The position numbers and the translations under genes are program-made. 56,871 nt of DNA from Candidatus Hydrogenedentota bacterium. Lineage in GTDB: Bacteria; Hydrogenedentota; Hydrogenedentia; Hydrogenedentales; JAEUWI01. Below the pieces are notes generated by a model that was not told the DNA's origin, made no database searches, and worked only from the letters and a program-made list of their open reading frames with translations. The stretch spans positions 1 through 56,871 of the forward strand of contig JACPGE010000067.1 of NCBI GenBank assembly GCA_016182605.1, written 5' to 3'. This document shows positions 1 through 56,871 of the stretch, piece after piece. Each line of letters begins with the position of its first letter. Within the stretch, counting starts at the first letter, position 1.

Positions 1-2
1 CC

Positions 3-134
3 CCTTTCGGGGGCGTCGTTACTTTAAATATTCGGTCAAAACAGACTCAAGTGCGCAAGCTCCGCGACAGCCAAACGCTGGAACGGCAGAGCCTTTTGAA
101 TGCTCACCGGCAGAGCCGGTGGTTTATCTTGTGA
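3..134 (+). CDS. Partial ORF open to the left edge, possible transposase C-terminus
   Basis: An uninterrupted frame enters from the window edge and stops at TGA 132-134, giving 43 residues that end in RQSRWFIL. No start codon is visible, so only a C-terminal tail is present. It is rich in Arg, Gln and Leu. Five bases after the stop begins a sequence related to the terminal repeats seen near 8.8 kb, 9.05 kb and 56.75 kb. At the right edge of the window a transposase-like frame has the same arrangement of stop codon followed closely by the repeat. That geometry is the only reason for suggesting a transposase; the tail itself carries no diagnostic motif. A 7-bp hairpin (CACCGGC/GCCGGTG, 105-121) lies inside the last codons and could act in termination. 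It may also be a chance open frame. Confidence 0.35.
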   Translation, partial: PFGGVVTLNIRSKQTQVRKLRDSQTLERQSLLNAHRQSRWFIL

Positions 135-138
135 AAAT

Positions 139-161
139 TAGTACCATTCGGTACAGTCCCC
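139..161 (-). mobile_element. IS terminal-repeat-like sequence, left edge
   Basis: Read on the minus strand, this segment gives GGACTGTACCGAATGGTACT, related to the termini at 8804-8832, 9047-9073 and 56738-56760. The shared core is GGACTGT-C-GAATGG. It directly follows the stop of the partial frame at the window edge, as expected for the end of an insertion sequence whose body lies to the left. Confidence 0.5.
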
Positions 162-202
162 TTGGAGGCTCACCGGAACAGTCCCCTTGGAGGCTCACCG
201 GA
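153..202. repeat. 25-bp direct repeat, two perfect copies
   Basis: Two identical 25-base units lie back to back at 153-177 and 178-202, each beginning ACAGTCCCCTTGGAGG. On the minus strand each unit contains the CCAAGGGGACTGT motif that begins the element terminus at 56733. The stop codon of the TauE/SafE gene (195-197, minus strand) lies inside the second unit, so the repeat supplies that gene's 3' end. Confidence 0.85.
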
Positions 203-941
203 ACATCAGCGAAACACCGAGCACCAGAGTCAACACCACCACCGCCGTGCGGAAGTGCCTGGGGTGCAGGCGCACGTCCACCCAGCGGCCCGCGAGCAGC
301 CCGAGGAACACGGCGGGCATGGACCACACGATCAGCCGGAGCACGTGCCCGTCCAGGAAACCACCCACGGCATAACCGCCGATCGCCACCACGTTCGAGA
401 CGATGAAGAAGGCCTGCAAAATCGACTTGAAGGCGTCGCGCGGCCAGCGCCGCATGACCCCATACATGACGGCAGGCGGGCCGTTCGCGGCATAGGCCCC
501 GCCGAGCACTCCGGCGATGGCCCCGGCCACCAGCGCGCCAAACATGCTCGCTGCACTGTGCGCGGGTTCTACGTCGTTGGCCGGCCGGATGCGCGGCGCG
601 AGGAAAAGTTCGAACAGCGCATTTACAATCAGGACCGTGCCCAGGATCTTCAGGATGACCGTGGGCGCGCCCACACGCAGCAGGTACAGTCCGAAGGGCA
701 GGCCGGCAAAGGATCCCAGCGTCATGAGCAGCGCCTCGCGCCAGCGCAACGACGCGTGCGTAAAATACAGGATGTGAAAGGAGACGATCAGACTGGTGAT
801 CGTCTGCACCGGCGCGGCGGCCTGCACCGAAATCAAGAGCGTGATCAACGGCATGGAGACGAGCGCGGACCCGAAACCGGCCACCCCCTGCACAAAAGTG
901 CCCATGCCAATAAAGACCGCGACCAGCAAGTATTCCTGCAT
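195..941 (-). CDS. TauE/SafE family membrane permease
   Basis: This is a 248-residue, almost entirely hydrophobic protein with about eight predicted membrane spans arranged as two similar halves, as in the TauE/SafE (DUF81) anion permease family. Glycine-rich helices near the N-terminus (GTFVQGVAGFGSAL) and at mid-protein (GAIAGVLGGAYAANGPP) match the family's signature positions. Family members export or import sulfite, sulfoacetate and other small organic anions; the substrate here cannot be told. The ATG is preceded by AGGAG at a five-base spacing. The length is normal for the family. The stop codon lies in a duplicated 25-bp unit related to IS ends, so the last residues may have been altered. 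It is followed on the same strand, upstream, by a prolyl oligopeptidase gene with no clear functional link. Confidence 0.85.
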   Translation of the reverse strand: MQEYLLVAVFIGMGTFVQGVAGFGSALVSMPLITLLISVQAAAPVQTITSLIVSFHILYFTHASLRWREALLMTLGSFAGLPFGLYLLRVGAPTVILKILGTVLIVNALFELFLAPRIRPANDVEPAHSAASMFGALVAGAIAGVLGGAYAANGPPAVMYGVMRRWPRDAFKSILQAFFIVSNVVAIGGYAVGGFLDGHVLRLIVWSMPAVFLGLLAGRWVDVRLHPRHFRTAVVVLTLVLGVSLMFR

Positions 942-988
942 GCATGCTCCTGGCTGCCGGGACCACCGTGGATTCCCGGGCCGCGATT

Positions 989-3118
989 CTACTCTCGATC
1001 CAGCCCCATGTGGTAGCGCGCAAAGGCGTACTGATCCGCGACCTCCGCGATGCGCTTGGAAGTCGGCTTGCCCGCGCCGTGCCCCGCGCGCGTCTCTATG
1101 CGGATGAGAACGGGGCGCTCCGGATCGGCCTGGGCGCGCTGCAATGCAGCGGCAAACTTGAAGGAGTGCCCAGGCACCACCCGGTCGTCGGTGTCGGCCG
1201 TCGTCACCAGCGTCGCGGGATAACGCACGCCCTCCTTCAGGTTGTGGTACGGCGAATAGGCATGGAGCGCCGGAAACTCCTCCGCGCTGTCCGCGGACCC
1301 GTAATCATCCACCCAGAAGCGCCCCGCGGTGAATTGGTGGAAGCGCAGCATGTCCATCACGCCCACAGCAGGCAGCGCCACCGCATAGAGATCGGGACGT
1401 TGCGTCATCACCGCGCCCACCAGCAGGCCGCCATTCGAACCACCCTGAATCGCAAGCGTCTTGCTCGTGCAATACCGGTTCGCAATCAAGTACTCCGCTG
1501 CGGCGATGAAGTCGTCAAACACGTTCTGCTTCTTCAGCTTCGTGCCGCCCTGGTGCCAGGCCTCGCCATACTCGCCGCCGCCGCGCAGGTTCGCCACCGC
1601 ATAGGCGCCGCCCAGCTCCATCCACGTGATCGCGTTGGAAAAGAAGGCCGGCGTCACCGGAATGTTGAAACCCCCATAGCCATAGAGCAGCACTGGCGCG
1701 CTCCCATCCCGCTTCAGGTCTTTCCGGGCCGTGATGAACATCGGCACACGCGTGCCGTCCAGGCTCGTGTAGAAGACCTGCTCCACCGCATAGTCCTCCG
1801 GTTGAAAGTCCACTTCAGCCTGATGCAACAGCGTCGAGGCGCCACTCTCCATCTCGTAGCGGTAGATCGAGGGCGGCGTCGCATAGCTGGAAAACAGGTA
1901 GAAGGTTTCCGTGTCCGTGCGTTTGCCGCTGAAGCCGCCCGCGGTGCCAATGCCCGGCAGGTCCAGCGTTCGCAGCGGCGCCCCGTCGAGTCCATGAATC
2001 GCCACGTGCGTCTTCGCATCGCGCAGGTACGCCGCGATAAAGCGATCGCCCACCAGGTTCACGCTGCGCAGGGTGTCCGCCGTCTCCGGAATCAGCTCGC
2101 GCCACGACGCCGGCTCCGGATGCGCAAGGTCTATAGCGATGAGCCGCCCGCGCGGCGCGCCGTTGTTCGTCCGGAAGTAAAAGGTCGCGCCGTCGTTGCC
2201 GCAATAGCTGTAGTCGTATTCAAAATTTCCGATGAGATCCACGAACCCCGCGTCGCCCATCATGTCGCTGTACTTGATCCAGTAGCGCTCGTCCGTGCCC
2301 ACCGATATCGAGAGCACCAGGTAGCGCCCGTCCTCCGTCGCCGTGATGTCAAAGCCCCAGTCGGGATGATCCGGCTGCTCATAAACCAGCGTGTCCGCCG
2401 CCTGCTCCGTGCCGGGCCGGTGCATGTAGATCTTCTGATTGAACGTCAGGCTCTGAAAGGCAGCGCCCGCCTCCGGCTCGGGAAAGCGCCCATAGAAAAG
2501 CCCGCTGCTGTCCTGCGACCACGTGGGCGCGCTGTACTTCACCCACTTGATCGCATCCGGCAACACGGTGCGCGTGGCGATTTCCATGATGCGCCACGTG
2601 TTCCAGTCCGATCCCGCCTCTGCTACGCCATAGGCCACATACCGGCCGTCATCGCTGAAGGCCATGCCGCCCAGCGCCACCGTGCCATCCGCCGACCACG
2701 TGTTCGGATCGATCAGCGCCTGCGGCTCCGCGTCGAGCGTCTCCTGCACATAGATCACCGGCTGGTTCTGCAGACCGTTGTTCTTCGAGTAATAATAGCG
2801 CCCGCCCGCCTTGAAGGGCGCTGTATAACGCTCGTAGTCCCAGAGTTCCGTAAGGCGCATCTCAATCGCCGCGCGCTTCGGCAGGGACGTCAGGTGGGCG
2901 AAGGTGACCTCGTTCTCCCGCTGGACCCAGTCCGCCACTTCAGGCGACGTGCGCACATCGTCTTCCAGCCAACGGTAGGGATCGGGCACGGCGGCGCCGT
3001 GGTAAGTGTCCACATGATCGATCCGCTTCGTCTCGGGATAGACCATGGGATCTCCCGCGGCGTTCATCGCCATGGCAAGCGCCAATGCACCGGGAAGCAG
3101 GAAAAGCTGAACGTTCAT
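989..3118 (-). CDS. Secreted prolyl oligopeptidase family protein (S9A)
   Basis: A 709-residue serine peptidase with a cleavable signal peptide (residues 1 to about 22). The N-terminal two thirds has the character of the seven-bladed propeller that filters substrates; the C-terminal third is an alpha/beta hydrolase. The catalytic triad is visible: Ser561 in GGSNGG, Asp at 644/645 in DTDDRVVP, and His680 in RAGHGAGKP. These motifs and the overall length match S9A prolyl oligopeptidases, which cut short peptides after proline. The signal peptide places it in the periplasm or outside, unlike the cytosolic mammalian enzyme; secreted homologues are common in environmental bacteria that live on peptides. 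GAGGG lies six bases before the ATG. The gene appears complete and monocistronic, with a 47-base gap to the downstream TauE gene. Confidence 0.93.
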   Translation of the reverse strand: MNVQLFLLPGALALAMAMNAAGDPMVYPETKRIDHVDTYHGAAVPDPYRWLEDDVRTSPEVADWVQRENEVTFAHLTSLPKRAAIEMRLTELWDYERYTAPFKAGGRYYYSKNNGLQNQPVIYVQETLDAEPQALIDPNTWSADGTVALGGMAFSDDGRYVAYGVAEAGSDWNTWRIMEIATRTVLPDAIKWVKYSAPTWSQDSSGLFYGRFPEPEAGAAFQSLTFNQKIYMHRPGTEQAADTLVYEQPDHPDWGFDITATEDGRYLVLSISVGTDERYWIKYSDMMGDAGFVDLIGNFEYDYSYCGNDGATFYFRTNNGAPRGRLIAIDLAHPEPASWRELIPETADTLRSVNLVGDRFIAAYLRDAKTHVAIHGLDGAPLRTLDLPGIGTAGGFSGKRTDTETFYLFSSYATPPSIYRYEMESGASTLLHQAEVDFQPEDYAVEQVFYTSLDGTRVPMFITARKDLKRDGSAPVLLYGYGGFNIPVTPAFFSNAITWMELGGAYAVANLRGGGEYGEAWHQGGTKLKKQNVFDDFIAAAEYLIANRYCTSKTLAIQGGSNGGLLVGAVMTQRPDLYAVALPAVGVMDMLRFHQFTAGRFWVDDYGSADSAEEFPALHAYSPYHNLKEGVRYPATLVTTADTDDRVVPGHSFKFAAALQRAQADPERPVLIRIETRAGHGAGKPTSKRIAEVADQYAFARYHMGLDRE

Positions 3119-3742
3119 GGCCGGCCCTCGCGCAATTCATGGCGGCATGCCCTCCCCGCGCACACAGGGAATACACCGGCCACCGGACAGGACGGCATTG
3201 TAGCGGCCGCGAGGGAAAGGCGCAAATGGCGCGCACGGCATTTCGTGGGCGGCTACCCCGGATAAATCACGGGCGCCACGTATTTGTGTCATAACCCCTT
3301 TTCTCGTCTGTCATTGCCAGAAACCCTTGAAGTGGTGAAATATGCGGGGTGGCGTTTGGACAACGGTGTGCTGGCATGGGAAATGCATCGAACTTGTATC
3401 GAGCCGCGTTCTCGCCGGGGGGCCTGCTCCATGATGTACAACCCGGCGCAGTGGCGGAAGCCCTTGCTTCTCCAATCAACCGTGCTGGCGGCCCCACGAG
3501 CCGTTCGCAGCCCGCGTTCGAGTTTTGCAACGGGCTGCTAGGGGAGGCCCCGGGCTGCCCAAGGCACAATGGAGCTTGAACACAGATGTGTTGCGCACAT
3601 ATGAACCGGCGGACGTTTGGGGGGGACGGCGGCGGGCCTCGTGGCGGGAGCGGCAATCACCTGAAGGCGATGGGCTATGCGGCGGAACACCTGGGGATTG
3701 CCTGAGACAACGTGCCGGCGTGAGCACGAAAGAGGTGAAGTC
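3119..3742. other. Gene-free stretch between divergent genes
   Basis: This 624-base gap separates the minus-strand peptidase gene from the plus-strand ThuA gene and must hold both promoters. Apart from the 95-bp dispersed repeat at 3256-3350, no gene is supported. The short frames that cross it have biased composition and no convincing ribosome-binding site. Confidence 0.6.
3256..3350 (+). repeat. Dispersed MITE-like repeat, copy A (internally deleted)
   Basis: It begins CCCCGGATAAATCACGGGC and ends GTGGTGAAATATGCGGGG, the two conserved ends of the roughly 200-bp repeat seen in full at 20771 and 38913. The central part is missing. Its inner right portion (TTGCCAGAAA...TTGA) resembles the 38913 copy more than the 20771 copy. 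Confidence 0.8.
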
Positions 3743-4555
3743 ATGGGCTTGATGCGATGCATGATTTGGACGGGAATACTGACGGCTGCGGTCATGGCCC
3801 CAGCCGCGGCCGGGGACGCGCTGGAGGTGGTGATCCTGAGCGGCCAGAACAACCACGCGTGGCCGGAGACGACGCCGCAACTGCGTGCGATCCTGGAAGA
3901 GGGCGCGGGCTTCCGGGTGGCAGTGCTGGAGCAGCCCGAGCGCATGACGGCGGACGCGATTGCGGGGTACGACGCGATCCTGAGCAACTGGAATTCCTGG
4001 GGAGAGGTGGCGGTGAAGGTGTGGCCCGCGGCGGCACGCGAGGCCTTGATCGGGTTTGTCGAGGGCGGGAAGGGCTTTGTCTCGGTGCATGCGGGCTCGT
4101 CGTCCTTCTACGACTGGGCGGCGTATCAGGCCCTGGTGATTACGGCGTGGGACCTGAAGACGACGGGGCACGGGAAGCAGCATGAATTCACGGTGACCCC
4201 CTCCCCCATCGATCATCCAATCACGCGCGGTCTTGGGCCCTTTTCAACCTTCGACGAGTTGTGGCATGGGGCGCCGGTGCCGCCCGAGGCGCAGGTGCTG
4301 GCCACGGCGCACTCTGCTGCCGCCTTTGGCGGAACGGGAAAAGACGAGCCGGTGCTTTTCACGCGGACCTATGGCGCGGGGCGGAGCGTGAACCTGCTGC
4401 TTGGGCACCACGTGCGGGCGATGAGCACGCCGGCCTTTGGCGTGCTGTTGCGCCGATCCGTGGCGTGGAGCGCGACAGGCCAGGCGGAAGTAGAGGCAGC
4501 GGGCGCGTTGAGCGGCGCATCGAAAACAGACGGGGCAAACCCGCGGGAGCGATAG
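3743..4555 (+). CDS. ThuA-like domain protein
   Basis: This 270-residue protein has a signal peptide (MGLMRCMIWTGILTAAVMAP) followed by a ThuA/glutamine-amidotransferase-like fold. It shows the family's opening strand (LEVVILSGQNNHAW), the GYDAILSNW segment, the GKGFVSVHAGSSSF loop and the late HEFTV/DHPITRGL motifs. ThuA-type proteins occur in sugar-utilisation loci, often beside Gfo/Idh/MocA oxidoreductases, and their biochemical role remains poorly defined. The ATG at 3743 is preferred to an upstream in-frame start because it has AGAGGTGA just upstream and opens directly into the signal peptide. The stop codon is separated by one base from the start of the downstream Gfo/Idh/MocA gene, so the two are almost certainly co-transcribed. 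Export is predicted. Confidence 0.88.
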   Translation: MGLMRCMIWTGILTAAVMAPAAAGDALEVVILSGQNNHAWPETTPQLRAILEEGAGFRVAVLEQPERMTADAIAGYDAILSNWNSWGEVAVKVWPAAAREALIGFVEGGKGFVSVHAGSSSFYDWAAYQALVITAWDLKTTGHGKQHEFTVTPSPIDHPITRGLGPFSTFDELWHGAPVPPEAQVLATAHSAAAFGGTGKDEPVLFTRTYGAGRSVNLLLGHHVRAMSTPAFGVLLRRSVAWSATGQAEVEAAGALSGASKTDGANPRER

Positions 4556-4556
4556 C

Positions 4557-5906
4557 ATGAATGTGAACGGACTGACCCGAAGAGATTTTCTGCGCGGGGC
4601 TTCGGCGGCGGCGCCACTCCTGCTTTCACCGCGTGCGTGGGGGGGGAATGCGCCGGGCAGCCGGGTAAACCTGGCGATCATTGGCGCGGGGGGACGGGGG
4701 AACGGACTGCTGAACAACACGGTGCATCTTCCCGAGGCGCGGGTGGTCGCGGTGTGCGATTGTTTTGTGGCGCGCCGCGAGACGATGCGCGATCAGCTCG
4801 ACACGTTTTACGGGGGGAAGGGGGTGACGGCGTACGCGGATTTCCGCGAAGTGCTTGCGCGGGACGACATCGACGGTGTGATCGTGGCGACGCCGGATCA
4901 CTGGCATGTGCCGATAGCACTGGCGGCGGCGCGCGCTGGAAAGGCGATGTACATCGAGAAGCCGCTTGGGGTGAGCCTGGCGTGGGCCTGGCAACTGCGG
5001 GAAGCGGTGCAGGCGCGGAAGAATGTTTTTCAGTACGGGACGCAACAGCGATCCGAGGCACAGTTCCGTCAGGCCTGCGAATTGGTGCGCAATGGCTATC
5101 TTGGCGCGATCGAGCGTGTCGAGGCCTGGTGTCCGGACATGTCGAGTCAGTACGCCGCGTTCAGCGTGCCGCGGTATGGCAGCACGGAGCCCGCGCCGGT
5201 GCCGGACGGGTTTGACTACGCGCAGTGGCTGGGGCCCGCGCCGGAGAAGCCGTACACGGTGGATCGGTGCACGTGCTACGGCGCGTATCACACCTACGAC
5301 TATGCGCTGGGCTTCATCGCGGGATGGGGCGCGCACCCGCTGGACATCGTGCAGTGGGGCCTGGGCACGGACGCGACGAGTCCGGTGCGCTATGAGGGCA
5401 CGGGCACGATTCCCACGCAGGGCCTGTACGACACGATCGACTCGTGGGACGTGGAGTGCGCGTATGCGAGCGGCGTGAAGCTGCGCTTCATGGGGCACCG
5501 TGTTGCAGAGGCGGTGGTGGGCGCCTACAGGCCGTGGAAGGATCACGGCACGACATTCTTTGGGAGCGAGGGCTGGGTGAGCGTGGATCGTTCGGGGATC
5601 CTGGCGAGCGACCCGAAGCTGCTTGCAATTGCCTTGAAGGAGACGGACACACACCTGAAGGCGCCGCAGAGCCACATGCACGATTTCGTGACGTGTGTGC
5701 GCAGCGGGGACGCGCCGATCGCCGGGCTCGAAGCGGCGATCCGTTCGGACACGATTTGCCACTTGAGCGACATGGCGATCCGGCTCGGGCGCGCGGTGCG
5801 CTGGGATCCCGGCACGGAGCAGGTGCGCGGCGATGCGGACGCAACGGCGATGCTGACGCGCCCGGTCCGCGCGCCGTGGGACCTTTCGAAGCCTATGCTG
5901 CGCTGA
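4557..5906 (+). CDS. Tat-exported Gfo/Idh/MocA family oxidoreductase
   Basis: A 449-residue NAD(P)-dependent dehydrogenase-like protein. It begins with a twin-arginine signal (TRRDFLRGASAAAPLLL), which implies export folded with its cofactor. The Rossmann dinucleotide motif follows at about residue 40 (IIGAGGRGNG), then the family's catalytic-region motif IEKPLG near residue 140. The C-terminal half is the usual alpha/beta domain, with GWGAHPLDIVQWGL carrying the conserved His region. Such proteins oxidise or reduce sugars, inositols and their derivatives, and secreted versions are typical of Planctomycete- and Lentisphaerae-like bacteria. It starts one base after the ThuA stop, with GGGAG seven bases upstream, so translation is probably coupled. 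The substrate cannot be inferred. Confidence 0.93.
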   Translation: MNVNGLTRRDFLRGASAAAPLLLSPRAWGGNAPGSRVNLAIIGAGGRGNGLLNNTVHLPEARVVAVCDCFVARRETMRDQLDTFYGGKGVTAYADFREVLARDDIDGVIVATPDHWHVPIALAAARAGKAMYIEKPLGVSLAWAWQLREAVQARKNVFQYGTQQRSEAQFRQACELVRNGYLGAIERVEAWCPDMSSQYAAFSVPRYGSTEPAPVPDGFDYAQWLGPAPEKPYTVDRCTCYGAYHTYDYALGFIAGWGAHPLDIVQWGLGTDATSPVRYEGTGTIPTQGLYDTIDSWDVECAYASGVKLRFMGHRVAEAVVGAYRPWKDHGTTFFGSEGWVSVDRSGILASDPKLLAIALKETDTHLKAPQSHMHDFVTCVRSGDAPIAGLEAAIRSDTICHLSDMAIRLGRAVRWDPGTEQVRGDADATAMLTRPVRAPWDLSKPMLR

Positions 5907-5942
5907 GGGGCCGTGAGCAGGAGCCGTGGGCCGCGCGGCGAT

Positions 5943-6968
5943 CTATGCGGACTGGTGTGGCGTTGCGCTTCGAGCGTAGCGGTGCATGGCGCGGAAGTTT
6001 TCGGGGGGCGTGCCGCGGGGAACTTCGCAGCCGGCGCCGGCGATGTACGGGGAGCCGGCGTCGCGGTGGCACTGTGCGATGGCCTCAAAGACGGAATCGG
6101 GGGCGCCGTCGCGGAGAACGCGCACGGGGTCGATGTTTCCCAGAAGCGTCTGGCAGGGCCCCATGGCCGCGCGCGCGGCCGCCAGGCCTGCCGGAAAATC
6201 GAGATCGACGATCGCGCAGCCGAGCCGGCCCATGCCCTGGAGGATGGGCGAGGTGTTGCCGCAGATGTGAAGGCGCACGCGGCCGCCCATTTCATGAAGC
6301 CCGCTGATGAGCTTGTGTTCGTAGGGCCAGACGAACTCTTCGTAGAGTTCGGGGCCGATGAGGGAAGCGGCGGCGTCGCCCACGCCGATAATATCCGCGC
6401 CGGCGTCGATCTGGGCGCGTCCGAAGCGCAGACCCAGCTCCGTAACGAACTCGAAGAGATCGCGGACAAAGTTGGGATCTTCGTAGAAGTCCATCATGAG
6501 GGTGTTGATGCCGCGGAGATCGGCGGCCTCGGCGCAAGGGCCCTCGACCCACCCCTCGATGAGTTTGTCTGCGCCTGTGCGCTGTTTGAAGAGGGCGACG
6601 GCGTTGACCCGATCGCGCATGCGGCCGCCGCCGAGGGGGTCGGGCAGGGCGAGCCGCGCGAGGGCGGTGCTATCTGCGAGAACGGCGTGGCTTTCGTCGA
6701 TGGCGGGAGGCTGATCTTCGAAGTACTTGAGGGTGGCGCCGCAATCGGCGGCTTCGCGGCCGGGGTCGGAGATGCAGGAGACGTGGTCGCAATCGTAGTC
6801 CTTGGCGATGCGAAGCTGGGCCTCGACGAGGCTGCGGTAGTCCGTCGCGTATTGACGGTAGGCCACGCCCGCGTGATCCGCGGCGAACATCATCGTGATG
6901 GGCATAAAGGGCAGACAGTCCGGCGTGCCGCCGTCCAGCAGTGTCAAGACCCGTTCCCGGCCATTCAT
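5943..6968 (-). CDS. Uroporphyrinogen decarboxylase family protein (MtaA/CmuA-like)
   Basis: This 341-residue protein has the (beta/alpha)8 barrel pattern of the UroD superfamily: the N-terminal MNGRERVLTLLDGGTPDCLP motif, a central Asp/Glu-rich IEGWVEGPCAEAADLRG segment, and a late GRVRLHICGNTSPIL containing the His-x-Cys-Gly typical of the methyltransferase branch (zinc-binding in MtaA-type enzymes). No heme-pathway genes lie nearby, so it is more likely a corrinoid-dependent methyl-transfer or demethylation enzyme than a true HemE. GGGGGAG lies six bases before the ATG. It is convergent with the Gfo/Idh/MocA gene and divergent from a second, longer UroD-like gene 215 bases away. Such pairs in saprophytes are often linked to demethylation of plant-derived or quaternary-amine substrates, which is only inference here. 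Confidence 0.85.
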   Translation of the reverse strand: MNGRERVLTLLDGGTPDCLPFMPITMMFAADHAGVAYRQYATDYRSLVEAQLRIAKDYDCDHVSCISDPGREAADCGATLKYFEDQPPAIDESHAVLADSTALARLALPDPLGGGRMRDRVNAVALFKQRTGADKLIEGWVEGPCAEAADLRGINTLMMDFYEDPNFVRDLFEFVTELGLRFGRAQIDAGADIIGVGDAAASLIGPELYEEFVWPYEHKLISGLHEMGGRVRLHICGNTSPILQGMGRLGCAIVDLDFPAGLAAARAAMGPCQTLLGNIDPVRVLRDGAPDSVFEAIAQCHRDAGSPYIAGAGCEVPRGTPPENFRAMHRYARSATPHQSA

Positions 6969-7183
6969 GTTGAACTCCCCCGAGTTGGCGGACTGATTGG
7001 ATGCGCTGCCCTTATCCTACTACTGCCTGGATCGCATATCAATGGCTCGCTTGACAATCTCCGGGCGTGTTGCTATTGTCAAAAGCGGTGAGCCGCCGGG
7101 ATTCTGGCGCGTCGGGGGACGCGGCCACGCGGGAACGCTCGACCGTTCCCATTGCCGGCGGACTCTCCACAGGGGTGAACGCC

Positions 7184-8617
7184 ATGACCGCGTCGATGGA
7201 GCAGCTTTATTCCGAACGCCTCCGGCGCTACGCGGCGGCGATGCGCAACGAGAAGCCGGACCGGGTGCCGATACGTCCGTTCGTGGCGGAATTTGCTTCC
7301 AGGTACGCGGGCTACACCTGCCAGCAGGCCACGCACGACTTCCCCCTAGCGCTCGCGGCGGCGCGGCAATGCGCCGCGGACTTCGACTGGGACGCGACCG
7401 TCGGCAACATGATCTATGTGTGGACGGGGCTGACCGAGGCGATAGGGCTCACCTATTACGGCGTGCCGGGGATTCATGTGCCTGCGGAGGTGGGCTTTCA
7501 ATACCGCGAGCCGCCGGAGGACCGGGCGAACATGCTCCCGGACGAGTACGACGCGCTGATTGCCGATCCGACGGGATTTCTGTTCAACGTGTGGCTGCCG
7601 CGCGTTTCGAAAGACGTGGTGGCGCCGGGTGCGCCGTCGACCTGCCGGAACAACCTTTCCTTCTTGAAGGGCGGCATGGCGATGTTGCATTACTTCACGG
7701 CGCTGGGCGCGCAGAACGAGCAGTTGAAGCGGGAGTGCGGTGTGGCGCCGGCAATCGGGGGCATTCTGAAGGCGCCGCTGGACATATTGGGAGACAAGCT
7801 GCGGGGCTATTACGGGCTGACGAACGATCTGATCGAACAGCCGGAGAAGGTGCTGGCGGCGTGCCAGGCGCTGATGCCGCATTTGATGCACGTGGCGCTG
7901 ACGAGCGCGGATCCGGAGAAGCTGGCGCCGATCGCGATCTGGATGCACCGCGGATGCGTTCCGTTTGTGAGGCCGGAACAGTTCGAGCAGGTCTACTGGC
8001 CAACGCTGCGTCCGATCGTAGAGACGTTGTGGGCGCGCGGTTACCAGGTGCTGTTTTATGCGGAGGGCGATTGGACCGCGCACCTGGAGGCGTTTACGGA
8101 GCTTCCAGCCGGGAGCATCATCTTCCATATCGATCGCACGAACGCACAAGAGGCGCACCGCGTGCTTCATTCCAGGTTCTGTTTGAGCGGCGGCCTCTCG
8201 AACACACTCTTGCAACAAGGCACGCCCGCAGAGGTACGCGATGGCTGCAAGCGCCTGATCGACACGCTGGGCGCGGACGGCGGCTACATCATGGACGCGA
8301 GCGCGATCGTGCAGAACGACGCGCGGGTCGAGAACCTGCGGGCGATGACGGAGTTCACGCGCGAATACGGCGTGTATCCGGGCGTCTCGAGTCCGGCGGC
8401 GTTGCCGGTGGCGCGCCCGGAGGATGCGGCGGGCGTGGCGGCGTGGGCGAAGTCATTTTCGTGGGCGGGTCCGGCGCCGGGGCAATGTGTGGCGTGGGAG
8501 ACGAAGCGGAAGGAGTATGGGGCGATACCCGGAGACGAAGGACTCCTGAAGCGGGTATGGGAGGACTTGGAAGGGTTTGGGTATACCTATATCTGGCATT
8601 GCCTGGTGTCGTTTTAG
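7184..8617 (+). CDS. Second uroporphyrinogen decarboxylase-like protein, long form
   Basis: This 477-residue protein shares the UroD-type opening (LRRYAAAMRNEKPDRVPIRPF) and barrel layout but is about 130 residues longer than the minus-strand neighbour. Recognisable features are GGILKAPLDILGDKLRGYYG in the middle, a late FHIDRTNAQEAHRVL segment, and a GLSNTLLQQGTPAEVRD motif near the C-terminus. The HxCG zinc motif of the neighbour is not evident, so chemistry may differ. The ATG at 7184 was chosen because AGGGGTGA sits just before it; an upstream in-frame ATG at 7067 would add a low-complexity leader. It is divergent from the other UroD-like gene, suggesting shared control in the 215-base gap. 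Its 3' side borders a repeat-rich, gene-free region. The substrate is unknown. Confidence 0.85.
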   Translation: MTASMEQLYSERLRRYAAAMRNEKPDRVPIRPFVAEFASRYAGYTCQQATHDFPLALAAARQCAADFDWDATVGNMIYVWTGLTEAIGLTYYGVPGIHVPAEVGFQYREPPEDRANMLPDEYDALIADPTGFLFNVWLPRVSKDVVAPGAPSTCRNNLSFLKGGMAMLHYFTALGAQNEQLKRECGVAPAIGGILKAPLDILGDKLRGYYGLTNDLIEQPEKVLAACQALMPHLMHVALTSADPEKLAPIAIWMHRGCVPFVRPEQFEQVYWPTLRPIVETLWARGYQVLFYAEGDWTAHLEAFTELPAGSIIFHIDRTNAQEAHRVLHSRFCLSGGLSNTLLQQGTPAEVRDGCKRLIDTLGADGGYIMDASAIVQNDARVENLRAMTEFTREYGVYPGVSSPAALPVARPEDAAGVAAWAKSFSWAGPAPGQCVAWETKRKEYGAIPGDEGLLKRVWEDLEGFGYTYIWHCLVSF

Positions 8618-8699
8618 GAGCTCGGGTTTGGCGGGGGTGGGGTGTCCCGGCTACGGTCCCCTTGGGGTGCGGGCGGGTGCTGCGGGCGGGGGGACCTGT

Positions 8700-8741
8700 G
8701 GGCCACACGATGCCGACGTTGTCCATACGTTTGACCGTCAT
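8700..8741 (-). pseudogene. 5' remnant of a VOC/glyoxalase-family gene
   Basis: On the minus strand a perfect CCAAGGAGG ribosome-binding site (8755-8747) precedes an ATG at 8741 that reads MTVKRMDNVGIV. This closely resembles the opening of glyoxalase/VOC-superfamily proteins, whose first strand places a metal-ligand His or similar near this point. After about 12 codons the similarity ends, and the frame continues as proline/arginine-rich sequence of no family character. Sequence resembling an IS end lies about 40 bases further on. The remainder of the gene is therefore missing, probably removed by insertion and deletion. The identification rests on 12 residues plus an excellent ribosome-binding site, so it is suggestive, not certain. 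Confidence 0.5.
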
Positions 8742-8803
8742 GATGCCTCCTTGGCGTATCACAATGAAAATACATCCATGATAGGTAGAAGTCAAAAACC
8801 CAG

Positions 8804-9073
8804 GAGGCTGTCCCGAATGGCACTAACTTAAGGACCTGGCTCGAAGCATTGCCACGTAAAGACACGTGAATGGCATCAACAAACCGGACAAAGTAGGCCT
8901 TCGCTCGCCGAGCGTAGGCATTTCCACACGAGCCAGCCGCACCACACTCTAACAATGACGTTCCAAACGTTGAAATGGTCCCCCTTCGAAGGGGAGTAGG
9001 GGGGATGTAAAAACTTTACGCAAGACCAGACACCAGCATGACTCGTCACTTAAGTTAGCGCCATTTGGGACTG
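8804..9073. mobile_element. MITE-like element with about 25-bp inverted repeats
   Basis: The left end reads CCCGAATGGCACTAACTTAAG (from 8812) and the right end, reversed, reads CCCAAATGGCGCTAACTTAAG. Over 25 aligned bases 22 match. The interior of about 215 bases has no transposase-length frame. The same terminus occurs beside the transposase-like tail at the right edge of the window, so this could be a non-autonomous derivative of that element. No convincing target-site duplication is visible. Confidence 0.7.
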
Positions 9074-9175
9074 CACCCGTGCGCTAAAAACCTAGGGGAC
9101 TGTACCTGCCGGCAGTAGAATCCCCAAACACGCAGCAAAAAAACCGCACCGGCAGGGACTGTACCCGCGCGCTAA
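9067..9175 (+). repeat. Cluster of GGGACTG-type motifs
   Basis: GGGACTGCACCCGTGCGCTA at 9067 recurs with two substitutions at 9155, and GGGGACTGTACC lies between them near 9096. These resemble the outermost bases of the element terminus and look like the debris of repeated insertion at one site. Confidence 0.6.
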
Positions 9176-9215
9176 CAAGATGCCCCTGCACCCACGCGCA
9201 GCCTCTCCTCATCTC

Positions 9216-9440
9216 CTCATCCGCGTTCATCCGCGTCCATCCGTGGTTCGATTCTTCCCCCAATCCGCTGCGAAAATCCGCGCCCTCTGCGGACGCTCCG
9301 TCTCCTCCTCTCACCCTCCCCATTCGAGTGCATTGGCGTTCATTCGTGGTTCGCTCCAATACACGCGAACAAAGATCAAGCACACACCAAACCCAAGTCC
9401 CGCTTTGCGTCCTTGACGTCCTTTGCGCCTTCGCGTTAAT
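9216..9440 (-). repeat. Dispersed intergenic repeat giving HGWTRMNAD-type peptides
   Basis: CCGCGTTCATCCGCGTCCAT with CCGTGGTTCG (9216-9250) reads NHGWTRMNADE on the minus strand. CATTGGCGTTCATTCGTGGT (9331-9350) and CGTCCTTGACGTCCTTTGCG (about 9409-9428), followed by CCTTCGCG, read in a similar style (NAKAQR...). Such peptides turn up as spurious ORFs in many environmental Planctomycete- or Lentisphaerae-like genomes. This is recalled from general experience, not searched. They are treated here as a repeat, not a gene. Confidence 0.6.
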
Positions 9441-9678
9441 CCCCTCCCCGGGATCGCCGAGTCGCACTCGGCTTTGATCCCCCGCATCTTTCCGTACCGC
9501 GATGCCGCGCCACGCCCTTCGGGCCATTCGCACTCAAAGCCCCCTCCCCCCGCCCATTCCCGCCAAAACTTGCACCAAAGACCCCAAAAAAGCCATCATT
9601 TAGCCTTCCTGGACGCCCCTTCCCGCCCATGGTGCAGGCGCGCGGGCCGATTCCAACGCACCAAGGAACCCCACCATC

Positions 9679-12600
9679 ATGAGTACTTCCCCCTTTTCGC
9701 CCGTACCGTCCCCCTTCAGCTTCTCGGCGGCGGAAAAGGACATTATTGCCTTCTGGAAAGAACACCAGACCTACCACCGCAGCCTCGCCGCACGCAAGGA
9801 CGCGCCGCGCTTCGTCTTCTATGAAGGCCCGCCCACGGCAAACGGCCTGCCCCACCCCGGCCACTGCCTCACCCGCACCATCAAGGACATCTTTCCGCGC
9901 TACAAGACCATGGACGGCTTCTACTGCGAGCGCAAGGCCGGCTGGGACACCCACGGCCTGCCCGTGGAGGTGGAGGTCTGCAAAGAACTCGGCATCCTCG
10001 ACGGCGGCAAAGAAGCCATCGAAGCCTTTGGCATCGAAAAATTCAATCGCACCTGCATCGAATCCGTCTTCCGCTATCAGAAGCAGTGGGAAGAACTCAC
10101 CGATCGCATCGGCTTCTGGGTCGACCTCGATCAGGCCTACGTCACCTATCACCAGAGCTATGTCGAATCCGTGTGGTGGGCCCTGAAGCGCCTCTTCGAT
10201 CGGGGGCTCCTCTATCAGGGCCACAAGGTCGTGTGGTGGTGGGCCCAGGGCGGCACCGCACTCTCCGCCGGCGAAGTGGGCGAGGGCTACCGCGACACCG
10301 ACGATCCTGCGATCACCGTGCGCCTGCGCCTCACCGCCGCGAGCAAGGATCAGCTCGGCATTCAGGGCCCCGCGAGCCTCCTCGTGTGGACGACCACGCC
10401 CTGGACCCTCTCCAGCAACTGCGCCGCGTGCGTGGGCCTGGACATTGAATACGCCGTCGTGAAACACACGGTCGACGAGGGCGAAGAGTGCCTCATCGTC
10501 GCGGCCTCCCTCGTCGAAAAGACCTTCGGCGAAGGCGCGCAGATCGTCGACATCCTCAAGGGCTCCGAACTCGTCGGCCTCGCCTACGATCCCATCTTCC
10601 GCTACGACACCCCCGTCAAAATGGAGGGCGACGGCGCCTCCACCAAGCACTGGGTGATCATCGCGGGCGACTTCGTCGATCTCGAAACCGGTACCGGCAT
10701 CGTGCACATGGCCCCCGCCTTCGGCGAGGACGATTACCGCGTCTGCAAGAGCCTCGGCGTCGGCATCCTCTGCTTCGTCAAACCCGACGGCGCCTTCGAC
10801 GCGCGCGTCACCGATGTGGACCCCTTCGACAAAACCCCCATCGCGGGCCAGTTCTGCAAGGCCGCGGACAAGGGCATCGTCCGCATCCTCAAGGATAAGG
10901 GCGTGCTCTTCAAACAGGCCCAGTACCGCCACGCCTACCCCTTCTGCCCCCGCGCGGAAAATGACCCGCTCATCCAGTACGCGCGCAAGAGCTGGTTCAT
11001 CAAGACCTCCCAGTTCAAGGACGAGTTCCTGGCGAACAACAAGGAAATCTTCTGGCGGCCCGAACACATCCGCGACGGACGCTTCGGCAACTTCCTCGAA
11101 AACAACGTGGACTGGGCGCTCTCCCGCGAACGCTACTGGGGCACGCCCCTGCCCGTGTGGATCTGCGAAAGCACCGGCCACATGGAATGCGTCTCCTCCT
11201 ACGCGGAGTTGATGGCGAAGACGGATATTCAGGGCGCCGAGGTCTGGGCGCAGGCGAAAGCCGCCGAACCCAACCTGAGCGATCACCTCAAGGTACACAA
11301 GCCCTACATCGACGCCGTCACCTACCAGAGCCCCAAAGACCCCGCCGCGCGCATGCGCCGCGTCACCGAAGTGATCGACGTGTGGTTCGACGCGGGCTGC
11401 ATGCCCTTTGCCCAGTGGGGCTATCCCCACTTGCCGGGCTCGAAGGCAATGTTCGACGACCGCTTCCCCGCCGACTTCATCAGCGAGGCCATCGATCAAA
11501 CCCGCGGCTGGTTCAACGCGCTCCTCGTCATCAGCACCATCGTGCACCGCGAACAGAACGGCGCCTGGCCCCACCCCTTCAAAAACTGCATCTGCCTCGG
11601 CCACATCCTCGGCGAAGACGGCACCAAACTCTCCAAGCGCCTCAAGAACTATAGCGAACCGGCCATCCTTTTCGAGAAATACAGCGCCGACGCCCTGCGC
11701 TGGAGCTTCATCGCGAAAAATCCGCCTACGAGCAGCACCCGCCTCTCCGACCGCATCGTGGAAGAGAGCCAGCGCGAACTGCTCATGACCTGGTATAACG
11801 TCTACAGCTTCTTCGTCATCTACGCCAGCCTCGACGGCTTCGATCCCGCCAGCGCACCGCTGGAATTCCTGAAGGAAATGGCCGGCGATCCCGCGGCCCT
11901 CAACGCCGCCGCCGCTGCCGGCAAAGCAGCCTTCCGCGCCCCGGCCGCACGCGGCGAACTCGACCGCTGGATCCTCAACGAACTTGACCGCACCATCCTC
12001 GACGTGCGCGAGGCCATGGACCGTTACGACAGCTATCCCGCCGCCCGCGCCATCACCGGATTCATCGACAGCCTCTCCAACTGGTACGTGCGCCGCAGCC
12101 GCGCCCGCTTCTGGGCCAGCGAATGGACCCAGGACAAGGCCGACGCCTACTGGACCCTCTACACGGCCCTCTTGCGCCTCGCACGGCTCTGCGCGCCCTT
12201 CACCCCTTTCTTCAGCGAAGTGACTTGGCGCAACCTCACACAAGCCCTGCCTGGCGCCGCGGAAAGCGTGCACCTGGCGCCCTACCCCGTGGCCGATGCA
12301 GCCACGCTCGATCGCGAACTGCTCGAAGCCATGGAGATCACCCGCGAAGCCGTGAACCTCGGCCTCAGCGCGCGCCGCACCGAAAACCTCAAGGTGCGCC
12401 AGCCCCTCGGCGAATGCGACCTCGTGGTCTCCAATCCCGCGCACCGCGCATCCCTGCAGGCCCACCTGCCGCTCATCCAGGAAGAACTGAACATCAAGAT
12501 AATCAACTTCACCGATCGTCCCGGCGACTACGTGAGCTACCAGATCAAGCCCAACTTCAAGGTGCTCGGGCCCCGCTTCGGAAAACAGGTGCAGGCCATC

Positions 12601-13065
12601 GGCGGCATCCTCGCAAAGTGCGACGCTGCCGCCGCCTGCCAGGCCCTGCAGGACGGCCCGCTCAAGATCGAACTCAACGGCGAAACGGTGGAACTCACTT
12701 CGGAAGAAGTCGAGGTGCGCCTCAGCGCAAAAGAGGGTTTCGCCGCCGCACAGGGCAAGCACATGGTCGTCGTGCTCTCCACCGAGATCACCGAAGCCCT
12801 CCACCGCGAAGGACTCGTCCGCGAATTCATCCGCTGCGTCCAGGAAATCCGCAAAGATCAGGGCCTCGCCTACGACGCCCGCATCGACGTGGCCGTTTCG
12901 ACAGAGGACGCGCTGCTCAAGAGCGTGGTCGAAGAATTCCGCGCCGTCATTGCCGGCGAAGTCCTCGCGGAAGATCTGGCCGTGGTCGCAGGCCCAATCG
13001 AAAACGCCAAACTCACCACCATCGAAAACAGCGAAATCGCCGTCGCCGTAACCGCCCGGAAATAA
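9679..13065 (+). CDS. ileS: Isoleucyl-tRNA synthetase, eukaryote-like (type 2)
   Basis: A complete 1128-residue class Ia synthetase that charges tRNA-Ile. The HIGH signature appears as His59-Pro-Gly-His62 (GLPHPGH) and the KMSKS loop as KLSKR at 650-654. A large CP1 editing domain lies between them, with the GTGIVHMAPAFGEDDY motif that hydrolyses Val-tRNA. The C-terminus has the anticodon-binding domain followed by a long extension (about residues 900-1128), which replaces the zinc-finger tail of ordinary bacterial enzymes. That layout and length mark the eukaryote-like type, which in other bacteria gives natural resistance to mupirocin. It has AAGGAA before the ATG. Only one ileS is visible here; a second elsewhere cannot be excluded. 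Confidence 0.97.
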   Translation: MSTSPFSPVPSPFSFSAAEKDIIAFWKEHQTYHRSLAARKDAPRFVFYEGPPTANGLPHPGHCLTRTIKDIFPRYKTMDGFYCERKAGWDTHGLPVEVEVCKELGILDGGKEAIEAFGIEKFNRTCIESVFRYQKQWEELTDRIGFWVDLDQAYVTYHQSYVESVWWALKRLFDRGLLYQGHKVVWWWAQGGTALSAGEVGEGYRDTDDPAITVRLRLTAASKDQLGIQGPASLLVWTTTPWTLSSNCAACVGLDIEYAVVKHTVDEGEECLIVAASLVEKTFGEGAQIVDILKGSELVGLAYDPIFRYDTPVKMEGDGASTKHWVIIAGDFVDLETGTGIVHMAPAFGEDDYRVCKSLGVGILCFVKPDGAFDARVTDVDPFDKTPIAGQFCKAADKGIVRILKDKGVLFKQAQYRHAYPFCPRAENDPLIQYARKSWFIKTSQFKDEFLANNKEIFWRPEHIRDGRFGNFLENNVDWALSRERYWGTPLPVWICESTGHMECVSSYAELMAKTDIQGAEVWAQAKAAEPNLSDHLKVHKPYIDAVTYQSPKDPAARMRRVTEVIDVWFDAGCMPFAQWGYPHLPGSKAMFDDRFPADFISEAIDQTRGWFNALLVISTIVHREQNGAWPHPFKNCICLGHILGEDGTKLSKRLKNYSEPAILFEKYSADALRWSFIAKNPPTSSTRLSDRIVEESQRELLMTWYNVYSFFVIYASLDGFDPASAPLEFLKEMAGDPAALNAAAAAGKAAFRAPAARGELDRWILNELDRTILDVREAMDRYDSYPAARAITGFIDSLSNWYVRRSRARFWASEWTQDKADAYWTLYTALLRLARLCAPFTPFFSEVTWRNLTQALPGAAESVHLAPYPVADAATLDRELLEAMEITREAVNLGLSARRTENLKVRQPLGECDLVVSNPAHRASLQAHLPLIQEELNIKIINFTDRPGDYVSYQIKPNFKVLGPRFGKQVQAIGGILAKCDAAAACQALQDGPLKIELNGETVELTSEEVEVRLSAKEGFAAAQGKHMVVVLSTEITEALHREGLVREFIRCVQEIRKDQGLAYDARIDVAVSTEDALLKSVVEEFRAVIAGEVLAEDLAVVAGPIENAKLTTIENSEIAVAVTARK

Positions 13066-13191
13066 CGGAACCGCAACACACCGGCGTGCCCGCCCAGCTT
13101 TATATCGTTCCCGCGGCCCCCCTCCCGCATTGTGCCACACGATTGCGCGAAACGCGCATTCGTGGTACGCCGCATGAACGGCCCAAACCCA

Positions 13192-13620
13192 TCAACAAGC
13201 GCCTCTGTCAGATCGAAACGGCACATCGACGCCATCGGCCTGGCGAAGAGTCCGCTCCGCCCGGTACTGCCCCGCGGAAAGGGCCAGCCCCGCCAGCGCA
13301 AGAAACGCGAGCAAAGCCATCAGGCCATTGATCGCGGGAGACGGTTCCATCACGGAGGCGTTCCCGGGATCGGTGACCACCGCAAGCGCCATCCACATCA
13401 CCGCGAGCGCGAAGGCCCACCCCCCGAACAACACGAAGGCCGCGTGACGCCCCGCAAACACGCCCCCGATCAGCCAGAACACAATGACGTAGTCGATGAT
13501 CCACAGGGGCGCATATTGCCAGTGCCCCCAGTTGATCGCGGCTTCGCCAATTCCCAGTCCAATCGCGTAGATCAGGGCCAATACCCGGTTTACATTCGCC
13601 ATGCTTCGCACGCCCTCCAT
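13192..13620 (-). CDS. Small polytopic membrane protein of unknown function
   Basis: A 142-residue protein with four hydrophobic segments: roughly residues 10-27, 38-55, 62-84 and 100-120, the third rich in Trp and Ala. The C-terminal 20 residues are polar. No family motif is recognised. The start at 13620 is favoured because GGAG lies eight bases upstream; an in-frame ATG at residue 7 is possible. The long plus-strand frame opposite it is low-complexity and Arg-rich, so the minus-strand reading is preferred. It stands alone, convergent with ileS and divergent from a methyltransferase gene. Confidence 0.6.
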   Translation of the reverse strand: MEGVRSMANVNRVLALIYAIGLGIGEAAINWGHWQYAPLWIIDYVIVFWLIGGVFAGRHAAFVLFGGWAFALAVMWMALAVVTDPGNASVMEPSPAINGLMALLAFLALAGLALSAGQYRAERTLRQADGVDVPFRSDRGAC

Positions 13621-13778
13621 GATCGTATCTCCATCGTCTCACAGGCCTATGCGCAGCGTCCAATCAATGGGCGCCTTGACAAGCCCCGTCCCCGCCGACA
13701 CAATGGCCGCACAGGCCGAATCACAGGCTGGCCATGCCGCTGTGCGTGTTGTGGCAATGACGGATAAGAGAAGGTGTG

Positions 13779-14567
13779 ATGAAACAAACACGGAAAGCCC
13801 ATAATCTATCCCTGCTAAAGCGCACGCTGGACATCCCGGAATTGCGGGGCGTGGACTTGGACAGCCCCACGATTATTCCCCTGCGCGCGGCGCTGGTGCA
13901 ACGCAAACGCTTCCTGCGTCACATCTATTGCGATTGGTACCGCCGTATGGCCAACGCGGCGGCCTCCGCGCCGCCCGGCCCGCGGGTGGAAATCGGATCC
14001 GGCCCGGGATTCCTCAAGACCATCGTGCCCGGGGTCATCACCTCGGAGCTGGTCTGTGTCGGCTCCGTGGACTTGGTCTTCTCCTGCGAATCGATGCCCT
14101 TCGCCTCGAACAGCTTGTCCGTGCTCTTTCTGCAAAATGTCTTCCACCACGTCCCGCATCCGGCCCTCTTTCTCCAGGAAGCCGCGCGCTGTCTGCGCAT
14201 CGGCGGACGCATCGTAATGATCGAGCCCTACAACACACCCTGGAGCCGGATCGTCTGGAAACGCCTTCACCACGAAGCCTTCGAAGTGGAGGCGGGGTGG
14301 GAACTGCCCGGCAGCACCCCCCTGTCCACGGCAAACGGCGCCCTGCCCTGGATAGTGTTCGAACGCGACCGCGCACTCTTCGATCAAAATTTCCCGCAAT
14401 TGCGGGTGACGCACCTCCGGCCCTTCATGCCCCTGTCGTACCTTCTGTCCGGCGGCGTATCCATGCGCTCCCTCGCGCCGGGCTTCTTCTACCCCGCGTG
14501 GCGGCCCGTCGAATCCCTGCTGGACCGCCTTGGCCTCTTTGCGGAGATCCACCTGACCCGCGTATAG
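13779..14567 (+). CDS. SAM-dependent methyltransferase (class I)
   Basis: This 262-residue protein has a Rossmann-type methyltransferase core: motif I as VEIGSGPGFLK near residue 73, a post-II acidic region, FLQNVFHHVPHP near 117, and RIGGRIVMIEPYNTPW near 140. After the core, about 100 residues form a hydrophobic C-terminal extension. It resembles UbiE/COQ5-like and cell-surface sugar or lipid methyltransferases. The ATG at 13779 follows GAGAAGG and is preferred to an overlapping GTG at 13776. It opens a run of surface-carbohydrate-type genes on both strands that includes another methyltransferase and a methyltransferase-GT2 fusion, so a glycolipid or polysaccharide target is plausible but not shown. 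Confidence 0.82.
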   Translation: MKQTRKAHNLSLLKRTLDIPELRGVDLDSPTIIPLRAALVQRKRFLRHIYCDWYRRMANAAASAPPGPRVEIGSGPGFLKTIVPGVITSELVCVGSVDLVFSCESMPFASNSLSVLFLQNVFHHVPHPALFLQEAARCLRIGGRIVMIEPYNTPWSRIVWKRLHHEAFEVEAGWELPGSTPLSTANGALPWIVFERDRALFDQNFPQLRVTHLRPFMPLSYLLSGGVSMRSLAPGFFYPAWRPVESLLDRLGLFAEIHLTRV

Positions 14568-14590
14568 CCGGGATTATCGCGCCGCGGTAC

Positions 14591-16051
14591 TCAGGTGCGC
14601 AGCCGGAGGAAGGCTTCCCAGCACATGCGCAGCATCGTGAGGCCATTGCGCAACCGCTGGTTCATCTTGGTAATCCCCGCGACCCGCTCCCGGTAGAGCA
14701 CGGGATACTCCACAATCTTCAAATTGTGCCGCGCCGCGCCAAAGAGCCAGTCGTAGTCGCCCCACCGATCGATATTGCGGAAATGCGCCCGCGCCTCGAG
14801 CAATTTCGGATAGTCCCGCCGCCAGCACACCTTCGTGCCGCAGAGCGTATCCTTGATCGGCTGCGAAAGCAGAAAGGAGAAGAGCATCGCAAACGCACGG
14901 TTCCCCAGCACGTTCAAAAAACGCATCGCGCGGTTCTCCATCGGATAGACCAGGCGCGAACCGTTGATCATCTCGCCTTTGCCGCTGCTCAGGGCCTCGT
15001 AGAAGCCCGGCAAGTCTTCCGGCATCACCGCCATGTCGGCATCCAGGATCATGAGCACGTCGTGCGTAGCCTCGGCGAATCCCGCGCGGCATGCGGCGCC
15101 CTTGCCCTGGCCCGGGCCCGCGATCAGGCGAATGCGTTTTCCCGGGTGAAGCGCGATCTGCCTCTCGACTTCCTGCCGCGTGCCATCCGTGGAGCGATCG
15201 TCCACAAACAGGATCTCCACCCCGGAACCCATCTCCGGAATGCGGTGCACCAGGCCCTCGATATTAAGCTCCTCGTTCTTGCACGGCACACACACGCTCA
15301 CCGACGGCCGCACCCCCTCCGCCGGCGGCAGGAGCGGCCGCATCACCGTGAAATACAGGATCGATATGTAGCGCGTGGGGGGGAGGAGCGGCAGGTAGCG
15401 GTTGATCGCCGCGCTCAACACCGGAATGCCCACCGGCATGGGCAGGGCGTAGCCGCGGCGCACTTCCTCGAATCCTCCCAGGTGCGCGAGGTTCGAAAGA
15501 TCCTGCCGCGTCAGCCAGTTCTGAACCGGATGCTTCGGCGCCCAGCCCAGCCGTGCGGCGAGGCGTATGACGGGCGCAAGAAAGTAATTGTAGCTGACCT
15601 GCACAATGCGCGTGTGCGGCGCGCACAGCGAGCGAATGGATTGAAACGCGCCAACCAGATCCGCGATCTCCGTCGTGCTGTTGAGCAAGAGGATCGTGTC
15701 GAAGGGCCCTTGCAACTGGTGGCAGTCCAGCGCGGAAAGGCATTGAAACTCCAGGTTGGGATAGCGCTCCACAGGGTGCAAAGCCCGCGCCTGGGCGATA
15801 ACTTCCGGACACAGATCGATGCCCAGCCCATACTCCGGAGAGAGCGCGGCCAGATTTTGCCCCAGCCCGCAGCCCACTTCCAGCGTGCGCCCCGGCTGGG
15901 GCAAAAGCCGGCAGAGCAACGCCGCCTTGCAGCGGTAGTAGTACGATCGCCGCTGCAGCCACCGCGGATACGCCGCCGCCGATTCGCGGTAGTACGCGCG
16001 AATGGTTTCCTCACGCTGCCGGACGTAGGCATCTTTCTCATTCGTGGACAC
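14591..16051 (-). CDS. Methyltransferase-glycosyltransferase family 2 fusion
   Basis: A 486-residue two-domain enzyme. Residues about 50-220 are a class I methyltransferase with motif I LEVGCGLGQNLAAL and GLGIDLCPE as the acidic loop. Residues about 250-470 are a GT-A family 2 glycosyltransferase with the opening strand VSVCVPCKNEELNIEGLV, the VDDRSTDGT loop, GKGAACRAGFAEATHDVL and the metal-binding LDADMA. The GT2 half resembles polyprenyl-phosphate sugar transferases. GTG at 16051 is used as start, with AAGGAG five bases upstream; no in-frame ATG lies nearby. A fused methylating and glycosylating enzyme suggests sequential modification of one lipid-linked sugar. It is divergent from a second methyltransferase gene, with a dispersed repeat in the gap. 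Confidence 0.87.
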   Translation of the reverse strand: MSTNEKDAYVRQREETIRAYYRESAAAYPRWLQRRSYYYRCKAALLCRLLPQPGRTLEVGCGLGQNLAALSPEYGLGIDLCPEVIAQARALHPVERYPNLEFQCLSALDCHQLQGPFDTILLLNSTTEIADLVGAFQSIRSLCAPHTRIVQVSYNYFLAPVIRLAARLGWAPKHPVQNWLTRQDLSNLAHLGGFEEVRRGYALPMPVGIPVLSAAINRYLPLLPPTRYISILYFTVMRPLLPPAEGVRPSVSVCVPCKNEELNIEGLVHRIPEMGSGVEILFVDDRSTDGTRQEVERQIALHPGKRIRLIAGPGQGKGAACRAGFAEATHDVLMILDADMAVMPEDLPGFYEALSSGKGEMINGSRLVYPMENRAMRFLNVLGNRAFAMLFSFLLSQPIKDTLCGTKVCWRRDYPKLLEARAHFRNIDRWGDYDWLFGAARHNLKIVEYPVLYRERVAGITKMNQRLRNGLTMLRMCWEAFLRLRT

Positions 16052-16077
16052 AAGTTCTCCTTGGCACGGCGCGTGAC

Positions 16078-16181
16078 TGGCCCAGCGAACGCCAGCATCG
16101 GCGTTGCACGGAGCCTATTTCACCACGTTGCCCGTCCGAATGCAATCTGGACGCGGCAGCGGGGTGAAATAGGCGGGCCCA
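16078..16181 (+). repeat. Dispersed MITE-like repeat, copy B (right half)
   Basis: This copy carries the right half of the 20771 repeat: CCCAGCGAACGCCAGCATCG, then TTTCACCACGTTGCCCGTCC, then GGGGTGAAATAGGCGGGCCC. The two TTTCACC/GGTGAAA arms pair. It occupies most of the 213-base gap between two divergent genes, so it sits in or beside their promoters. Confidence 0.75.
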
Positions 16182-16264
16182 AGCGCAAACAGGCACTTGA
16201 TCCACGTTCGGAAAACTACTAGGCTTGCTTCCATCATGCCGCAAAGTAAGGAGACGATCCACCC

Positions 16265-16942
16265 ATGCCCCCGACCTTTCGCCTGCCCGGACGCGGCGCC
16301 ATCACGCCGGTCGATCCCGCGAGTGAGCCGACGCGCTACTATTATTGGCCCGTCGTCGGGTGGTTCTACCGGAAACGGCTTTGCATGATTGTGGATCGCC
16401 TCGCGGGGCGGCGTCACCGGCGCCTGCTGGAAGTCGCCTATGGCAGCGGCATCTTTCTGCCCAGTCTCGCGCCCCTGTGCGACGCACTCCACGGCATCGA
16501 CCGCCACCGGCACGGAGTCAAAGTCCGCCACGCGCTCCGTCAACTGGACGTGCGCGCCCAGATCCTGCCCGCGGACGCACTCGCGTTGCCCTACCGCGAT
16601 GCCGCATTCGATGCCGTCGTGAGCGTGAGCATGCTGGAGCACCTCACGGACCCCGGCCTGGCCGTCGCAGAGATGGCGCGTGTACTCACGCCCGGCGGCA
16701 CCCTCGCACTGGGGTTCCCATGCCGCAACCCCTGGATGGATGCCTTCTTCCGGCTCCTCGGCTTCAACCCAAGGGAGATTCACCCCTCGTCGCACCGCGA
16801 TATTCTGGACGCCGTGGATCGCCTCGGCCTCGCGGCGGACGTCGAAGCCTTTCCACGGTGGCTTCCCCTCGATTTCGCCCTGTACTGCGTTTGCACCATC
16901 CACGGCCCCGAGACCCGCGCCGCGCAGGCCAGCCATGGGTGA
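16265..16942 (+). CDS. SAM-dependent methyltransferase (methyltransferase 11 type)
   Basis: This 225-residue class I methyltransferase has motif I LLEVAYGSGIFLPSL at about residue 56, the acidic loop HGIDRHRHGV, ADALALPYRDAAFDAVVSVS with the typical SLEHL-like MLEHLTD, and LTPGGTLALGFPC. The Glu-Val-Ala-Tyr-Gly form of motif I (normally Asp/Glu-x-Gly-x-Gly) is unusual. AAGGAG lies eleven bases before the ATG. Its stop codon overlaps the next gene's start by eight bases, so it is translationally coupled to the polytopic membrane protein. Together with the neighbouring fusion enzyme it looks like part of a surface-glycan or glycolipid gene set. Confidence 0.85.
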   Translation: MPPTFRLPGRGAITPVDPASEPTRYYYWPVVGWFYRKRLCMIVDRLAGRRHRRLLEVAYGSGIFLPSLAPLCDALHGIDRHRHGVKVRHALRQLDVRAQILPADALALPYRDAAFDAVVSVSMLEHLTDPGLAVAEMARVLTPGGTLALGFPCRNPWMDAFFRLLGFNPREIHPSSHRDILDAVDRLGLAADVEAFPRWLPLDFALYCVCTIHGPETRAAQASHG

Positions 16943-19166
16943 GCCGGCGCACGAAGCCAATTCAAGCGGGCCGCATGCCCTGCGTCCGAACCGCGTGTGG
17001 GCCTATCCCGCGTTCGGCATCGTGCTCGCCCTGCTGCTGCTCGGTTTCGTGCGCGCGTCGCTGCACTACCCCTACTACCACCTCTGGGATGGAGACGCGG
17101 TCCCCTCCATCGACACACTCCTCATTATCAGTGGCCTTCCCCCCGCGCACGTGCATCACACGGCCTTCGGCGTCTACCTCCTGCTCGTTCCCTTCGCACG
17201 CATTGGCCATACCCTGGGCTGGATCTCGCTCGGTGGCTTGCCGGACCTGGAGACCTCGCTCAGTCCCTACAGCAGCGCGGCGGAATTCATGGTCTGCCTG
17301 AAGCTCGCCTATCCCTTCATCGTCTTGGTGCTGCTCTTGTCCCTCTGGGCCGCGCTCGCGCTTGCCTTCCGGCCCAAACCCCTCACCGCGCTGCTGCTCC
17401 TCATCTTCCTCGGCCTCCAGGAGGTCATGTTCTGGGGCGCCAGCATGATCCGCTCGGAAACCACCAGCCTCTGCTTCTGGACGGTTGCCGTGCTGCTTCT
17501 GGTGCTGGCCGCACAATCCACACCGATCGCCCGCAAAGCCGCGTGGATCTTCGCGGCAGGCGCACTCCTGGGCCTGGCCTTCCTCACGAAACTGCAAGCA
17601 GCGCCCCACCTGGTCATGGCCGCGATGTTCTATCTCTGGCTCGAATGGCTCCAGGCGCCCGCACACGCACTCCCCGCGCCCTCGCTCCCGCACCAGCGAA
17701 TCACCGCAGGAATGGCCCTGCTCAGTCTCGCCGCCTTCGCCAGCGTGGGCTGGGCCGCCTGGAAATTCCCGCTCGTGTGCAGCGGAGCCATGACAGGAGA
17801 GCAAACCTACTTCTGGGCCGGCTATGAAGGCGCAACCTTCACCTTGTTCCGCGGTGCGGGATTTCCCATCGGGCTGGCGCTGCTTGCCCTCGCCATCACC
17901 GCGCTCGCGCTGCTCCGCTGGCCCGCGGCACTGCCCGGCGTGCGGCCGCTGCTTGCCCTCGCCGCCGCGGCTGCCGCAGGCTTCGTCGCCGTCCTCTTCC
18001 TGCACCTGCTCTTCTTCGCGGATCCCGCCGAAGGCTGGCGTTACCTCCTGGTGGATTTTAAATCCGCCTTTCTTCGCGGCCGCGATCAATTTACGGAGAC
18101 CTCGCTCAACACGAACCGCATGGATCTGGTGCGCATGGCCGGCCATTTCAAGTGGACCCTCGTCCTGCACCTCGCGCTGTCCGCAGCCATTGCGGGCGGC
18201 TGGAAGCTCGGCCGGATCGACCTGCCCAGGAGGGCCGTGGGCATGACCGTCGCCATCACCGTGGCGCTCTTGCTCATCTCCTGCTTCTTCGTGCGTTTTC
18301 GCGAGAATGACATGCTATGGATTCAGATCCCCTTCAACTTCTTCTCCCTCTGTTATGCGGGCGCACTCGTGCGCGGTGCAGGCTCCCGCATGCGCCCCAT
18401 ACGAACGGCCGTCGTGGCCGGGTTTGTCGCGCTCTTTATTGTGAACGCCATGGACGCCGGCACCATCCTCCGCCGGATCGACACCAACTATGGCTACTTC
18501 GGATGGAAGGACATGTGGGTGATGCAGGGCATTTTCGGGGGACACCGCCCCTATGATCGGGCCATGAAAACCTTCTACACCAACGAGGCCATGTCCGACG
18601 AAGGCTACCGCCAGGCACAGCGCTTCCAGGAAAACCGCCGCCTGGCCAATTTCATCCTGCAAAATCAGCGCGTGCCCCTGATGAACATGGGCTCAGTCTT
18701 CGAAGGCTTCCCCGTATGGCGCGAGGCGCGGGAATTCCGCATCCGGGAATACTCGCCCTACCTGCGCGAGGCCATGGTGATCGACAGCGCCTCGCTGACT
18801 CGGCTCGACTTCGCCATTTACGAAAAGGAAATGATGCGCAAGCACAACAGCGTGCCGGAAAAATTCGAGGCGCGCAGCGGCAAGGACCTCGTCGCCGTCG
18901 CCCTGCGCGCAGACGCGGACAACCTCCTCTTCGTGCACGAAGACGATCGGGCCCGCGCGTTGGAAGCCCTCAACGACTGGCGCCGCCCCATTGCCGAAGC
19001 CACGCCCTACCGGATTTCCCTTTCCGATGGCGCCACCACGGTTACACAAGTCGGAATCCGGCTGCTCAACTACGCGGAAGTCCCCGTCGATCTCCTCACC
19101 CAGCCCTACTACTTCGTCATCGTCCCACGGCACAGCCGCAACGCACAAGCCGGGAATGGCGCCTGA
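16935..19166 (+). CDS. Large polytopic membrane protein, GT-C glycosyltransferase-like
   Basis: This 743-residue protein has an N-terminal cytosolic leader, about ten or more predicted membrane helices up to roughly residue 550, and a soluble C-terminal domain of about 190 residues. An acidic pair follows the first helix (HLWDGDAVPSIDTLLI), the position where GT-C transferases using polyprenyl-phosphate sugars keep their catalytic Asp/Glu. The late soluble part includes GYFGWKDMWVMQGIFGG. No named family could be assigned. The start at 16935 overlaps the methyltransferase stop and is supported by that coupling. Its place in the methyltransferase/GT2 set suggests transfer of a sugar to a lipid or surface polymer outside the inner membrane. 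Confidence 0.7.
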   Translation: MGEPAHEANSSGPHALRPNRVWAYPAFGIVLALLLLGFVRASLHYPYYHLWDGDAVPSIDTLLIISGLPPAHVHHTAFGVYLLLVPFARIGHTLGWISLGGLPDLETSLSPYSSAAEFMVCLKLAYPFIVLVLLLSLWAALALAFRPKPLTALLLLIFLGLQEVMFWGASMIRSETTSLCFWTVAVLLLVLAAQSTPIARKAAWIFAAGALLGLAFLTKLQAAPHLVMAAMFYLWLEWLQAPAHALPAPSLPHQRITAGMALLSLAAFASVGWAAWKFPLVCSGAMTGEQTYFWAGYEGATFTLFRGAGFPIGLALLALAITALALLRWPAALPGVRPLLALAAAAAAGFVAVLFLHLLFFADPAEGWRYLLVDFKSAFLRGRDQFTETSLNTNRMDLVRMAGHFKWTLVLHLALSAAIAGGWKLGRIDLPRRAVGMTVAITVALLLISCFFVRFRENDMLWIQIPFNFFSLCYAGALVRGAGSRMRPIRTAVVAGFVALFIVNAMDAGTILRRIDTNYGYFGWKDMWVMQGIFGGHRPYDRAMKTFYTNEAMSDEGYRQAQRFQENRRLANFILQNQRVPLMNMGSVFEGFPVWREAREFRIREYSPYLREAMVIDSASLTRLDFAIYEKEMMRKHNSVPEKFEARSGKDLVAVALRADADNLLFVHEDDRARALEALNDWRRPIAEATPYRISLSDGATTVTQVGIRLLNYAEVPVDLLTQPYYFVIVPRHSRNAQAGNGA

Positions 19167-19286
19167 TGCGGACGCAGGATCAGGCCGCCAGGAGGCCCGC
19201 AGGCTGCCATATTTGCGATTTTTCGAGACTTCATGCGATACTTAAACCCAGTATCGACGGGAAAATAGATCTGAAAGGACTGAACC

Positions 19287-19886
19287 ATGCGTAACGCTGT
19301 TGTATCCACCGTACTAAGTGCCACCCTCGCGGGGGCTTCGATTTTTTCGGGCTGTGAAACCTACGGAGAAGGAGCCGGTCTCGGAGCCGCCGTAGGAGCC
19401 ACCGCCGGCGCCATCATCGGCCATCAATCGGGCAATGCCCTCGCGGGCGCCGCCATCGGCGCGGCCGTCGGCGGCATCGGCGGCCTGATTGCCCACGACA
19501 TCAAGGTGCACCGTGCGCGCACACGCGAAGAGACTGCCGCGCAGTACAACTATCAGCCAACCCAGGGCGAAGTGCTCACCTTTGAAGAGGCCACCGTCCT
19601 GCCTTCCGTCACCGCCCCGGGCAAACTCGTCGAGACCTCCTTCCAGTATGCCCTGCTCGGCGCGCCCAATGGCGTCAGAGTCCAGGAAACCCGCCAATTG
19701 TTCCTCGGCGATCAACTGATCTCCGATCTCTCCTCCAAATCCTTCGACCGCACCGACGGCACCTGGGTCAGCGCGCAACAGTTTACCCTGCCGGGCAACC
19801 TGCAGCCGGGCCGCTACGCTATCGTGCAACGGGTAACCACCCCCACCAGCACCGTCTCCGGACGCTCCAACTTCACCGTCCAATAA
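19287..19886 (+). CDS. Glycine-zipper lipoprotein
   Basis: This 199-residue secreted protein begins with a signal sequence ending IFSGC, an acceptable lipobox with the acyl Cys at residue 23. Residues about 28-70 form a glycine-zipper helix (GAAVGATAGAIIGHQSG repeated as GAAIGAAVGGIGGLIA), like those in outer-membrane proteins of the OmpA/YMGG-Gly type. The C-terminal half (LQPGRYAIVQRVTT) looks like a small beta-sandwich. Zipper segments of this kind insert in or line membranes; the function here is unknown. AAAGGA precedes the ATG. A strong hairpin terminator follows, so it is likely a single-gene unit. Confidence 0.78.
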   Translation: MRNAVVSTVLSATLAGASIFSGCETYGEGAGLGAAVGATAGAIIGHQSGNALAGAAIGAAVGGIGGLIAHDIKVHRARTREETAAQYNYQPTQGEVLTFEEATVLPSVTAPGKLVETSFQYALLGAPNGVRVQETRQLFLGDQLISDLSSKSFDRTDGTWVSAQQFTLPGNLQPGRYAIVQRVTTPTSTVSGRSNFTVQ

Positions 19887-19900
19887 CGTAGAGTACGTCT

Positions 19901-19940
19901 CCGGGGCCAGAGCGGCGTATGCTCTGGCCCCGGCGTTTTC
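19901..19940 (+). terminator. Rho-independent terminator after the lipoprotein gene
   Basis: A perfect 13-bp stem CCGGGGCCAGAGC/GCTCTGGCCCCGG has a seven-base loop and is followed by CGTTTTC. It lies 15 bases after the stop codon. Confidence 0.8.
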
Positions 19941-20107
19941 GGGCCCCCAGCGTTATCTGGTCCCCGTGCGGCGAACTGCCGCAAAGCCGATGCACCCCGT
20001 CCACCTCGGCGGGCGCAACGTAGCCGTGCTCCGCTCCGGGCAGGCCGCCAAAATTTAAAGTCATCGCAGGCTTGGGGTATGCTTCTCGCTAAGGGAGTTC
20101 GATTCAC

Positions 20108-20770
20108 ATGGACAAGAACACACGAATCGCCGCCATCAAACAATCCGGCGTCATTGCCATCATTCGCGCGGACGAGGGCGGCGCTGTCCTCACCGATACC
20201 GTGCGCGCCCTGGCCAACGGCGGCGTGACCAGCATTGAGATCACCCTCACCACACCCGGAGCCCTGCAGAGCATCGAGGCGGCCGCGGAGGAGTTCAAAG
20301 GCACCAGCGTGCTGCTCGGTGCCGGCAGCGTGCTCGACAGCGAGACCTGCCGCCTCGCGATCCTGGCCGGCGCACAATACATCGTCAGCCCCATCACCTC
20401 CGTGGGCGTCATTCGCATGGCGCACCGCTACGGCATGCCCGCGCTGCCCGGAGCCTTCACCGCAAACGAGATCTTCACCGCGTGGGAAGAGGGCGGCGAC
20501 CTCATCAAGGTCTTCCCCGCCACCCTCGGCGGCCTCAGCTACATCAAGGCCGTGCGCGCGCCCATGCCGCAGATCCCCCTCATCCCCACCGGCGGCGTCG
20601 ACGTGAACAACCTCCACGAATTCCTCGCTGCGGGCGTCGTCGCCGTCGGCATCGGCGCCGCCCTCGTCAGCAGCGACCTCGTGAAAAAACGCGACTTCGC
20701 CGCCATCGAAGCGCGCGCGCGCGAATTCATGGAAAAGTACCGGGCCTACCCCGCCGCGGACCCCGCCTAA
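20108..20770 (+). CDS. eda: KDPG/KHG-type class I aldolase
   Basis: This 220-residue protein has the fold and motifs of 2-keto-3-deoxy-6-phosphogluconate/4-hydroxy-2-oxoglutarate aldolase, which cleaves the keto-acid to pyruvate and glyceraldehyde 3-phosphate in the Entner-Doudoroff and related routes. The Schiff-base Lys is Lys134 in IKVFPA, and Glu44 matches the catalytic Glu45 of E. coli Eda. The residue matching E. coli Arg49 is Thr48 (EITLTTP in place of EVTLRTE), and Thr73 is replaced by Ser74. Substrate specificity may therefore differ, and the eda symbol is provisional. GGGAG lies upstream of the ATG. A 203-bp dispersed repeat begins at the base after the stop codon. Confidence 0.87.
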   Translation: MDKNTRIAAIKQSGVIAIIRADEGGAVLTDTVRALANGGVTSIEITLTTPGALQSIEAAAEEFKGTSVLLGAGSVLDSETCRLAILAGAQYIVSPITSVGVIRMAHRYGMPALPGAFTANEIFTAWEEGGDLIKVFPATLGGLSYIKAVRAPMPQIPLIPTGGVDVNNLHEFLAAGVVAVGIGAALVSSDLVKKRDFAAIEARAREFMEKYRAYPAADPA

Positions 20771-20973
20771 CCCGGATAAATCACGGGCTCCAGCCGACGG
20801 AGCCATAACTCTCACTCACACTTGTTGTTGCCCAAACCTTGGATCCGGAAATAACAGACAGCCCGTGATTTAGCCTGCCCAGTGAACGCCAGCATCGACG
20901 TCACGCTGAGCTCACCACGTTGCCAATCCGAATGCGATCCGGAGGTCGCAAAGTGGTGAAATATGCGGGCTAA
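20771..20973 (+). repeat. Dispersed MITE-like repeat, copy C (full length)
   Basis: This copy has two stem-loops. GGATAAATCACGGGCT (20774-20789) pairs with AGCCCGTGATTTAGCC (20860-20875), 15 of 16 positions. TCACCAC (20912) pairs with GTGGTGA (20953). Its two ends are imperfect inverted repeats of each other (CCCGGATAAATCAC against CCCGCATATTTCAC). It lies immediately after the aldolase stop and could act as its terminator. Confidence 0.88.
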
Positions 20974-21044
20974 AGCTTTCCTGGGGCGGGCCGATAAATC
21001 CTGTGCCAATGGAAACGGCACGCTACCACAGGGAAGGCACTCCA

Positions 21045-21233
21045 ATGTACGACACACTCACCAGACAGGGACGCCGCAGCCTGATGAATCAGGCGGAAGT
21101 GCAGCAGCAACTGGAGAAGTACGCGAAGGAATTGAATGTGTCGCTCGACCAGTTGGTGGCCGCGACCCTGATTGCGGTGGCGGAAGAGTACAAGCGCAGC
21201 ACGGGCGATGGGATGATTCCCTGTCTGAGCTGA
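21045..21233 (+). CDS. Small protein of unknown function
   Basis: This 62-residue protein was chosen from ATG 21045 because GGGAAGG lies seven bases upstream and a hairpin terminator follows the stop. It is mostly helical and charged, with a segment VQQQLEKYAKELNVSLDQLV that could be a short coiled coil or helix-turn-helix-like element, and an alanine-rich helix after it. No family is recognised. It lies between a dispersed repeat and the convergent vWA gene. Confidence 0.6.
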   Translation: MYDTLTRQGRRSLMNQAEVQQQLEKYAKELNVSLDQLVAATLIAVAEEYKRSTGDGMIPCLS

Positions 21234-21259
21234 TCGCGATTTCACGCGCAGAAATTCCA

Positions 21260-21289
21260 GGCGCCGGGCACACGTCCGGCGTCTTTTCT
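21260..21289 (+). terminator. Terminator after the small protein gene
   Basis: A stem GGCGCCGGG/TCCGGCGTC with two G-T pairs is followed by TTTTCTATTTC. It overlaps the 3' end of the convergent vWA gene and could serve both strands. Confidence 0.6.
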
Positions 21290-22511
21290 ATTTCTCGCTG
21301 AGGAAGTTCACCATCCCCTTGATGCCGCCAAGCGTCATGTCTTCCATGTGAAAGCACTGGCGGATCTTCGTGAGCGTGAACGCCCCGTACGTGTTCGGCC
21401 AGCTCTCCTTCGGAATCGGGTTCAACCAGCAACTGTGCTTGAAGCGATCGGCAAAGCGGCCAAGCCAGTACATGCTCGGCTTCTGCGCGCGGCCGCCATA
21501 CGACGTGATGGATCCGCCCCACGATTCGAGTTCCTCCGGAGCCATCGTGGCGTCGCCCACGAACACAATGCGCGTGTCTTCGCGCTTCTGCAATATCTTC
21601 TCCGTCGGCGCCGCCCGCAGTCTCCGGAAATCCGAGTAGACCTTCTCGTAGACCGTGTTGTGGAAGTAATAGGTCTCCATGTCCTCAAAGCGCTCGTGGA
21701 GCTTGCTGAACAGGATCCGCGTGATCTCCGCGAAGGGCGTCATGCTGTAGCCGCCATTGTCGATCAGCAAGACCACGCTGATCTTGTCGCGCAAGTCCCG
21801 CTCAAACACCAGCTCGATCTCGCCCCCGTTGCGCGACGTCTCATAGATGGTCTTGTTCAGGTTCAGCAGGTCGCGCGGCCCCTCGTTCTTCAGGTGCTTC
21901 ATCGACTCCAGCGCCTGCCGCAGATTCTCCTCACGCAACTGCTGCTTGTCGGAATACGCAATGTAGCGCCGATCCCCGATCACCTTCAGCGCGGAGCGGT
22001 TCCCGGACTGGCCCTGAACGCGCACCCCGCGTTCCGCGTTTCCGCTGTGCCCAAAGGGAGAGTTGCCCTTCTGCCCAATCCACTTGCTGCCGCCGTGGTG
22101 CTCTTCCATCTGCTCCTTCAGCGTGTCCCAGAATTTCTTCATGAGTTCTTCGGGATCATAGTGCCAGATGGCCTTGCGTGGCAGTTCGCCGCTCGCGATC
22201 TGCTCTTCCAGCCATTCCCGGAACTGCTTCGTGTGAAACAGCGCGTAGTCGTCTTCCGCAACGGCCGGCACATCGATGCCGTAAAAATAGAAACAGAAGG
22301 CGCGCTCGAACGCGTCCATGTGCTCCACCCGCCGCACAAAGACCAGCCGCGAAAACACGAAGAGATCGTCCAGACTGTGCACGATGCCCTTGACTAGGCC
22401 CGCGTTGAGTTCAAGCAAATCTTTCGGGCTCGCCGGCACGCCGTAGTCGCGCAACAGCAGGACAAAGTCGACGAAGAGGGCATTGCTGCCTTTTTCCGCC
22501 ACTTCCGCCAT
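21288..22511 (-). CDS. von Willebrand factor A (CoxE-like) domain protein
   Basis: This 407-residue protein has an N-terminal helical region ending in a QG/HG-rich linker (about 150-190), then a vWA domain from about residue 230. The metal site is degenerate: LLIDNGGYSM stands where DxSxS is expected, with a later IVFVGDATM in place of the usual Asp-containing loop. The start overlaps the stop of the upstream ATPase gene (TGATG), and this tight coupling plus the ATPase type identify a MoxR/vWA pair. In such pairs the AAA+ protein acts as a chaperone for metal-centre insertion or complex assembly, and the vWA protein provides the substrate or adaptor. The client is not evident here. Confidence 0.82.
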   Translation of the reverse strand: MAEVAEKGSNALFVDFVLLLRDYGVPASPKDLLELNAGLVKGIVHSLDDLFVFSRLVFVRRVEHMDAFERAFCFYFYGIDVPAVAEDDYALFHTKQFREWLEEQIASGELPRKAIWHYDPEELMKKFWDTLKEQMEEHHGGSKWIGQKGNSPFGHSGNAERGVRVQGQSGNRSALKVIGDRRYIAYSDKQQLREENLRQALESMKHLKNEGPRDLLNLNKTIYETSRNGGEIELVFERDLRDKISVVLLIDNGGYSMTPFAEITRILFSKLHERFEDMETYYFHNTVYEKVYSDFRRLRAAPTEKILQKREDTRIVFVGDATMAPEELESWGGSITSYGGRAQKPSMYWLGRFADRFKHSCWLNPIPKESWPNTYGAFTLTKIRQCFHMEDMTLGGIKGMVNFLSEK

Positions 22512-23347
22512 CAGTAGGACCTCCCGCCCGCGCCGCCCTTGCTGCGGTAACGCTGGATGTCGCCCGCGCGCTTGAGCAGGATGCCGGTGAGCGGCGGCAG
22601 CTTGGGATCGGGAATGCCACCCGTGCGCTCGAGCGCGCCGATCCAATTCAGCAGCTCGCTCGTGGCGGGCGGCTTCTCAAAGCCCCGTTCGCGCAGTTCG
22701 TAGAAAATGGCGATGGCCGCCTCCAGCAGTTTGGCGTTCGTCTTGGGGTAGTGGAGATCCACGATCTGGCGCATGTCCTCCGGCGATGGAAACGCAATGT
22801 GGTGGCAGTAGCACCTGCGCAAGAACGGATCTGAAAGTTCGCGCTTCGCGTTGGACGTGATAAAGATCGCCGGCCGGATCCGCGCCTTGATCGTCTCGTT
22901 CACTTCCCGGATCGTGAACTGGCACTCCTCCAGGATGTCGAGCAGATTGTCCTGCACGTCCGACTCCGTTTTGTCGATCTCGTCCAGCAGCAGCATCACC
23001 TTCTCGTCCGCGCGAAAGGCCTGGCCGATCGGCCCCCAGATCACGTAGTCGTAAAAGCGATCCACCACGCGCCCCGTGTCCGCGGGACCAAAGCGCGCGT
23101 CGTTCAGGCGCAACACCGTGTCCTGCGTGTAGCACGCTTCCTCGCCCTTGATGGTCGACTTGCAGCGCATGATATAACTTTTCATCTTGAGCGCGCTGGC
23201 CACCTGCAATGCGAGCTGGGTCTTGCCGGTTCCCGCCTCGCCTGTGAGCAGCAGGGGCTTCTCCATGGCGAGCGCTATGTTTACAATACTTTTCAATTCC
23301 GGATCGAGATAATACTCGTCCGTCCCGTCAAACGTATATTCCTGCAT
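22511..23347 (-). CDS. MoxR-family AAA+ ATPase
   Basis: This 278-residue AAA+ protein has Walker A GEAGTGKT at 36-43 and Walker B LLLDEID at about 119-125. A sensor-1 Asn occurs in IFITSNAKRELSD, and an arginine-finger region follows around FLRRCYCHHIAFP. A typical MoxR C-terminal domain ends in a small helical lid. MoxR ATPases act as chaperones in maturation of metal-dependent enzyme complexes and often pair with vWA proteins; the vWA gene follows immediately with overlapping stop and start. ATG at 23347 matches the conserved N-terminus; earlier in-frame starts would add a non-conserved arginine-rich leader. A possible AAGGAG is 13 bases upstream, further than usual. Confidence 0.88.
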   Translation of the reverse strand: MQEYTFDGTDEYYLDPELKSIVNIALAMEKPLLLTGEAGTGKTQLALQVASALKMKSYIMRCKSTIKGEEACYTQDTVLRLNDARFGPADTGRVVDRFYDYVIWGPIGQAFRADEKVMLLLDEIDKTESDVQDNLLDILEECQFTIREVNETIKARIRPAIFITSNAKRELSDPFLRRCYCHHIAFPSPEDMRQIVDLHYPKTNAKLLEAAIAIFYELRERGFEKPPATSELLNWIGALERTGGIPDPKLPPLTGILLKRAGDIQRYRSKGGAGGRSY

Positions 23348-23490
23348 GGCGATGGGTGCACTCCTTGCCCGTGTCTTCCACAATCGCCAGTGTATCAGGG
23401 CGCCCAAGAAGGCTGCAAAGCCCCGCATCGGCTGTCTTTTTGCCGCTCCCACCCGCTACAATGCGGCGCAAACAGGGCCAATTCACGTCA

Positions 23491-25086
23491 ATGGGCAGTA
23501 TGGACACACCGGAACACACCGAAAAGAACCCCGTTTCCCCGGGTGCCGCCTTCTGGGGGGTGCTGGCCGTCGCCGCCTGCCTGCGCCTCTACGCGCTCGG
23601 CCGCCACGCGCTGTGGTACGACGAGGGTGCAAGCGTTTTCCTCGCGCGCTACGTGGACCTGCACGGCTCCCTCTTCCGCTCCGAGTTCACCACCGAGCCG
23701 CCCATGATGGCCATCCTCTCCTGGATCTGGCAGGGCCTGCTTTCGCCGCTGCCGATCAGCCGCATCTCCTGGGAGCACGATGCCGCCCTGCGTCTCCTCC
23801 CCGCGGGTTTTGGGCTGGCCTCCGTCGCCTGCGTCTACTTTGGGGCGCACGCGCTCCTGCACGATCGCCGCGCCGCACTCGGTGCCATGGCCGCAGTCGC
23901 CGTGGCCCCCCTGCAAATCTACTACGCCCAAGAGTTCCGCATCTATACCTTCTATGTCTTGCTGGCCCTGCTGGCCTCGGGCTGCATGATCCGCGCCGTC
24001 GAATCCGGAGAACGGAAATACTGGATCGGCATGGTGGCCTGCCTGACCATCCTCATGTACAGCCATTTCATCAGCATGTTTCTCATCTTCACCCTGAATG
24101 CCGCATTCGTACTGGCCCTCCCCTGGCACTACCGCCAACTCCGCCCCTGGTTCCTGTGGAACCTCCTCCTGATGCTCCTAATCGCGCCGGCCCTCTACCT
24201 CGCATTTCGCATGCAGGGCCACGTGGACACCCAGACCATCCCGTGGTATCCCCCGCCCACCTGGAAGACGGCGCTGGTCACCGCCAAAATCTTTTTCGCC
24301 GCCTACACCCCGCGTGCCTGGGCCTACTGGCCGCTCTTCCTCCTGGGGCTCGCCGGCACAGGCTGGGGACTCTTCTCCCTGCGCCAGCGCCCCTTGCTCG
24401 CCCTCACCGCGCTCGCGCTCGTCGCCGTGCCGGTCACGCTGGGCCTGCTCATCTGGGGACGCGCCCACTTCTCCTTCTATGAGCACCGCCTCTTCCTCTA
24501 CTCGGGAACCGTGGCCGTCCTCCTCTGCGGTATCGGCCTGGCCCGGCTGCCCCGCCTCCCGGCCATGGGCCTCTCCGCCCTCGCGCTGGTCTTTGTGCTG
24601 CCCTGCCTGAACGATGTCTACGCGCAAAACCTGCACCGCTTCCCCCTGCACAACATCGCCATGTGGGACAAGGTCGACTTCCGCTCCGCCGCCCGCCACA
24701 TCGAAGACCATTGGCAGGAGGGCGACCTCATCGCACACGTCAGCCACTTCGGCATCTACAGCATGCCCAGCTATCTCGACAAACCCCAGAAACGCCTCGG
24801 AATGGCGCCCAGCGATCTACGCTACATCGCAAAACTCATGGGCAATGCGCCGCTCCTCATCCATCATGACATCATGCCCGTGATGCTGGAAAAGGCCACA
24901 GCCGGGGCAAAGCGCCTCTGGCTCCTGCGCTGCTACGGCATCACCTTCGAAGACGTGCCCTATGGCGATGCGCTGCAAGCCCGCCTGGAACAAGATTGGA
25001 CGCCAGTCGAAACGCGCCACTACGACGGCGTGGTGCTTCGCTGCTACGTGCGCAAAGACGCGCAAAATGGGAGTTCCACACCGTGA
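23491..25086 (+). CDS. GT-C membrane glycosyltransferase (GT39/ArnT-like)
   Basis: This protein of about 531 residues has roughly eleven predicted membrane helices and a C-terminal soluble part. The conserved extracytoplasmic Asp-Glu pair is present in the first loop (ALWYDEGASVFLARY), as in protein mannosyltransferases and ArnT. The second loop carries TEPPMMAIL, the family's second acidic motif, and further on come AQEFRIYTFY and MYSHFISMF. These enzymes take sugars from polyprenyl phosphate and add them to proteins or lipid A on the periplasmic side. The start is uncertain: ATG at 23461, 23491 or 23500 are all in frame, and none has a strong ribosome-binding site. The stop overlaps the GTG start of the sulfatase-fold gene, so the pair is co-expressed. 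Confidence 0.82.
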   Translation: MGSMDTPEHTEKNPVSPGAAFWGVLAVAACLRLYALGRHALWYDEGASVFLARYVDLHGSLFRSEFTTEPPMMAILSWIWQGLLSPLPISRISWEHDAALRLLPAGFGLASVACVYFGAHALLHDRRAALGAMAAVAVAPLQIYYAQEFRIYTFYVLLALLASGCMIRAVESGERKYWIGMVACLTILMYSHFISMFLIFTLNAAFVLALPWHYRQLRPWFLWNLLLMLLIAPALYLAFRMQGHVDTQTIPWYPPPTWKTALVTAKIFFAAYTPRAWAYWPLFLLGLAGTGWGLFSLRQRPLLALTALALVAVPVTLGLLIWGRAHFSFYEHRLFLYSGTVAVLLCGIGLARLPRLPAMGLSALALVFVLPCLNDVYAQNLHRFPLHNIAMWDKVDFRSAARHIEDHWQEGDLIAHVSHFGIYSMPSYLDKPQKRLGMAPSDLRYIAKLMGNAPLLIHHDIMPVMLEKATAGAKRLWLLRCYGITFEDVPYGDALQARLEQDWTPVETRHYDGVVLRCYVRKDAQNGSSTP

Positions 25087-26486
25087 AGTATGTGCTGCCC
25101 CTCGCCCTGCTTGCCGGACTGCTCTTTCTCGCGCTCGGCTACATTCTCGGCCGCGAATCCACGCCCCAATCCCCCAACGTCCTGTTCATCACGATGGACA
25201 CGCTCCGCTCCGACCGCATCGCCGCCGTGCGCAACGGCCAGCCCGTCATGCCCTTTCTCTCGCGCGCCGTGAACGAGGGAGCCCACTTCACCCGCGCGAT
25301 CAGCCCCTGCAGTTGGACCAAGCCCGCCATGGCCTCCATCTTCACCGGCGTCTCGCCCGAAGCCCACGGGGTCATCTACACCAGCAAAAAAGACGCGAAC
25401 GGCAACGACGCCAGCGATGTGCTCAGTCCGGAATGGATGACGCTCGCGGAATGGCTCCGCGTCCGCGGCTACAGCACCTGGGCCTACATCTCGAACGCCA
25501 ACCTGGAAAAAAGCTTCGGCTTCGCCCAGGGTTTCGACGCGGCAGACTACGTTTACAAGAACGGAGCCTCCGCACCGGAAGTCACGGACGCCGCCCTCGG
25601 AAAGCTGTCGGCATTGAAGCCCCCCTTCCTGCTCTATGCCCACTATATGGATCCCCACTCGCCCTATACCCCGCCCGCACTGCACAAGGACGCCCTGGGC
25701 CCCTTTCCGCAAACCACCGCCTACGACAACACCCTCCTCGACAACCCGATGGAATTCATGCGCTACTATATGGACTGCGCGAAGATCATGTTGGGCCTGC
25801 AAGAGCAGCCCACGGTGCCGCCACTCTCGCCCGGGGGCCAGGCCGCCGTCGAACACCTCTACGATGCCGAAGTCCGATTCATGGATGAAGCAATCGAACG
25901 TCTCGTCACCGCTGTGCGCAAATCCCGCCCCAACACGCTCGTGGTCTTGGTCTCGGATCATGGCGAGGAATTCTGGGAGCGCGGCGGCATGGGCCACGGC
26001 ACCACACTCTTCCAGGAACAGGTGCACGTGCCCCTCGTGCTCATGGCGCCGGACATCGCGCCACGAAAGATAGATACCACCGTCTCCACCCTCGACCTCC
26101 TGCCCACGTTTGCGGCCTATCTCAAGATCCCGGGCCTGTCCCGTTGGGAAGGGCGCGGCCTCCTCGCACCCAGCGAGCCCCGGCCGGTATTCGCCTTCTC
26201 CAAGGCCTCCGAACAGGACCTGCAAGTGCACATCGACGCGATCTACGAGGACGGCCACGTGCTCATCCAGGATCACGGGCACGGGTGGGAGCGGCTTTTC
26301 CGGCACGAGACCGATCCCGGGGAACAGCAGGATATCGCCGCTTCGGATCCGGCGCGCGCGGCGGCCATGCGTGAAAAGCTGGAGGCGCACATCCGGCAGT
26401 CCCGCGCAGCGCTGAACGCCGTCGATCGCGTCGAGACGGTCATCGACCCCGCGATTCGCGCCCAGCAAAAAGATCTGGGATATTGA
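25083..26486 (+). CDS. Membrane-anchored sulfatase-fold protein
   Basis: This 467-residue protein starts at GTG 25083, overlapping the upstream stop as GTGA, with GGGAG nine bases before it. A single N-terminal signal anchor (about residues 4-22) places the catalytic domain in the periplasm. The alkaline phosphatase/sulfatase fold is shown by Asp39 in FITMDTLRSDR, VLVSDHGEEFWERGG and MGHGTTLF. The formylglycine consensus C/S-x-P-x-R is absent: the site reads SPCSWTKPAMAS, so Thr79 is the likely nucleophile, as in phosphoglycerol and phosphoethanolamine transferases. It is therefore probably a phospho-transferase or hydrolase acting on an envelope lipid or glycan, not a formylglycine sulfatase. 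It forms a two-gene unit with the GT-C glycosyltransferase and is convergent with a fusion carrying a related domain. Confidence 0.85.
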   Translation: MKYVLPLALLAGLLFLALGYILGRESTPQSPNVLFITMDTLRSDRIAAVRNGQPVMPFLSRAVNEGAHFTRAISPCSWTKPAMASIFTGVSPEAHGVIYTSKKDANGNDASDVLSPEWMTLAEWLRVRGYSTWAYISNANLEKSFGFAQGFDAADYVYKNGASAPEVTDAALGKLSALKPPFLLYAHYMDPHSPYTPPALHKDALGPFPQTTAYDNTLLDNPMEFMRYYMDCAKIMLGLQEQPTVPPLSPGGQAAVEHLYDAEVRFMDEAIERLVTAVRKSRPNTLVVLVSDHGEEFWERGGMGHGTTLFQEQVHVPLVLMAPDIAPRKIDTTVSTLDLLPTFAAYLKIPGLSRWEGRGLLAPSEPRPVFAFSKASEQDLQVHIDAIYEDGHVLIQDHGHGWERLFRHETDPGEQQDIAASDPARAAAMREKLEAHIRQSRAALNAVDRVETVIDPAIRAQQKDLGY

Positions 26487-26504
26487 GACTGGCGCCCGCG
26501 TGCC

Positions 26505-29500
26505 CTATTCCACGTAGCCCAACGAGCGCAACTCTTCCTGCAAGGACTCATCGACCACGACCTGCCCCGCAGGCTCCACCGCGCCCTCCTCGCAAATGTG
26601 CAGGAAGTCGTTGATCGTCGTGTACAACGCCTCGCGCTGCACCTGCCACGCCGGGTCCTCCGCCAGGTTGTGCTGCTCCCCGGTATCCTGATCCAGGTTG
26701 TAGAACTCGAACGGCTTCAGATTGCGCTTGTTGCCTTCGTTCGCCTTGATCAGCTTCGTGGACGGCGTCCGCACCGATTGCAGCACGATCCCCTCGAAGT
26801 CGTTCTCCGCATACGAATACGCCGTCCCCACGTCCACCGGCTGGCCATCCGCGTCAAAAAGCGATTTGCCCTGCATCATCGGGCCCGGCTGCGCCCCCGC
26901 AAGCTGCAACAGCGACGGCGCGATGTCCAGACTGCGCGCTATCTGCGGGTTCTTCGTCCCGCCATGCGCGTTCTTCGGCAGCTTCACCAGATACGGCACG
27001 TGCGTCTGTTCTTCATACAGCGTGAGGCCGTGCCACCAGCCGCCATGCTCGTAAAACTCCTCGCCATGATCCGCCGTCAGCACGATCGCCGCATCCTCAT
27101 AAAGTCCGCGCTCCTTCAGCCCCTGAATGAAGCGGCCAAACTCCCGGTCGAACAATTCGATCTCGCCGATATACGCCTTCCGCATGCGATCGTGGTACTC
27201 CTCCTTATTCGGGTTCTCCATGCGCTTCCGGGCGTAACCGCCGTCCGGAGATTCGGGATCCATGTAGGGATCGTGCGGATCCATGAAGTGCGCGAAAAGC
27301 AGAAAGGGCGTGCCTTCGGGCGCAGGCTTCCCGTCAATCCACGACAACACGGTGTCCGTCACCACCGGCGCGGGCTGATAGTACTCTTCCACGCGGATCT
27401 TGCGTTTGATGGCGCGGTCAACTCGCGCGCGCGCCTGGCGCAGCACTTCGTACATCGACAGCTTGGACGCCGAATAGCTCGCGCCAAAGAGCAGGCTCGG
27501 CTTCAGATCCACGTACTCCACGAAGCCCTGGCCATAGCCAAAGATCGACGCGATGTTCGGATTGTTGGAATAGCCCTGCGTGTAGTAACCGCTCTTGTAA
27601 AGCTGCTCCGCAAGTGTTTCGACATCCTGCGGCAGGCTCGCCGTCTTCGTCGTCGCCGTGTGGCATTCCGGATACATCCCGGAGAAGATCGTGCCAAACG
27701 AGGCCTTCGTCCAGGATGCCTGCGAATACCCGTGCTCATACTGGATCGCGTCCTGTAGAAAGGCCTCGAGCTGCGGCGTCTTCGTCTCAATCGCCGCATT
27801 GTAAAACGGCAGGTAGTCCGCGCGCAGCGTGTCCACCGCTACGAGAAAAATGTTCGGGCCCTTCGCTTCCGCCTGGGGCGTGAACGCCGCTTGCGCGGCC
27901 TCCGGATGATAGACCCGCGCAAGAACCAGTGCCGCCACGAGCAGCAACGCCAGTTGAGCGGCGTAGCCCCCCGCAATCTGCGGCACACGGCCACGGGAAA
28001 TGCGCAGCCACACGGCGCCCAGAACATAGACCACCGCAAATAAGAGCAGCACGATGCCCAGTTCATAGCTCACGAGTTGGGCCAGTTGCTTGGCCGAGGG
28101 CATCATCTCCCCCAGCACATCGCGCCGGTACCGGAACAGCCCGATCGCCAGCCCGCCCGCCAGCAGTGTTCCCGCGAACGACACCGCATAGCTGATCAAC
28201 GGCGCGGCAAAGCGGTCGAGTAACAAATAGAAGAAGAGCAGCCCTGCGGCGGCGCCAAGCCCGGCCCCCGCAAAGAGCAGGGTATACGCAAAGAATCCCC
28301 AATGAAAGAGCCCCACTTCATCGAGGCCACTGAGCGTACGGGCGATCCAGGCCGCTTCGAGAATGCCGATGAGGGCGCCCGCCACCGCGCCTCCGAGGGC
28401 GCCGCTGCACAGGGTGAATAGAATGTTGTCTCGGTACCTGATCACCTCATGCGGCGCCAGATGAACTACCGTGCTCTTGGGGCGTCTGGCCGCTTCCGCG
28501 CGCACGGCCTCCGCATCGGCAAGAAGCGCCTCGCGGTTGGGCTTGTCGGTGAACAGCAGGAGCGGAAGGCTGATCAGGAACGGAATCACCTCGCCGAACC
28601 ACATGCCCAGATGGGCGAAAAGAAAGGCCTTGCCCGCACCGGCCGTGCCGCCGAGCAGCGTCGTCATGACCAGCTCGCGCACTCCCGCGCCGCTCACCGT
28701 GGGTGTGAAGACCGAAGCCACAATAATAAGCGGGCTCGCGAAAAGTATGTCCAAGAGGCCCGTGTTCGCCGCGCGTATGGCCGAAGCCGTGCCAAAGTAA
28801 ACCAGGCAGATCGCCAGATGCACGCACAGCCCGAATCCCAGCGCCAAGAACAGCGCCCCACGGTGCGCGCTGTACGCCGTCACCGCCAGGCCCACCTCGT
28901 TCACCTTGGTGCGCAAGAGGCCGGGCACCGGAAGAATGGACACCAGAATCTGGATGATGCGGGGCTGAAGCAGAAGCAGTATGCTTGTCGTGATAAACGC
29001 GCCCAGGGCCAGCAGCACCGCCGCCAGCACCGGCAGGTTAAAATTAAAGAGACGCAGGCCAAGCGGCACGGTGAAAAAGACCAGTGTAAAGAGCGCGATA
29101 AAGCCTGTGAGTTTCTCCACCGCAATCACCGTTGTACACTTGATCACCTCGCCGGTGTACCGGGAAGATTCCACCAGCCGGTAGCCGTCGAGCCCGAGGG
29201 TGCCCGGCGCCAGCAGCCCCAACGCGCGCCCCCAGAACCAACACTTGACCAGGTACCACGTGGGTATGTGTATGCCCTGGGCGCGCAAGAGTATGCGCCA
29301 GCGAATGACCCCGCACGATATGCCCGCGAACTTGATGAAGGTGGCGAAACCAAGCCAGAAGACCGCTGTGCCCAGGTCCAGATCCTCCGTGAACATGGTC
29401 CACAGGGACTGGGGCGAAATATTGTTGAACTTGTCCTCGGCGAAGCCAAAGGTTTCGGGCCGGAACAGAAGCACAAAAAGCGCCGCGACAAAAGTCAGCT

Positions 29501-29543
29501 TGAACAGGGTCTTGACGATAAGTAACAGTGACTTCTTCAACAT
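26505..29543 (-). CDS. Flippase-like membrane domain fused to a sulfatase-fold domain
   Basis: A 1012-residue polytopic protein. Residues about 1-330 resemble the lysylphosphatidylglycerol-synthase/UPF0104 (AglD-type) membrane flippase family, with APGTLGLDGYRLVESS and SGAGVRELVMTTLLGG at the expected positions. A second membrane block of about six helices spans roughly residues 370-545. The remainder is a periplasmic alkaline phosphatase/sulfatase domain with metal Asp571 (VDTLRADY), SQASWTKASFGT with Thr612 where a formylglycine residue would lie, MDPHDPYMDP, and TADHGEEFYEHGG. Thr612 suggests a phospho-transfer or phosphodiesterase activity. AAGG lies upstream of the ATG. It lies 18 bases from the convergent stand-alone sulfatase-fold gene and 72 bases downstream of lptG on the same strand. 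A lipid translocation and head-group modification role is inferred. Confidence 0.85.
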   Translation of the reverse strand: MLKKSLLLIVKTLFKLTFVAALFVLLFRPETFGFAEDKFNNISPQSLWTMFTEDLDLGTAVFWLGFATFIKFAGISCGVIRWRILLRAQGIHIPTWYLVKCWFWGRALGLLAPGTLGLDGYRLVESSRYTGEVIKCTTVIAVEKLTGFIALFTLVFFTVPLGLRLFNFNLPVLAAVLLALGAFITTSILLLLQPRIIQILVSILPVPGLLRTKVNEVGLAVTAYSAHRGALFLALGFGLCVHLAICLVYFGTASAIRAANTGLLDILFASPLIIVASVFTPTVSGAGVRELVMTTLLGGTAGAGKAFLFAHLGMWFGEVIPFLISLPLLLFTDKPNREALLADAEAVRAEAARRPKSTVVHLAPHEVIRYRDNILFTLCSGALGGAVAGALIGILEAAWIARTLSGLDEVGLFHWGFFAYTLLFAGAGLGAAAGLLFFYLLLDRFAAPLISYAVSFAGTLLAGGLAIGLFRYRRDVLGEMMPSAKQLAQLVSYELGIVLLLFAVVYVLGAVWLRISRGRVPQIAGGYAAQLALLLVAALVLARVYHPEAAQAAFTPQAEAKGPNIFLVAVDTLRADYLPFYNAAIETKTPQLEAFLQDAIQYEHGYSQASWTKASFGTIFSGMYPECHTATTKTASLPQDVETLAEQLYKSGYYTQGYSNNPNIASIFGYGQGFVEYVDLKPSLLFGASYSASKLSMYEVLRQARARVDRAIKRKIRVEEYYQPAPVVTDTVLSWIDGKPAPEGTPFLLFAHFMDPHDPYMDPESPDGGYARKRMENPNKEEYHDRMRKAYIGEIELFDREFGRFIQGLKERGLYEDAAIVLTADHGEEFYEHGGWWHGLTLYEEQTHVPYLVKLPKNAHGGTKNPQIARSLDIAPSLLQLAGAQPGPMMQGKSLFDADGQPVDVGTAYSYAENDFEGIVLQSVRTPSTKLIKANEGNKRNLKPFEFYNLDQDTGEQHNLAEDPAWQVQREALYTTINDFLHICEEGAVEPAGQVVVDESLQEELRSLGYVE

Positions 29544-29615
29544 GACTGCCTTCTAATTTCCGTTGTGCACCTGCGCGCGCCCCGCGGGACCAATACGCGC
29601 GGAAGCCGCCGCGCC

Positions 29616-30707
29616 TTAGCCCGGGGCACGCCGGTACAATATTGCGGCGAGCACGGCAAAGACCAGATTGGCCGACCACGCTGCGGCAACCGGCGGCAGT
29701 TTGCCCAACTGCCCCAGGCCCATGCTCGCGTAAAACACCAGAAAATACGCCAGCGCCAGCGAAATGCTGATGCCAAAGCCCACCGCCATCCCGCCGCGGC
29801 GCAGCCGCACCGCAAAGGGAATGGCCAGCCAGATCATGATGAAACACAGCACCGGCCGCGAAAACTTCGCGTGAAACTGCGCCCACTGGCTCGTCACCGG
29901 CTTGCCCTGCGCCTCCGCCAGCTTCAAATCCTCGTAGACCGCCGATACCGTCCGCGTGGTCACCGGAGCCTCCAGCGAAAACAACGCCTCGGGCGGCTCA
30001 TGGAAGGGCGCGGCCTCCTGCGTGATCCGGTGGCCCCCCACGTTCGATCCCGCCTGATCCGCCTGCTTGATGTGCCAGTAGCCATCCTCCAAAATCCACG
30101 CGCCGCTTTCCGCGTCCCAAAAGATCCGGTTCGCGCGTATCTCCTCCACCTGGTTCTCCCGGAACGCGTGTATCGAAACGTCCTGACCGGTCAGCGCCTT
30201 GCGGTTGAACTTCAGCACGTGGCACGTCCAGCCCCCTTCCAGATTGGTCCAGCTCTGCCCTTTCGACACCGGCTGGTCATAGCGCGAAAAATACTTCTGA
30301 TCGATCTCCTGCACCAGCTTCGTCATCCGCACCCCCGCCGTCTCCTCCACCACAAACGCCAGCACCATCATGAAAAACGCAATGATCACCGGCATCCGCA
30401 CCAGCCGCCCAAGCCGGATGCCCCCCGCCAGCGCCGCCGTGATCTCGTTGTCCTGCGCCGCGCGGCCAAGCACCAGCAATCCCGCAAGCAAAACCGACCA
30501 CGCCGCCGCCTGAAACGTAAAAAATAGCGTCGGAATATACGTCGCGTAATAAAGCGCAATGATGTGCAACGGCACGTTGTACTTCAGCACCTCCGTGTTG
30601 CGCGCCACCACGAAATCGATCAGCACGAAAAGCAGGTACAGCCCGAGCAGAATGCGCGCCAGCATCCCCAGCATGCGCCCGCCGAGATAGCGATCCAGTA
30701 TCGTCAT
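29616..30707 (-). CDS. lptG: LPS export permease, LptG-type
   Basis: This 363-residue YjgP/YjgQ-family permease has the family layout: three N-terminal helices (LGMLARILLGLYLLFVLIDF and following), a periplasmic jellyroll domain of about 170 residues, and three C-terminal helices. With LptF it forms the inner-membrane channel of the LptB2FG transporter that pulls LPS to the LptC/A bridge. The start ATG overlaps the stop of the upstream lptF gene as ATGA, so the two are translationally coupled. An upstream in-frame extension was rejected because it lies inside lptF. Which of the two paralogues is F or G is judged from order and sequence character, not from a decisive residue. Confidence 0.87.
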   Translation of the reverse strand: MTILDRYLGGRMLGMLARILLGLYLLFVLIDFVVARNTEVLKYNVPLHIIALYYATYIPTLFFTFQAAAWSVLLAGLLVLGRAAQDNEITAALAGGIRLGRLVRMPVIIAFFMMVLAFVVEETAGVRMTKLVQEIDQKYFSRYDQPVSKGQSWTNLEGGWTCHVLKFNRKALTGQDVSIHAFRENQVEEIRANRIFWDAESGAWILEDGYWHIKQADQAGSNVGGHRITQEAAPFHEPPEALFSLEAPVTTRTVSAVYEDLKLAEAQGKPVTSQWAQFHAKFSRPVLCFIMIWLAIPFAVRLRRGGMAVGFGISISLALAYFLVFYASMGLGQLGKLPPVAAAWSANLVFAVLAAILYRRAPG

Positions 30708-31831
30708 ATGCGATCCACCCGCCACAGGAGCGCGAAGCCCGCAAGGCAAAAGATCAGATTGGGCACCTGCATCAGCGCGATCGTTTCCACAAGCCCCGCC
30801 AGACCGGGAGGCTGCGCGAAATTGCGCAGGATAAAATAAAAACCCACGATCGCCACGCCGCTCACAAACGTGAACGAACGGCCGCCCCGTTGCGCGCGCA
30901 CCCCGATCGGCGCCGCCACAAACGCAAAGGCCAGGCACATCAGCGGAAAGCTCAGGCGTTCGCTCAACTCAATGCGCACCTTGCGCAGTTCCACCAGATC
31001 GGGAATGCTCGGCTGCGCGGCGTAACGCGCGCTCAGTTGCGCCTCGTCCTGCCGCAACGCCGTGAGCGTCTTGCCCTCCCGGTTCTCCGAAACGGAATAC
31101 GCCGCCAGCTTCGGCAGCGAAAAGGCCGACTCCTCAAAAAACACCAGGCTCTCGCCGCCCACCCCCACGTCGGAGTCGAGGTAGTGACCCTTCCTCAGCA
31201 GCAGCCGCGTGCCCTCGTCGCCGGAATGCAGCGCCGCGCTGTCCGCGTAAAACGTCCGCGTCTGCCCGTGCTCCAGCGGCATGAGCAGCATCACCTCGCG
31301 CAGCGCCCCGTCCGGGTCCTTCTTCCCGATGAATACGCGCCAGTCCCCAAACTCGTTCATCACCCCCGTCGGCAGCACATCGAACGTCACACGGATCGGA
31401 AGCTCATACTTCACCAGCCGGTCCACGCGGTGGTAGGCCCAGGGCCGCCCCTGATCCTGCACGAAAAAGCACAATCCGCTCAGCACCGCGCCCACCGCAA
31501 TCACCGGAAGCACCAGCCGTTTCAGCGGGATCCCCGCCGACTTCAACGCCGTCAGCTCGTTGTGATGCGCCATCTGCCCAAAGGTCAGCATGATGCCCAG
31601 CAGGTACGTCACCGGGATGATGATGCCCGCCATGGAAGGCAGGGAATACACCGCGATGCGGCTCAGATCGATCATCGAGAGCACAGCCTGCACCAGTGGC
31701 AGGCTTTCGAGCAGGTAATCCAATTGGTCCTGGATCGAAGCCCCCATCACCACCACGCAGATCACCACCGCTCCCTGGACCGCGGGGGCCCAGATCTGCC
31801 GCAAGACATAGCGGTTCGCAATGCTGATCAT
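30704..31831 (-). CDS. lptF: LPS export permease, LptF-type
   Basis: This 375-residue YjgP/YjgQ-family protein opens the operon. N-terminal helices (PAVQGAVVICVVVMGASI, PSMAGIIIPVTYLLGIMLTF) lead into the cytoplasmic loop ALKSAGIPLKRLVLPV, which contacts LptB in known structures. A periplasmic jellyroll follows, and the C-terminal helices begin with ELSERLSFPLMCLAFAFVAAPIGVR, cut here for length but typical of the family. It works with LptG. The ribosome-binding site before the ATG is weak. The presence of LptFG is the best evidence in the window that the organism makes LPS. The flippase-sulfatase gene downstream may be in the same transcript. Confidence 0.88.
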   Translation of the reverse strand: MISIANRYVLRQIWAPAVQGAVVICVVVMGASIQDQLDYLLESLPLVQAVLSMIDLSRIAVYSLPSMAGIIIPVTYLLGIMLTFGQMAHHNELTALKSAGIPLKRLVLPVIAVGAVLSGLCFFVQDQGRPWAYHRVDRLVKYELPIRVTFDVLPTGVMNEFGDWRVFIGKKDPDGALREVMLLMPLEHGQTRTFYADSAALHSGDEGTRLLLRKGHYLDSDVGVGGESLVFFEESAFSLPKLAAYSVSENREGKTLTALRQDEAQLSARYAAQPSIPDLVELRKVRIELSERLSFPLMCLAFAFVAAPIGVRAQRGGRSFTFVSGVAIVGFYFILRNFAQPPGLAGLVETIALMQVPNLIFCLAGFALLWRVDRI

Positions 31832-31907
31832 CTCGATGCGTTTTCCATAAGGCCCGGATTATAGCGAATGCACGGGGACCGGGACAGCTTTCGGAGTGGG
31901 GGAGGAA

Positions 31908-33140
31908 TCATTGAGGCCAGACTGCCCCAGGATCGAAGTTGATAATGCGCTCCGGCGGAGACTCGGGAATCTGCGGCCGAAGGAAGGGCTTCTCCGAAGC
32001 CTTGTGGCACGCATAGCACCCTTCCGCGGCGCTTCGATAGGCGCTTTCAAAGCCCGCCCGATCGCCCGCGTCGATGGCCGCTTGCACAGCGGACAACAAC
32101 GAACCGTCAATGGCCTCCAATATACTGTTCAGGTCGAGATCGCCCGCCTGCGTCTGCCGGATCGGGCGGATTCGCACGGCCCATTTCAGGTGGGATCGCG
32201 TCTCCGCAAGATAGAACGCGGCCAACGGCCAGTTCCCGTGCTCGCCCGCAAACCACAGGTTCGCAAAATGAAATCCCACATCCTGCATGGCGTGCGCCTG
32301 GTCCGGCAGCATCCCCTTCAACAGCGCCAACTCGGCAGTCAGAGCCGCAATCTCGGCCGGCCCGTCCGCCGTCTCCCCCTCAACGTTTACCGTGCCCGGC
32401 GTCGTCCCGCCCAGTCCCGACTCCGAAAAATTAACGGCCACACTTACGGGCGTTTCCGCCTTCACCTCTACGGAGCCTGCCGCCCGGAGCTTTCCCGCGG
32501 GCTGCGCCGCCACCAATTCATATGTTCCGGGTGGCACACCCTCAATGGCGAAGTGCCCCTTTTCATCCGTAACTGCGAAGCAGGGATGCCCAAATACATA
32601 GATCCACCCCATCATCCACGGGTGCAGATCGCAACTCAGGCGGATCGGCGTGTCGTCCGGCTCTGCCTCCACGACTCGCTCGTGGGGGCTGCCCGGCGGC
32701 GTAATCACATTGAACTCATTTTCCGGGTTCGCCGCAAATGTGTGCACGTTGTGGTTGGAGACGTCCTCGTTGCCAATCGATACCCGTTGCCCCGCCACCA
32801 CGCCCGCCACCATCGGCATGAATTCCCCGTCTATCTGCGCGATCGACAACGGAGCGCGCTGCGCAGGCGCTTCCATTTCAGGCAGCGCCGCTCCCCCTGC
32901 CACGGGACGCAGCCAGACCGCCGCATACGCCAGCCCGCCCGTCGCCCCATCCACCAGCAGCAAGGGCCGCTGGCGGCCTTCATTATCCGCAAAGCGCCGC
33001 TCGGGTACCTTTCCCGTATAGCGCACAGTACCGCTCAGCGCCACCCCGGCGGCAGGCGCGTCGGGCGCTACCATGGCGGGAAGCATCCCCAGCAGGCACA
33101 GAGCCAGGCTCGATCCGCTGTACCGCTTTGTAAAATACAT
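31908..33140 (-). CDS. Cupredoxin-carboxypeptidase-regulatory-cytochrome c fusion
   Basis: This 410-residue exported protein joins three modules. After the signal peptide (to about residue 31) comes a plastocyanin-like cupredoxin of the kind found in methylamine-utilisation-associated proteins. The blue-copper ligands are in view: His130/His133 (NHNVHTF), Cys170, His173 and Met176 (CDLHPWM). A small beta-sandwich of the carboxypeptidase-regulatory type follows (HFAIEGVPPGTYELV). The C-terminal third is helical and ends with a single c-type heme site, CYACH at 375-379. A copper centre and a heme in one chain suggests periplasmic electron transfer, with the partner unknown. GGAGG lies ten bases before ATG 33140. 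It is divergent from the calcium-binding protein gene. Confidence 0.85.
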   Translation of the reverse strand: MYFTKRYSGSSLALCLLGMLPAMVAPDAPAAGVALSGTVRYTGKVPERRFADNEGRQRPLLLVDGATGGLAYAAVWLRPVAGGAALPEMEAPAQRAPLSIAQIDGEFMPMVAGVVAGQRVSIGNEDVSNHNVHTFAANPENEFNVITPPGSPHERVVEAEPDDTPIRLSCDLHPWMMGWIYVFGHPCFAVTDEKGHFAIEGVPPGTYELVAAQPAGKLRAAGSVEVKAETPVSVAVNFSESGLGGTTPGTVNVEGETADGPAEIAALTAELALLKGMLPDQAHAMQDVGFHFANLWFAGEHGNWPLAAFYLAETRSHLKWAVRIRPIRQTQAGDLDLNSILEAIDGSLLSAVQAAIDAGDRAGFESAYRSAAEGCYACHKASEKPFLRPQIPESPPERIINFDPGAVWPQ

Positions 33141-33323
33141 ATCCCGAACGCCTCCAAGCGAACGCCAAGAACCAGAAGGCCGCACGCCACGCTGCCGTAG
33201 CCTAGGCGAATCGAGCAACCCAGTCAATTCTCACCCATAAAGTTTTTCCCGATCATGCCGATAATTCTCCTACGCGACGGTTTTCGACGAGGAGCTTTCC
33301 CGCGACGGCTCGGAGATAAACTA

Positions 33324-34631
33324 ATGGGACTCAACAGCTTACAGGCCATCGAGCCTGCCTTCGGCTTCTTCAAGGGCACGCAACCCGTGCTCCCCGCCCT
33401 CCTTGCACCCGCAAAAAATACCCCGCCTACCCCCGCCCAGGCCAACAGCGGCGACTCCGTTGAATTCAGCAACCAGGCCCGCACCCTCTTCTTTCAACAG
33501 CAGGTGAGCTTCGCGGTGCAACAGTCCCAACTCCTTGTGCAGCAACAAAATACAGCCCCTGTTCCGGCGGCCTCCGGCGAAGCGCCCCCCGCGCCAAGCG
33601 GCTTCAGCGCCAGCGCACAGCAACTGGAGTTCTCCTTCGTCTCCGAAACCCGCTACGCCGAACTGGCCCAATTCTCTCAACGCACCAGCGAAACCGCCGG
33701 ACGCCTCGGCGAATCCCAGGCCGCCAGCTACACCGAACTGAGCCAGAGCGTCGCTGCGCGCTTTGAATTCTCCGTCAGCATCTCCTCCAGCGCCGTCAAC
33801 GGCTTCGCCGAAAGCGGCGACCAACTGGCCGATGCCGAAGACCTTTTCAACCAGTTCCTCGAACTCTCCAAAGACCTGCTCGCCCAGGCAGACGAACTCT
33901 TCAACGAGTTCTTCAACTCCCTCAGCGGCAACACCGTCACCGAAGGCACACCCACCTTCCAAGATCGCTTCAACGCCCTGATACAGCAGTTCCTCGAAAA
34001 GCTCTCGCCCAACCTCGGCGGCGCCCAGGGCGCCCCGGCCAACGGAGCCACCACACAGAGCCAGACCGTCCAACTGGAGTTCAAATTCTCCTTCGAGGCC
34101 AGCTTCACCGCCACCCAGACCCAGGTGCAGCAGGCCGACCCCATCATTCTCGACCTGGACGACGACGGCTTCGAATTGACCGATTATCGCGACGGCGCCA
34201 AGTTCGACCTCCTCGCCAATGGAGCCGCACAGAATACCGCCTTCGTCAACGGCGGCGACGCCTTCCTCGCCCTCGACCGCAACAACGACGGCCAGATCGA
34301 CAACGGCGCCGAACTCTTCGGCGAACAGCGCGGCGCCCGCAACGGCTTCGAAGAACTCCGCAAGCTCGACAGCAACGGCGACAGCGTCATCGACGCCCTC
34401 GACAAAGACTACGCCCTCCTCAAGCTCTTCAAAGACAACGGCAACGGCAAGACCGAAAAAGGCGAATTGATTTCCCTGAAAGACGCCGGCATCGCCTCCA
34501 TCGACCTCAACTATATCGACACTGACCAGCGCGCCGCCGGCAACAACCGCATTACCCAGTTGGCCTCCTTCACCCGAAGCGACGGCTCGAAAGGCAAGAG
34601 CGCGGACGCGCTCCTCAACCTCACCATATAG
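33324..34631 (+). CDS. Calcium-binding protein with EF-hand-like loops
   Basis: This 435-residue acidic protein has no recognisable signal peptide. The first two thirds is Gln-, Ala- and Phe-rich with repeated LEFSFV/FEFSVS-like segments and long helices (EDLFNQFLELSKDLLAQADEL, shortened). The last third contains dense Asp loops: ILDLDDDGFELTD, LALDRNNDGQIDNGAELFGE, LDSNGDSVIDALDKD and a further KDNGNGKTEKGEL, which match the calcium-binding loop layout seen at the ends of many RTX-type and VCBS-associated proteins. A role in calcium-dependent surface or secreted structures is likely, but the export route is not shown. CGGAG sits eight bases before ATG 33324. A clear terminator follows. Confidence 0.75.
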   Translation: MGLNSLQAIEPAFGFFKGTQPVLPALLAPAKNTPPTPAQANSGDSVEFSNQARTLFFQQQVSFAVQQSQLLVQQQNTAPVPAASGEAPPAPSGFSASAQQLEFSFVSETRYAELAQFSQRTSETAGRLGESQAASYTELSQSVAARFEFSVSISSSAVNGFAESGDQLADAEDLFNQFLELSKDLLAQADELFNEFFNSLSGNTVTEGTPTFQDRFNALIQQFLEKLSPNLGGAQGAPANGATTQSQTVQLEFKFSFEASFTATQTQVQQADPIILDLDDDGFELTDYRDGAKFDLLANGAAQNTAFVNGGDAFLALDRNNDGQIDNGAELFGEQRGARNGFEELRKLDSNGDSVIDALDKDYALLKLFKDNGNGKTEKGELISLKDAGIASIDLNYIDTDQRAAGNNRITQLASFTRSDGSKGKSADALLNLTI

Positions 34632-34661
34632 GCGGGCAAGGATGCCAACGCCTGATTTGGG

Positions 34662-34691
34662 GACCGGCCAGGGATGGCCGGTCTTTTCTTT
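34662..34691 (+). terminator. Rho-independent terminator
   Basis: The stem GACCGGCC/GGCCGGTC with a six-base loop is followed by TTTTCTTT. It lies about 30 bases after the stop of the calcium-binding protein gene. Confidence 0.88.
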
Positions 34692-34842
34692 GGTGCCCCC
34701 GGCAGGGCCCAAAAAGGCTTCCGGGCAACGAGGCCAGAACACGCCGTCTTGCGGAAACCGCCCTATACGGAACCTGCGTACCATGCTCGGGAAGGACGGC
34801 GGGACTCAGCCACGCCTCCTGCCCGATGAGGATTGAGCGGAA

Positions 34843-36384
34843 TCAGACGCCCGCGGGAGCCGGACGTTCCGCGCCAAAGTGGGTTTCGAGGAAGCCCAGA
34901 TCGAGGTTCGGGTAAACGGGGTAACGGTCGAGCAGCGCGCGGGTGCGTGCGCGGGCCTGTTCCCTTGCGCCGCCATCGAGCACGTGGAGGCGCTTGCTGA
35001 CCTGGCCGGCGTTGGGGCCGGTGGTGAGCACGCCGGCGGTGGTGTGGCTGAGCACAAGCTTGATGATGCCCGCAATCTCTTGCATCTCCGCCACGCCCAT
35101 GCCCAGCGTGGTGATCGCCGGCGTGCCGATGCGCAGGCCGCTCGTAATCAGCGGTCCATTCGGATCGTAGGGCAGCGAATTGTAGTTCAACGTGATGCCG
35201 CACTCGCGCAGCGCGCCGGCCGCCTGGCGTCCGGTGAGGCCGCAGCTCGTGCTCACGTCGATCAGCATCAGGTGGTTGTCCGTGCCGCCCGTCGCAATCG
35301 TGAGGCCCTCCTGCACAAACGCCGCCGCAAGGGTCCGCGCGTTCTCCACGATGCGCTGGGTGTAGGCACGGTATTCCGGTGTGTTGGCCTCGGTGAAAGC
35401 CACCGCCTTCGCCGCCATCACGTGGGGCAGCGGACCGCCAATGACGAGCGGGCAACCCTTGTCCACGACATCGGCGAATTCCTTCTTGCAGAGCACGATC
35501 CCGCCGCGGGGTCCGCGCAGGGTCTTGTGCGTGGTGGACGTGACAACATGGGCGTGTTCGATGGGATTGAAGTCGCCGGTAAATACGCCGCCCGCGACGA
35601 GCCCCGCGAAGTGGGCCATGTCCACCATGAAGACCGCGCCCACCTTGTCGGCGATTTCGCGCATGCGGCGGAAATCGATTTCCCGCGGATAGGCGCTGTA
35701 GCCCGCCAGGAGGATCAGGGGTTTTACTTCCAACGCCTGCTGCTCGATCAGGTCGTAGTCCAGAAGGCCCGTCTCGCGCCGCACGGGATAGCTGTACGCG
35801 TCGAACATCTTGGAGGAGAGGTTGCGCCGGTACCCGTGCGTGAGGTGGCCGCCCGAATAGTAGTCCATACCCATGAGACGCTGCTTGCCGATCGCCTTGC
35901 GCACCGTTTCCCAATCGGCCTGCGAAAGCTTGGAGGGATCTTTTTCGCCAAGCGCTTCGAGCGCGGGCATCTCGATGCGCGCGGTGAGAATGGCCCAGAA
36001 GGCGATCATGTTGGCGTCCGCGCCGCTGTGCGGCTGAACGTAGGCGTGTTCCGCGTTGAAGAGCTTGCAGGCCTGCGCGCAGGCCTCCGATTCCACCGTG
36101 TCCACGTTGTCGCAGCCCTCGTAGAAGCGCTGGCCCGCAAAGCCTTCGGCGTATTTGTCCGTCATCAGGTTGCCCATGGCGGCCTGGGTGGCGATGGAGC
36201 AATAGTTCTCGCTCGCGATGAGCTTGAGGTAGCTGCGCTGGTCGGCCAGTTCCTGCACGATGGCCGCGGCGGTCTTGGGAGACACGCCCTTCACGTTCGT
36301 GAGGTTGGCGACATAGGCCAGCATGCCGGGCTCGGCGTTTTCTACCCCCACGGCGTTCAGGTAGTCGGAAATGGGATTGGCCAC
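34843..36384 (-). CDS. glyA: Serine hydroxymethyltransferase, long form
   Basis: This 513-residue PLP enzyme interconverts serine and glycine while loading tetrahydrofolate with a one-carbon unit. The PLP Lys is Lys287 in TSTTHKTLRGPRGG; LKLIASENY and YAEGFAGQRFYEGCDNVD near residues 54-95 are the family's folate and PLP motifs. It is about 90 residues longer than ordinary bacterial GlyA. An insertion around residues 135-200 (ALEALGEKDPSKLSQADW and following) accounts for much of this; chlamydial enzymes are similarly long. GTG at 36384 is chosen because GAAGGAG lies eight bases upstream and the next residues match the family start. It is divergent from the zinc-ribbon gene, and may support the purine genes further right through one-carbon supply. 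Confidence 0.94.
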   Translation of the reverse strand: MANPISDYLNAVGVENAEPGMLAYVANLTNVKGVSPKTAAAIVQELADQRSYLKLIASENYCSIATQAAMGNLMTDKYAEGFAGQRFYEGCDNVDTVESEACAQACKLFNAEHAYVQPHSGADANMIAFWAILTARIEMPALEALGEKDPSKLSQADWETVRKAIGKQRLMGMDYYSGGHLTHGYRRNLSSKMFDAYSYPVRRETGLLDYDLIEQQALEVKPLILLAGYSAYPREIDFRRMREIADKVGAVFMVDMAHFAGLVAGGVFTGDFNPIEHAHVVTSTTHKTLRGPRGGIVLCKKEFADVVDKGCPLVIGGPLPHVMAAKAVAFTEANTPEYRAYTQRIVENARTLAAAFVQEGLTIATGGTDNHLMLIDVSTSCGLTGRQAAGALRECGITLNYNSLPYDPNGPLITSGLRIGTPAITTLGMGVAEMQEIAGIIKLVLSHTTAGVLTTGPNAGQVSKRLHVLDGGAREQARARTRALLDRYPVYPNLDLGFLETHFGAERPAPAGV

Positions 36385-36524
36385 GGGAAAGGCTCCTTCT
36401 CGGTTGCACGGGCGGGTGAAGTGCGTATGATAGCGCGTTGGCGGGGCGAGGGTAAAGAAGGGCGGCGGCGGTGCTGGCATTTGCCAGGGGAAATGCCCAA
36501 AATATACGCCGGAGGACGGAAACA

Positions 36525-36710
36525 ATGAGCAAGAAACTGGATCTGGTGAAAGCGCCCGAGGGCGTGAAGCCCATTTGCCCCCACTGCCAGACGGAACTGG
36601 ATTTCATCTGGGTCAAGAGCAAGGGGCTGGGCTTCGTGGAGCGCAAGCAGTTCTTGCTGTGTCCCCATTGCCGCGCCTTTCTGGGCTTTGGGAACATCAA
36701 CTGGGCGTGA
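36525..36710 (+). CDS. Small zinc-ribbon protein
   Basis: A 61-residue protein with two Cys-x-x-Cys knuckles, CPHCQTELDFIWV near residue 18 and CPHCRAFLGF near residue 46, which should bind one zinc. GGAGG lies nine bases before ATG 36525. The length and knuckle spacing resemble small zinc-ribbon proteins of unknown role. It is divergent from glyA and followed by a MaoC-type gene on the same strand after 113 bases. Confidence 0.8.
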   Translation: MSKKLDLVKAPEGVKPICPHCQTELDFIWVKSKGLGFVERKQFLLCPHCRAFLGFGNINWA

Positions 36711-36823
36711 TCGAGCCCAACAGCTTGCCTGAGAGAAGGGAGCCGTGATAGCGTGCCTCGCCGAAGTGTTCAGAAAATGCTCCACGCGGATTGCGTGGCA
36801 CTACGAATAAGGAAATTATGCAT

Positions 36824-37282
36824 ATGCCCCCGCGCGAAGTGACGATTGGCGATCTGGAATCGATGCTGGGACAGGATATAGGAGCCTCCGATTGGCTCAC
36901 CATGACCCAAGATCGCGTACAGCGGTTTGCGGACGCGACGAACGACCGCCAATGGATTCACGTGGACCCCGAGCGCGCTCTGAGGGAATCGCCCTTTGGC
37001 GGCCCCATCGCCCACGGCTACCTCACGCTGTCGCTGATTTCAGGCATGATGGAAGAGATCTGGACCTTCAAGGGGGTGGCAATGGCGCTGAATTACGGTC
37101 TGAACAAGGTCCGTTTTCCCAGTCCCGTGCGCGTGGGCGCCCGGATTCGCGCGGCGGCAAAGCTCCTCGAAGTAACCCCGCTCGAAGGCGGCGTGCAATG
37201 TGTCGTGGGTGTGACCATCGAGATCGAGGGCCAGCCCAAACCGGCCTGCGTGGCCGAGTCCGTGTTCCGCCTGCTGGGGTGA
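36824..37282 (+). CDS. MaoC-like hotdog-fold dehydratase
   Basis: This 152-residue single-hotdog protein of the MaoC/R-specific enoyl-CoA hydratase family has the catalytic motif ATNDRQWIHVDPERA (Asp and His of the hydratase-2 signature) and SPFGGPIAHGYLTLSL. R-specific hydratases supply (R)-3-hydroxyacyl-CoA or act in fatty-acid and related metabolism; single-domain members are common. ATG at 36824 is preferred to 36818 because AAGGAA is then nine bases upstream instead of three. The tandem 9-bp repeat begins about 22 bases after the stop. No pathway partner lies nearby. Confidence 0.88.
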   Translation: MPPREVTIGDLESMLGQDIGASDWLTMTQDRVQRFADATNDRQWIHVDPERALRESPFGGPIAHGYLTLSLISGMMEEIWTFKGVAMALNYGLNKVRFPSPVRVGARIRAAAKLLEVTPLEGGVQCVVGVTIEIEGQPKPACVAESVFRLLG

Positions 37283-37303
37283 AGCGAAGAACGGCAATGG
37301 AAT

Positions 37304-37353
37304 CTATATACGTCCTATATGACCCATATGACCTATATGACCTATACATCCCA
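37304..37353 (+). repeat. Tandem 9-bp repeat
   Basis: About five 9-base units of the CCTATATGA type (CCTATATGA, CCCATATGA, CCTATATGA, CCTATACAT) lie 22 bases after the MaoC stop codon. Being a multiple of three, the array reads through as a repeated tripeptide in open frames, which are considered spurious. Confidence 0.85.
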
Positions 37354-37399
37354 TAAACGCGCCACATGAAGCGTGGGCCGCTCGGTCGTGGCGCTGCGC

Positions 37400-38635
37400 T
37401 CAGTGGGCGGTGACCGCGCCCGCCTTGATCATGTCCCGCACCTTCTCCACCTTGGGCACGGCGAAGCGTTGCACGTAAGGGTGATCGGGCTGCACCCTCA
37501 TGAAATCCTGGTGGTAGTCCTCCGCGGGGTAGAAGGCTTCGAGCGGCGCCACCTGCGTCACTATCGCCCCGCTGTACTTCTTGGCCGCCGTCAACTGCGC
37601 GATATAGGCCTCCGCCACCGCCTTCTGCTCCTCGCTCGTGTAGAACACCGCCGAACGGTACTGGCTCCCCGAATCCGGCCCCTGCCGGTTCAGCGTCGTC
37701 GGATCGTGCGTCGCGAAAAAAATACGCAACAGTTCCCCGTAGCTCAATTTGCTCGGATCATAGGTGATCTCGATGGCCTCGGCGTGGTCCGTGCTTCCTG
37801 AAGAGACAATCTTGTAGTCCGCCGTCTCCGCCGTGCCGCCGCTGTACCCGGAGACGACCTTGCTCACGCCCTCCAACTCTTCAAACACCGCCTCGGTGCA
37901 CCAGAAGCAGCCGCCCGCAAAGACGGCTTGGGCCTCCCCGGGGGCGGTGGCGCGCGCGGTGTCTTGCTCCGGCATCGGGAGCCACTTTCCCGGAGGGGCG
38001 GCCTGGGGCGCATTGGCTTCAGGCTGCGGCGCGGCATCCGCGGACTCGGCGAGGGTGGCTTCCTGTCCCGCATCGACAAAACGCAACGCGGCGGAGTTCA
38101 TGCAATAACGCAGCCCGGTGGGTTTCGGGCCATCGTCAAAAACATGCCCCAAGTGGCCCTCGCAACGCTTGCACAGCACTTCCGTGCGCGCCATGCCGAG
38201 GCTGTTGTCGGTCTCCTCAAGGACATTCTCGGCGGCTATCGGCGCATAGAAGCTCGGCCAGCCCGTGCCCGAGTCGAACTTGGCCACGGAGGCGAAGAGA
38301 GGCAGATTGCAGCCCGCGCACGCGTAGACACCGTCCTTCTTGTTCTTGTCGTATTCTCCGCTGAAGGCGCGCTCGGTGCCTTTTTCACGCAGAACATTGA
38401 ACTGCTCCGCGGAGAGCCGCGCTTTCCAGGCTGCGGCGTCCAGGTGCAGCAAGGCTGCGAGGGCGGCGTCGCGCAGTTTGCCGTCGGGCCCCATGAGCCG
38501 CAGGGGCGCGCTTCCCTCGGTGGCCTGGGGAGGATCGATATCGGCACTCTGGACGGGATCCGCCTCCAAAACGAGGAGGATGCCAGCGACAAGTGCGGCA
38601 GCAGCGGCGAAGGCGGTGAGCGAGCGCAAGATCAT
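37400..38635 (-). CDS. msrBA: Exported MsrB-MsrA methionine sulfoxide reductase fusion
   Basis: This 411-residue protein repairs both methionine sulfoxide stereoisomers in exported proteins. It starts with a signal peptide (to about residue 30). The MsrB domain follows, with zinc Cys pairs C106/C109 and C155/C158 and catalytic Cys178 ([11 protein letters not shown]). After a proline/alanine-rich linker (about 195-235) comes MsrA with the GCFWC signature at 242-246, catalytic Cys243. The B-then-A order is the reverse of the common PilB-type fusion. The gene symbol describes domain order only. AGGAAC precedes the ATG. No thioredoxin-like reductant is encoded nearby. A 600-base gene-poor gap with a dispersed repeat lies upstream. 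Confidence 0.93.
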
Positions 38636-38912
38636 GATTAAGTTCCTGTGTTGGATGTTGGCTACGGACTGATCCCCATCATACCCTATATCCCGGATTG
38701 CATGGAATAGGTGTCAGAGTCCCTAGGGCGGCCCGCGAAGGCGTGTAGCGAGGCGGAACGGGGACATAAAGGAGATAAAAAGTAGGTCACATTTGAATAA
38801 TTGTTGAGTTGCTCAATGCACAAAACGTAGTTTTCATGAACTTGAATGCGCGCCGCATCGACTTCCCTTGACTCCCTTGGAAAGTGCCATTCCCGGACTT
38901 CGGGCAAAGGAG
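38636..38912. other. Gene-free stretch with an AT-rich patch
   Basis: No gene is supported. The segment at about 38780-38850 (AAAGGAGATAAAAAGTAGG and following) is clearly richer in A and T than its surroundings. With GTGTCAGAGTCCCT near 38708 it may be remnant mobile DNA, but no element could be outlined. Confidence 0.5.
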
Positions 38913-39112
38913 CCCGGATAAATCACGGGCGCCAAGCATCTCCTCCCTAACTCCTTCTTACACCCGCAATGGCCACAACATGCACGGCGGCATCCCCAGA
39001 CAGCCCATGATTTGGCCTGCCCGGTGGCATCGTCACGCTGAGCATAGCGCACCACGTTCCCAAGAGGAACTCCTTGCCAGAAAGCTTTGACGTGCTGAAG
39101 TATGCGGGCTAA
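38913..39112 (+). repeat. Dispersed MITE-like repeat, copy D (full length)
   Basis: It begins CCCGGATAAATCACGGGC and ends TGCTGAAGTATGCGGGCTAA. The left arm pairs with AGCCCATGATTTGGCC (39003 onwards). The centre differs from copy C, so it is an older or different sub-family. It lies 132 bases upstream of the first SdrD_B-type gene. Confidence 0.85.
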
Positions 39113-39244
39113 GCGGCCAATTTAGCCTTTAAAAGCAGCTGCTTGGCCGAAAGACATCGCTGCCTTCCAAGTTTGGCATGGGTATTGCTCCAACCTGACA
39201 ACTTTTTCCGGCGTGGATGCCATTACATGAGGAGAACTGCTGCA

Positions 39245-40657
39245 ATGTTCCAGAAGAACGGCCTTACGACGAGTCTGCCCAAAGTAGCGCGGGCCTTTGC
39301 CCTCGCTATGGCTGTGGCGCTGCCACTTTCCCTGTCCCTGAACGCGAAAGCTGCGGAATGCGCGGGCCAGTTCGGCGATTTCGTGTGGTACGACGCCAAC
39401 GGCGATGGCATACAAGACCCGGGCGAGCCGGGCATTGCCGGGGTGGAATTATCGCTCTACGATGCGGCGAACAACCTCTTGCAGACAACGGTGACGGATG
39501 CGAACGGGGCATACTATCTTTATTACTATACGGTGTGCGGGGAAAACTACAAGATTGTGCTGAACGAAGCGACCGTGCCGGCGGGGCTGGTGCCGACGCT
39601 GGTGGAAGCGGGCGTCAATACGGCAGTGGACAGCAACCAAAATCCCTGGATGGGGATACTTCCCTTGCCCGCGCCCGGGGAGAACTTCTCGGAAGATCTG
39701 AGCATCGACTTTGGTCTGGTGGACGAGCCGGAAGCGTGCACCGGCCGCTTCGGTAATTTTGTGTGGTATGACGCCAACGAGAATGGCGTACAGGACGGCG
39801 GCGAGCCCGGCATTGCGGGCGTGGAATTGTCGCTCTTCGACTCTTCGAACGCGCTGCTTCAGACGACGGTGACGGATGCGAATGGCGCCTACATCCTGGA
39901 GGATGGCGTCATCTGTGGCCAGACCTACCGGATCGAATTGAACCTGGCGACCGTGCCGGCCGGACTGGTGCCCACAATTCCCCAGGCCGTGGGCGATACC
40001 GCCTTGGACAGCAACCCGAATCCGTTTATCGCGGTGCTGCCCCTCCCAGCTCCCGGCGAAAACTTCTCGGAAGACCTCACGATCGATTTCGGCTTCATCG
40101 ACGAGCCCGGCGATGACCCGGATTATGACAAGTTCCGCACGCAGACCCAGGGCGGCTGGGGTGCGGCCTGCAACGGCGGCAATCCAGGCTGCTACCGCGA
40201 TGCCTGGTTCCCCGTGGCATTTCCAGACGGGATCGTGATCGGTTGCATCGGCAACAAGTACCTGAAGTTCACGTCGTCGCTGGCGGTGGAAAATTTCCTG
40301 CCAAGCGGCGGCAAGGCCTGCGCACTGAAAGCCAGCGCGGTGGACCCGGTGGGCAAGACCAGCGCGGGCGTCCTCGCGGGACAGCTTCTGGCCCTTGCGC
40401 TGTCCCTGGGCTTTGATGCCGCCGATCCGGATTTTGGCGCCAGTGACAGTCCGCTTGGAAGCCAGCTCCTCTGCAACACCGGCACCGCCGGCGATGGACT
40501 GACCGTGCAGCAAATCTTCGATGAGGCCAACCTCGTCATGGGCGGTTGCGGTCAGACCCTCGGCCTGAACGTGGACACCCTGAACACCTGCCTGACAGTG
40601 ATCAACGAAAACTATGTGGACGGAACAACAAACAACGGCAGCCTCTGCAATCCCTGA
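39245..40657 (+). CDS. Secreted SdrD_B-repeat protein
   Basis: This 470-residue protein has a signal peptide (about 1-35, ending SLNAKAAE). Two SdrD_B-type beta-sandwich modules follow, each with the signature FGDFVWYDANGDGIQD-like calcium-loop start, GEPGIAGVELSLYD, TVTDANGAY and a closing FSEDLSIDFG. The last 150 residues are a separate Cys-containing domain without family match. SdrD_B modules build rigid surface rods in Gram-positives; here a diderm uses them. No LPxTG, PEP-CTERM or other sorting signal was seen. ATG 39245 is chosen because TGAGGAG lies ten bases upstream; an ATG at 39227 lacks one. A terminator follows. The second gene is a close paralogue in its N-terminal half. Confidence 0.87.
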   Translation: MFQKNGLTTSLPKVARAFALAMAVALPLSLSLNAKAAECAGQFGDFVWYDANGDGIQDPGEPGIAGVELSLYDAANNLLQTTVTDANGAYYLYYYTVCGENYKIVLNEATVPAGLVPTLVEAGVNTAVDSNQNPWMGILPLPAPGENFSEDLSIDFGLVDEPEACTGRFGNFVWYDANENGVQDGGEPGIAGVELSLFDSSNALLQTTVTDANGAYILEDGVICGQTYRIELNLATVPAGLVPTIPQAVGDTALDSNPNPFIAVLPLPAPGENFSEDLTIDFGFIDEPGDDPDYDKFRTQTQGGWGAACNGGNPGCYRDAWFPVAFPDGIVIGCIGNKYLKFTSSLAVENFLPSGGKACALKASAVDPVGKTSAGVLAGQLLALALSLGFDAADPDFGASDSPLGSQLLCNTGTAGDGLTVQQIFDEANLVMGGCGQTLGLNVDTLNTCLTVINENYVDGTTNNGSLCNP

Positions 40658-40676
40658 TCAATTAAGCCAAACGAAG

Positions 40677-40713
40677 CCGGCAACCCGCGAATGACGGGTT
40701 GCCGGTTTTTTTT
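40677..40713 (+). terminator. Strong rho-independent terminator
   Basis: An 11-bp perfect stem CCGGCAACCCG/CGGGTTGCCGG with a seven-base loop is followed by eight T residues. It isolates the first SdrD_B gene from the second. Confidence 0.95.
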
Positions 40714-41020
40714 CGGTAAAGCTACACGGATTCACAGCAAAAGGTAGCCGAACATACATATAGTTCATTTTTGACCATATTTTGACTTCGCTACCGATCA
40801 TAAGGGCCCCGCAGAGTCAGGTATAGAATCCCAAATGATGTGTTTCGCGATGTAAATACCGCCACAGGCAGTATGGGAGTGTCGAATTGGAGCAGATTTC
40901 AGTGGCAATGGGGAAATTATGCGCCCTTCCAAAAACCAGAACACAACCGGGTATGAAACTTGCTCCAAGTGGCTTAAGCCTAGTCAGCGTGGATGATAAC
41001 GACTCAGGAGAAATCTTAAC
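40714..41020. other. Upstream region of the second SdrD_B gene
   Basis: No gene is supported. The stretch is more AT-rich than average around 40730-40870 and probably holds the promoter of the second gene. TTGACC (40771) and TATAGAAT (40822) resemble promoter elements, but their spacing does not fit, so no promoter is called. GGAG lies ten bases before ATG 41021. Confidence 0.5.
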
Positions 41021-42889
41021 ATGTTTGGCAGAATCAGCGGTGTGCGAGCAACAGCCCCTAAGCTACGGATCTTGCCCGTACTATGTGTGGCAGCAATATC
41101 ATCCATTGTTCCTCTGACGGCGAATGCAGTGGAGTGTGCCGGGCAGTTCGGCGACTTCGTCTGGTACGACGTGAACGGCAACGGCATTCAAGATTCCGGC
41201 GAGCCGGGAATCGAAGGCGTCGAACTCTCCCTATACGATCTCAACGATACCCTGTTGCAAACGACCGTGACGGACGCAAACGGCGCCTATTACCTCTATT
41301 ACTACACCGTATGCGGCGAAACCTACAAGATCGTCCTGAACGAAGCGACCATCCCCGACGGTCTGGTGCTGACCATCGTTGAAGCGGGCGGCGACCCCGC
41401 CGTTGACAGCAACCTGAATCCCTGGACGGGCATTCTCCCATTGCCGGCGCCGGGCGAAAATTTCACCGAAGACCTCACGATTGACTTCGGCCTCGTGGAC
41501 GAACCCGAAATCTGCTACGGCCAGATCGGCGATTTCGTATGGTACGACCTCAACGGCAACGGCCTGCAAGAATCCGGCGAGCCTGGCATTGAAGGCGTCG
41601 AACTCTCCCTGTACGACGTCAACGACGTGCTGCTGGGCACGACGCTCACCAACGCCGGCGGCAACTACCTCTTCACCGAGGGCGTGTTCTGCGGCGAAAC
41701 CTACAAAGTCGTGCTGGACGAATCCACCCTTCCAGTGGGTCTGATTCCGACGGTGCTACAGGCGGGCGGCGATGAATCCATCGACAGCAATCCCAATCCC
41801 TTCACCGTCGTGCTGTCCGTGCCCCCGGTGGGCGAGACCTTCACGGAAGACCTGACGGTCGACTTCGGCTACGTCGAAGCGCCGGAAGTGTGCGAGCCCT
41901 GCGAAGGCGGCGTCACCAACCTGACGCTCCAGTATCTGGGCAACACCATCAACGCGAAAATCGTGGTGAACACGCCCAATGGCGTGGTCTTCAACGGCAC
42001 GGTCCAGCCCGATGAAACCTTCAGCATTAGCGGCCTCGGGGCCAATGGCGTGCTGGGCGCGGAAATCTCTGTCATACTCAATTGCAAGCCGAAGACGAAG
42101 ATTCAGACCGGCTGCACGCAGCCCATCGGCCCGGGACTGATTGTGGGCGACTTCCTCGTGGTTTCGGGCACGAGCCTGCTGGGCGGCGAACTTTGCCCGC
42201 TCGATCCCGAAGGAGACGACTGCAAGCCCTGCGAAGGCAAGGTCACGGAACTCACCCTCGGCTACAACGGTTCAACCGCGGCCAACGTGGTCATCAAAAC
42301 CAAAATGGGCGTCACCATCTTCAGCGGCAATGTGGCTCCCGGAGACTCCATCTTTGTCTCCCCCCCAAGTGGAGAAACCACGCTGGGAACGGAAATCTAC
42401 ATCTACCTCGATGGATGCCTGAAGGCACAGTTCCACACCAGTTGCTCGCAGCCCATCGGACCGGGCTCGATCAGCGGAGACTTCGTCGTGCTGGACGGCA
42501 AGAGCCGCATCGGAGGCCTGTTGTGCCCCCCGTCGGACGATGACGGGGACGACGAAGGCGGCTGGGGTGGCTGGGGCGGCTGGGGCGGCGGATGCAGCCA
42601 CGGCTGGAACTGCAAGAGCAAGTGCAACACGCACAACAAGTGCGGCAGCAGTCACAAGGACTGTGACAAGTACTCCAAGTGCGGCAAGCACGGCAAGAGC
42701 GGCGACAGTCACAAAAACTGCGACAAGGACAAGTACAGCCAGAAGTGCAAAAAGCACGGCAAAAGCGGCGACGACCATGACAACTGCGACAAGGGCGGTA
42801 ACAATGGAAACAGCGGCTGCAACAACAACAAGAGCAACAATGGCGGCTACGGTGGAAAGACCCACGGCAGCTACAAGGGCAAGTGCTAA
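41021..42889 (+). CDS. Secreted SdrD_B protein with Cys/His/Lys-rich tail
   Basis: This 622-residue protein has a signal peptide ending LTANAVE and two SdrD_B modules (about 37-290) very like those of the upstream gene. Two copies of a module of the DUF7467 kind follow (CEPCEGGVTNLTLQYLG and CKPCEGKVTELTLGYNG, each ending IGPGLIVGDF- or IGPGSISGDF-like). After a Asp-rich then GGWGGWGGWGGG linker comes a tail of about 100 residues dominated by Cys, His, Lys, Ser, Gly and Asn, with CGKHGKSGD repeated. Such a tail could bind metal, cross-link by disulfides, or bind polyanions; none is proven. No sorting signal is evident. A strong hairpin follows the stop. Confidence 0.85.
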   Translation: MFGRISGVRATAPKLRILPVLCVAAISSIVPLTANAVECAGQFGDFVWYDVNGNGIQDSGEPGIEGVELSLYDLNDTLLQTTVTDANGAYYLYYYTVCGETYKIVLNEATIPDGLVLTIVEAGGDPAVDSNLNPWTGILPLPAPGENFTEDLTIDFGLVDEPEICYGQIGDFVWYDLNGNGLQESGEPGIEGVELSLYDVNDVLLGTTLTNAGGNYLFTEGVFCGETYKVVLDESTLPVGLIPTVLQAGGDESIDSNPNPFTVVLSVPPVGETFTEDLTVDFGYVEAPEVCEPCEGGVTNLTLQYLGNTINAKIVVNTPNGVVFNGTVQPDETFSISGLGANGVLGAEISVILNCKPKTKIQTGCTQPIGPGLIVGDFLVVSGTSLLGGELCPLDPEGDDCKPCEGKVTELTLGYNGSTAANVVIKTKMGVTIFSGNVAPGDSIFVSPPSGETTLGTEIYIYLDGCLKAQFHTSCSQPIGPGSISGDFVVLDGKSRIGGLLCPPSDDDGDDEGGWGGWGGWGGGCSHGWNCKSKCNTHNKCGSSHKDCDKYSKCGKHGKSGDSHKNCDKDKYSQKCKKHGKSGDDHDNCDKGGNNGNSGCNNNKSNNGGYGGKTHGSYKGKC

Positions 42890-42941
42890 GTAGACAAACG
42901 CTTTGGGCGAGTGGCGCCCAAGCCCGGAATGAGTGCAGTTC

Positions 42942-42978
42942 GAGGCGGCGGCCAACAGACGTTGTTGGCCGCCGCCTC
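42942..42978 (+). terminator. Perfect 16-bp hairpin, probable terminator
   Basis: GAGGCGGCGGCCAACA pairs perfectly with TGTTGGCCGCCGCCTC across a five-base loop, and TGTATTCT follows. It lies 52 bases after the stop of the second SdrD_B gene. The short, mixed T tract makes efficiency uncertain. Confidence 0.7.
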
Positions 42979-43068
42979 TGTATTCTGGCGCCGTTCTGCA
43001 GGGGTGCAGTGGCGATTCGCGGGTGCTATGATGGGGCCGAACCGTACGTGCAGGCAGGCAGGAAACCC

Positions 43069-43764
43069 ATGCAACCCAAACCGCTGATACTCCTCGATTT
43101 TGACGGGGTAATCGCCGATTCCTTGACCGCCTATTTCGAGGTCTTCCGGGCAGTGTGCCTGGAGGAGGGGGTGCACAAGGCAATCGTGCTGGAGGATTTT
43201 CTCCGGATATTTGAACAAAACGCGATCCAGGGGTTGATCGATGCAGGAGTGCCACTCCTGAAACTGCGGCGGCTGGGCAAGGCGCTCGGGCCACGCGTCG
43301 CGCAGGTGAATCGGCAGGTGCGCCCGTTTGCGGGAATGCCGCAACTCGTGGCCGAACTGGCGCCCCGCTACCCGGTCTATGTGGTGACCTCCAACCTGGC
43401 GGAGCCCGTCACGGCGTTCTTGGCGCGGCATGAGTTTGCGGGGATCCTCGGGGTGCTGGGATCGGAGACCGATGCGAGCAAGGTAAAAAAGATCCGCCGG
43501 TTGAGCAAACGGCATCCACACAACAGGCCTTGGTACATCGGCGATACAAAGGGGGACATGCTGGAGGCGCGAAAGGCAGGGGCCGTGAGCGTGGCCGCGG
43601 CCTGGGGCTGGCATTCGGAGGCCCTCTTGTTGAGTGCGGAGCCGGATCACCTGGTGCACAGCCCGGATAAATCACGGGCTCCAGCCGACGGAGTCATAAC
43701 TCTCACTCACACTTGTTGTTGTCCAAACCTTGGATCCGGAAATAACAGACAGCCCGTGATTTAG
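43069..43764 (+). CDS. HAD-superfamily hydrolase (phosphoglycolate phosphatase-like), 3' end replaced
   Basis: This 231-residue HAD phosphatase has the nucleophile motif ILLDFDGVIADS (Asp10, Asp12), the motif II region YVVTSNLAEPV, a Lys in the KVKKIRR segment, and motif IV IGDTKGDMLEA. These fit the phosphoglycolate phosphatase-like group, which removes phosphate from small metabolites. ATG 43069 is chosen as the conserved start; no strong ribosome-binding site is visible. From residue 199 on the sequence is encoded by a dispersed repeat that inserted at HLVHS; the original tail is still present after it but in another frame (43818-43859). The core domain is intact, so the protein could remain active despite the replaced tail. 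Confidence 0.82.
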   Translation: MQPKPLILLDFDGVIADSLTAYFEVFRAVCLEEGVHKAIVLEDFLRIFEQNAIQGLIDAGVPLLKLRRLGKALGPRVAQVNRQVRPFAGMPQLVAELAPRYPVYVVTSNLAEPVTAFLARHEFAGILGVLGSETDASKVKKIRRLSKRHPHNRPWYIGDTKGDMLEARKAGAVSVAAAWGWHSEALLLSAEPDHLVHSPDKSRAPADGVITLTHTCCCPNLGSGNNRQPVI

Positions 43765-43817
43765 CCTGCCCAGTGAACGCCAGCATCGACGTTACGCTGA
43801 GCAATATGCGGGTTAGC
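43663..43817 (+). mobile_element. Dispersed MITE-like repeat, copy E, inserted in the HAD gene
   Basis: This 155-base copy matches copy C almost base for base up to GCTGAGC, then lacks the right hairpin and ends ATATGCGGGTTAGC. AGC (or AGCCC) occurs on both sides, a possible short target duplication. Excision of these bases rejoins CACAGC to CCCGGGGCG in frame with the HAD gene's lost tail, which shows the repeat moved here. Confidence 0.88.
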
Positions 43818-43859
43818 CCCGGGGCGTTGCGTAAGCTGCTGGTGGAAGCGAGCGACTGA
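43818..43859 (+). pseudogene. Displaced original 3' end of the HAD gene
   Basis: In one frame this segment reads PGALRKLLVEASD and stops at TGA 43857-43859. Joined to HLVHS before the repeat it gives HLVHSPGALRKLLVEASD, a natural end for a phosphoglycolate-phosphatase-like protein. The 155-base insertion is not a multiple of three and put this tail out of frame. Confidence 0.8.
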
Positions 43860-43923
43860 GCGGAAGGGGAAGTGTGTTTCAAAAACGGGAAGACGCGGCG
43901 AGTGCGTGCGGGAGAATGCGGCC

Positions 43924-46266
43924 ATGCTTGGACGGCGTATGCTTTTGGTGTTGCTGGGCAGTTTGGGGCTGTGCGCGTCCCTTCCAGCGGAGGAACCCCT
44001 GGGAACGATCGCCTTCCGCCAGGCGCAACTGGATCTGGGGCACGATTTCCGGCTCATGTGCGTGGCAGCGCATCCCGATGACGAAGACGGCGCGAGCCTG
44101 GCCTACTACCGCAAAAAATACGGGGTGAAAACCTTCGCCATCATCGCCACGCGCGGCGAGGGCGGCCAGAACGAAATCGGCCCGGAACTCTACGAGGAAC
44201 TGGGGGTAATCCGCACAAAAGAAATGCTTGCCGCAGCCGGGATTGAAGGGGCGCAGTTGGACTTTCTCAACCTGCCCGAGTTCGGCTTTTCCAAATCCGC
44301 CGAGGAAACCCTTGGGGTCTGGGGCAAGGAAACCGCGATGCGCCGCATGGTGGAAAAGCTGCGGAGCTTCCGCCCGCATGTGGTGATCACCCATCACGGG
44401 CGCATGAAGGATCACGGCCACCACCAAGCCATCGGACAGGTGCTGCTGGAGGCCTTCGACACGGCAGCGGATCCCGCCGCCTTCCCCGATCTGTTGACGC
44501 CCTGGCAGGTGCAGCGCCTCTACATACGCAATTGGGAAGGCAAAGAGGCAGACGCCGCAATCCCCATCTCGGAACTGGACCCCTGCCGCGGCCAAACCTA
44601 TGCGGAGATTGCCGCGGATGCCCTGCGCGTGCATCAGTCGCAAGGCATGGGCTACTTCATCGAGCGCCTGCTCGCCCGGCGCCCGAGCGCATTCTACGAT
44701 TTGGTCAAGGCCGCGCCGGATACTGCCGGGGCGGCCCACACACTCGATGGGCGGCTGGGCCCCCTCTTCGACGGCATCCCACTCTTGGACGGCGCCACCC
44801 TGGACGCAATGGCGGCGAGCCCAGCGTGGCAGCTCAGCCGCAATCCCGCCGCCCCCGAAACCCTGAAGCAGACGGTGCTCGCGTATGTGGCTGCGGCGCC
44901 CCCCGGCACCGCGGAACAACACCGCGATGCCATGCGCCGCCTCGCGGCCGCCGCCACGGAACTTCGCTTGCAGATGAAGGCCGCCGACACCCTGGTGGTG
45001 CCCGGACAAGCCCTTGAGGTCTATGTCGAAGTGCTGGATTTCGGAACCCGCGACGCCACCTCCGCCCTGCTCCGCCTCACCGCGTTTGGCGTGACACTGC
45101 CAGAGGAACGCTTGCAGGTGGATGAGCAAGGCGCGCTGACGCACACCTTCCGGGTGACGGTGCCTGAACTGCCATACACCGTGCCGCAAGAAGAACATCT
45201 CTTTGCCCCAGACTTCCTCGCGCCCCAGATTGGCGTGGAGGCCCTGATGCAGTGCGGGGCAGCCCAAGTGCCCCTGACCGGAACGCTGCATCTGGACATC
45301 GCCCCAGCGGCCGATATCCGCTTCCCCGATGCGCCCTGGCTGGACCGCCGCGGCGCGCGGGATCGGGCCCTCCCTATCGATGTCCTCGTAAGCAACCGCC
45401 TCTCGGGCCCCGCATCCGCGGAAGTGACCCTGGCGGCCCCCGCCGGATGGCGCGTGGAACCCCGAATGCTCGCCCTGAGCTTTTCCCGCGAAGATGAAGA
45501 ACGCCTGGCACGCTTCACCCTGCGCCCCCCCGCGCAAACCCCCGCGGGGCGCGCGGACTTCACCGCGCGGGTGGAAATCCCGGGACACCCGGCGCGGGAA
45601 CGCGCTTCACGCCTGGAATCGGTGGATGTCCGCGTGCCCGAGAACATTCATGTCGGCGTGGTGCAGAGTTACGACGACACCTTTGTGCGCACCCTGGAAC
45701 GATTGCAGGTGCCCCATGATGCCCTTCGGCAGGCCAGCTTCAATCTCGAGTCCCTGCGCCAATACTCCAGCATCATCCTCGACATTCGCGCCTACCAGGA
45801 GCGGCAAGACCTCGTCGCGCAATACCGGGTCTTTCTGGACTACGTGGCCGGGGGCGGGACGCTGCTGGTAATGTACAACAAGACCTTTGAATGGCAGCCG
45901 GCCTTTGCGCCCTATCCGCTGCGCTTGAGTGCCAACCGCGTCACCCTGGAAGACGCCCCAGTCACCCTGCTGGCCCCCGATCACCCCCTCTTCCACATCC
46001 CCAACGAGATCGGGCCCGCCACCTGGGCGGGGTGGATTCAAGAGCGGGGGCTGTACTTTCCAGTCGAGTGGGACGCCGCCTACACCCCCCTCCTCGCGGT
46101 GGCGGATCCCGGAGAAACGATTCCCCCAGGGAGTTGCCTCGTGGCCCGCCATGGCCGCGGCATCTACCTCTATACCGCCCTCGGCCTCTACCGGCAGTTG
46201 CGGGAGTTGCATCCGGGCGTCCTCCAACTCTTCGCAAACATGCTCGCGCTCCAGGGGACGCCTTGA
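43924..46266 (+). CDS. Secreted PIG-L deacetylase with C-terminal accessory domains
   Basis: This 780-residue exported protein has a signal peptide (1 to about 22). The PIG-L/LmbE deacetylase domain follows: AHPDDED at 49-55 supplies zinc ligands His50 and Asp53, ATRGEGGQNEIG is conserved, and HHGRMKDHGHHQAIG near residue 157 holds the remaining His. PIG-L enzymes remove N-acetyl groups from amino-sugar conjugates. Next is a beta-sandwich (about 335-560) resembling NEW3/CARDB modules, then a C-terminal domain (VGVVQSYDDTFVRTLERLQV onward) like a GATase/ThuA fold. It probably acts on extracellular polysaccharide. GGGAG lies ten bases before ATG 43924; an earlier in-frame GTG exists at 43906. 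Confidence 0.85.
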   Translation: MLGRRMLLVLLGSLGLCASLPAEEPLGTIAFRQAQLDLGHDFRLMCVAAHPDDEDGASLAYYRKKYGVKTFAIIATRGEGGQNEIGPELYEELGVIRTKEMLAAAGIEGAQLDFLNLPEFGFSKSAEETLGVWGKETAMRRMVEKLRSFRPHVVITHHGRMKDHGHHQAIGQVLLEAFDTAADPAAFPDLLTPWQVQRLYIRNWEGKEADAAIPISELDPCRGQTYAEIAADALRVHQSQGMGYFIERLLARRPSAFYDLVKAAPDTAGAAHTLDGRLGPLFDGIPLLDGATLDAMAASPAWQLSRNPAAPETLKQTVLAYVAAAPPGTAEQHRDAMRRLAAAATELRLQMKAADTLVVPGQALEVYVEVLDFGTRDATSALLRLTAFGVTLPEERLQVDEQGALTHTFRVTVPELPYTVPQEEHLFAPDFLAPQIGVEALMQCGAAQVPLTGTLHLDIAPAADIRFPDAPWLDRRGARDRALPIDVLVSNRLSGPASAEVTLAAPAGWRVEPRMLALSFSREDEERLARFTLRPPAQTPAGRADFTARVEIPGHPARERASRLESVDVRVPENIHVGVVQSYDDTFVRTLERLQVPHDALRQASFNLESLRQYSSIILDIRAYQERQDLVAQYRVFLDYVAGGGTLLVMYNKTFEWQPAFAPYPLRLSANRVTLEDAPVTLLAPDHPLFHIPNEIGPATWAGWIQERGLYFPVEWDAAYTPLLAVADPGETIPPGSCLVARHGRGIYLYTALGLYRQLRELHPGVLQLFANMLALQGTP

Positions 46267-46405
46267 CCGGGCCTTCATTTTGTGCGCGCGCCGGCATTTT
46301 CGTGTGCTACAGTATAGCTGATAGCCTGCCCAAGGCGGGCACGGGCAGGGCAGCGCGAAAACAGCCCATGAGTTGAGGCAGATAAGAACCTGGCAGGACG
46401 CATCG

Positions 46406-47866
46406 ATGAGCACTCCCGCGGACGAGACTGGGGCCATGACTTCTCCCGGAGAGGCGCCCGGCGCGGTGGAAAACGGGCGCCTGCCCGGTTCCTCCGGCCC
46501 GCAACGCATCCTCCTGGTGGACGACGTGCCCGCAAATCTCTTCCTGCTGGAAAAGATACTCCGATCGCCGGACCGGGAACTGATCGCGGAGACGAATCCG
46601 CTCAAGGTGATGAATCAGTTGGCGGGAAAGAACACCGCAGTGGTCCTGCTGGACGTCGACATGCCGGAGATGAACGGCTTCGAAGTCGCCCGCCAGATCC
46701 GGAACACGCCGGAAACGGCGCACCTGCCAATCATCTTCATCACCGCGACGAGCCAGCACAAGGAAGCGGTCTTCCAGGGCTATGCCTCTGGCGCCGTCGA
46801 CTTCCTTATCAAGCCCGTGGAGGCGGACATCTTGCGCAGCAAGGTGCAGGTCTTTTGCGAACTCCAGGCGCGGGAGATGCAAATCAAGGCCCAGTACCGC
46901 GAAATCGAAGCCAAACACGAGGCGCTGCAACACGAAATAGCGGAGCGGGTCCGCGCGGAAGAAGCGCACGCGGAGAGCGAGGTGCGCTACCGCTCGCTGG
47001 TGGAACTGGCGCCCCAGCCGGTCCTCGTCCAGGTGAACGAGAGCATCGTCTATTTCAACCGGAGCGCCCTCCAAACCATCGGCGCGGCCGACGAATTGCA
47101 GTTGCTGGGCCACTCCCTGTCCACCTTCGTTCACATGGATGATTCCAGCCGCGTGCACCAGCACCTGAACTTTATCGAGCGGCGCGGAGGACGGGGAGAT
47201 CCGATCGAGGCGCGCATCCAGCGGCTGGATAACGAGATCGTGGAGGTGGAAATCCACGCCGGGTGCATCATCTACGAGGGCAAGGTGGGCGTGCAGATGA
47301 CCTTCGTAGACATTTCGGACCGCAAAAAACTGGAGCGCGAGTTGCGCCGGCTTTCCGAAGAGGACGCCCTCACGGGCCTGGCCAACCGCCGCACCTTCGA
47401 CAAGGTGCTCGTGCGCGAATGGTGCCAGATGATCCGCCGCCAGCGCCCCATCTCCATGATTCTCCTGGACATCGACCACTTCAAAAAATTCAACGACACC
47501 TATGGACACCAGGCGGGAGACAACTGCCTCCGGCGCGTTGCCCGCGAACTGGCGCGGATAGTGCGGCGCCCCGGCGATCTCGTGGCACGCTACGGCGGCG
47601 AAGAATTTGCCGTCATCCTCCCAGACACCGACCGGAGCGGGGCCTTTGCCGTCGCGGAACTGATGCGCCATGCGATCGAGTGCTTGGAGATCGTCCACGA
47701 GAAAAATGAGGACAAGGGGGTGGTAACCATCAGTCTGGGCGTGTACACGGTGCTGCCTGCCCGGGGCGATTCCTACGATGTGCTCATCCAGCATGCGGAT
47801 GACGCTCTTTACCGCGCCAAGAGCGAAGGCCGCGGCCGGACCTATATGGCGCCGGGGCTGGCGTAG
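46406..47866 (+). CDS. Response regulator-PAS-GGDEF diguanylate cyclase
   Basis: This 486-residue signalling protein has a receiver domain (about 32-155), with Asp39/Asp40, phospho-acceptor Asp83 in [13 protein letters not shown] and Lys in DFLIKPVE. A coiled-coil linker follows, then a PAS domain (about 190-305, [20 protein letters not shown] shortened), then a GGDEF domain with the active motif GGEEF at 397-401. RPGD at 388-391, exactly five residues before GGEEF, is the inhibitory I-site, so product feedback is expected. It should make cyclic di-GMP when phosphorylated and so influence attachment or matrix. No sensor kinase lies next to it. ATG 46406 follows AGGACG. Confidence 0.94.
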
Positions 47867-47891
47867 GCCGGCAAAACCCGAATCGCCCCCC

Positions 47892-48683
47892 CTACACCAG
47901 CCGCTCCCGCGCATAGGCCACCGCGTTCCGGAAAAGCCGCAGCCCGCTCCCCTCCGCCGGCAGCGCCTTACGCGTCCACTGCGGATGGTTCGTCCGATCC
48001 AGGTACGCCTCCGGGTGCGGCATCAACCCAAACAGCCGCCCGCTCGGATCGCAGATCCCCGCGATATCGCCAATCGCACCATTCGGATTGATCGGGTACA
48101 CGCCCCCCGCCGGAGCCCGATCCGCCGTCGCATAGCGCACCACCACCTGGCCCTGCGCTTCAAGCCGCGCCAGCGTCGCCGCGTCCCGCGGAATAAATTT
48201 CCCCTCCCCGTGCCGCACCGGCGTCTCGATCGCCTCCAGGCCCCGCGTCCAAACACACGGCGACGCCGCATTCACCGCCAGGTGCACCCACCGATCCTCA
48301 TACCGGTTCGAGTCGTTCCCCGCAAGCGTCACCTCCTGCGAAAACGCCCCGTCAAAATACGGCAGCATCCCCAGCTTCACCATCACCTGAAACCCGTTGC
48401 AGATGCCGATCGCAAGCTTGCCCGACGCAATAAACGCCTGCAGCGGACCGCCAAGCTTGTAGCGCAGCCGGTTCGCAAGGATCCGCCCGGACGCCACGTC
48501 GTCCCCAAAGGAAAACCCGCCCGGTATCGCCAGTATATGGAACGCTTCGAAGCGTTCCGGCGCCGCCACCAAATGGTTCAAGTGCACGCGCTCCGCCACC
48601 GCGCCGGCGCGCGTAAACGCGTCCGCGGTCTCATGATCGCAGTTGATGCCGAATCCAGTCAGTACAAGCGCTCTTACTGCCAC
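47892..48683 (-). CDS. purQ: Phosphoribosylformylglycinamidine synthase, glutaminase subunit
   Basis: This 264-residue class I glutamine amidotransferase supplies ammonia for FGAM formation in purine synthesis. The nucleophile is Cys95 in IGICNGFQVM, and the oxyanion/His-Glu pair appears in LMPHPEAYLD near residue 235. IPGGFSFGDDVASGRILA is the PurQ signature. GTG at 48683 is preferred, with GGGAA ten bases upstream; no ATG is available before the conserved core. It follows purL after a 34-base gap on the same strand, in a purM-purL-purQ operon. Confidence 0.95.
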   Translation of the reverse strand: MAVRALVLTGFGINCDHETADAFTRAGAVAERVHLNHLVAAPERFEAFHILAIPGGFSFGDDVASGRILANRLRYKLGGPLQAFIASGKLAIGICNGFQVMVKLGMLPYFDGAFSQEVTLAGNDSNRYEDRWVHLAVNAASPCVWTRGLEAIETPVRHGEGKFIPRDAATLARLEAQGQVVVRYATADRAPAGGVYPINPNGAIGDIAGICDPSGRLFGLMPHPEAYLDRTNHPQWTRKALPAEGSGLRLFRNAVAYARERLV

Positions 48684-48717
48684 GGTGTATCGATTCCCTT
48701 TTTCCGGTCTTGAAGAT

Positions 48718-51675
48718 TTACCAGTGCAACGGCGCCGACCAGGCGCGCTTGAGATCCGCGAGCGGCGCATGCGCCAGCACCGCGCCGCTGCGCGCAAGCG
48801 TCAGCACGGGCGACTCCACCACACGGCCCACCAACGTGCAGCCCGTGCCGGCAAGTGCCGCCTCGAAGGCCTGCTGATGCACCGGCGCCACCGTCGCCAC
48901 AAAGCGGCTCGCGCTCTCGCTGAAAAGCGTCGCCACGTTGGAAGCCAGCGCAATCGGCGCAAGGTCCACGTCCAACCCGAAGCCGCCCGCAAACGCCGTC
49001 TCCGCAAGCGCCGCGCCCAGCCCGCCATCGGAACAATCGTGGCACGACGCCACGAGCCCGGCGTAAATCGCGCGGTGCAGCGCCTCATAGCGCCTCCGCG
49101 CCGCCAGCGCATCCACCTGCGGCACGTTGCACCCGATCTGACCCTTCAGCGCCAGGTACTCGCTGCCGCCAAGTTCATTCTTCGTCGCGCCCAGCACATA
49201 CACCAGGTGCCCCGGAGCCTTCACGTCCATGCTCGCCACCCGCTCCACGTCCTCCAGAATCGCCGCCGCCGTAAACAACACCGTCGGCGGAATCGAAATC
49301 TTCGTCCCGCCTATCTTATAGTCGTTCTTCATGCTGTCTTTCCCGCTGATCAGCGGGATGTCATACGCGATGCACGTGTCCTTCAGCGCCTCGCAGCAGC
49401 GCACCAGTTGCGCCATCTTGTGCGCGCCGTCCGGCGTCTTCTCGCTCGTCACCGGATCCGGCCAGCAAAAATTGTCCAGCCCCGCGATCGTCCCCATCGC
49501 CGCGCCCACCGCAACCAGATTCCGCACGCCCTCGTCCACCGCATTCGCCATCATCGCGTACGCGTCCAGATCGCTGTACTTCGGACAGATCCCGCACGCC
49601 ACCGCAATGCCCTTCGAAGATCCCGGCACCGGACGCACCACGCCCGCATTCCCCGGACCGTCGTTCTTCTCCCCCTGGAACGGCTTCAGCACGCTGCCGC
49701 CCTGCACCTCGTGATCGTACATCCGCACGAAGCGCTCCTTGGAGCACACGTTCAGCGCCCCAAGCACCGCCTTCAAATCTGCCGTGAGATCCGTGTCTTC
49801 CACGATGATCTCCGGTGCAAGCGCCACCGGCGCGAGCTTCGCGGGCAACACCATCTTCGGCACACCCTCATGAAGAAACTCCATGTGCAGCCGGCCAATC
49901 AAGCGCCCCTCAAAATGGCACTCCAGAAATCCGGAATCCGTAAACTCGCCAATGTCCGTCGCCTCCACCTCGTGCAACGCCGCCAGCGCAAGAAAACGCG
50001 CCAGCTTCGAAGCTGGCACCGCAAGCGACATCCGCTCCTGTGCCTCGCTCAAAAAGATCTCCCACGGCGCAAGCCCCGCGTACTTCAGTGGCGCACGCTC
50101 CAGATGCACCACCGCGCCCCCGGGCTTCCCCGCCATCTCCCCAATGCTCGACGACAGTCCCCCCGCGCCATTGTCGGAAATGCAACTGAAGAGCCCCTCG
50201 TCGCGCGCCTCCAAGAGAAAATCCGCCATCTTCTTCTGCGTGATCGGATCGCCAATCTGCACCGCCGTCGCCGGCGATCCCTCGTGCAACTCCTCCGAGG
50301 AAAATGTCGCGCCGTGAATCCCGTCCTTGCCTATCCGGCCGCCCGTCATCACAATGCGGTCCCCGGGCATCGACGCCTTCTCTTCGCTCGGCCGCCCCGC
50401 GATCCGCGCCGGAATGAGCCCGCCCGTGCCGCAAAACACCAGCGGCTTCCCGAGAAAGCGCTCGTGAAACACGATCGCCCCGTTGATCGTCGGAATGCCG
50501 CTCTCGTTACCACCGTCCTTCACGCCGCTGTGCACCCCGCGAAACACCCGCCGCGGATGCAGCAGCCGATCCGGGATCGCCTCGTCATAAAACGGCGACG
50601 CAAAACAAAACACATCCGTGTTGAAGATACACCGGCAGCCCATGCCCGCGCCCAGAATGTCGCGGTTCACCCCCACGATGCCCGTCATCGCGCCGCCGTA
50701 CGGATCGAGCGCCGACGGGCTGTTGTGTGTCTCCGCCTTCAGCGCAAAATAATAGTCCTCGTCAAAACGGATCAGACCCGCATTGTCGTGAAACACGCTC
50801 ACGAGCCAGTCCACCTTCTGCGCCACCGCATCCGTCGTCGCCTTCACATAGTTCTTGAACAGCCCGTGAATCGTCCGCGTTTCCCCGCTCGCGTCCGTGT
50901 ACTCCACGTCCGCCGCGAAAATCTTGTGCTTGCAGTGCTCCGACCACGTCTGCGCCAGTATCTCCAGCTCGATGTCCGTCGGCTGATCGGGAAGGCCCGC
51001 GCCCCGCCGCATCGACACCACGTCCTCCCGCGCATAATACGCCTGAATCGCCTTCATCTCGCCCAGCTCCAGCGCCAGCATCATGTCCCGGCTCAACGCC
51101 AGCAGCGCGCCATCGTCCACGCGCAGATCTATGGTATGCACCGCCGGATCGCTCTTCTCCGTCACCCGCGGCACCGGCAGCAGCGCCGCGTCGTGCTGCG
51201 CCACAAGCTCCTCGCGCGAACACACGCGCCATTGCTCGATAAGCCCGTTCGCAAGCAGGTTGTGCGCAATCGTCTCCGCCTCCTCCCGCGTCACGCCCTT
51301 CAACGCATACTGCGTGGAGGTGTAGACCCGCTCGGTCCCGCTGAACACACGCCCCAGCGTGTCTTGAATCCCCTCAAGCGAACTCTTCCCCACATTGTCC
51401 GTCACCCCGGGACGAAACCCCACCTCCACCAGATAGTCGAAGTCCGCCGCAAGCGCATGGTTCACCGCCGAGGTCTCTATGATCGGATCCGTGAACAGCT
51501 CCGCGCGCACCTGCTCCAGTTCCCCGGGAGCCAGCGCCGCATCGATCGTGTACACCGACACCACGCGCGCAGCCGCCATCGCAATGCCCAAATCCTCCCG
51601 CACCTGCTCGCACAGCGCGTGACCAGCGGGATCGGGCCGCTCAGGCTGGATCGCTACCTCTATCCGATCAGGCAT
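48718..51675 (-). CDS. purL: Phosphoribosylformylglycinamidine synthase, synthetase subunit with PurS-like N-terminus
   Basis: This 985-residue enzyme converts FGAR to FGAM. About 230 N-terminal residues look like PurS-type strands (MPDRIEVAIQPERPDPAGHA and VGFRPGVTDNVGKSSLEG), which in other bacteria are a separate small protein. The synthetase follows with the SEHCKHK motif, DNAGLIRFDEDYYFALKAET, and the duplicated ATP-grasp-like halves including GDRIVMTGGRIGKDG and SVKAPGHLVYVLG-like segments. The glutaminase domain found in the large proteobacterial form is absent and supplied by PurQ. A fused PurS would make the PurS-PurQ-PurL complex two-component. Its start overlaps the purM stop by eight bases, so the genes are coupled. 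Confidence 0.94.
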   Translation of the reverse strand: MPDRIEVAIQPERPDPAGHALCEQVREDLGIAMAAARVVSVYTIDAALAPGELEQVRAELFTDPIIETSAVNHALAADFDYLVEVGFRPGVTDNVGKSSLEGIQDTLGRVFSGTERVYTSTQYALKGVTREEAETIAHNLLANGLIEQWRVCSREELVAQHDAALLPVPRVTEKSDPAVHTIDLRVDDGALLALSRDMMLALELGEMKAIQAYYAREDVVSMRRGAGLPDQPTDIELEILAQTWSEHCKHKIFAADVEYTDASGETRTIHGLFKNYVKATTDAVAQKVDWLVSVFHDNAGLIRFDEDYYFALKAETHNSPSALDPYGGAMTGIVGVNRDILGAGMGCRCIFNTDVFCFASPFYDEAIPDRLLHPRRVFRGVHSGVKDGGNESGIPTINGAIVFHERFLGKPLVFCGTGGLIPARIAGRPSEEKASMPGDRIVMTGGRIGKDGIHGATFSSEELHEGSPATAVQIGDPITQKKMADFLLEARDEGLFSCISDNGAGGLSSSIGEMAGKPGGAVVHLERAPLKYAGLAPWEIFLSEAQERMSLAVPASKLARFLALAALHEVEATDIGEFTDSGFLECHFEGRLIGRLHMEFLHEGVPKMVLPAKLAPVALAPEIIVEDTDLTADLKAVLGALNVCSKERFVRMYDHEVQGGSVLKPFQGEKNDGPGNAGVVRPVPGSSKGIAVACGICPKYSDLDAYAMMANAVDEGVRNLVAVGAAMGTIAGLDNFCWPDPVTSEKTPDGAHKMAQLVRCCEALKDTCIAYDIPLISGKDSMKNDYKIGGTKISIPPTVLFTAAAILEDVERVASMDVKAPGHLVYVLGATKNELGGSEYLALKGQIGCNVPQVDALAARRRYEALHRAIYAGLVASCHDCSDGGLGAALAETAFAGGFGLDVDLAPIALASNVATLFSESASRFVATVAPVHQQAFEAALAGTGCTLVGRVVESPVLTLARSGAVLAHAPLADLKRAWSAPLHW

Positions 51676-52729
51676 AATTCAACGACCCCCGGTAGTTCAC
51701 CGTCCCGTCGCCTTTGCACACCCGCCCAAGCAGCATCCGCTGCTGCCCCGCAAGCTCCACCGTCTCCAGGGCCTTCGCCTCCTGCTCTGGCGACACCACA
51801 AACAAAAAGCCCTGCCCGCAGTTGAACGTGCGCAGCATCTCGCTCTGCGCAACCCGCCCCGCCTCCTGCAAGAACTTGAAGACCGGCGACGGCGTCCACG
51901 CATTCAAATCGATCTCGGCGCCCAGGCCCTCCGGAAGGATCCGCGGAAAATTGTCTGTGATTCCGCCGCCCGTGATGTGCGCCATGCCCTTCACCTTCAC
52001 CACCTTCATCACGATCTGCATCAGCTTCGCATAGCTGATGTGCGGCTCCATCAACGCCTGCGCCACCGTGCGCCCCGTCCCAGGCATCGGATCGTGCACC
52101 CCAAGTCCCGCCACCTCAAAACATATCTTCCGCGCCAGACTGTACCCGTTCGTGTGCAGCCCCGATGAGGGCAGCCCTATAATCGAGTCGCCGTCCTGAA
52201 TCGTGCTGCCGTCCACCACCTTCTTCCGATCCACGATGCCCACGATCGTCCCCGCCACGTCATACTCCCCCTCCTGGTACATGTCCGGCATCTCCGCCGT
52301 CTCCCCGCCTATCAACGCGCAGCCCGCATAGCGGCACCCGTTCGTCAGCCCCTTTACGATGTCCACCACCACCTGCGGCTCCAGCTTCCCCACCGCCAAA
52401 TAATCCAGAAAGAACAACGGGCGCGCACCCTGCACCAATATGTCGTTCACGCAATGCGACACCAGATCGATCCCGATCGTGTCGTGAATCCCCGTCATAA
52501 ACGCCAGCTTCAGCTTCGTCCCCACGCCGTCCACGCTCGACACCAGCACAGGCTCCTCCAGCCCCTGCAGGTTCGGCCGGTACATCGCCCCAAAGCTGCC
52601 GATGTCTTCCAGAACATTGTCGTTAAACGTGCGCCGCACCATGTCCTTGATCGTGGAAAGCGCCTGGTTCGCCTTGTCGATATTCACGCCCGCGTCGCTG
52701 TAGCGCAGCCCGGGTTCTTCCTTGCTCAT
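51668..52729 (-). CDS. purM: Phosphoribosylaminoimidazole synthase (AIR synthetase)
   Basis: This 353-residue ATP-dependent enzyme closes the imidazole ring of FGAM to give AIR, the step after PurLQ. SSVDGVGTKLKLAF and DLVSHCVNDILVQGARPLFFLDY (shortened) are the family's nucleotide and substrate loops; GGETAEMPDMY and AHITGGGITDNFPRILPEG complete the signature. AAGGA lies seven bases before ATG 52729. It heads the purM-purL-purQ operon, and its stop codon overlaps the purL start. Synthesis of purine is thus organised in consecutive order, which points to a complete pathway in the genome. Confidence 0.96.
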   Translation of the reverse strand: MSKEEPGLRYSDAGVNIDKANQALSTIKDMVRRTFNDNVLEDIGSFGAMYRPNLQGLEEPVLVSSVDGVGTKLKLAFMTGIHDTIGIDLVSHCVNDILVQGARPLFFLDYLAVGKLEPQVVVDIVKGLTNGCRYAGCALIGGETAEMPDMYQEGEYDVAGTIVGIVDRKKVVDGSTIQDGDSIIGLPSSGLHTNGYSLARKICFEVAGLGVHDPMPGTGRTVAQALMEPHISYAKLMQIVMKVVKVKGMAHITGGGITDNFPRILPEGLGAEIDLNAWTPSPVFKFLQEAGRVAQSEMLRTFNCGQGFLFVVSPEQEAKALETVELAGQQRMLLGRVCKGDGTVNYRGSLNYA

Positions 52730-52956
52730 AATGCGGTCCTTTTTCGGAGCCTCCGTGCGCCGGAGGAACTGTGCTGAAGTGGGGTTCGGAGAATCTCTCA
52801 AGGATACGCATTGCCACCCCATAAGTCCAATGAAATGTTATAATATAGGCCATAAGATTTGCTTATCAACTCTGACCGCATCCCCACCGCGAAAACCGGC
52901 CCCGAGCCGGGCTATACTGCCTCCGCCCCAAAAACCGGCGCCCCAGGGAGAACACC

Positions 52957-54255
52957 ATGCCAAAAAACGTTGCGCTCACCACACTGCTCCTGCTGCTGGG
53001 CACGGTCGCCGCCGCACAGCCCCTGCTCGATCTGAAAGCCGGAGAGGGCATGTCCTGGTTCAAGGGAAATACGCACACCCACACCCTCTGGAGCGATGGC
53101 GATGCCGCGCCGGAAGTCGCCGTCGCCTGGTATGCCGATCACGGCTACGACTTTCTCTGCCTCAGCGACCACAACGTGCTCATTGACGCAAAAGCCGTGA
53201 AGTGGCAGCCCATCGGCCCGCACGGCCTGCTCCCCGAATCCCGCGTGGACGAAATCCGCGCCGCCTTCGGCGAAGACTGGGTCGAGACCGCGGAACAGAA
53301 TGGCCGCGCCTACATGCGCCTCAAGACCCTGCCGGAATTGAAAAAGCGCTTCGAGGCAAAGGGCGGCTTCCTCCTGATTCCCGCCGAGGAGATCACCTCC
53401 TTCTTCCCCTCCGTGCACATGAACGCCATCAACCTGCGTGAGGAAATCCAGCCCGTCAATTCCGAGGACCCCGCCGAATCCATCGCCGCCGCCATCGACG
53501 CCATGCAGGCCCGCGCCGCCTTTCAGGGACAGCCCTACCTGCTCCACCTGAACCACCCCAACTGGGGCGAAGGCGTCACCGCCGAACAAATGCTCGCCGT
53601 GCCCGATCTGGAATTCTTCGAGGTCTACAACGGCCATTCCGAGGTGCGCAACTGGGGCGACGCCAAACGCCACCTCGTCTCCACCGGCCGCCTCTGGGAC
53701 ATCATGCTCTCCGTCCGCCTCCTTCAGGGCAGCGCGGTTAAAATGTACGGCATGGCGACCGACGACACCCACGCCTACTACGAGCGCCGCATCGGCCGCG
53801 ACAATGCCGGACGCGGCTGGATTCAAGTGCTCGCGGACACGCTCGAAACGGACGCGCTCATCAACGCCATCCACGCGGGCCACTTCTACGCCACATCCGG
53901 GGTGACCGTAGACGCCATCCACTTCGACGGCAATACCCTCTCCCTGCAACTGCCCGAAGAAAGCGGCGTCACCTACACCACGCGCTTCATCGGCACCCGC
54001 GCAGACACCCCCGTCGAGGGCGCCCCCGTCCTGGACGACAAAGGCCAGCCCGTAAAACGCGCCACGCTGCAATACAGCGATCGGATGGGCGCAACCTTCG
54101 CCGAAGTGCAGGGCAACACCCCCGCCCACACCCTGCAAGGAAACGAACTCTACATCCGCGCCGTCGTCGAGTCCAGTAAACTACAGGACAACCCCTTCAT
54201 GGAAGGCGACCACGAAAAGGCCTGGATACAGCCCATCACCATCCCAAAAAACTAA
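52957..54255 (+). CDS. Secreted PHP-domain protein
   Basis: This 432-residue protein has a signal peptide (1 to about 20) and a PHP-type metallophosphoesterase domain. The metal ligands are visible: GNTHTHTLWSDG near residue 37, CLSDHNVLI near 68, a Glu in IPAEEITSF near 146, LHLNHPNWGEG near 195 and a late DDTHAYYE near 267. PHP proteins hydrolyse phosphoesters; members of this size outside histidine biosynthesis are mostly uncharacterised. The C-terminal 100 residues form an accessory beta domain. GGGAG precedes the ATG. It is divergent from purM, and a tandem repeat follows the stop. Confidence 0.87.
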   Translation: MPKNVALTTLLLLLGTVAAAQPLLDLKAGEGMSWFKGNTHTHTLWSDGDAAPEVAVAWYADHGYDFLCLSDHNVLIDAKAVKWQPIGPHGLLPESRVDEIRAAFGEDWVETAEQNGRAYMRLKTLPELKKRFEAKGGFLLIPAEEITSFFPSVHMNAINLREEIQPVNSEDPAESIAAAIDAMQARAAFQGQPYLLHLNHPNWGEGVTAEQMLAVPDLEFFEVYNGHSEVRNWGDAKRHLVSTGRLWDIMLSVRLLQGSAVKMYGMATDDTHAYYERRIGRDNAGRGWIQVLADTLETDALINAIHAGHFYATSGVTVDAIHFDGNTLSLQLPEESGVTYTTRFIGTRADTPVEGAPVLDDKGQPVKRATLQYSDRMGATFAEVQGNTPAHTLQGNELYIRAVVESSKLQDNPFMEGDHEKAWIQPITIPKN

Positions 54256-54266
54256 ACCCCCCGCTC

Positions 54267-54320
54267 CTGCTATCCCTGTTGTCCCTGCTATCCCTGTTGT
54301 CTTTGTTGTCTTTGTTGTCC
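54267..54320 (+). repeat. Tandem 9-bp repeat, six units
   Basis: CTGCTATCC, CTGTTGTCC, CTGCTATCC, CTGTTGTCT, TTGTTGTCT and TTGTTGTCC follow each other exactly. All plus-strand units are pyrimidine-rich. The array starts 12 bases after the PHP gene's stop and lies ahead of the convergent glycosidase-like gene. Confidence 0.92.
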
Positions 54321-54348
54321 TTGGCCGCGCGCCCATCACGCACCCGCG

Positions 54349-56571
54349 CTACGGCGCAAACACATACACGCACGCATCGGCCGCGCCCAGTTCCACCGTC
54401 AGCGCCGCAGGCAAATCCGCCACACGGCCCAGATCCGCGCGGCCCGTGTCCCGCATCATATAGGCACTGCCCGTTTCCGGCAAGCCCCACGACTCCCGAT
54501 CGATCGCCAGCGGAAAGCCCTGCGGCTCCGCCGTAATATTCGCCAACACCACCGCCACCGCGCCGTCCGCCGCGCGCCACGCACTGCCAATCACAGGAGG
54601 AAATTCCCGCCGGTATTCCTTCACCGGATCCTGCTGCCCCGCATAGATGGACAGCCGCGAAACATCGATCTCCACCCCCTTCGACGCCAGCCGCGGCGGT
54701 CGCAGCATCGTGCCGTGCAGCAGAAACGGAATCACTTCCCGCCGCAGCTTTGCGAGCCGCAATACATACGCCATCTCCTCCGGACGGCGCTCCAGCAAAT
54801 CCGCGCGGAAGTTCGCCAGGCTCGGCTGCTGCCCCCACACAAAGGCCCGCGCCTGCTCCTGCCGAAACTGCGTGGCAAACTTCTGATCGAGCAGTTTCAA
54901 CGGCTCTGCTGGCGCAAACTCCGCCGGCCACTTCTCGTCATACGGCGGCATCGTAAGCGAAGAATAGTTCCCGTAAAACACACCGTAGCCGTGATACACC
55001 GCATGAAAGAAAGGCGTCGGCTCCCACGCCCCCGGAGCCGCATAGCGCTCCATGCTCACCTGCAAACTCAACATCAAATCCAGATACGGCAGCCACGTCT
55101 CGCCGCAGCCTTCCCCCGCAAGCACCACCTGACGCACAGGCGCCGTCCGCGCGCGAATGTCCCCCTGAAGCAGCCGGAAGCCCTCCATCCAATAGCTCCC
55201 GCCGCCCAGCGGATGCCCATGCACCGGGTCATAACACGCAAGACTCGAACACGCCTGATCCATGTAGATGCCGTCCACACCAAGCTTCACCGCCGCCTGC
55301 GCGATCGCCGCATACTTGTTCCGCCAGAACAGCGTCCCCATGCACATGGAAGCGTTCGGCGCCTTTGTAAAGGTGTTGTAGACCTCCGGACGCACCTTGC
55401 CCGCCGCATCCTTCACCGCAAAGATCGCCGCGCGCTCCCGCTTCCAGCTTTCGGTCTCCATGCCCCACAGCCGCTGGTTCATATACACGATCGCGTGCAC
55501 GTCCTTCTCGTGCGCCCCTGCAAGCGCCGCGCTGAAGGGAGCGGCCCCCTCGCGTGGCGGCAGATATTCCGGAAAACCGGTGTCGTAGGAACAGCCGTGC
55601 CACCAGTGCCAGAACACGCTCACCGGCATCCCCGCGTGGGCCTGCAGGTCCATCGCAGGCTGCAACACACCCCCCGAAGCCCCACGGTTCCACACCCACA
55701 GCCCCGTATCCGCCACCCACGGCGCTGTGCACCCGTTCCGCATGCGCGACATGCGCGCCCACGATTGCTCCAGCGCCCACGCGCGGTAGCGCTCCGCCGC
55801 CGTATACCAGTCGCCCGTAAACGTGTCCAGAATCACGCCATAGGGCGCCGTATACTCCGTGCGCGCAGCACCGCCTTGCTCCGGTATCTGCACCACCTCC
55901 AGCGCAATGCCGCCGCCCTCCAGTCCCGCCACCTGAAACCGCTTCGCTAGCGCCGCCGTGTCATCACTGCGCAGCAACAACCCCGGCCCCTCCGCGCCAT
56001 AATACGCCAGGCACTGCATCGACAGCGTCCCCGGATATTCCCACCCAATGCTCCGCCCGTTGCCCGTCAACTCCCGAATGCGCTCCGTCCGCTCGCCCAT
56101 CCACACCGGCGCCGCAAGCACCTCGCCCGCCTGCGGCATGATCGGCCCAATGCGGGGATAGTGCACCGCACCAAGCTTCACTCCCTCCGCGCCGCTCACG
56201 GCAATGCGCCACGCCGTTTCACTCGGCAGCCCGCCCAGGCGCACCGATGCCGTTACGCGTAGCCCGGGTGGCGCGGGCGGCGCAAAGCGCTCCCAAATCA
56301 ACCGAAGCGCGCCGGGTTCCTCCGCCACGAAACGAAAAGACCCCGCGGAATCCGGCGTCACCGGCGCGGCGCCCTCCAGTAGGTCCAGGCGCCAGAGGGC
56401 CTCGCGCGCCCCCCCGATAAAACCGTGCGCCGGACTCAGACCGCGCACTTCCGTGAGCGCGCCACTCTTCGCGTCGAAGGCAATGCGCACCGTCCCGTTG
56501 TCCAACACGGGCTCCGGCGCACCCGCAGCCAGGCCCAGCGTGAGGATCAGGGATACAAACACGAAGCGCAT
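54349..56571 (-). CDS. Secreted DUF6259-like glycosidase-like protein
   Basis: This 740-residue protein has a signal peptide (1-17, ending GLAAGA). An N-terminal beta-sandwich precedes a (beta/alpha)8-like barrel, with VFWHWWHGCSYDTGFPEYLP at about 325, MNQRLWG, and GVDGIYMDQACSS near 440, where an Asp typical of clan-D-like glycosidases lies. GEGCGETWLPY near 485 could hold a catalytic Glu. It ends in a small beta domain. Such DUF6259 proteins are frequent in polysaccharide-degrading bacteria and are assumed to act on plant or algal glycans, but no substrate is known. AAAGG precedes the ATG. It is the last complete gene in the window. Confidence 0.78.
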   Translation of the reverse strand: MRFVFVSLILTLGLAAGAPEPVLDNGTVRIAFDAKSGALTEVRGLSPAHGFIGGAREALWRLDLLEGAAPVTPDSAGSFRFVAEEPGALRLIWERFAPPAPPGLRVTASVRLGGLPSETAWRIAVSGAEGVKLGAVHYPRIGPIMPQAGEVLAAPVWMGERTERIRELTGNGRSIGWEYPGTLSMQCLAYYGAEGPGLLLRSDDTAALAKRFQVAGLEGGGIALEVVQIPEQGGAARTEYTAPYGVILDTFTGDWYTAAERYRAWALEQSWARMSRMRNGCTAPWVADTGLWVWNRGASGGVLQPAMDLQAHAGMPVSVFWHWWHGCSYDTGFPEYLPPREGAAPFSAALAGAHEKDVHAIVYMNQRLWGMETESWKRERAAIFAVKDAAGKVRPEVYNTFTKAPNASMCMGTLFWRNKYAAIAQAAVKLGVDGIYMDQACSSLACYDPVHGHPLGGGSYWMEGFRLLQGDIRARTAPVRQVVLAGEGCGETWLPYLDLMLSLQVSMERYAAPGAWEPTPFFHAVYHGYGVFYGNYSSLTMPPYDEKWPAEFAPAEPLKLLDQKFATQFRQEQARAFVWGQQPSLANFRADLLERRPEEMAYVLRLAKLRREVIPFLLHGTMLRPPRLASKGVEIDVSRLSIYAGQQDPVKEYRREFPPVIGSAWRAADGAVAVVLANITAEPQGFPLAIDRESWGLPETGSAYMMRDTGRADLGRVADLPAALTVELGAADACVYVFAP

Positions 56572-56737
56572 GGCGGGCCTTTCCGGTTGGGGTGCGTGTC
56601 ACTGCGGGCTTGATTGTAGCTGAAGACGGCGAATTTTGGGAGGGGCTAAATAAACGCCCGCCCATCCCCCCCCGCGCCCCCTGAAAAGATGGAACCGGCA
56701 AAAGTCTCGCAACGACAATTTCGACCACCAAGGGGAC

Positions 56738-56760
56738 TGTCCTGAATGGCGCTTACTTAA
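56738..56760 (-). mobile_element. IS terminal-repeat-like sequence, right edge
   Basis: GACTGTCCTGAATGGCGCTTACTTAAG (split here) matches the MITE-like ends at 8812 and 9049 in 22 of 25 aligned bases. Twelve bases separate it from the stop of the minus-strand transposase-like frame, as expected for the end of an element extending beyond the window. Confidence 0.75.
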
Positions 56761-56772
56761 GTGTATCCCATT

Positions 56773-56871
56773 TCACTTGTTTGGCTTACGTTTCGGGACG
56801 CCCGTGGTCGTGGCGTCCAACAGCTCTAAGGAGAGAGCTCTCATTTCTTGGGTGATTTCTTCGAGCTTGCG
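56773..56871 (-). CDS. Partial transposase-like ORF, C-terminal 32 residues
   Basis: On the minus strand the frame enters from the window edge and ends at TGA 56775-56773. The residues (QEMRALSLELLDATTTG in the middle, then PKRKPNK) form a charged helix and a basic tail, as at the ends of many DDE transposases. Beyond the stop lies the terminal repeat shared with the MITE-like element at 8.8-9.07 kb. The IS family cannot be assigned from this fragment. The window probably ends inside a multi-copy element. Confidence 0.6.
   Translation of the reverse strand, partial: RKLEEITQEMRALSLELLDATTTGVPKRKPNK

Follow-up and report, generated by a model that had tools for sequence, protein, structure and literature searches.

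A single-chain fusion of an MprF-type translocase domain and a predicted periplasmic alkaline-phosphatase-superfamily domain is conserved in Hydrogenedentota

What might a membrane protein do that carries a lipid-translocase-type domain and a sulfatase-fold domain in one chain, and does its position beside lptG and lptF bear on that function? The gene lies in a window of 56,871 nucleotides, the whole of the DNA analysed here (contig JACPGE010000067.1, assembly GCA_016182605.1, of a Candidatus Hydrogenedentota bacterium), where an earlier note had described a 1012-residue chain of flippase, second membrane block and sulfatase-fold domain. Indeed, we find that the gene has an ATG start and a single uninterrupted reading frame of 1012 amino acids, with five helices modelled in the second membrane block and matches to both expected Pfam families. 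PF03706 (LPG_synthase_TM) matches residues 56-310 (E 5.8e-14, 52.7 bits against a cut-off of 33.4), PF00884 (Sulfatase) matches residues 563-884 (E 1.7e-40) and SGSH_C matches residues 835-977. The AlphaFold2 model of the full chain has a mean pLDDT of 80.5 and a pTM of 0.63, the domain-to-domain arrangement being weak. The gene and its parts are as follows:

26505..29543, minus strand: fusion coding sequence, 1012 amino acids (profile searches, orthologues, alignments A1 and A2)
28539..29543, minus strand: N-terminal translocase domain, residues 1-335, UPF0104/PF03706, MprF fold (PF03706, AlphaFold2, PDB fold search)
27912..28454, minus strand: five-helix membrane block, residues 364-544 (AlphaFold2 secondary structure, loop hydropathy and charge)
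26613..27857, minus strand: alkaline-phosphatase (AP)-superfamily, sulfatase-fold domain, residues 563-977, predicted periplasmic (PF00884, SGSH_C, PDB fold matches)

The single chain is conserved across homologues, which rules out a frameshift, a misassembly or a fusion private to this genome. A survey of the kind that the earlier note had called for found the single chain in at least three phyla. In Hydrogenedentota, 60 of 68 genomes have a match at E≤1e-100, a count that includes full-length matches and some cut by contig ends, and the fusion is present in all 38 of the high-quality genomes (≥90% complete, ≤5% contaminated); the same chain also occurs in Fermentibacteria and in Myxococcota/‘Deltaproteobacteria’. 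Nor are the homologues always two unlinked proteins, the finding that the earlier note had named as fatal to its reading: single-chain homologues span these phyla, and the split ones are close neighbours. In one Zixiibacteriota and one deltaproteobacterium genome (loci L088 and L100), the two halves are adjacent same-strand genes whose products match PF03706 and PF00884 as separate proteins; at a further locus, L093, two membrane-AP genes stand in tandem, with a PF03706 gene two genes upstream of the pair. The split homologues of the translocase half score 82-133 bits to PF03706. Since the halves are fused in some genomes and encoded by adjacent same-strand genes in others, functional coupling between them is well supported. 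Likewise, because the fusion occurs in every well-assembled Hydrogenedentota genome examined, it is probably, judging from sequence, a core envelope protein of the phylum, one that would move a lipid and then modify it or use it as a donor. A literature search found no description of this architecture, though a 2022 preprint on the PplT family, outside the reach of that search, may list it.

The closest known system for the N-terminal half is MprF, the lysyl/alanyl-phosphatidylglycerol synthase-translocase of the UPF0104/PplT family, with which the fusion shares both the translocase fold and the Pfam family. Modelled alone, the N-terminal domain has a pLDDT of 89.9 and a pTM of 0.86, and MprF accounts for all six of its top PDB fold matches (TMq 0.54-0.64, probability 1.00); a sequence-profile search of the PDB with this domain gave no match, and MprF was recovered solely by the fold search. 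On the strength of the modelled fold, we infer that this domain translocates lipid. MprF and the fusion also follow the same plan, in which a translocase domain is followed by a further membrane block and then by an enzyme, but they differ in the number of helices after the translocase core (five in the fusion, six in MprF) and in the enzyme itself. The MprF enzyme is a cytoplasmic GNAT-type aminoacyl transferase; the corresponding family of MprF proper, PF09924 (GNAT-type aminoacyl-PG synthase), has no match in the fusion, which instead has an AP domain predicted to be periplasmic. MprF of Pseudomonas aeruginosa (PaMprF) scrambles lipids promiscuously, and the fused enzyme is believed to supply its specificity (PMC11980842).

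The placement of the AP domain in the periplasm follows from the odd number of helices in the membrane block, modelled at residues 364-403, 411-442, 448-476, 484-516 and 520-544, and is thus a prediction. Arg474-Asp475 are conserved in both A1 and A2 and fall in a loop predicted to be periplasmic from loop hydropathy and charge; this loop (471-484) is rich in Arg, which is at odds with the positive-inside rule.

The AP domain itself retains a set of predicted catalytic residues that sets it apart from true sulfatases. Asp571, Thr612, Asp825, His826 and His838 are conserved, an assignment based on alignments with no metal-bound structure, and three of these positions are marked in the window:

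27708..27710, minus strand: Thr612 codon, predicted nucleophile (aligns to the C-x-P-S-R Cys of true sulfatases)
27066..27071, minus strand: Asp825-His826 codons, predicted metal ligands (invariant in the alignments)
27030..27032, minus strand: His838 codon, 12 residues after His826 (invariant in A1 and A2)

Thr612 is invariant in A1 and A2, and every fusion relative that covers the position has Thr. The fusion reads Thr612-K-A-S-F in place of C/S-x-P-S-R, and the formylglycine motif is absent; the canonical sulfatases of this genome have Cys at the nucleophile position and a residue other than His at the position of His838. Given Thr in place of the formylglycine Cys/Ser, the domain is not a formylglycine sulfatase, and sulfatase activity as the first choice is ruled out. 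The ‘sulfatase-fold’ label thus survives as a statement of fold, borne out by PF00884 and the PDB matches, but not as one of formylglycine chemistry, given the Thr nucleophile and a His spacing found in EptA and MCR-1. Many PF00884 matches in genomes of this sort are Thr-type proteins, which should not be counted as sulfatases.

The likeness to phosphoryl transferases lies in the active site. EptA, MCR, LtaS and YejM have Thr at the nucleophile position, as does the fusion, and in EptA (His453/His465) and MCR-1 (His251/His263) (PMC7576196) a His stands at +12 from the metal-binding His, the same spacing as His826/His838. EptA, LtaS and YejM also have five helices followed by a periplasmic AP domain, the layout predicted for the fusion. 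By curated scores, however, the fusion is far from these proteins and carries an extra translocase domain; it scores 18-29 bits against EptA/LtaS-type families with cut-offs of 561-970 and is not a member of them. Taken as a whole, the AP domain is nearer in sequence and fold to sulfatases and phosphonate monoester hydrolases, which are its best matches among solved structures and in the fold search, than to EptA or LtaS; these hydrolases share its fold, PF00884 and SGSH_C, although type I sulfatases carry the formylglycine motif where the fusion has Thr and is membrane-integrated. From this overall closeness, the domain could be a hydrolase, acting in the periplasm as a phosphodiesterase or phosphatase to trim or release a lipid-linked intermediate once it has been translocated, and PF01663 phosphodiesterase-like genes adjoin family members at four loci (L071, L088, L093 and L100). 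We consider this unlikely, though worth serious weight: the nucleophile is Thr and a His stands at +12, as in the transferases EptA and MCR-1, and most five-helix membrane-anchored AP proteins whose function is known are transferases, though YejM shows phosphatase activity. YejM/PbgA also offers the model of a sensor or regulator in which the AP domain would sense lipids without catalysis, and the membrane and AP layouts are alike. We regard such a role as very improbable, since all the predicted catalytic residues stay the same from phylum to phylum and similarity to the YejM NCBIfam model is weak (E 3e-7), far under the cut-off of that model. We favour transferase rather than hydrolase chemistry, as the active-site residues suggest.

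If the neighbouring genes were functional partners of the fusion, we would expect them to accompany it in other genomes. The neighbours at this locus are:

29616..30707, minus strand: lptG, upstream neighbour, linkage not conserved (LptF_LptG match)
30704..31831, minus strand: lptF, upstream neighbour, linkage not conserved (LptF_LptG match)
25083..26486, plus strand (frame open from 24996): stand-alone Thr-type AP-superfamily protein, convergent neighbour
23356..25086, plus strand: membrane glycosyltransferase of GT-C type (PMT_2-like), sharing a unit with the stand-alone AP gene

The positions given in the earlier note agree with ours: the fusion lies 72 bases (29544-29615) after lptG on the same strand, and its AP relative, in a unit with the GT-C gene, ends at 26486, leaving a convergent gap of 18 bases. 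Both lptG and lptF match LptF_LptG at E<1e-59, and the GTG at 25083, which overlaps the stop of the PMT_2-type gene, is likely the true start of the stand-alone AP gene. The proposal that the fusion modifies LPS ahead of export by the adjoining LptFG draws on that 72-base gap, but it does not stand up to comparison: lptF and lptG are present in all 40 genomes searched, are on the contig of the fusion in none of the others among these 40, and are absent from all 36 fetched orthologue neighbourhoods. The lptFG neighbour therefore looks incidental, and this version of the function is the least probable that we weigh, very remote indeed. The stand-alone AP and GT-C genes are likewise not conserved neighbours, and on synteny we reject a link of the fusion to LptFG and to the AP/GT-C unit. 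Lipid A or LPS might nonetheless serve as acceptor even though the genes are not linked. A plasmid origin was also rejected: a search of the plasmid collection with the window's first 25 kb gave no match.

The conserved gene context of the fusion points to surface glycans. Genes for UDP-glucose dehydrogenase, an epimerase, RmlC and a GT2 glycosyltransferase occur in this context, with sugar-nucleotide genes downstream of the fusion in one Hydrogenedentota family, and in other phyla the fusion is surrounded by capsule/exopolysaccharide genes (Wzc/Wza/CpsB) and a priming glycosyltransferase. A PAPS sulfotransferase gene, single-copy in 51 of 60 Hydrogenedentota genomes and with invariant PAPS-binding residues, is arranged head-to-head with the fusion in members of several families of the phylum. 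With such a partner, sulfate rather than phosphate could be the group moved: the cytoplasmic sulfotransferase would add sulfate to a lipid or to a sugar linked to one, the N-terminal domain would move the product and the AP domain would pass on or edit the sulfate. To our knowledge, Thr-type AP enzymes of known chemistry transfer phosphoryl groups, none of the loci fetched outside Hydrogenedentota has the sulfotransferase near the fusion, and in this genome the gene is on a different contig, so that we hold this sulfuryl route to be improbable. A precedent for it comes from Halobacterium salinarum, in which sulfation of an N-glycan assembled on a lipid depends on the AP-superfamily ‘sulfatase’ proteins VNG1056C and VNG1057C (PMC11980604), which are thus required to add, not remove, a group; no translocase or five-helix block is reported for these proteins, and we liken them to the fusion by description, not by sequence.

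The reading that we prefer, with somewhat more confidence than doubt, is that the fusion is a bifunctional inner-membrane protein that couples lipid translocation to a periplasmic transfer reaction in surface glycan or glycolipid assembly. The MprF/UPF0104-type domain would carry its lipid, a donor phospholipid or a lipid-linked glycan, across to the periplasmic (outer) leaflet, and the five-helix linker, with its odd parity, would place the AP domain in the periplasm. There, at a putative mononuclear metal site of Asp571, Asp825 and His826 with His838 nearby, Thr612 would accept a phosphoryl-type (less likely sulfuryl) group and pass it on to an acceptor in that assembly process. Phosphoryl rather than sulfuryl chemistry, the donor and the acceptor are putative here, a phosphoryl donor being the first choice by analogy. 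The flip-then-modify enzyme of the earlier note is upheld as a conserved single chain of MprF-fold translocase and predicted periplasmic enzyme with coupled halves, but loses its setting in LPS export.

Both halves of the fusion are of known types, and their combination would reverse the order of MprF: there, modification of the lipid on the inner side comes before translocation, whereas the fusion would translocate first and modify outside. If this is true, the fusion offers a means of asking whether a fused enzyme gives a promiscuous lipid translocase its specificity, in this case acting across the membrane from where the MprF enzyme sits. More speculatively, and with considerable doubt, it may represent an uncharacterised class of single-chain ‘translocate-then-modify’ envelope enzymes in the core genome of the phylum, MprF's counterparts facing outward, which, together with a dedicated PAPS sulfotransferase, would act on a sulfated and phosphoryl-modified surface glycolipid. 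The fusion and its single-copy sulfotransferase partner may thus offer an entry point to the little-known envelope of the uncultured phylum Hydrogenedentota.

The earlier note had described a single chain joining a membrane flippase of the UPF0104 type, a second membrane block and a sulfatase-fold domain, and we find this architecture in one gene of the window:

26505-29543, - strand: fusion ORF, a single open frame with no interruption, 1012 aa

A domain search matched both Pfam families proposed for the chain, PF03706 at residues 56-310 and PF00884 at residues 563-884, and the AlphaFold2 model places exactly five long helices between them (residues 364-544), preceded by an Arg/Lys-rich linker (residues 331-373). 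A sequence-only profile search recovered no solved structure for the translocase half, but a fold search with this half modelled on its own (pLDDT 89.9, pTM 0.86) did recover MprF, structures of which make up all of the top six PDB matches, the next falling to a probability of 0.30. Since an MprF-like core of even parity is followed by five helices, the C-terminal domain is predicted to lie outside the inner membrane.

Both modules of the fusion are already known. Two cavities of MprF are reported to carry LysPG (PMC8131360), and Pseudomonas MprF is reported to scramble numerous lipids with no energy source needed, its specificity being suggested by the authors to come from the fused enzyme (PMC11980842). 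In archaea, UPF0104 proteins have been linked to glycosylation pathways (PMC5898192); in bacteria, the link is to glycolipid operons (PMC12713373). Fusions of the translocase domain to other enzymes are on record, including O-antigen ligases and glycosyltransferases in a survey as cited in PMC11980842; we found no description of the translocase-AP architecture in the literature searched, which covers work on the translocase family incompletely.

The fusion is both real and old. The objection that a frameshift or assembly join created it is answered by the uninterrupted frame and by single-chain matches (E<=1e-100) in 60 of 68 genomes searched from Hydrogenedentota, the phylum of the window genome, including all 38 with completeness >=90% and contamination <=5%; the eight genomes without such a match are all <=85% complete. 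These matches are mostly 40-61% identical along the full length, some being cut by contig ends, and at 30-36% identity the same architecture, again as one chain, is found in Fermentibacteria and in loci of Myxococcota/'Deltaproteobacteria'. Nor are the homologues always separate, unlinked proteins, as split versions are adjacent in the first two of the following loci:

L088 (Zixiibacteriota): PF03706 gene 7911-9098, then membrane-AP gene 9140-11053
L100 (a deltaproteobacterium): PF03706 gene and membrane-AP gene meeting at base 5553
L093 (LCP-89): two tandem membrane-AP genes, with a PF03706 gene two genes upstream and a PHP-type gene in between

Halves that make up one chain in some lineages and neighbouring genes in others are a classic mark of a functional pair, and the translocase and AP halves carry this sign. 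In the AP-domain tree, the Hydrogenedentota sequences form one well supported group (100/99); some rows labelled 'none' are contig-cut fusions, so the tree is not reliable for counting gains and losses. This group also holds a second, more diverged copy from the window genome (G000:C83:81710-84412; L063:6615-9551), which is 39% identical to the fusion across the membrane block and AP domain and whose translocase-family match is weak, under the cut-off.

The proposed link to lptFG did not survive the survey across genomes. Both lptF and lptG were found in 40/40 genomes searched, but in every other genome in which the fusion and lptFG were both located they lie on separate contigs, the window genome being the exception, and lptFG is absent from all 36 fetched fusion neighbourhoods, same-family ones included. 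Thus, the linkage in the window is most likely incidental. In a same-family genome (G001:C14:145082-157408), lptFG is ~9 kb away from a homologue of the stand-alone AP gene, and this lptFG/AP neighbourhood may predate the arrival of the fusion there. In the window, the probable start of the stand-alone gene is a GTG that shares bases with the stop codon of the GT-C gene (25083-25086), which suggests translational coupling of the two. Elsewhere in the window, two tandem + strand genes (39143-40657 and 41021-42889) encode SdrD_B-domain proteins, probably secreted or surface proteins; the long frames 944-3265, 9436-13140, 43879-45588 and 46307-47914, candidate genes, had no Pfam match.

The recurrent neighbours of the fusion indicate surface-glycan assembly. 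A PAPS sulfotransferase (PF13469) with invariant PAPS-binding residues is present in 51/60 genomes, nearly always as one copy. By coordinate comparison it lies <=2 kb from the fusion in 13 genomes, head-to-head in 12 of them, spanning family-level groups f1, f4, f5, f9 and f10; well under one genome would be expected by chance, given genomes of several Mb. In f5, genes for UDP-glucose dehydrogenase and a nucleotide-sugar epimerase come after the fusion, with RmlC and GT2 genes nearby, and outside Hydrogenedentota members of the family are surrounded by Wzc, Wza-like, CpsB/CapC, priming-glycosyltransferase and PF01663 genes. In the window genome, the sulfotransferase is on another contig (G000:C35:56443-57447; L147:9414-10448), by flagellin-like genes. 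Membrane-AP proteins lacking the translocase domain are found in recurrent loci (L085, L086, L091, L129) that look like exopolysaccharide loci and carry genes for an ExeA-like ATPase, a NusG-like factor, a response regulator and a glycosyltransferase as well as a PF01663-type gene. Because of the sulfotransferase partner, a sulfated substrate for the fusion is plausible, and the case of Halobacterium (PMC11980604) shows that sulfate addition can require AP-superfamily proteins; a route by sulfate is retained as a rival reading.

The residues of the AP domain favour Thr-type phosphoryl chemistry. The fold itself stands, being that of sulfatases and phosphonate monoester hydrolases, but the formylglycine Cys of sulfatases does not: Thr612 aligns with it, and this position is Thr in every fusion relative covering it and Cys in the canonical sulfatases of the window genome. 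Neither alignment shows any variation at Asp571, Asp825, His826 or His838, and the His826-His838 spacing of 12 equals that of EptA (His453-His465) and MCR-1 (His251-His263) (PMC7576196). This does not class the fusion as an EptA or LtaS, since it scores far under their curated models. In the simplest reading, the translocase domain would supply a lipid to the outer leaflet, either a donor phospholipid or a lipid-linked acceptor, and there the AP domain would transfer a group via Thr612.

The PF00884 proteins of the window genome (L167-L195) likewise fall into two groups, one Cys-type (sulfatases) and one Thr-type; if all of these matches were taken as sulfatases, sulfate-ester metabolism would be overstated.
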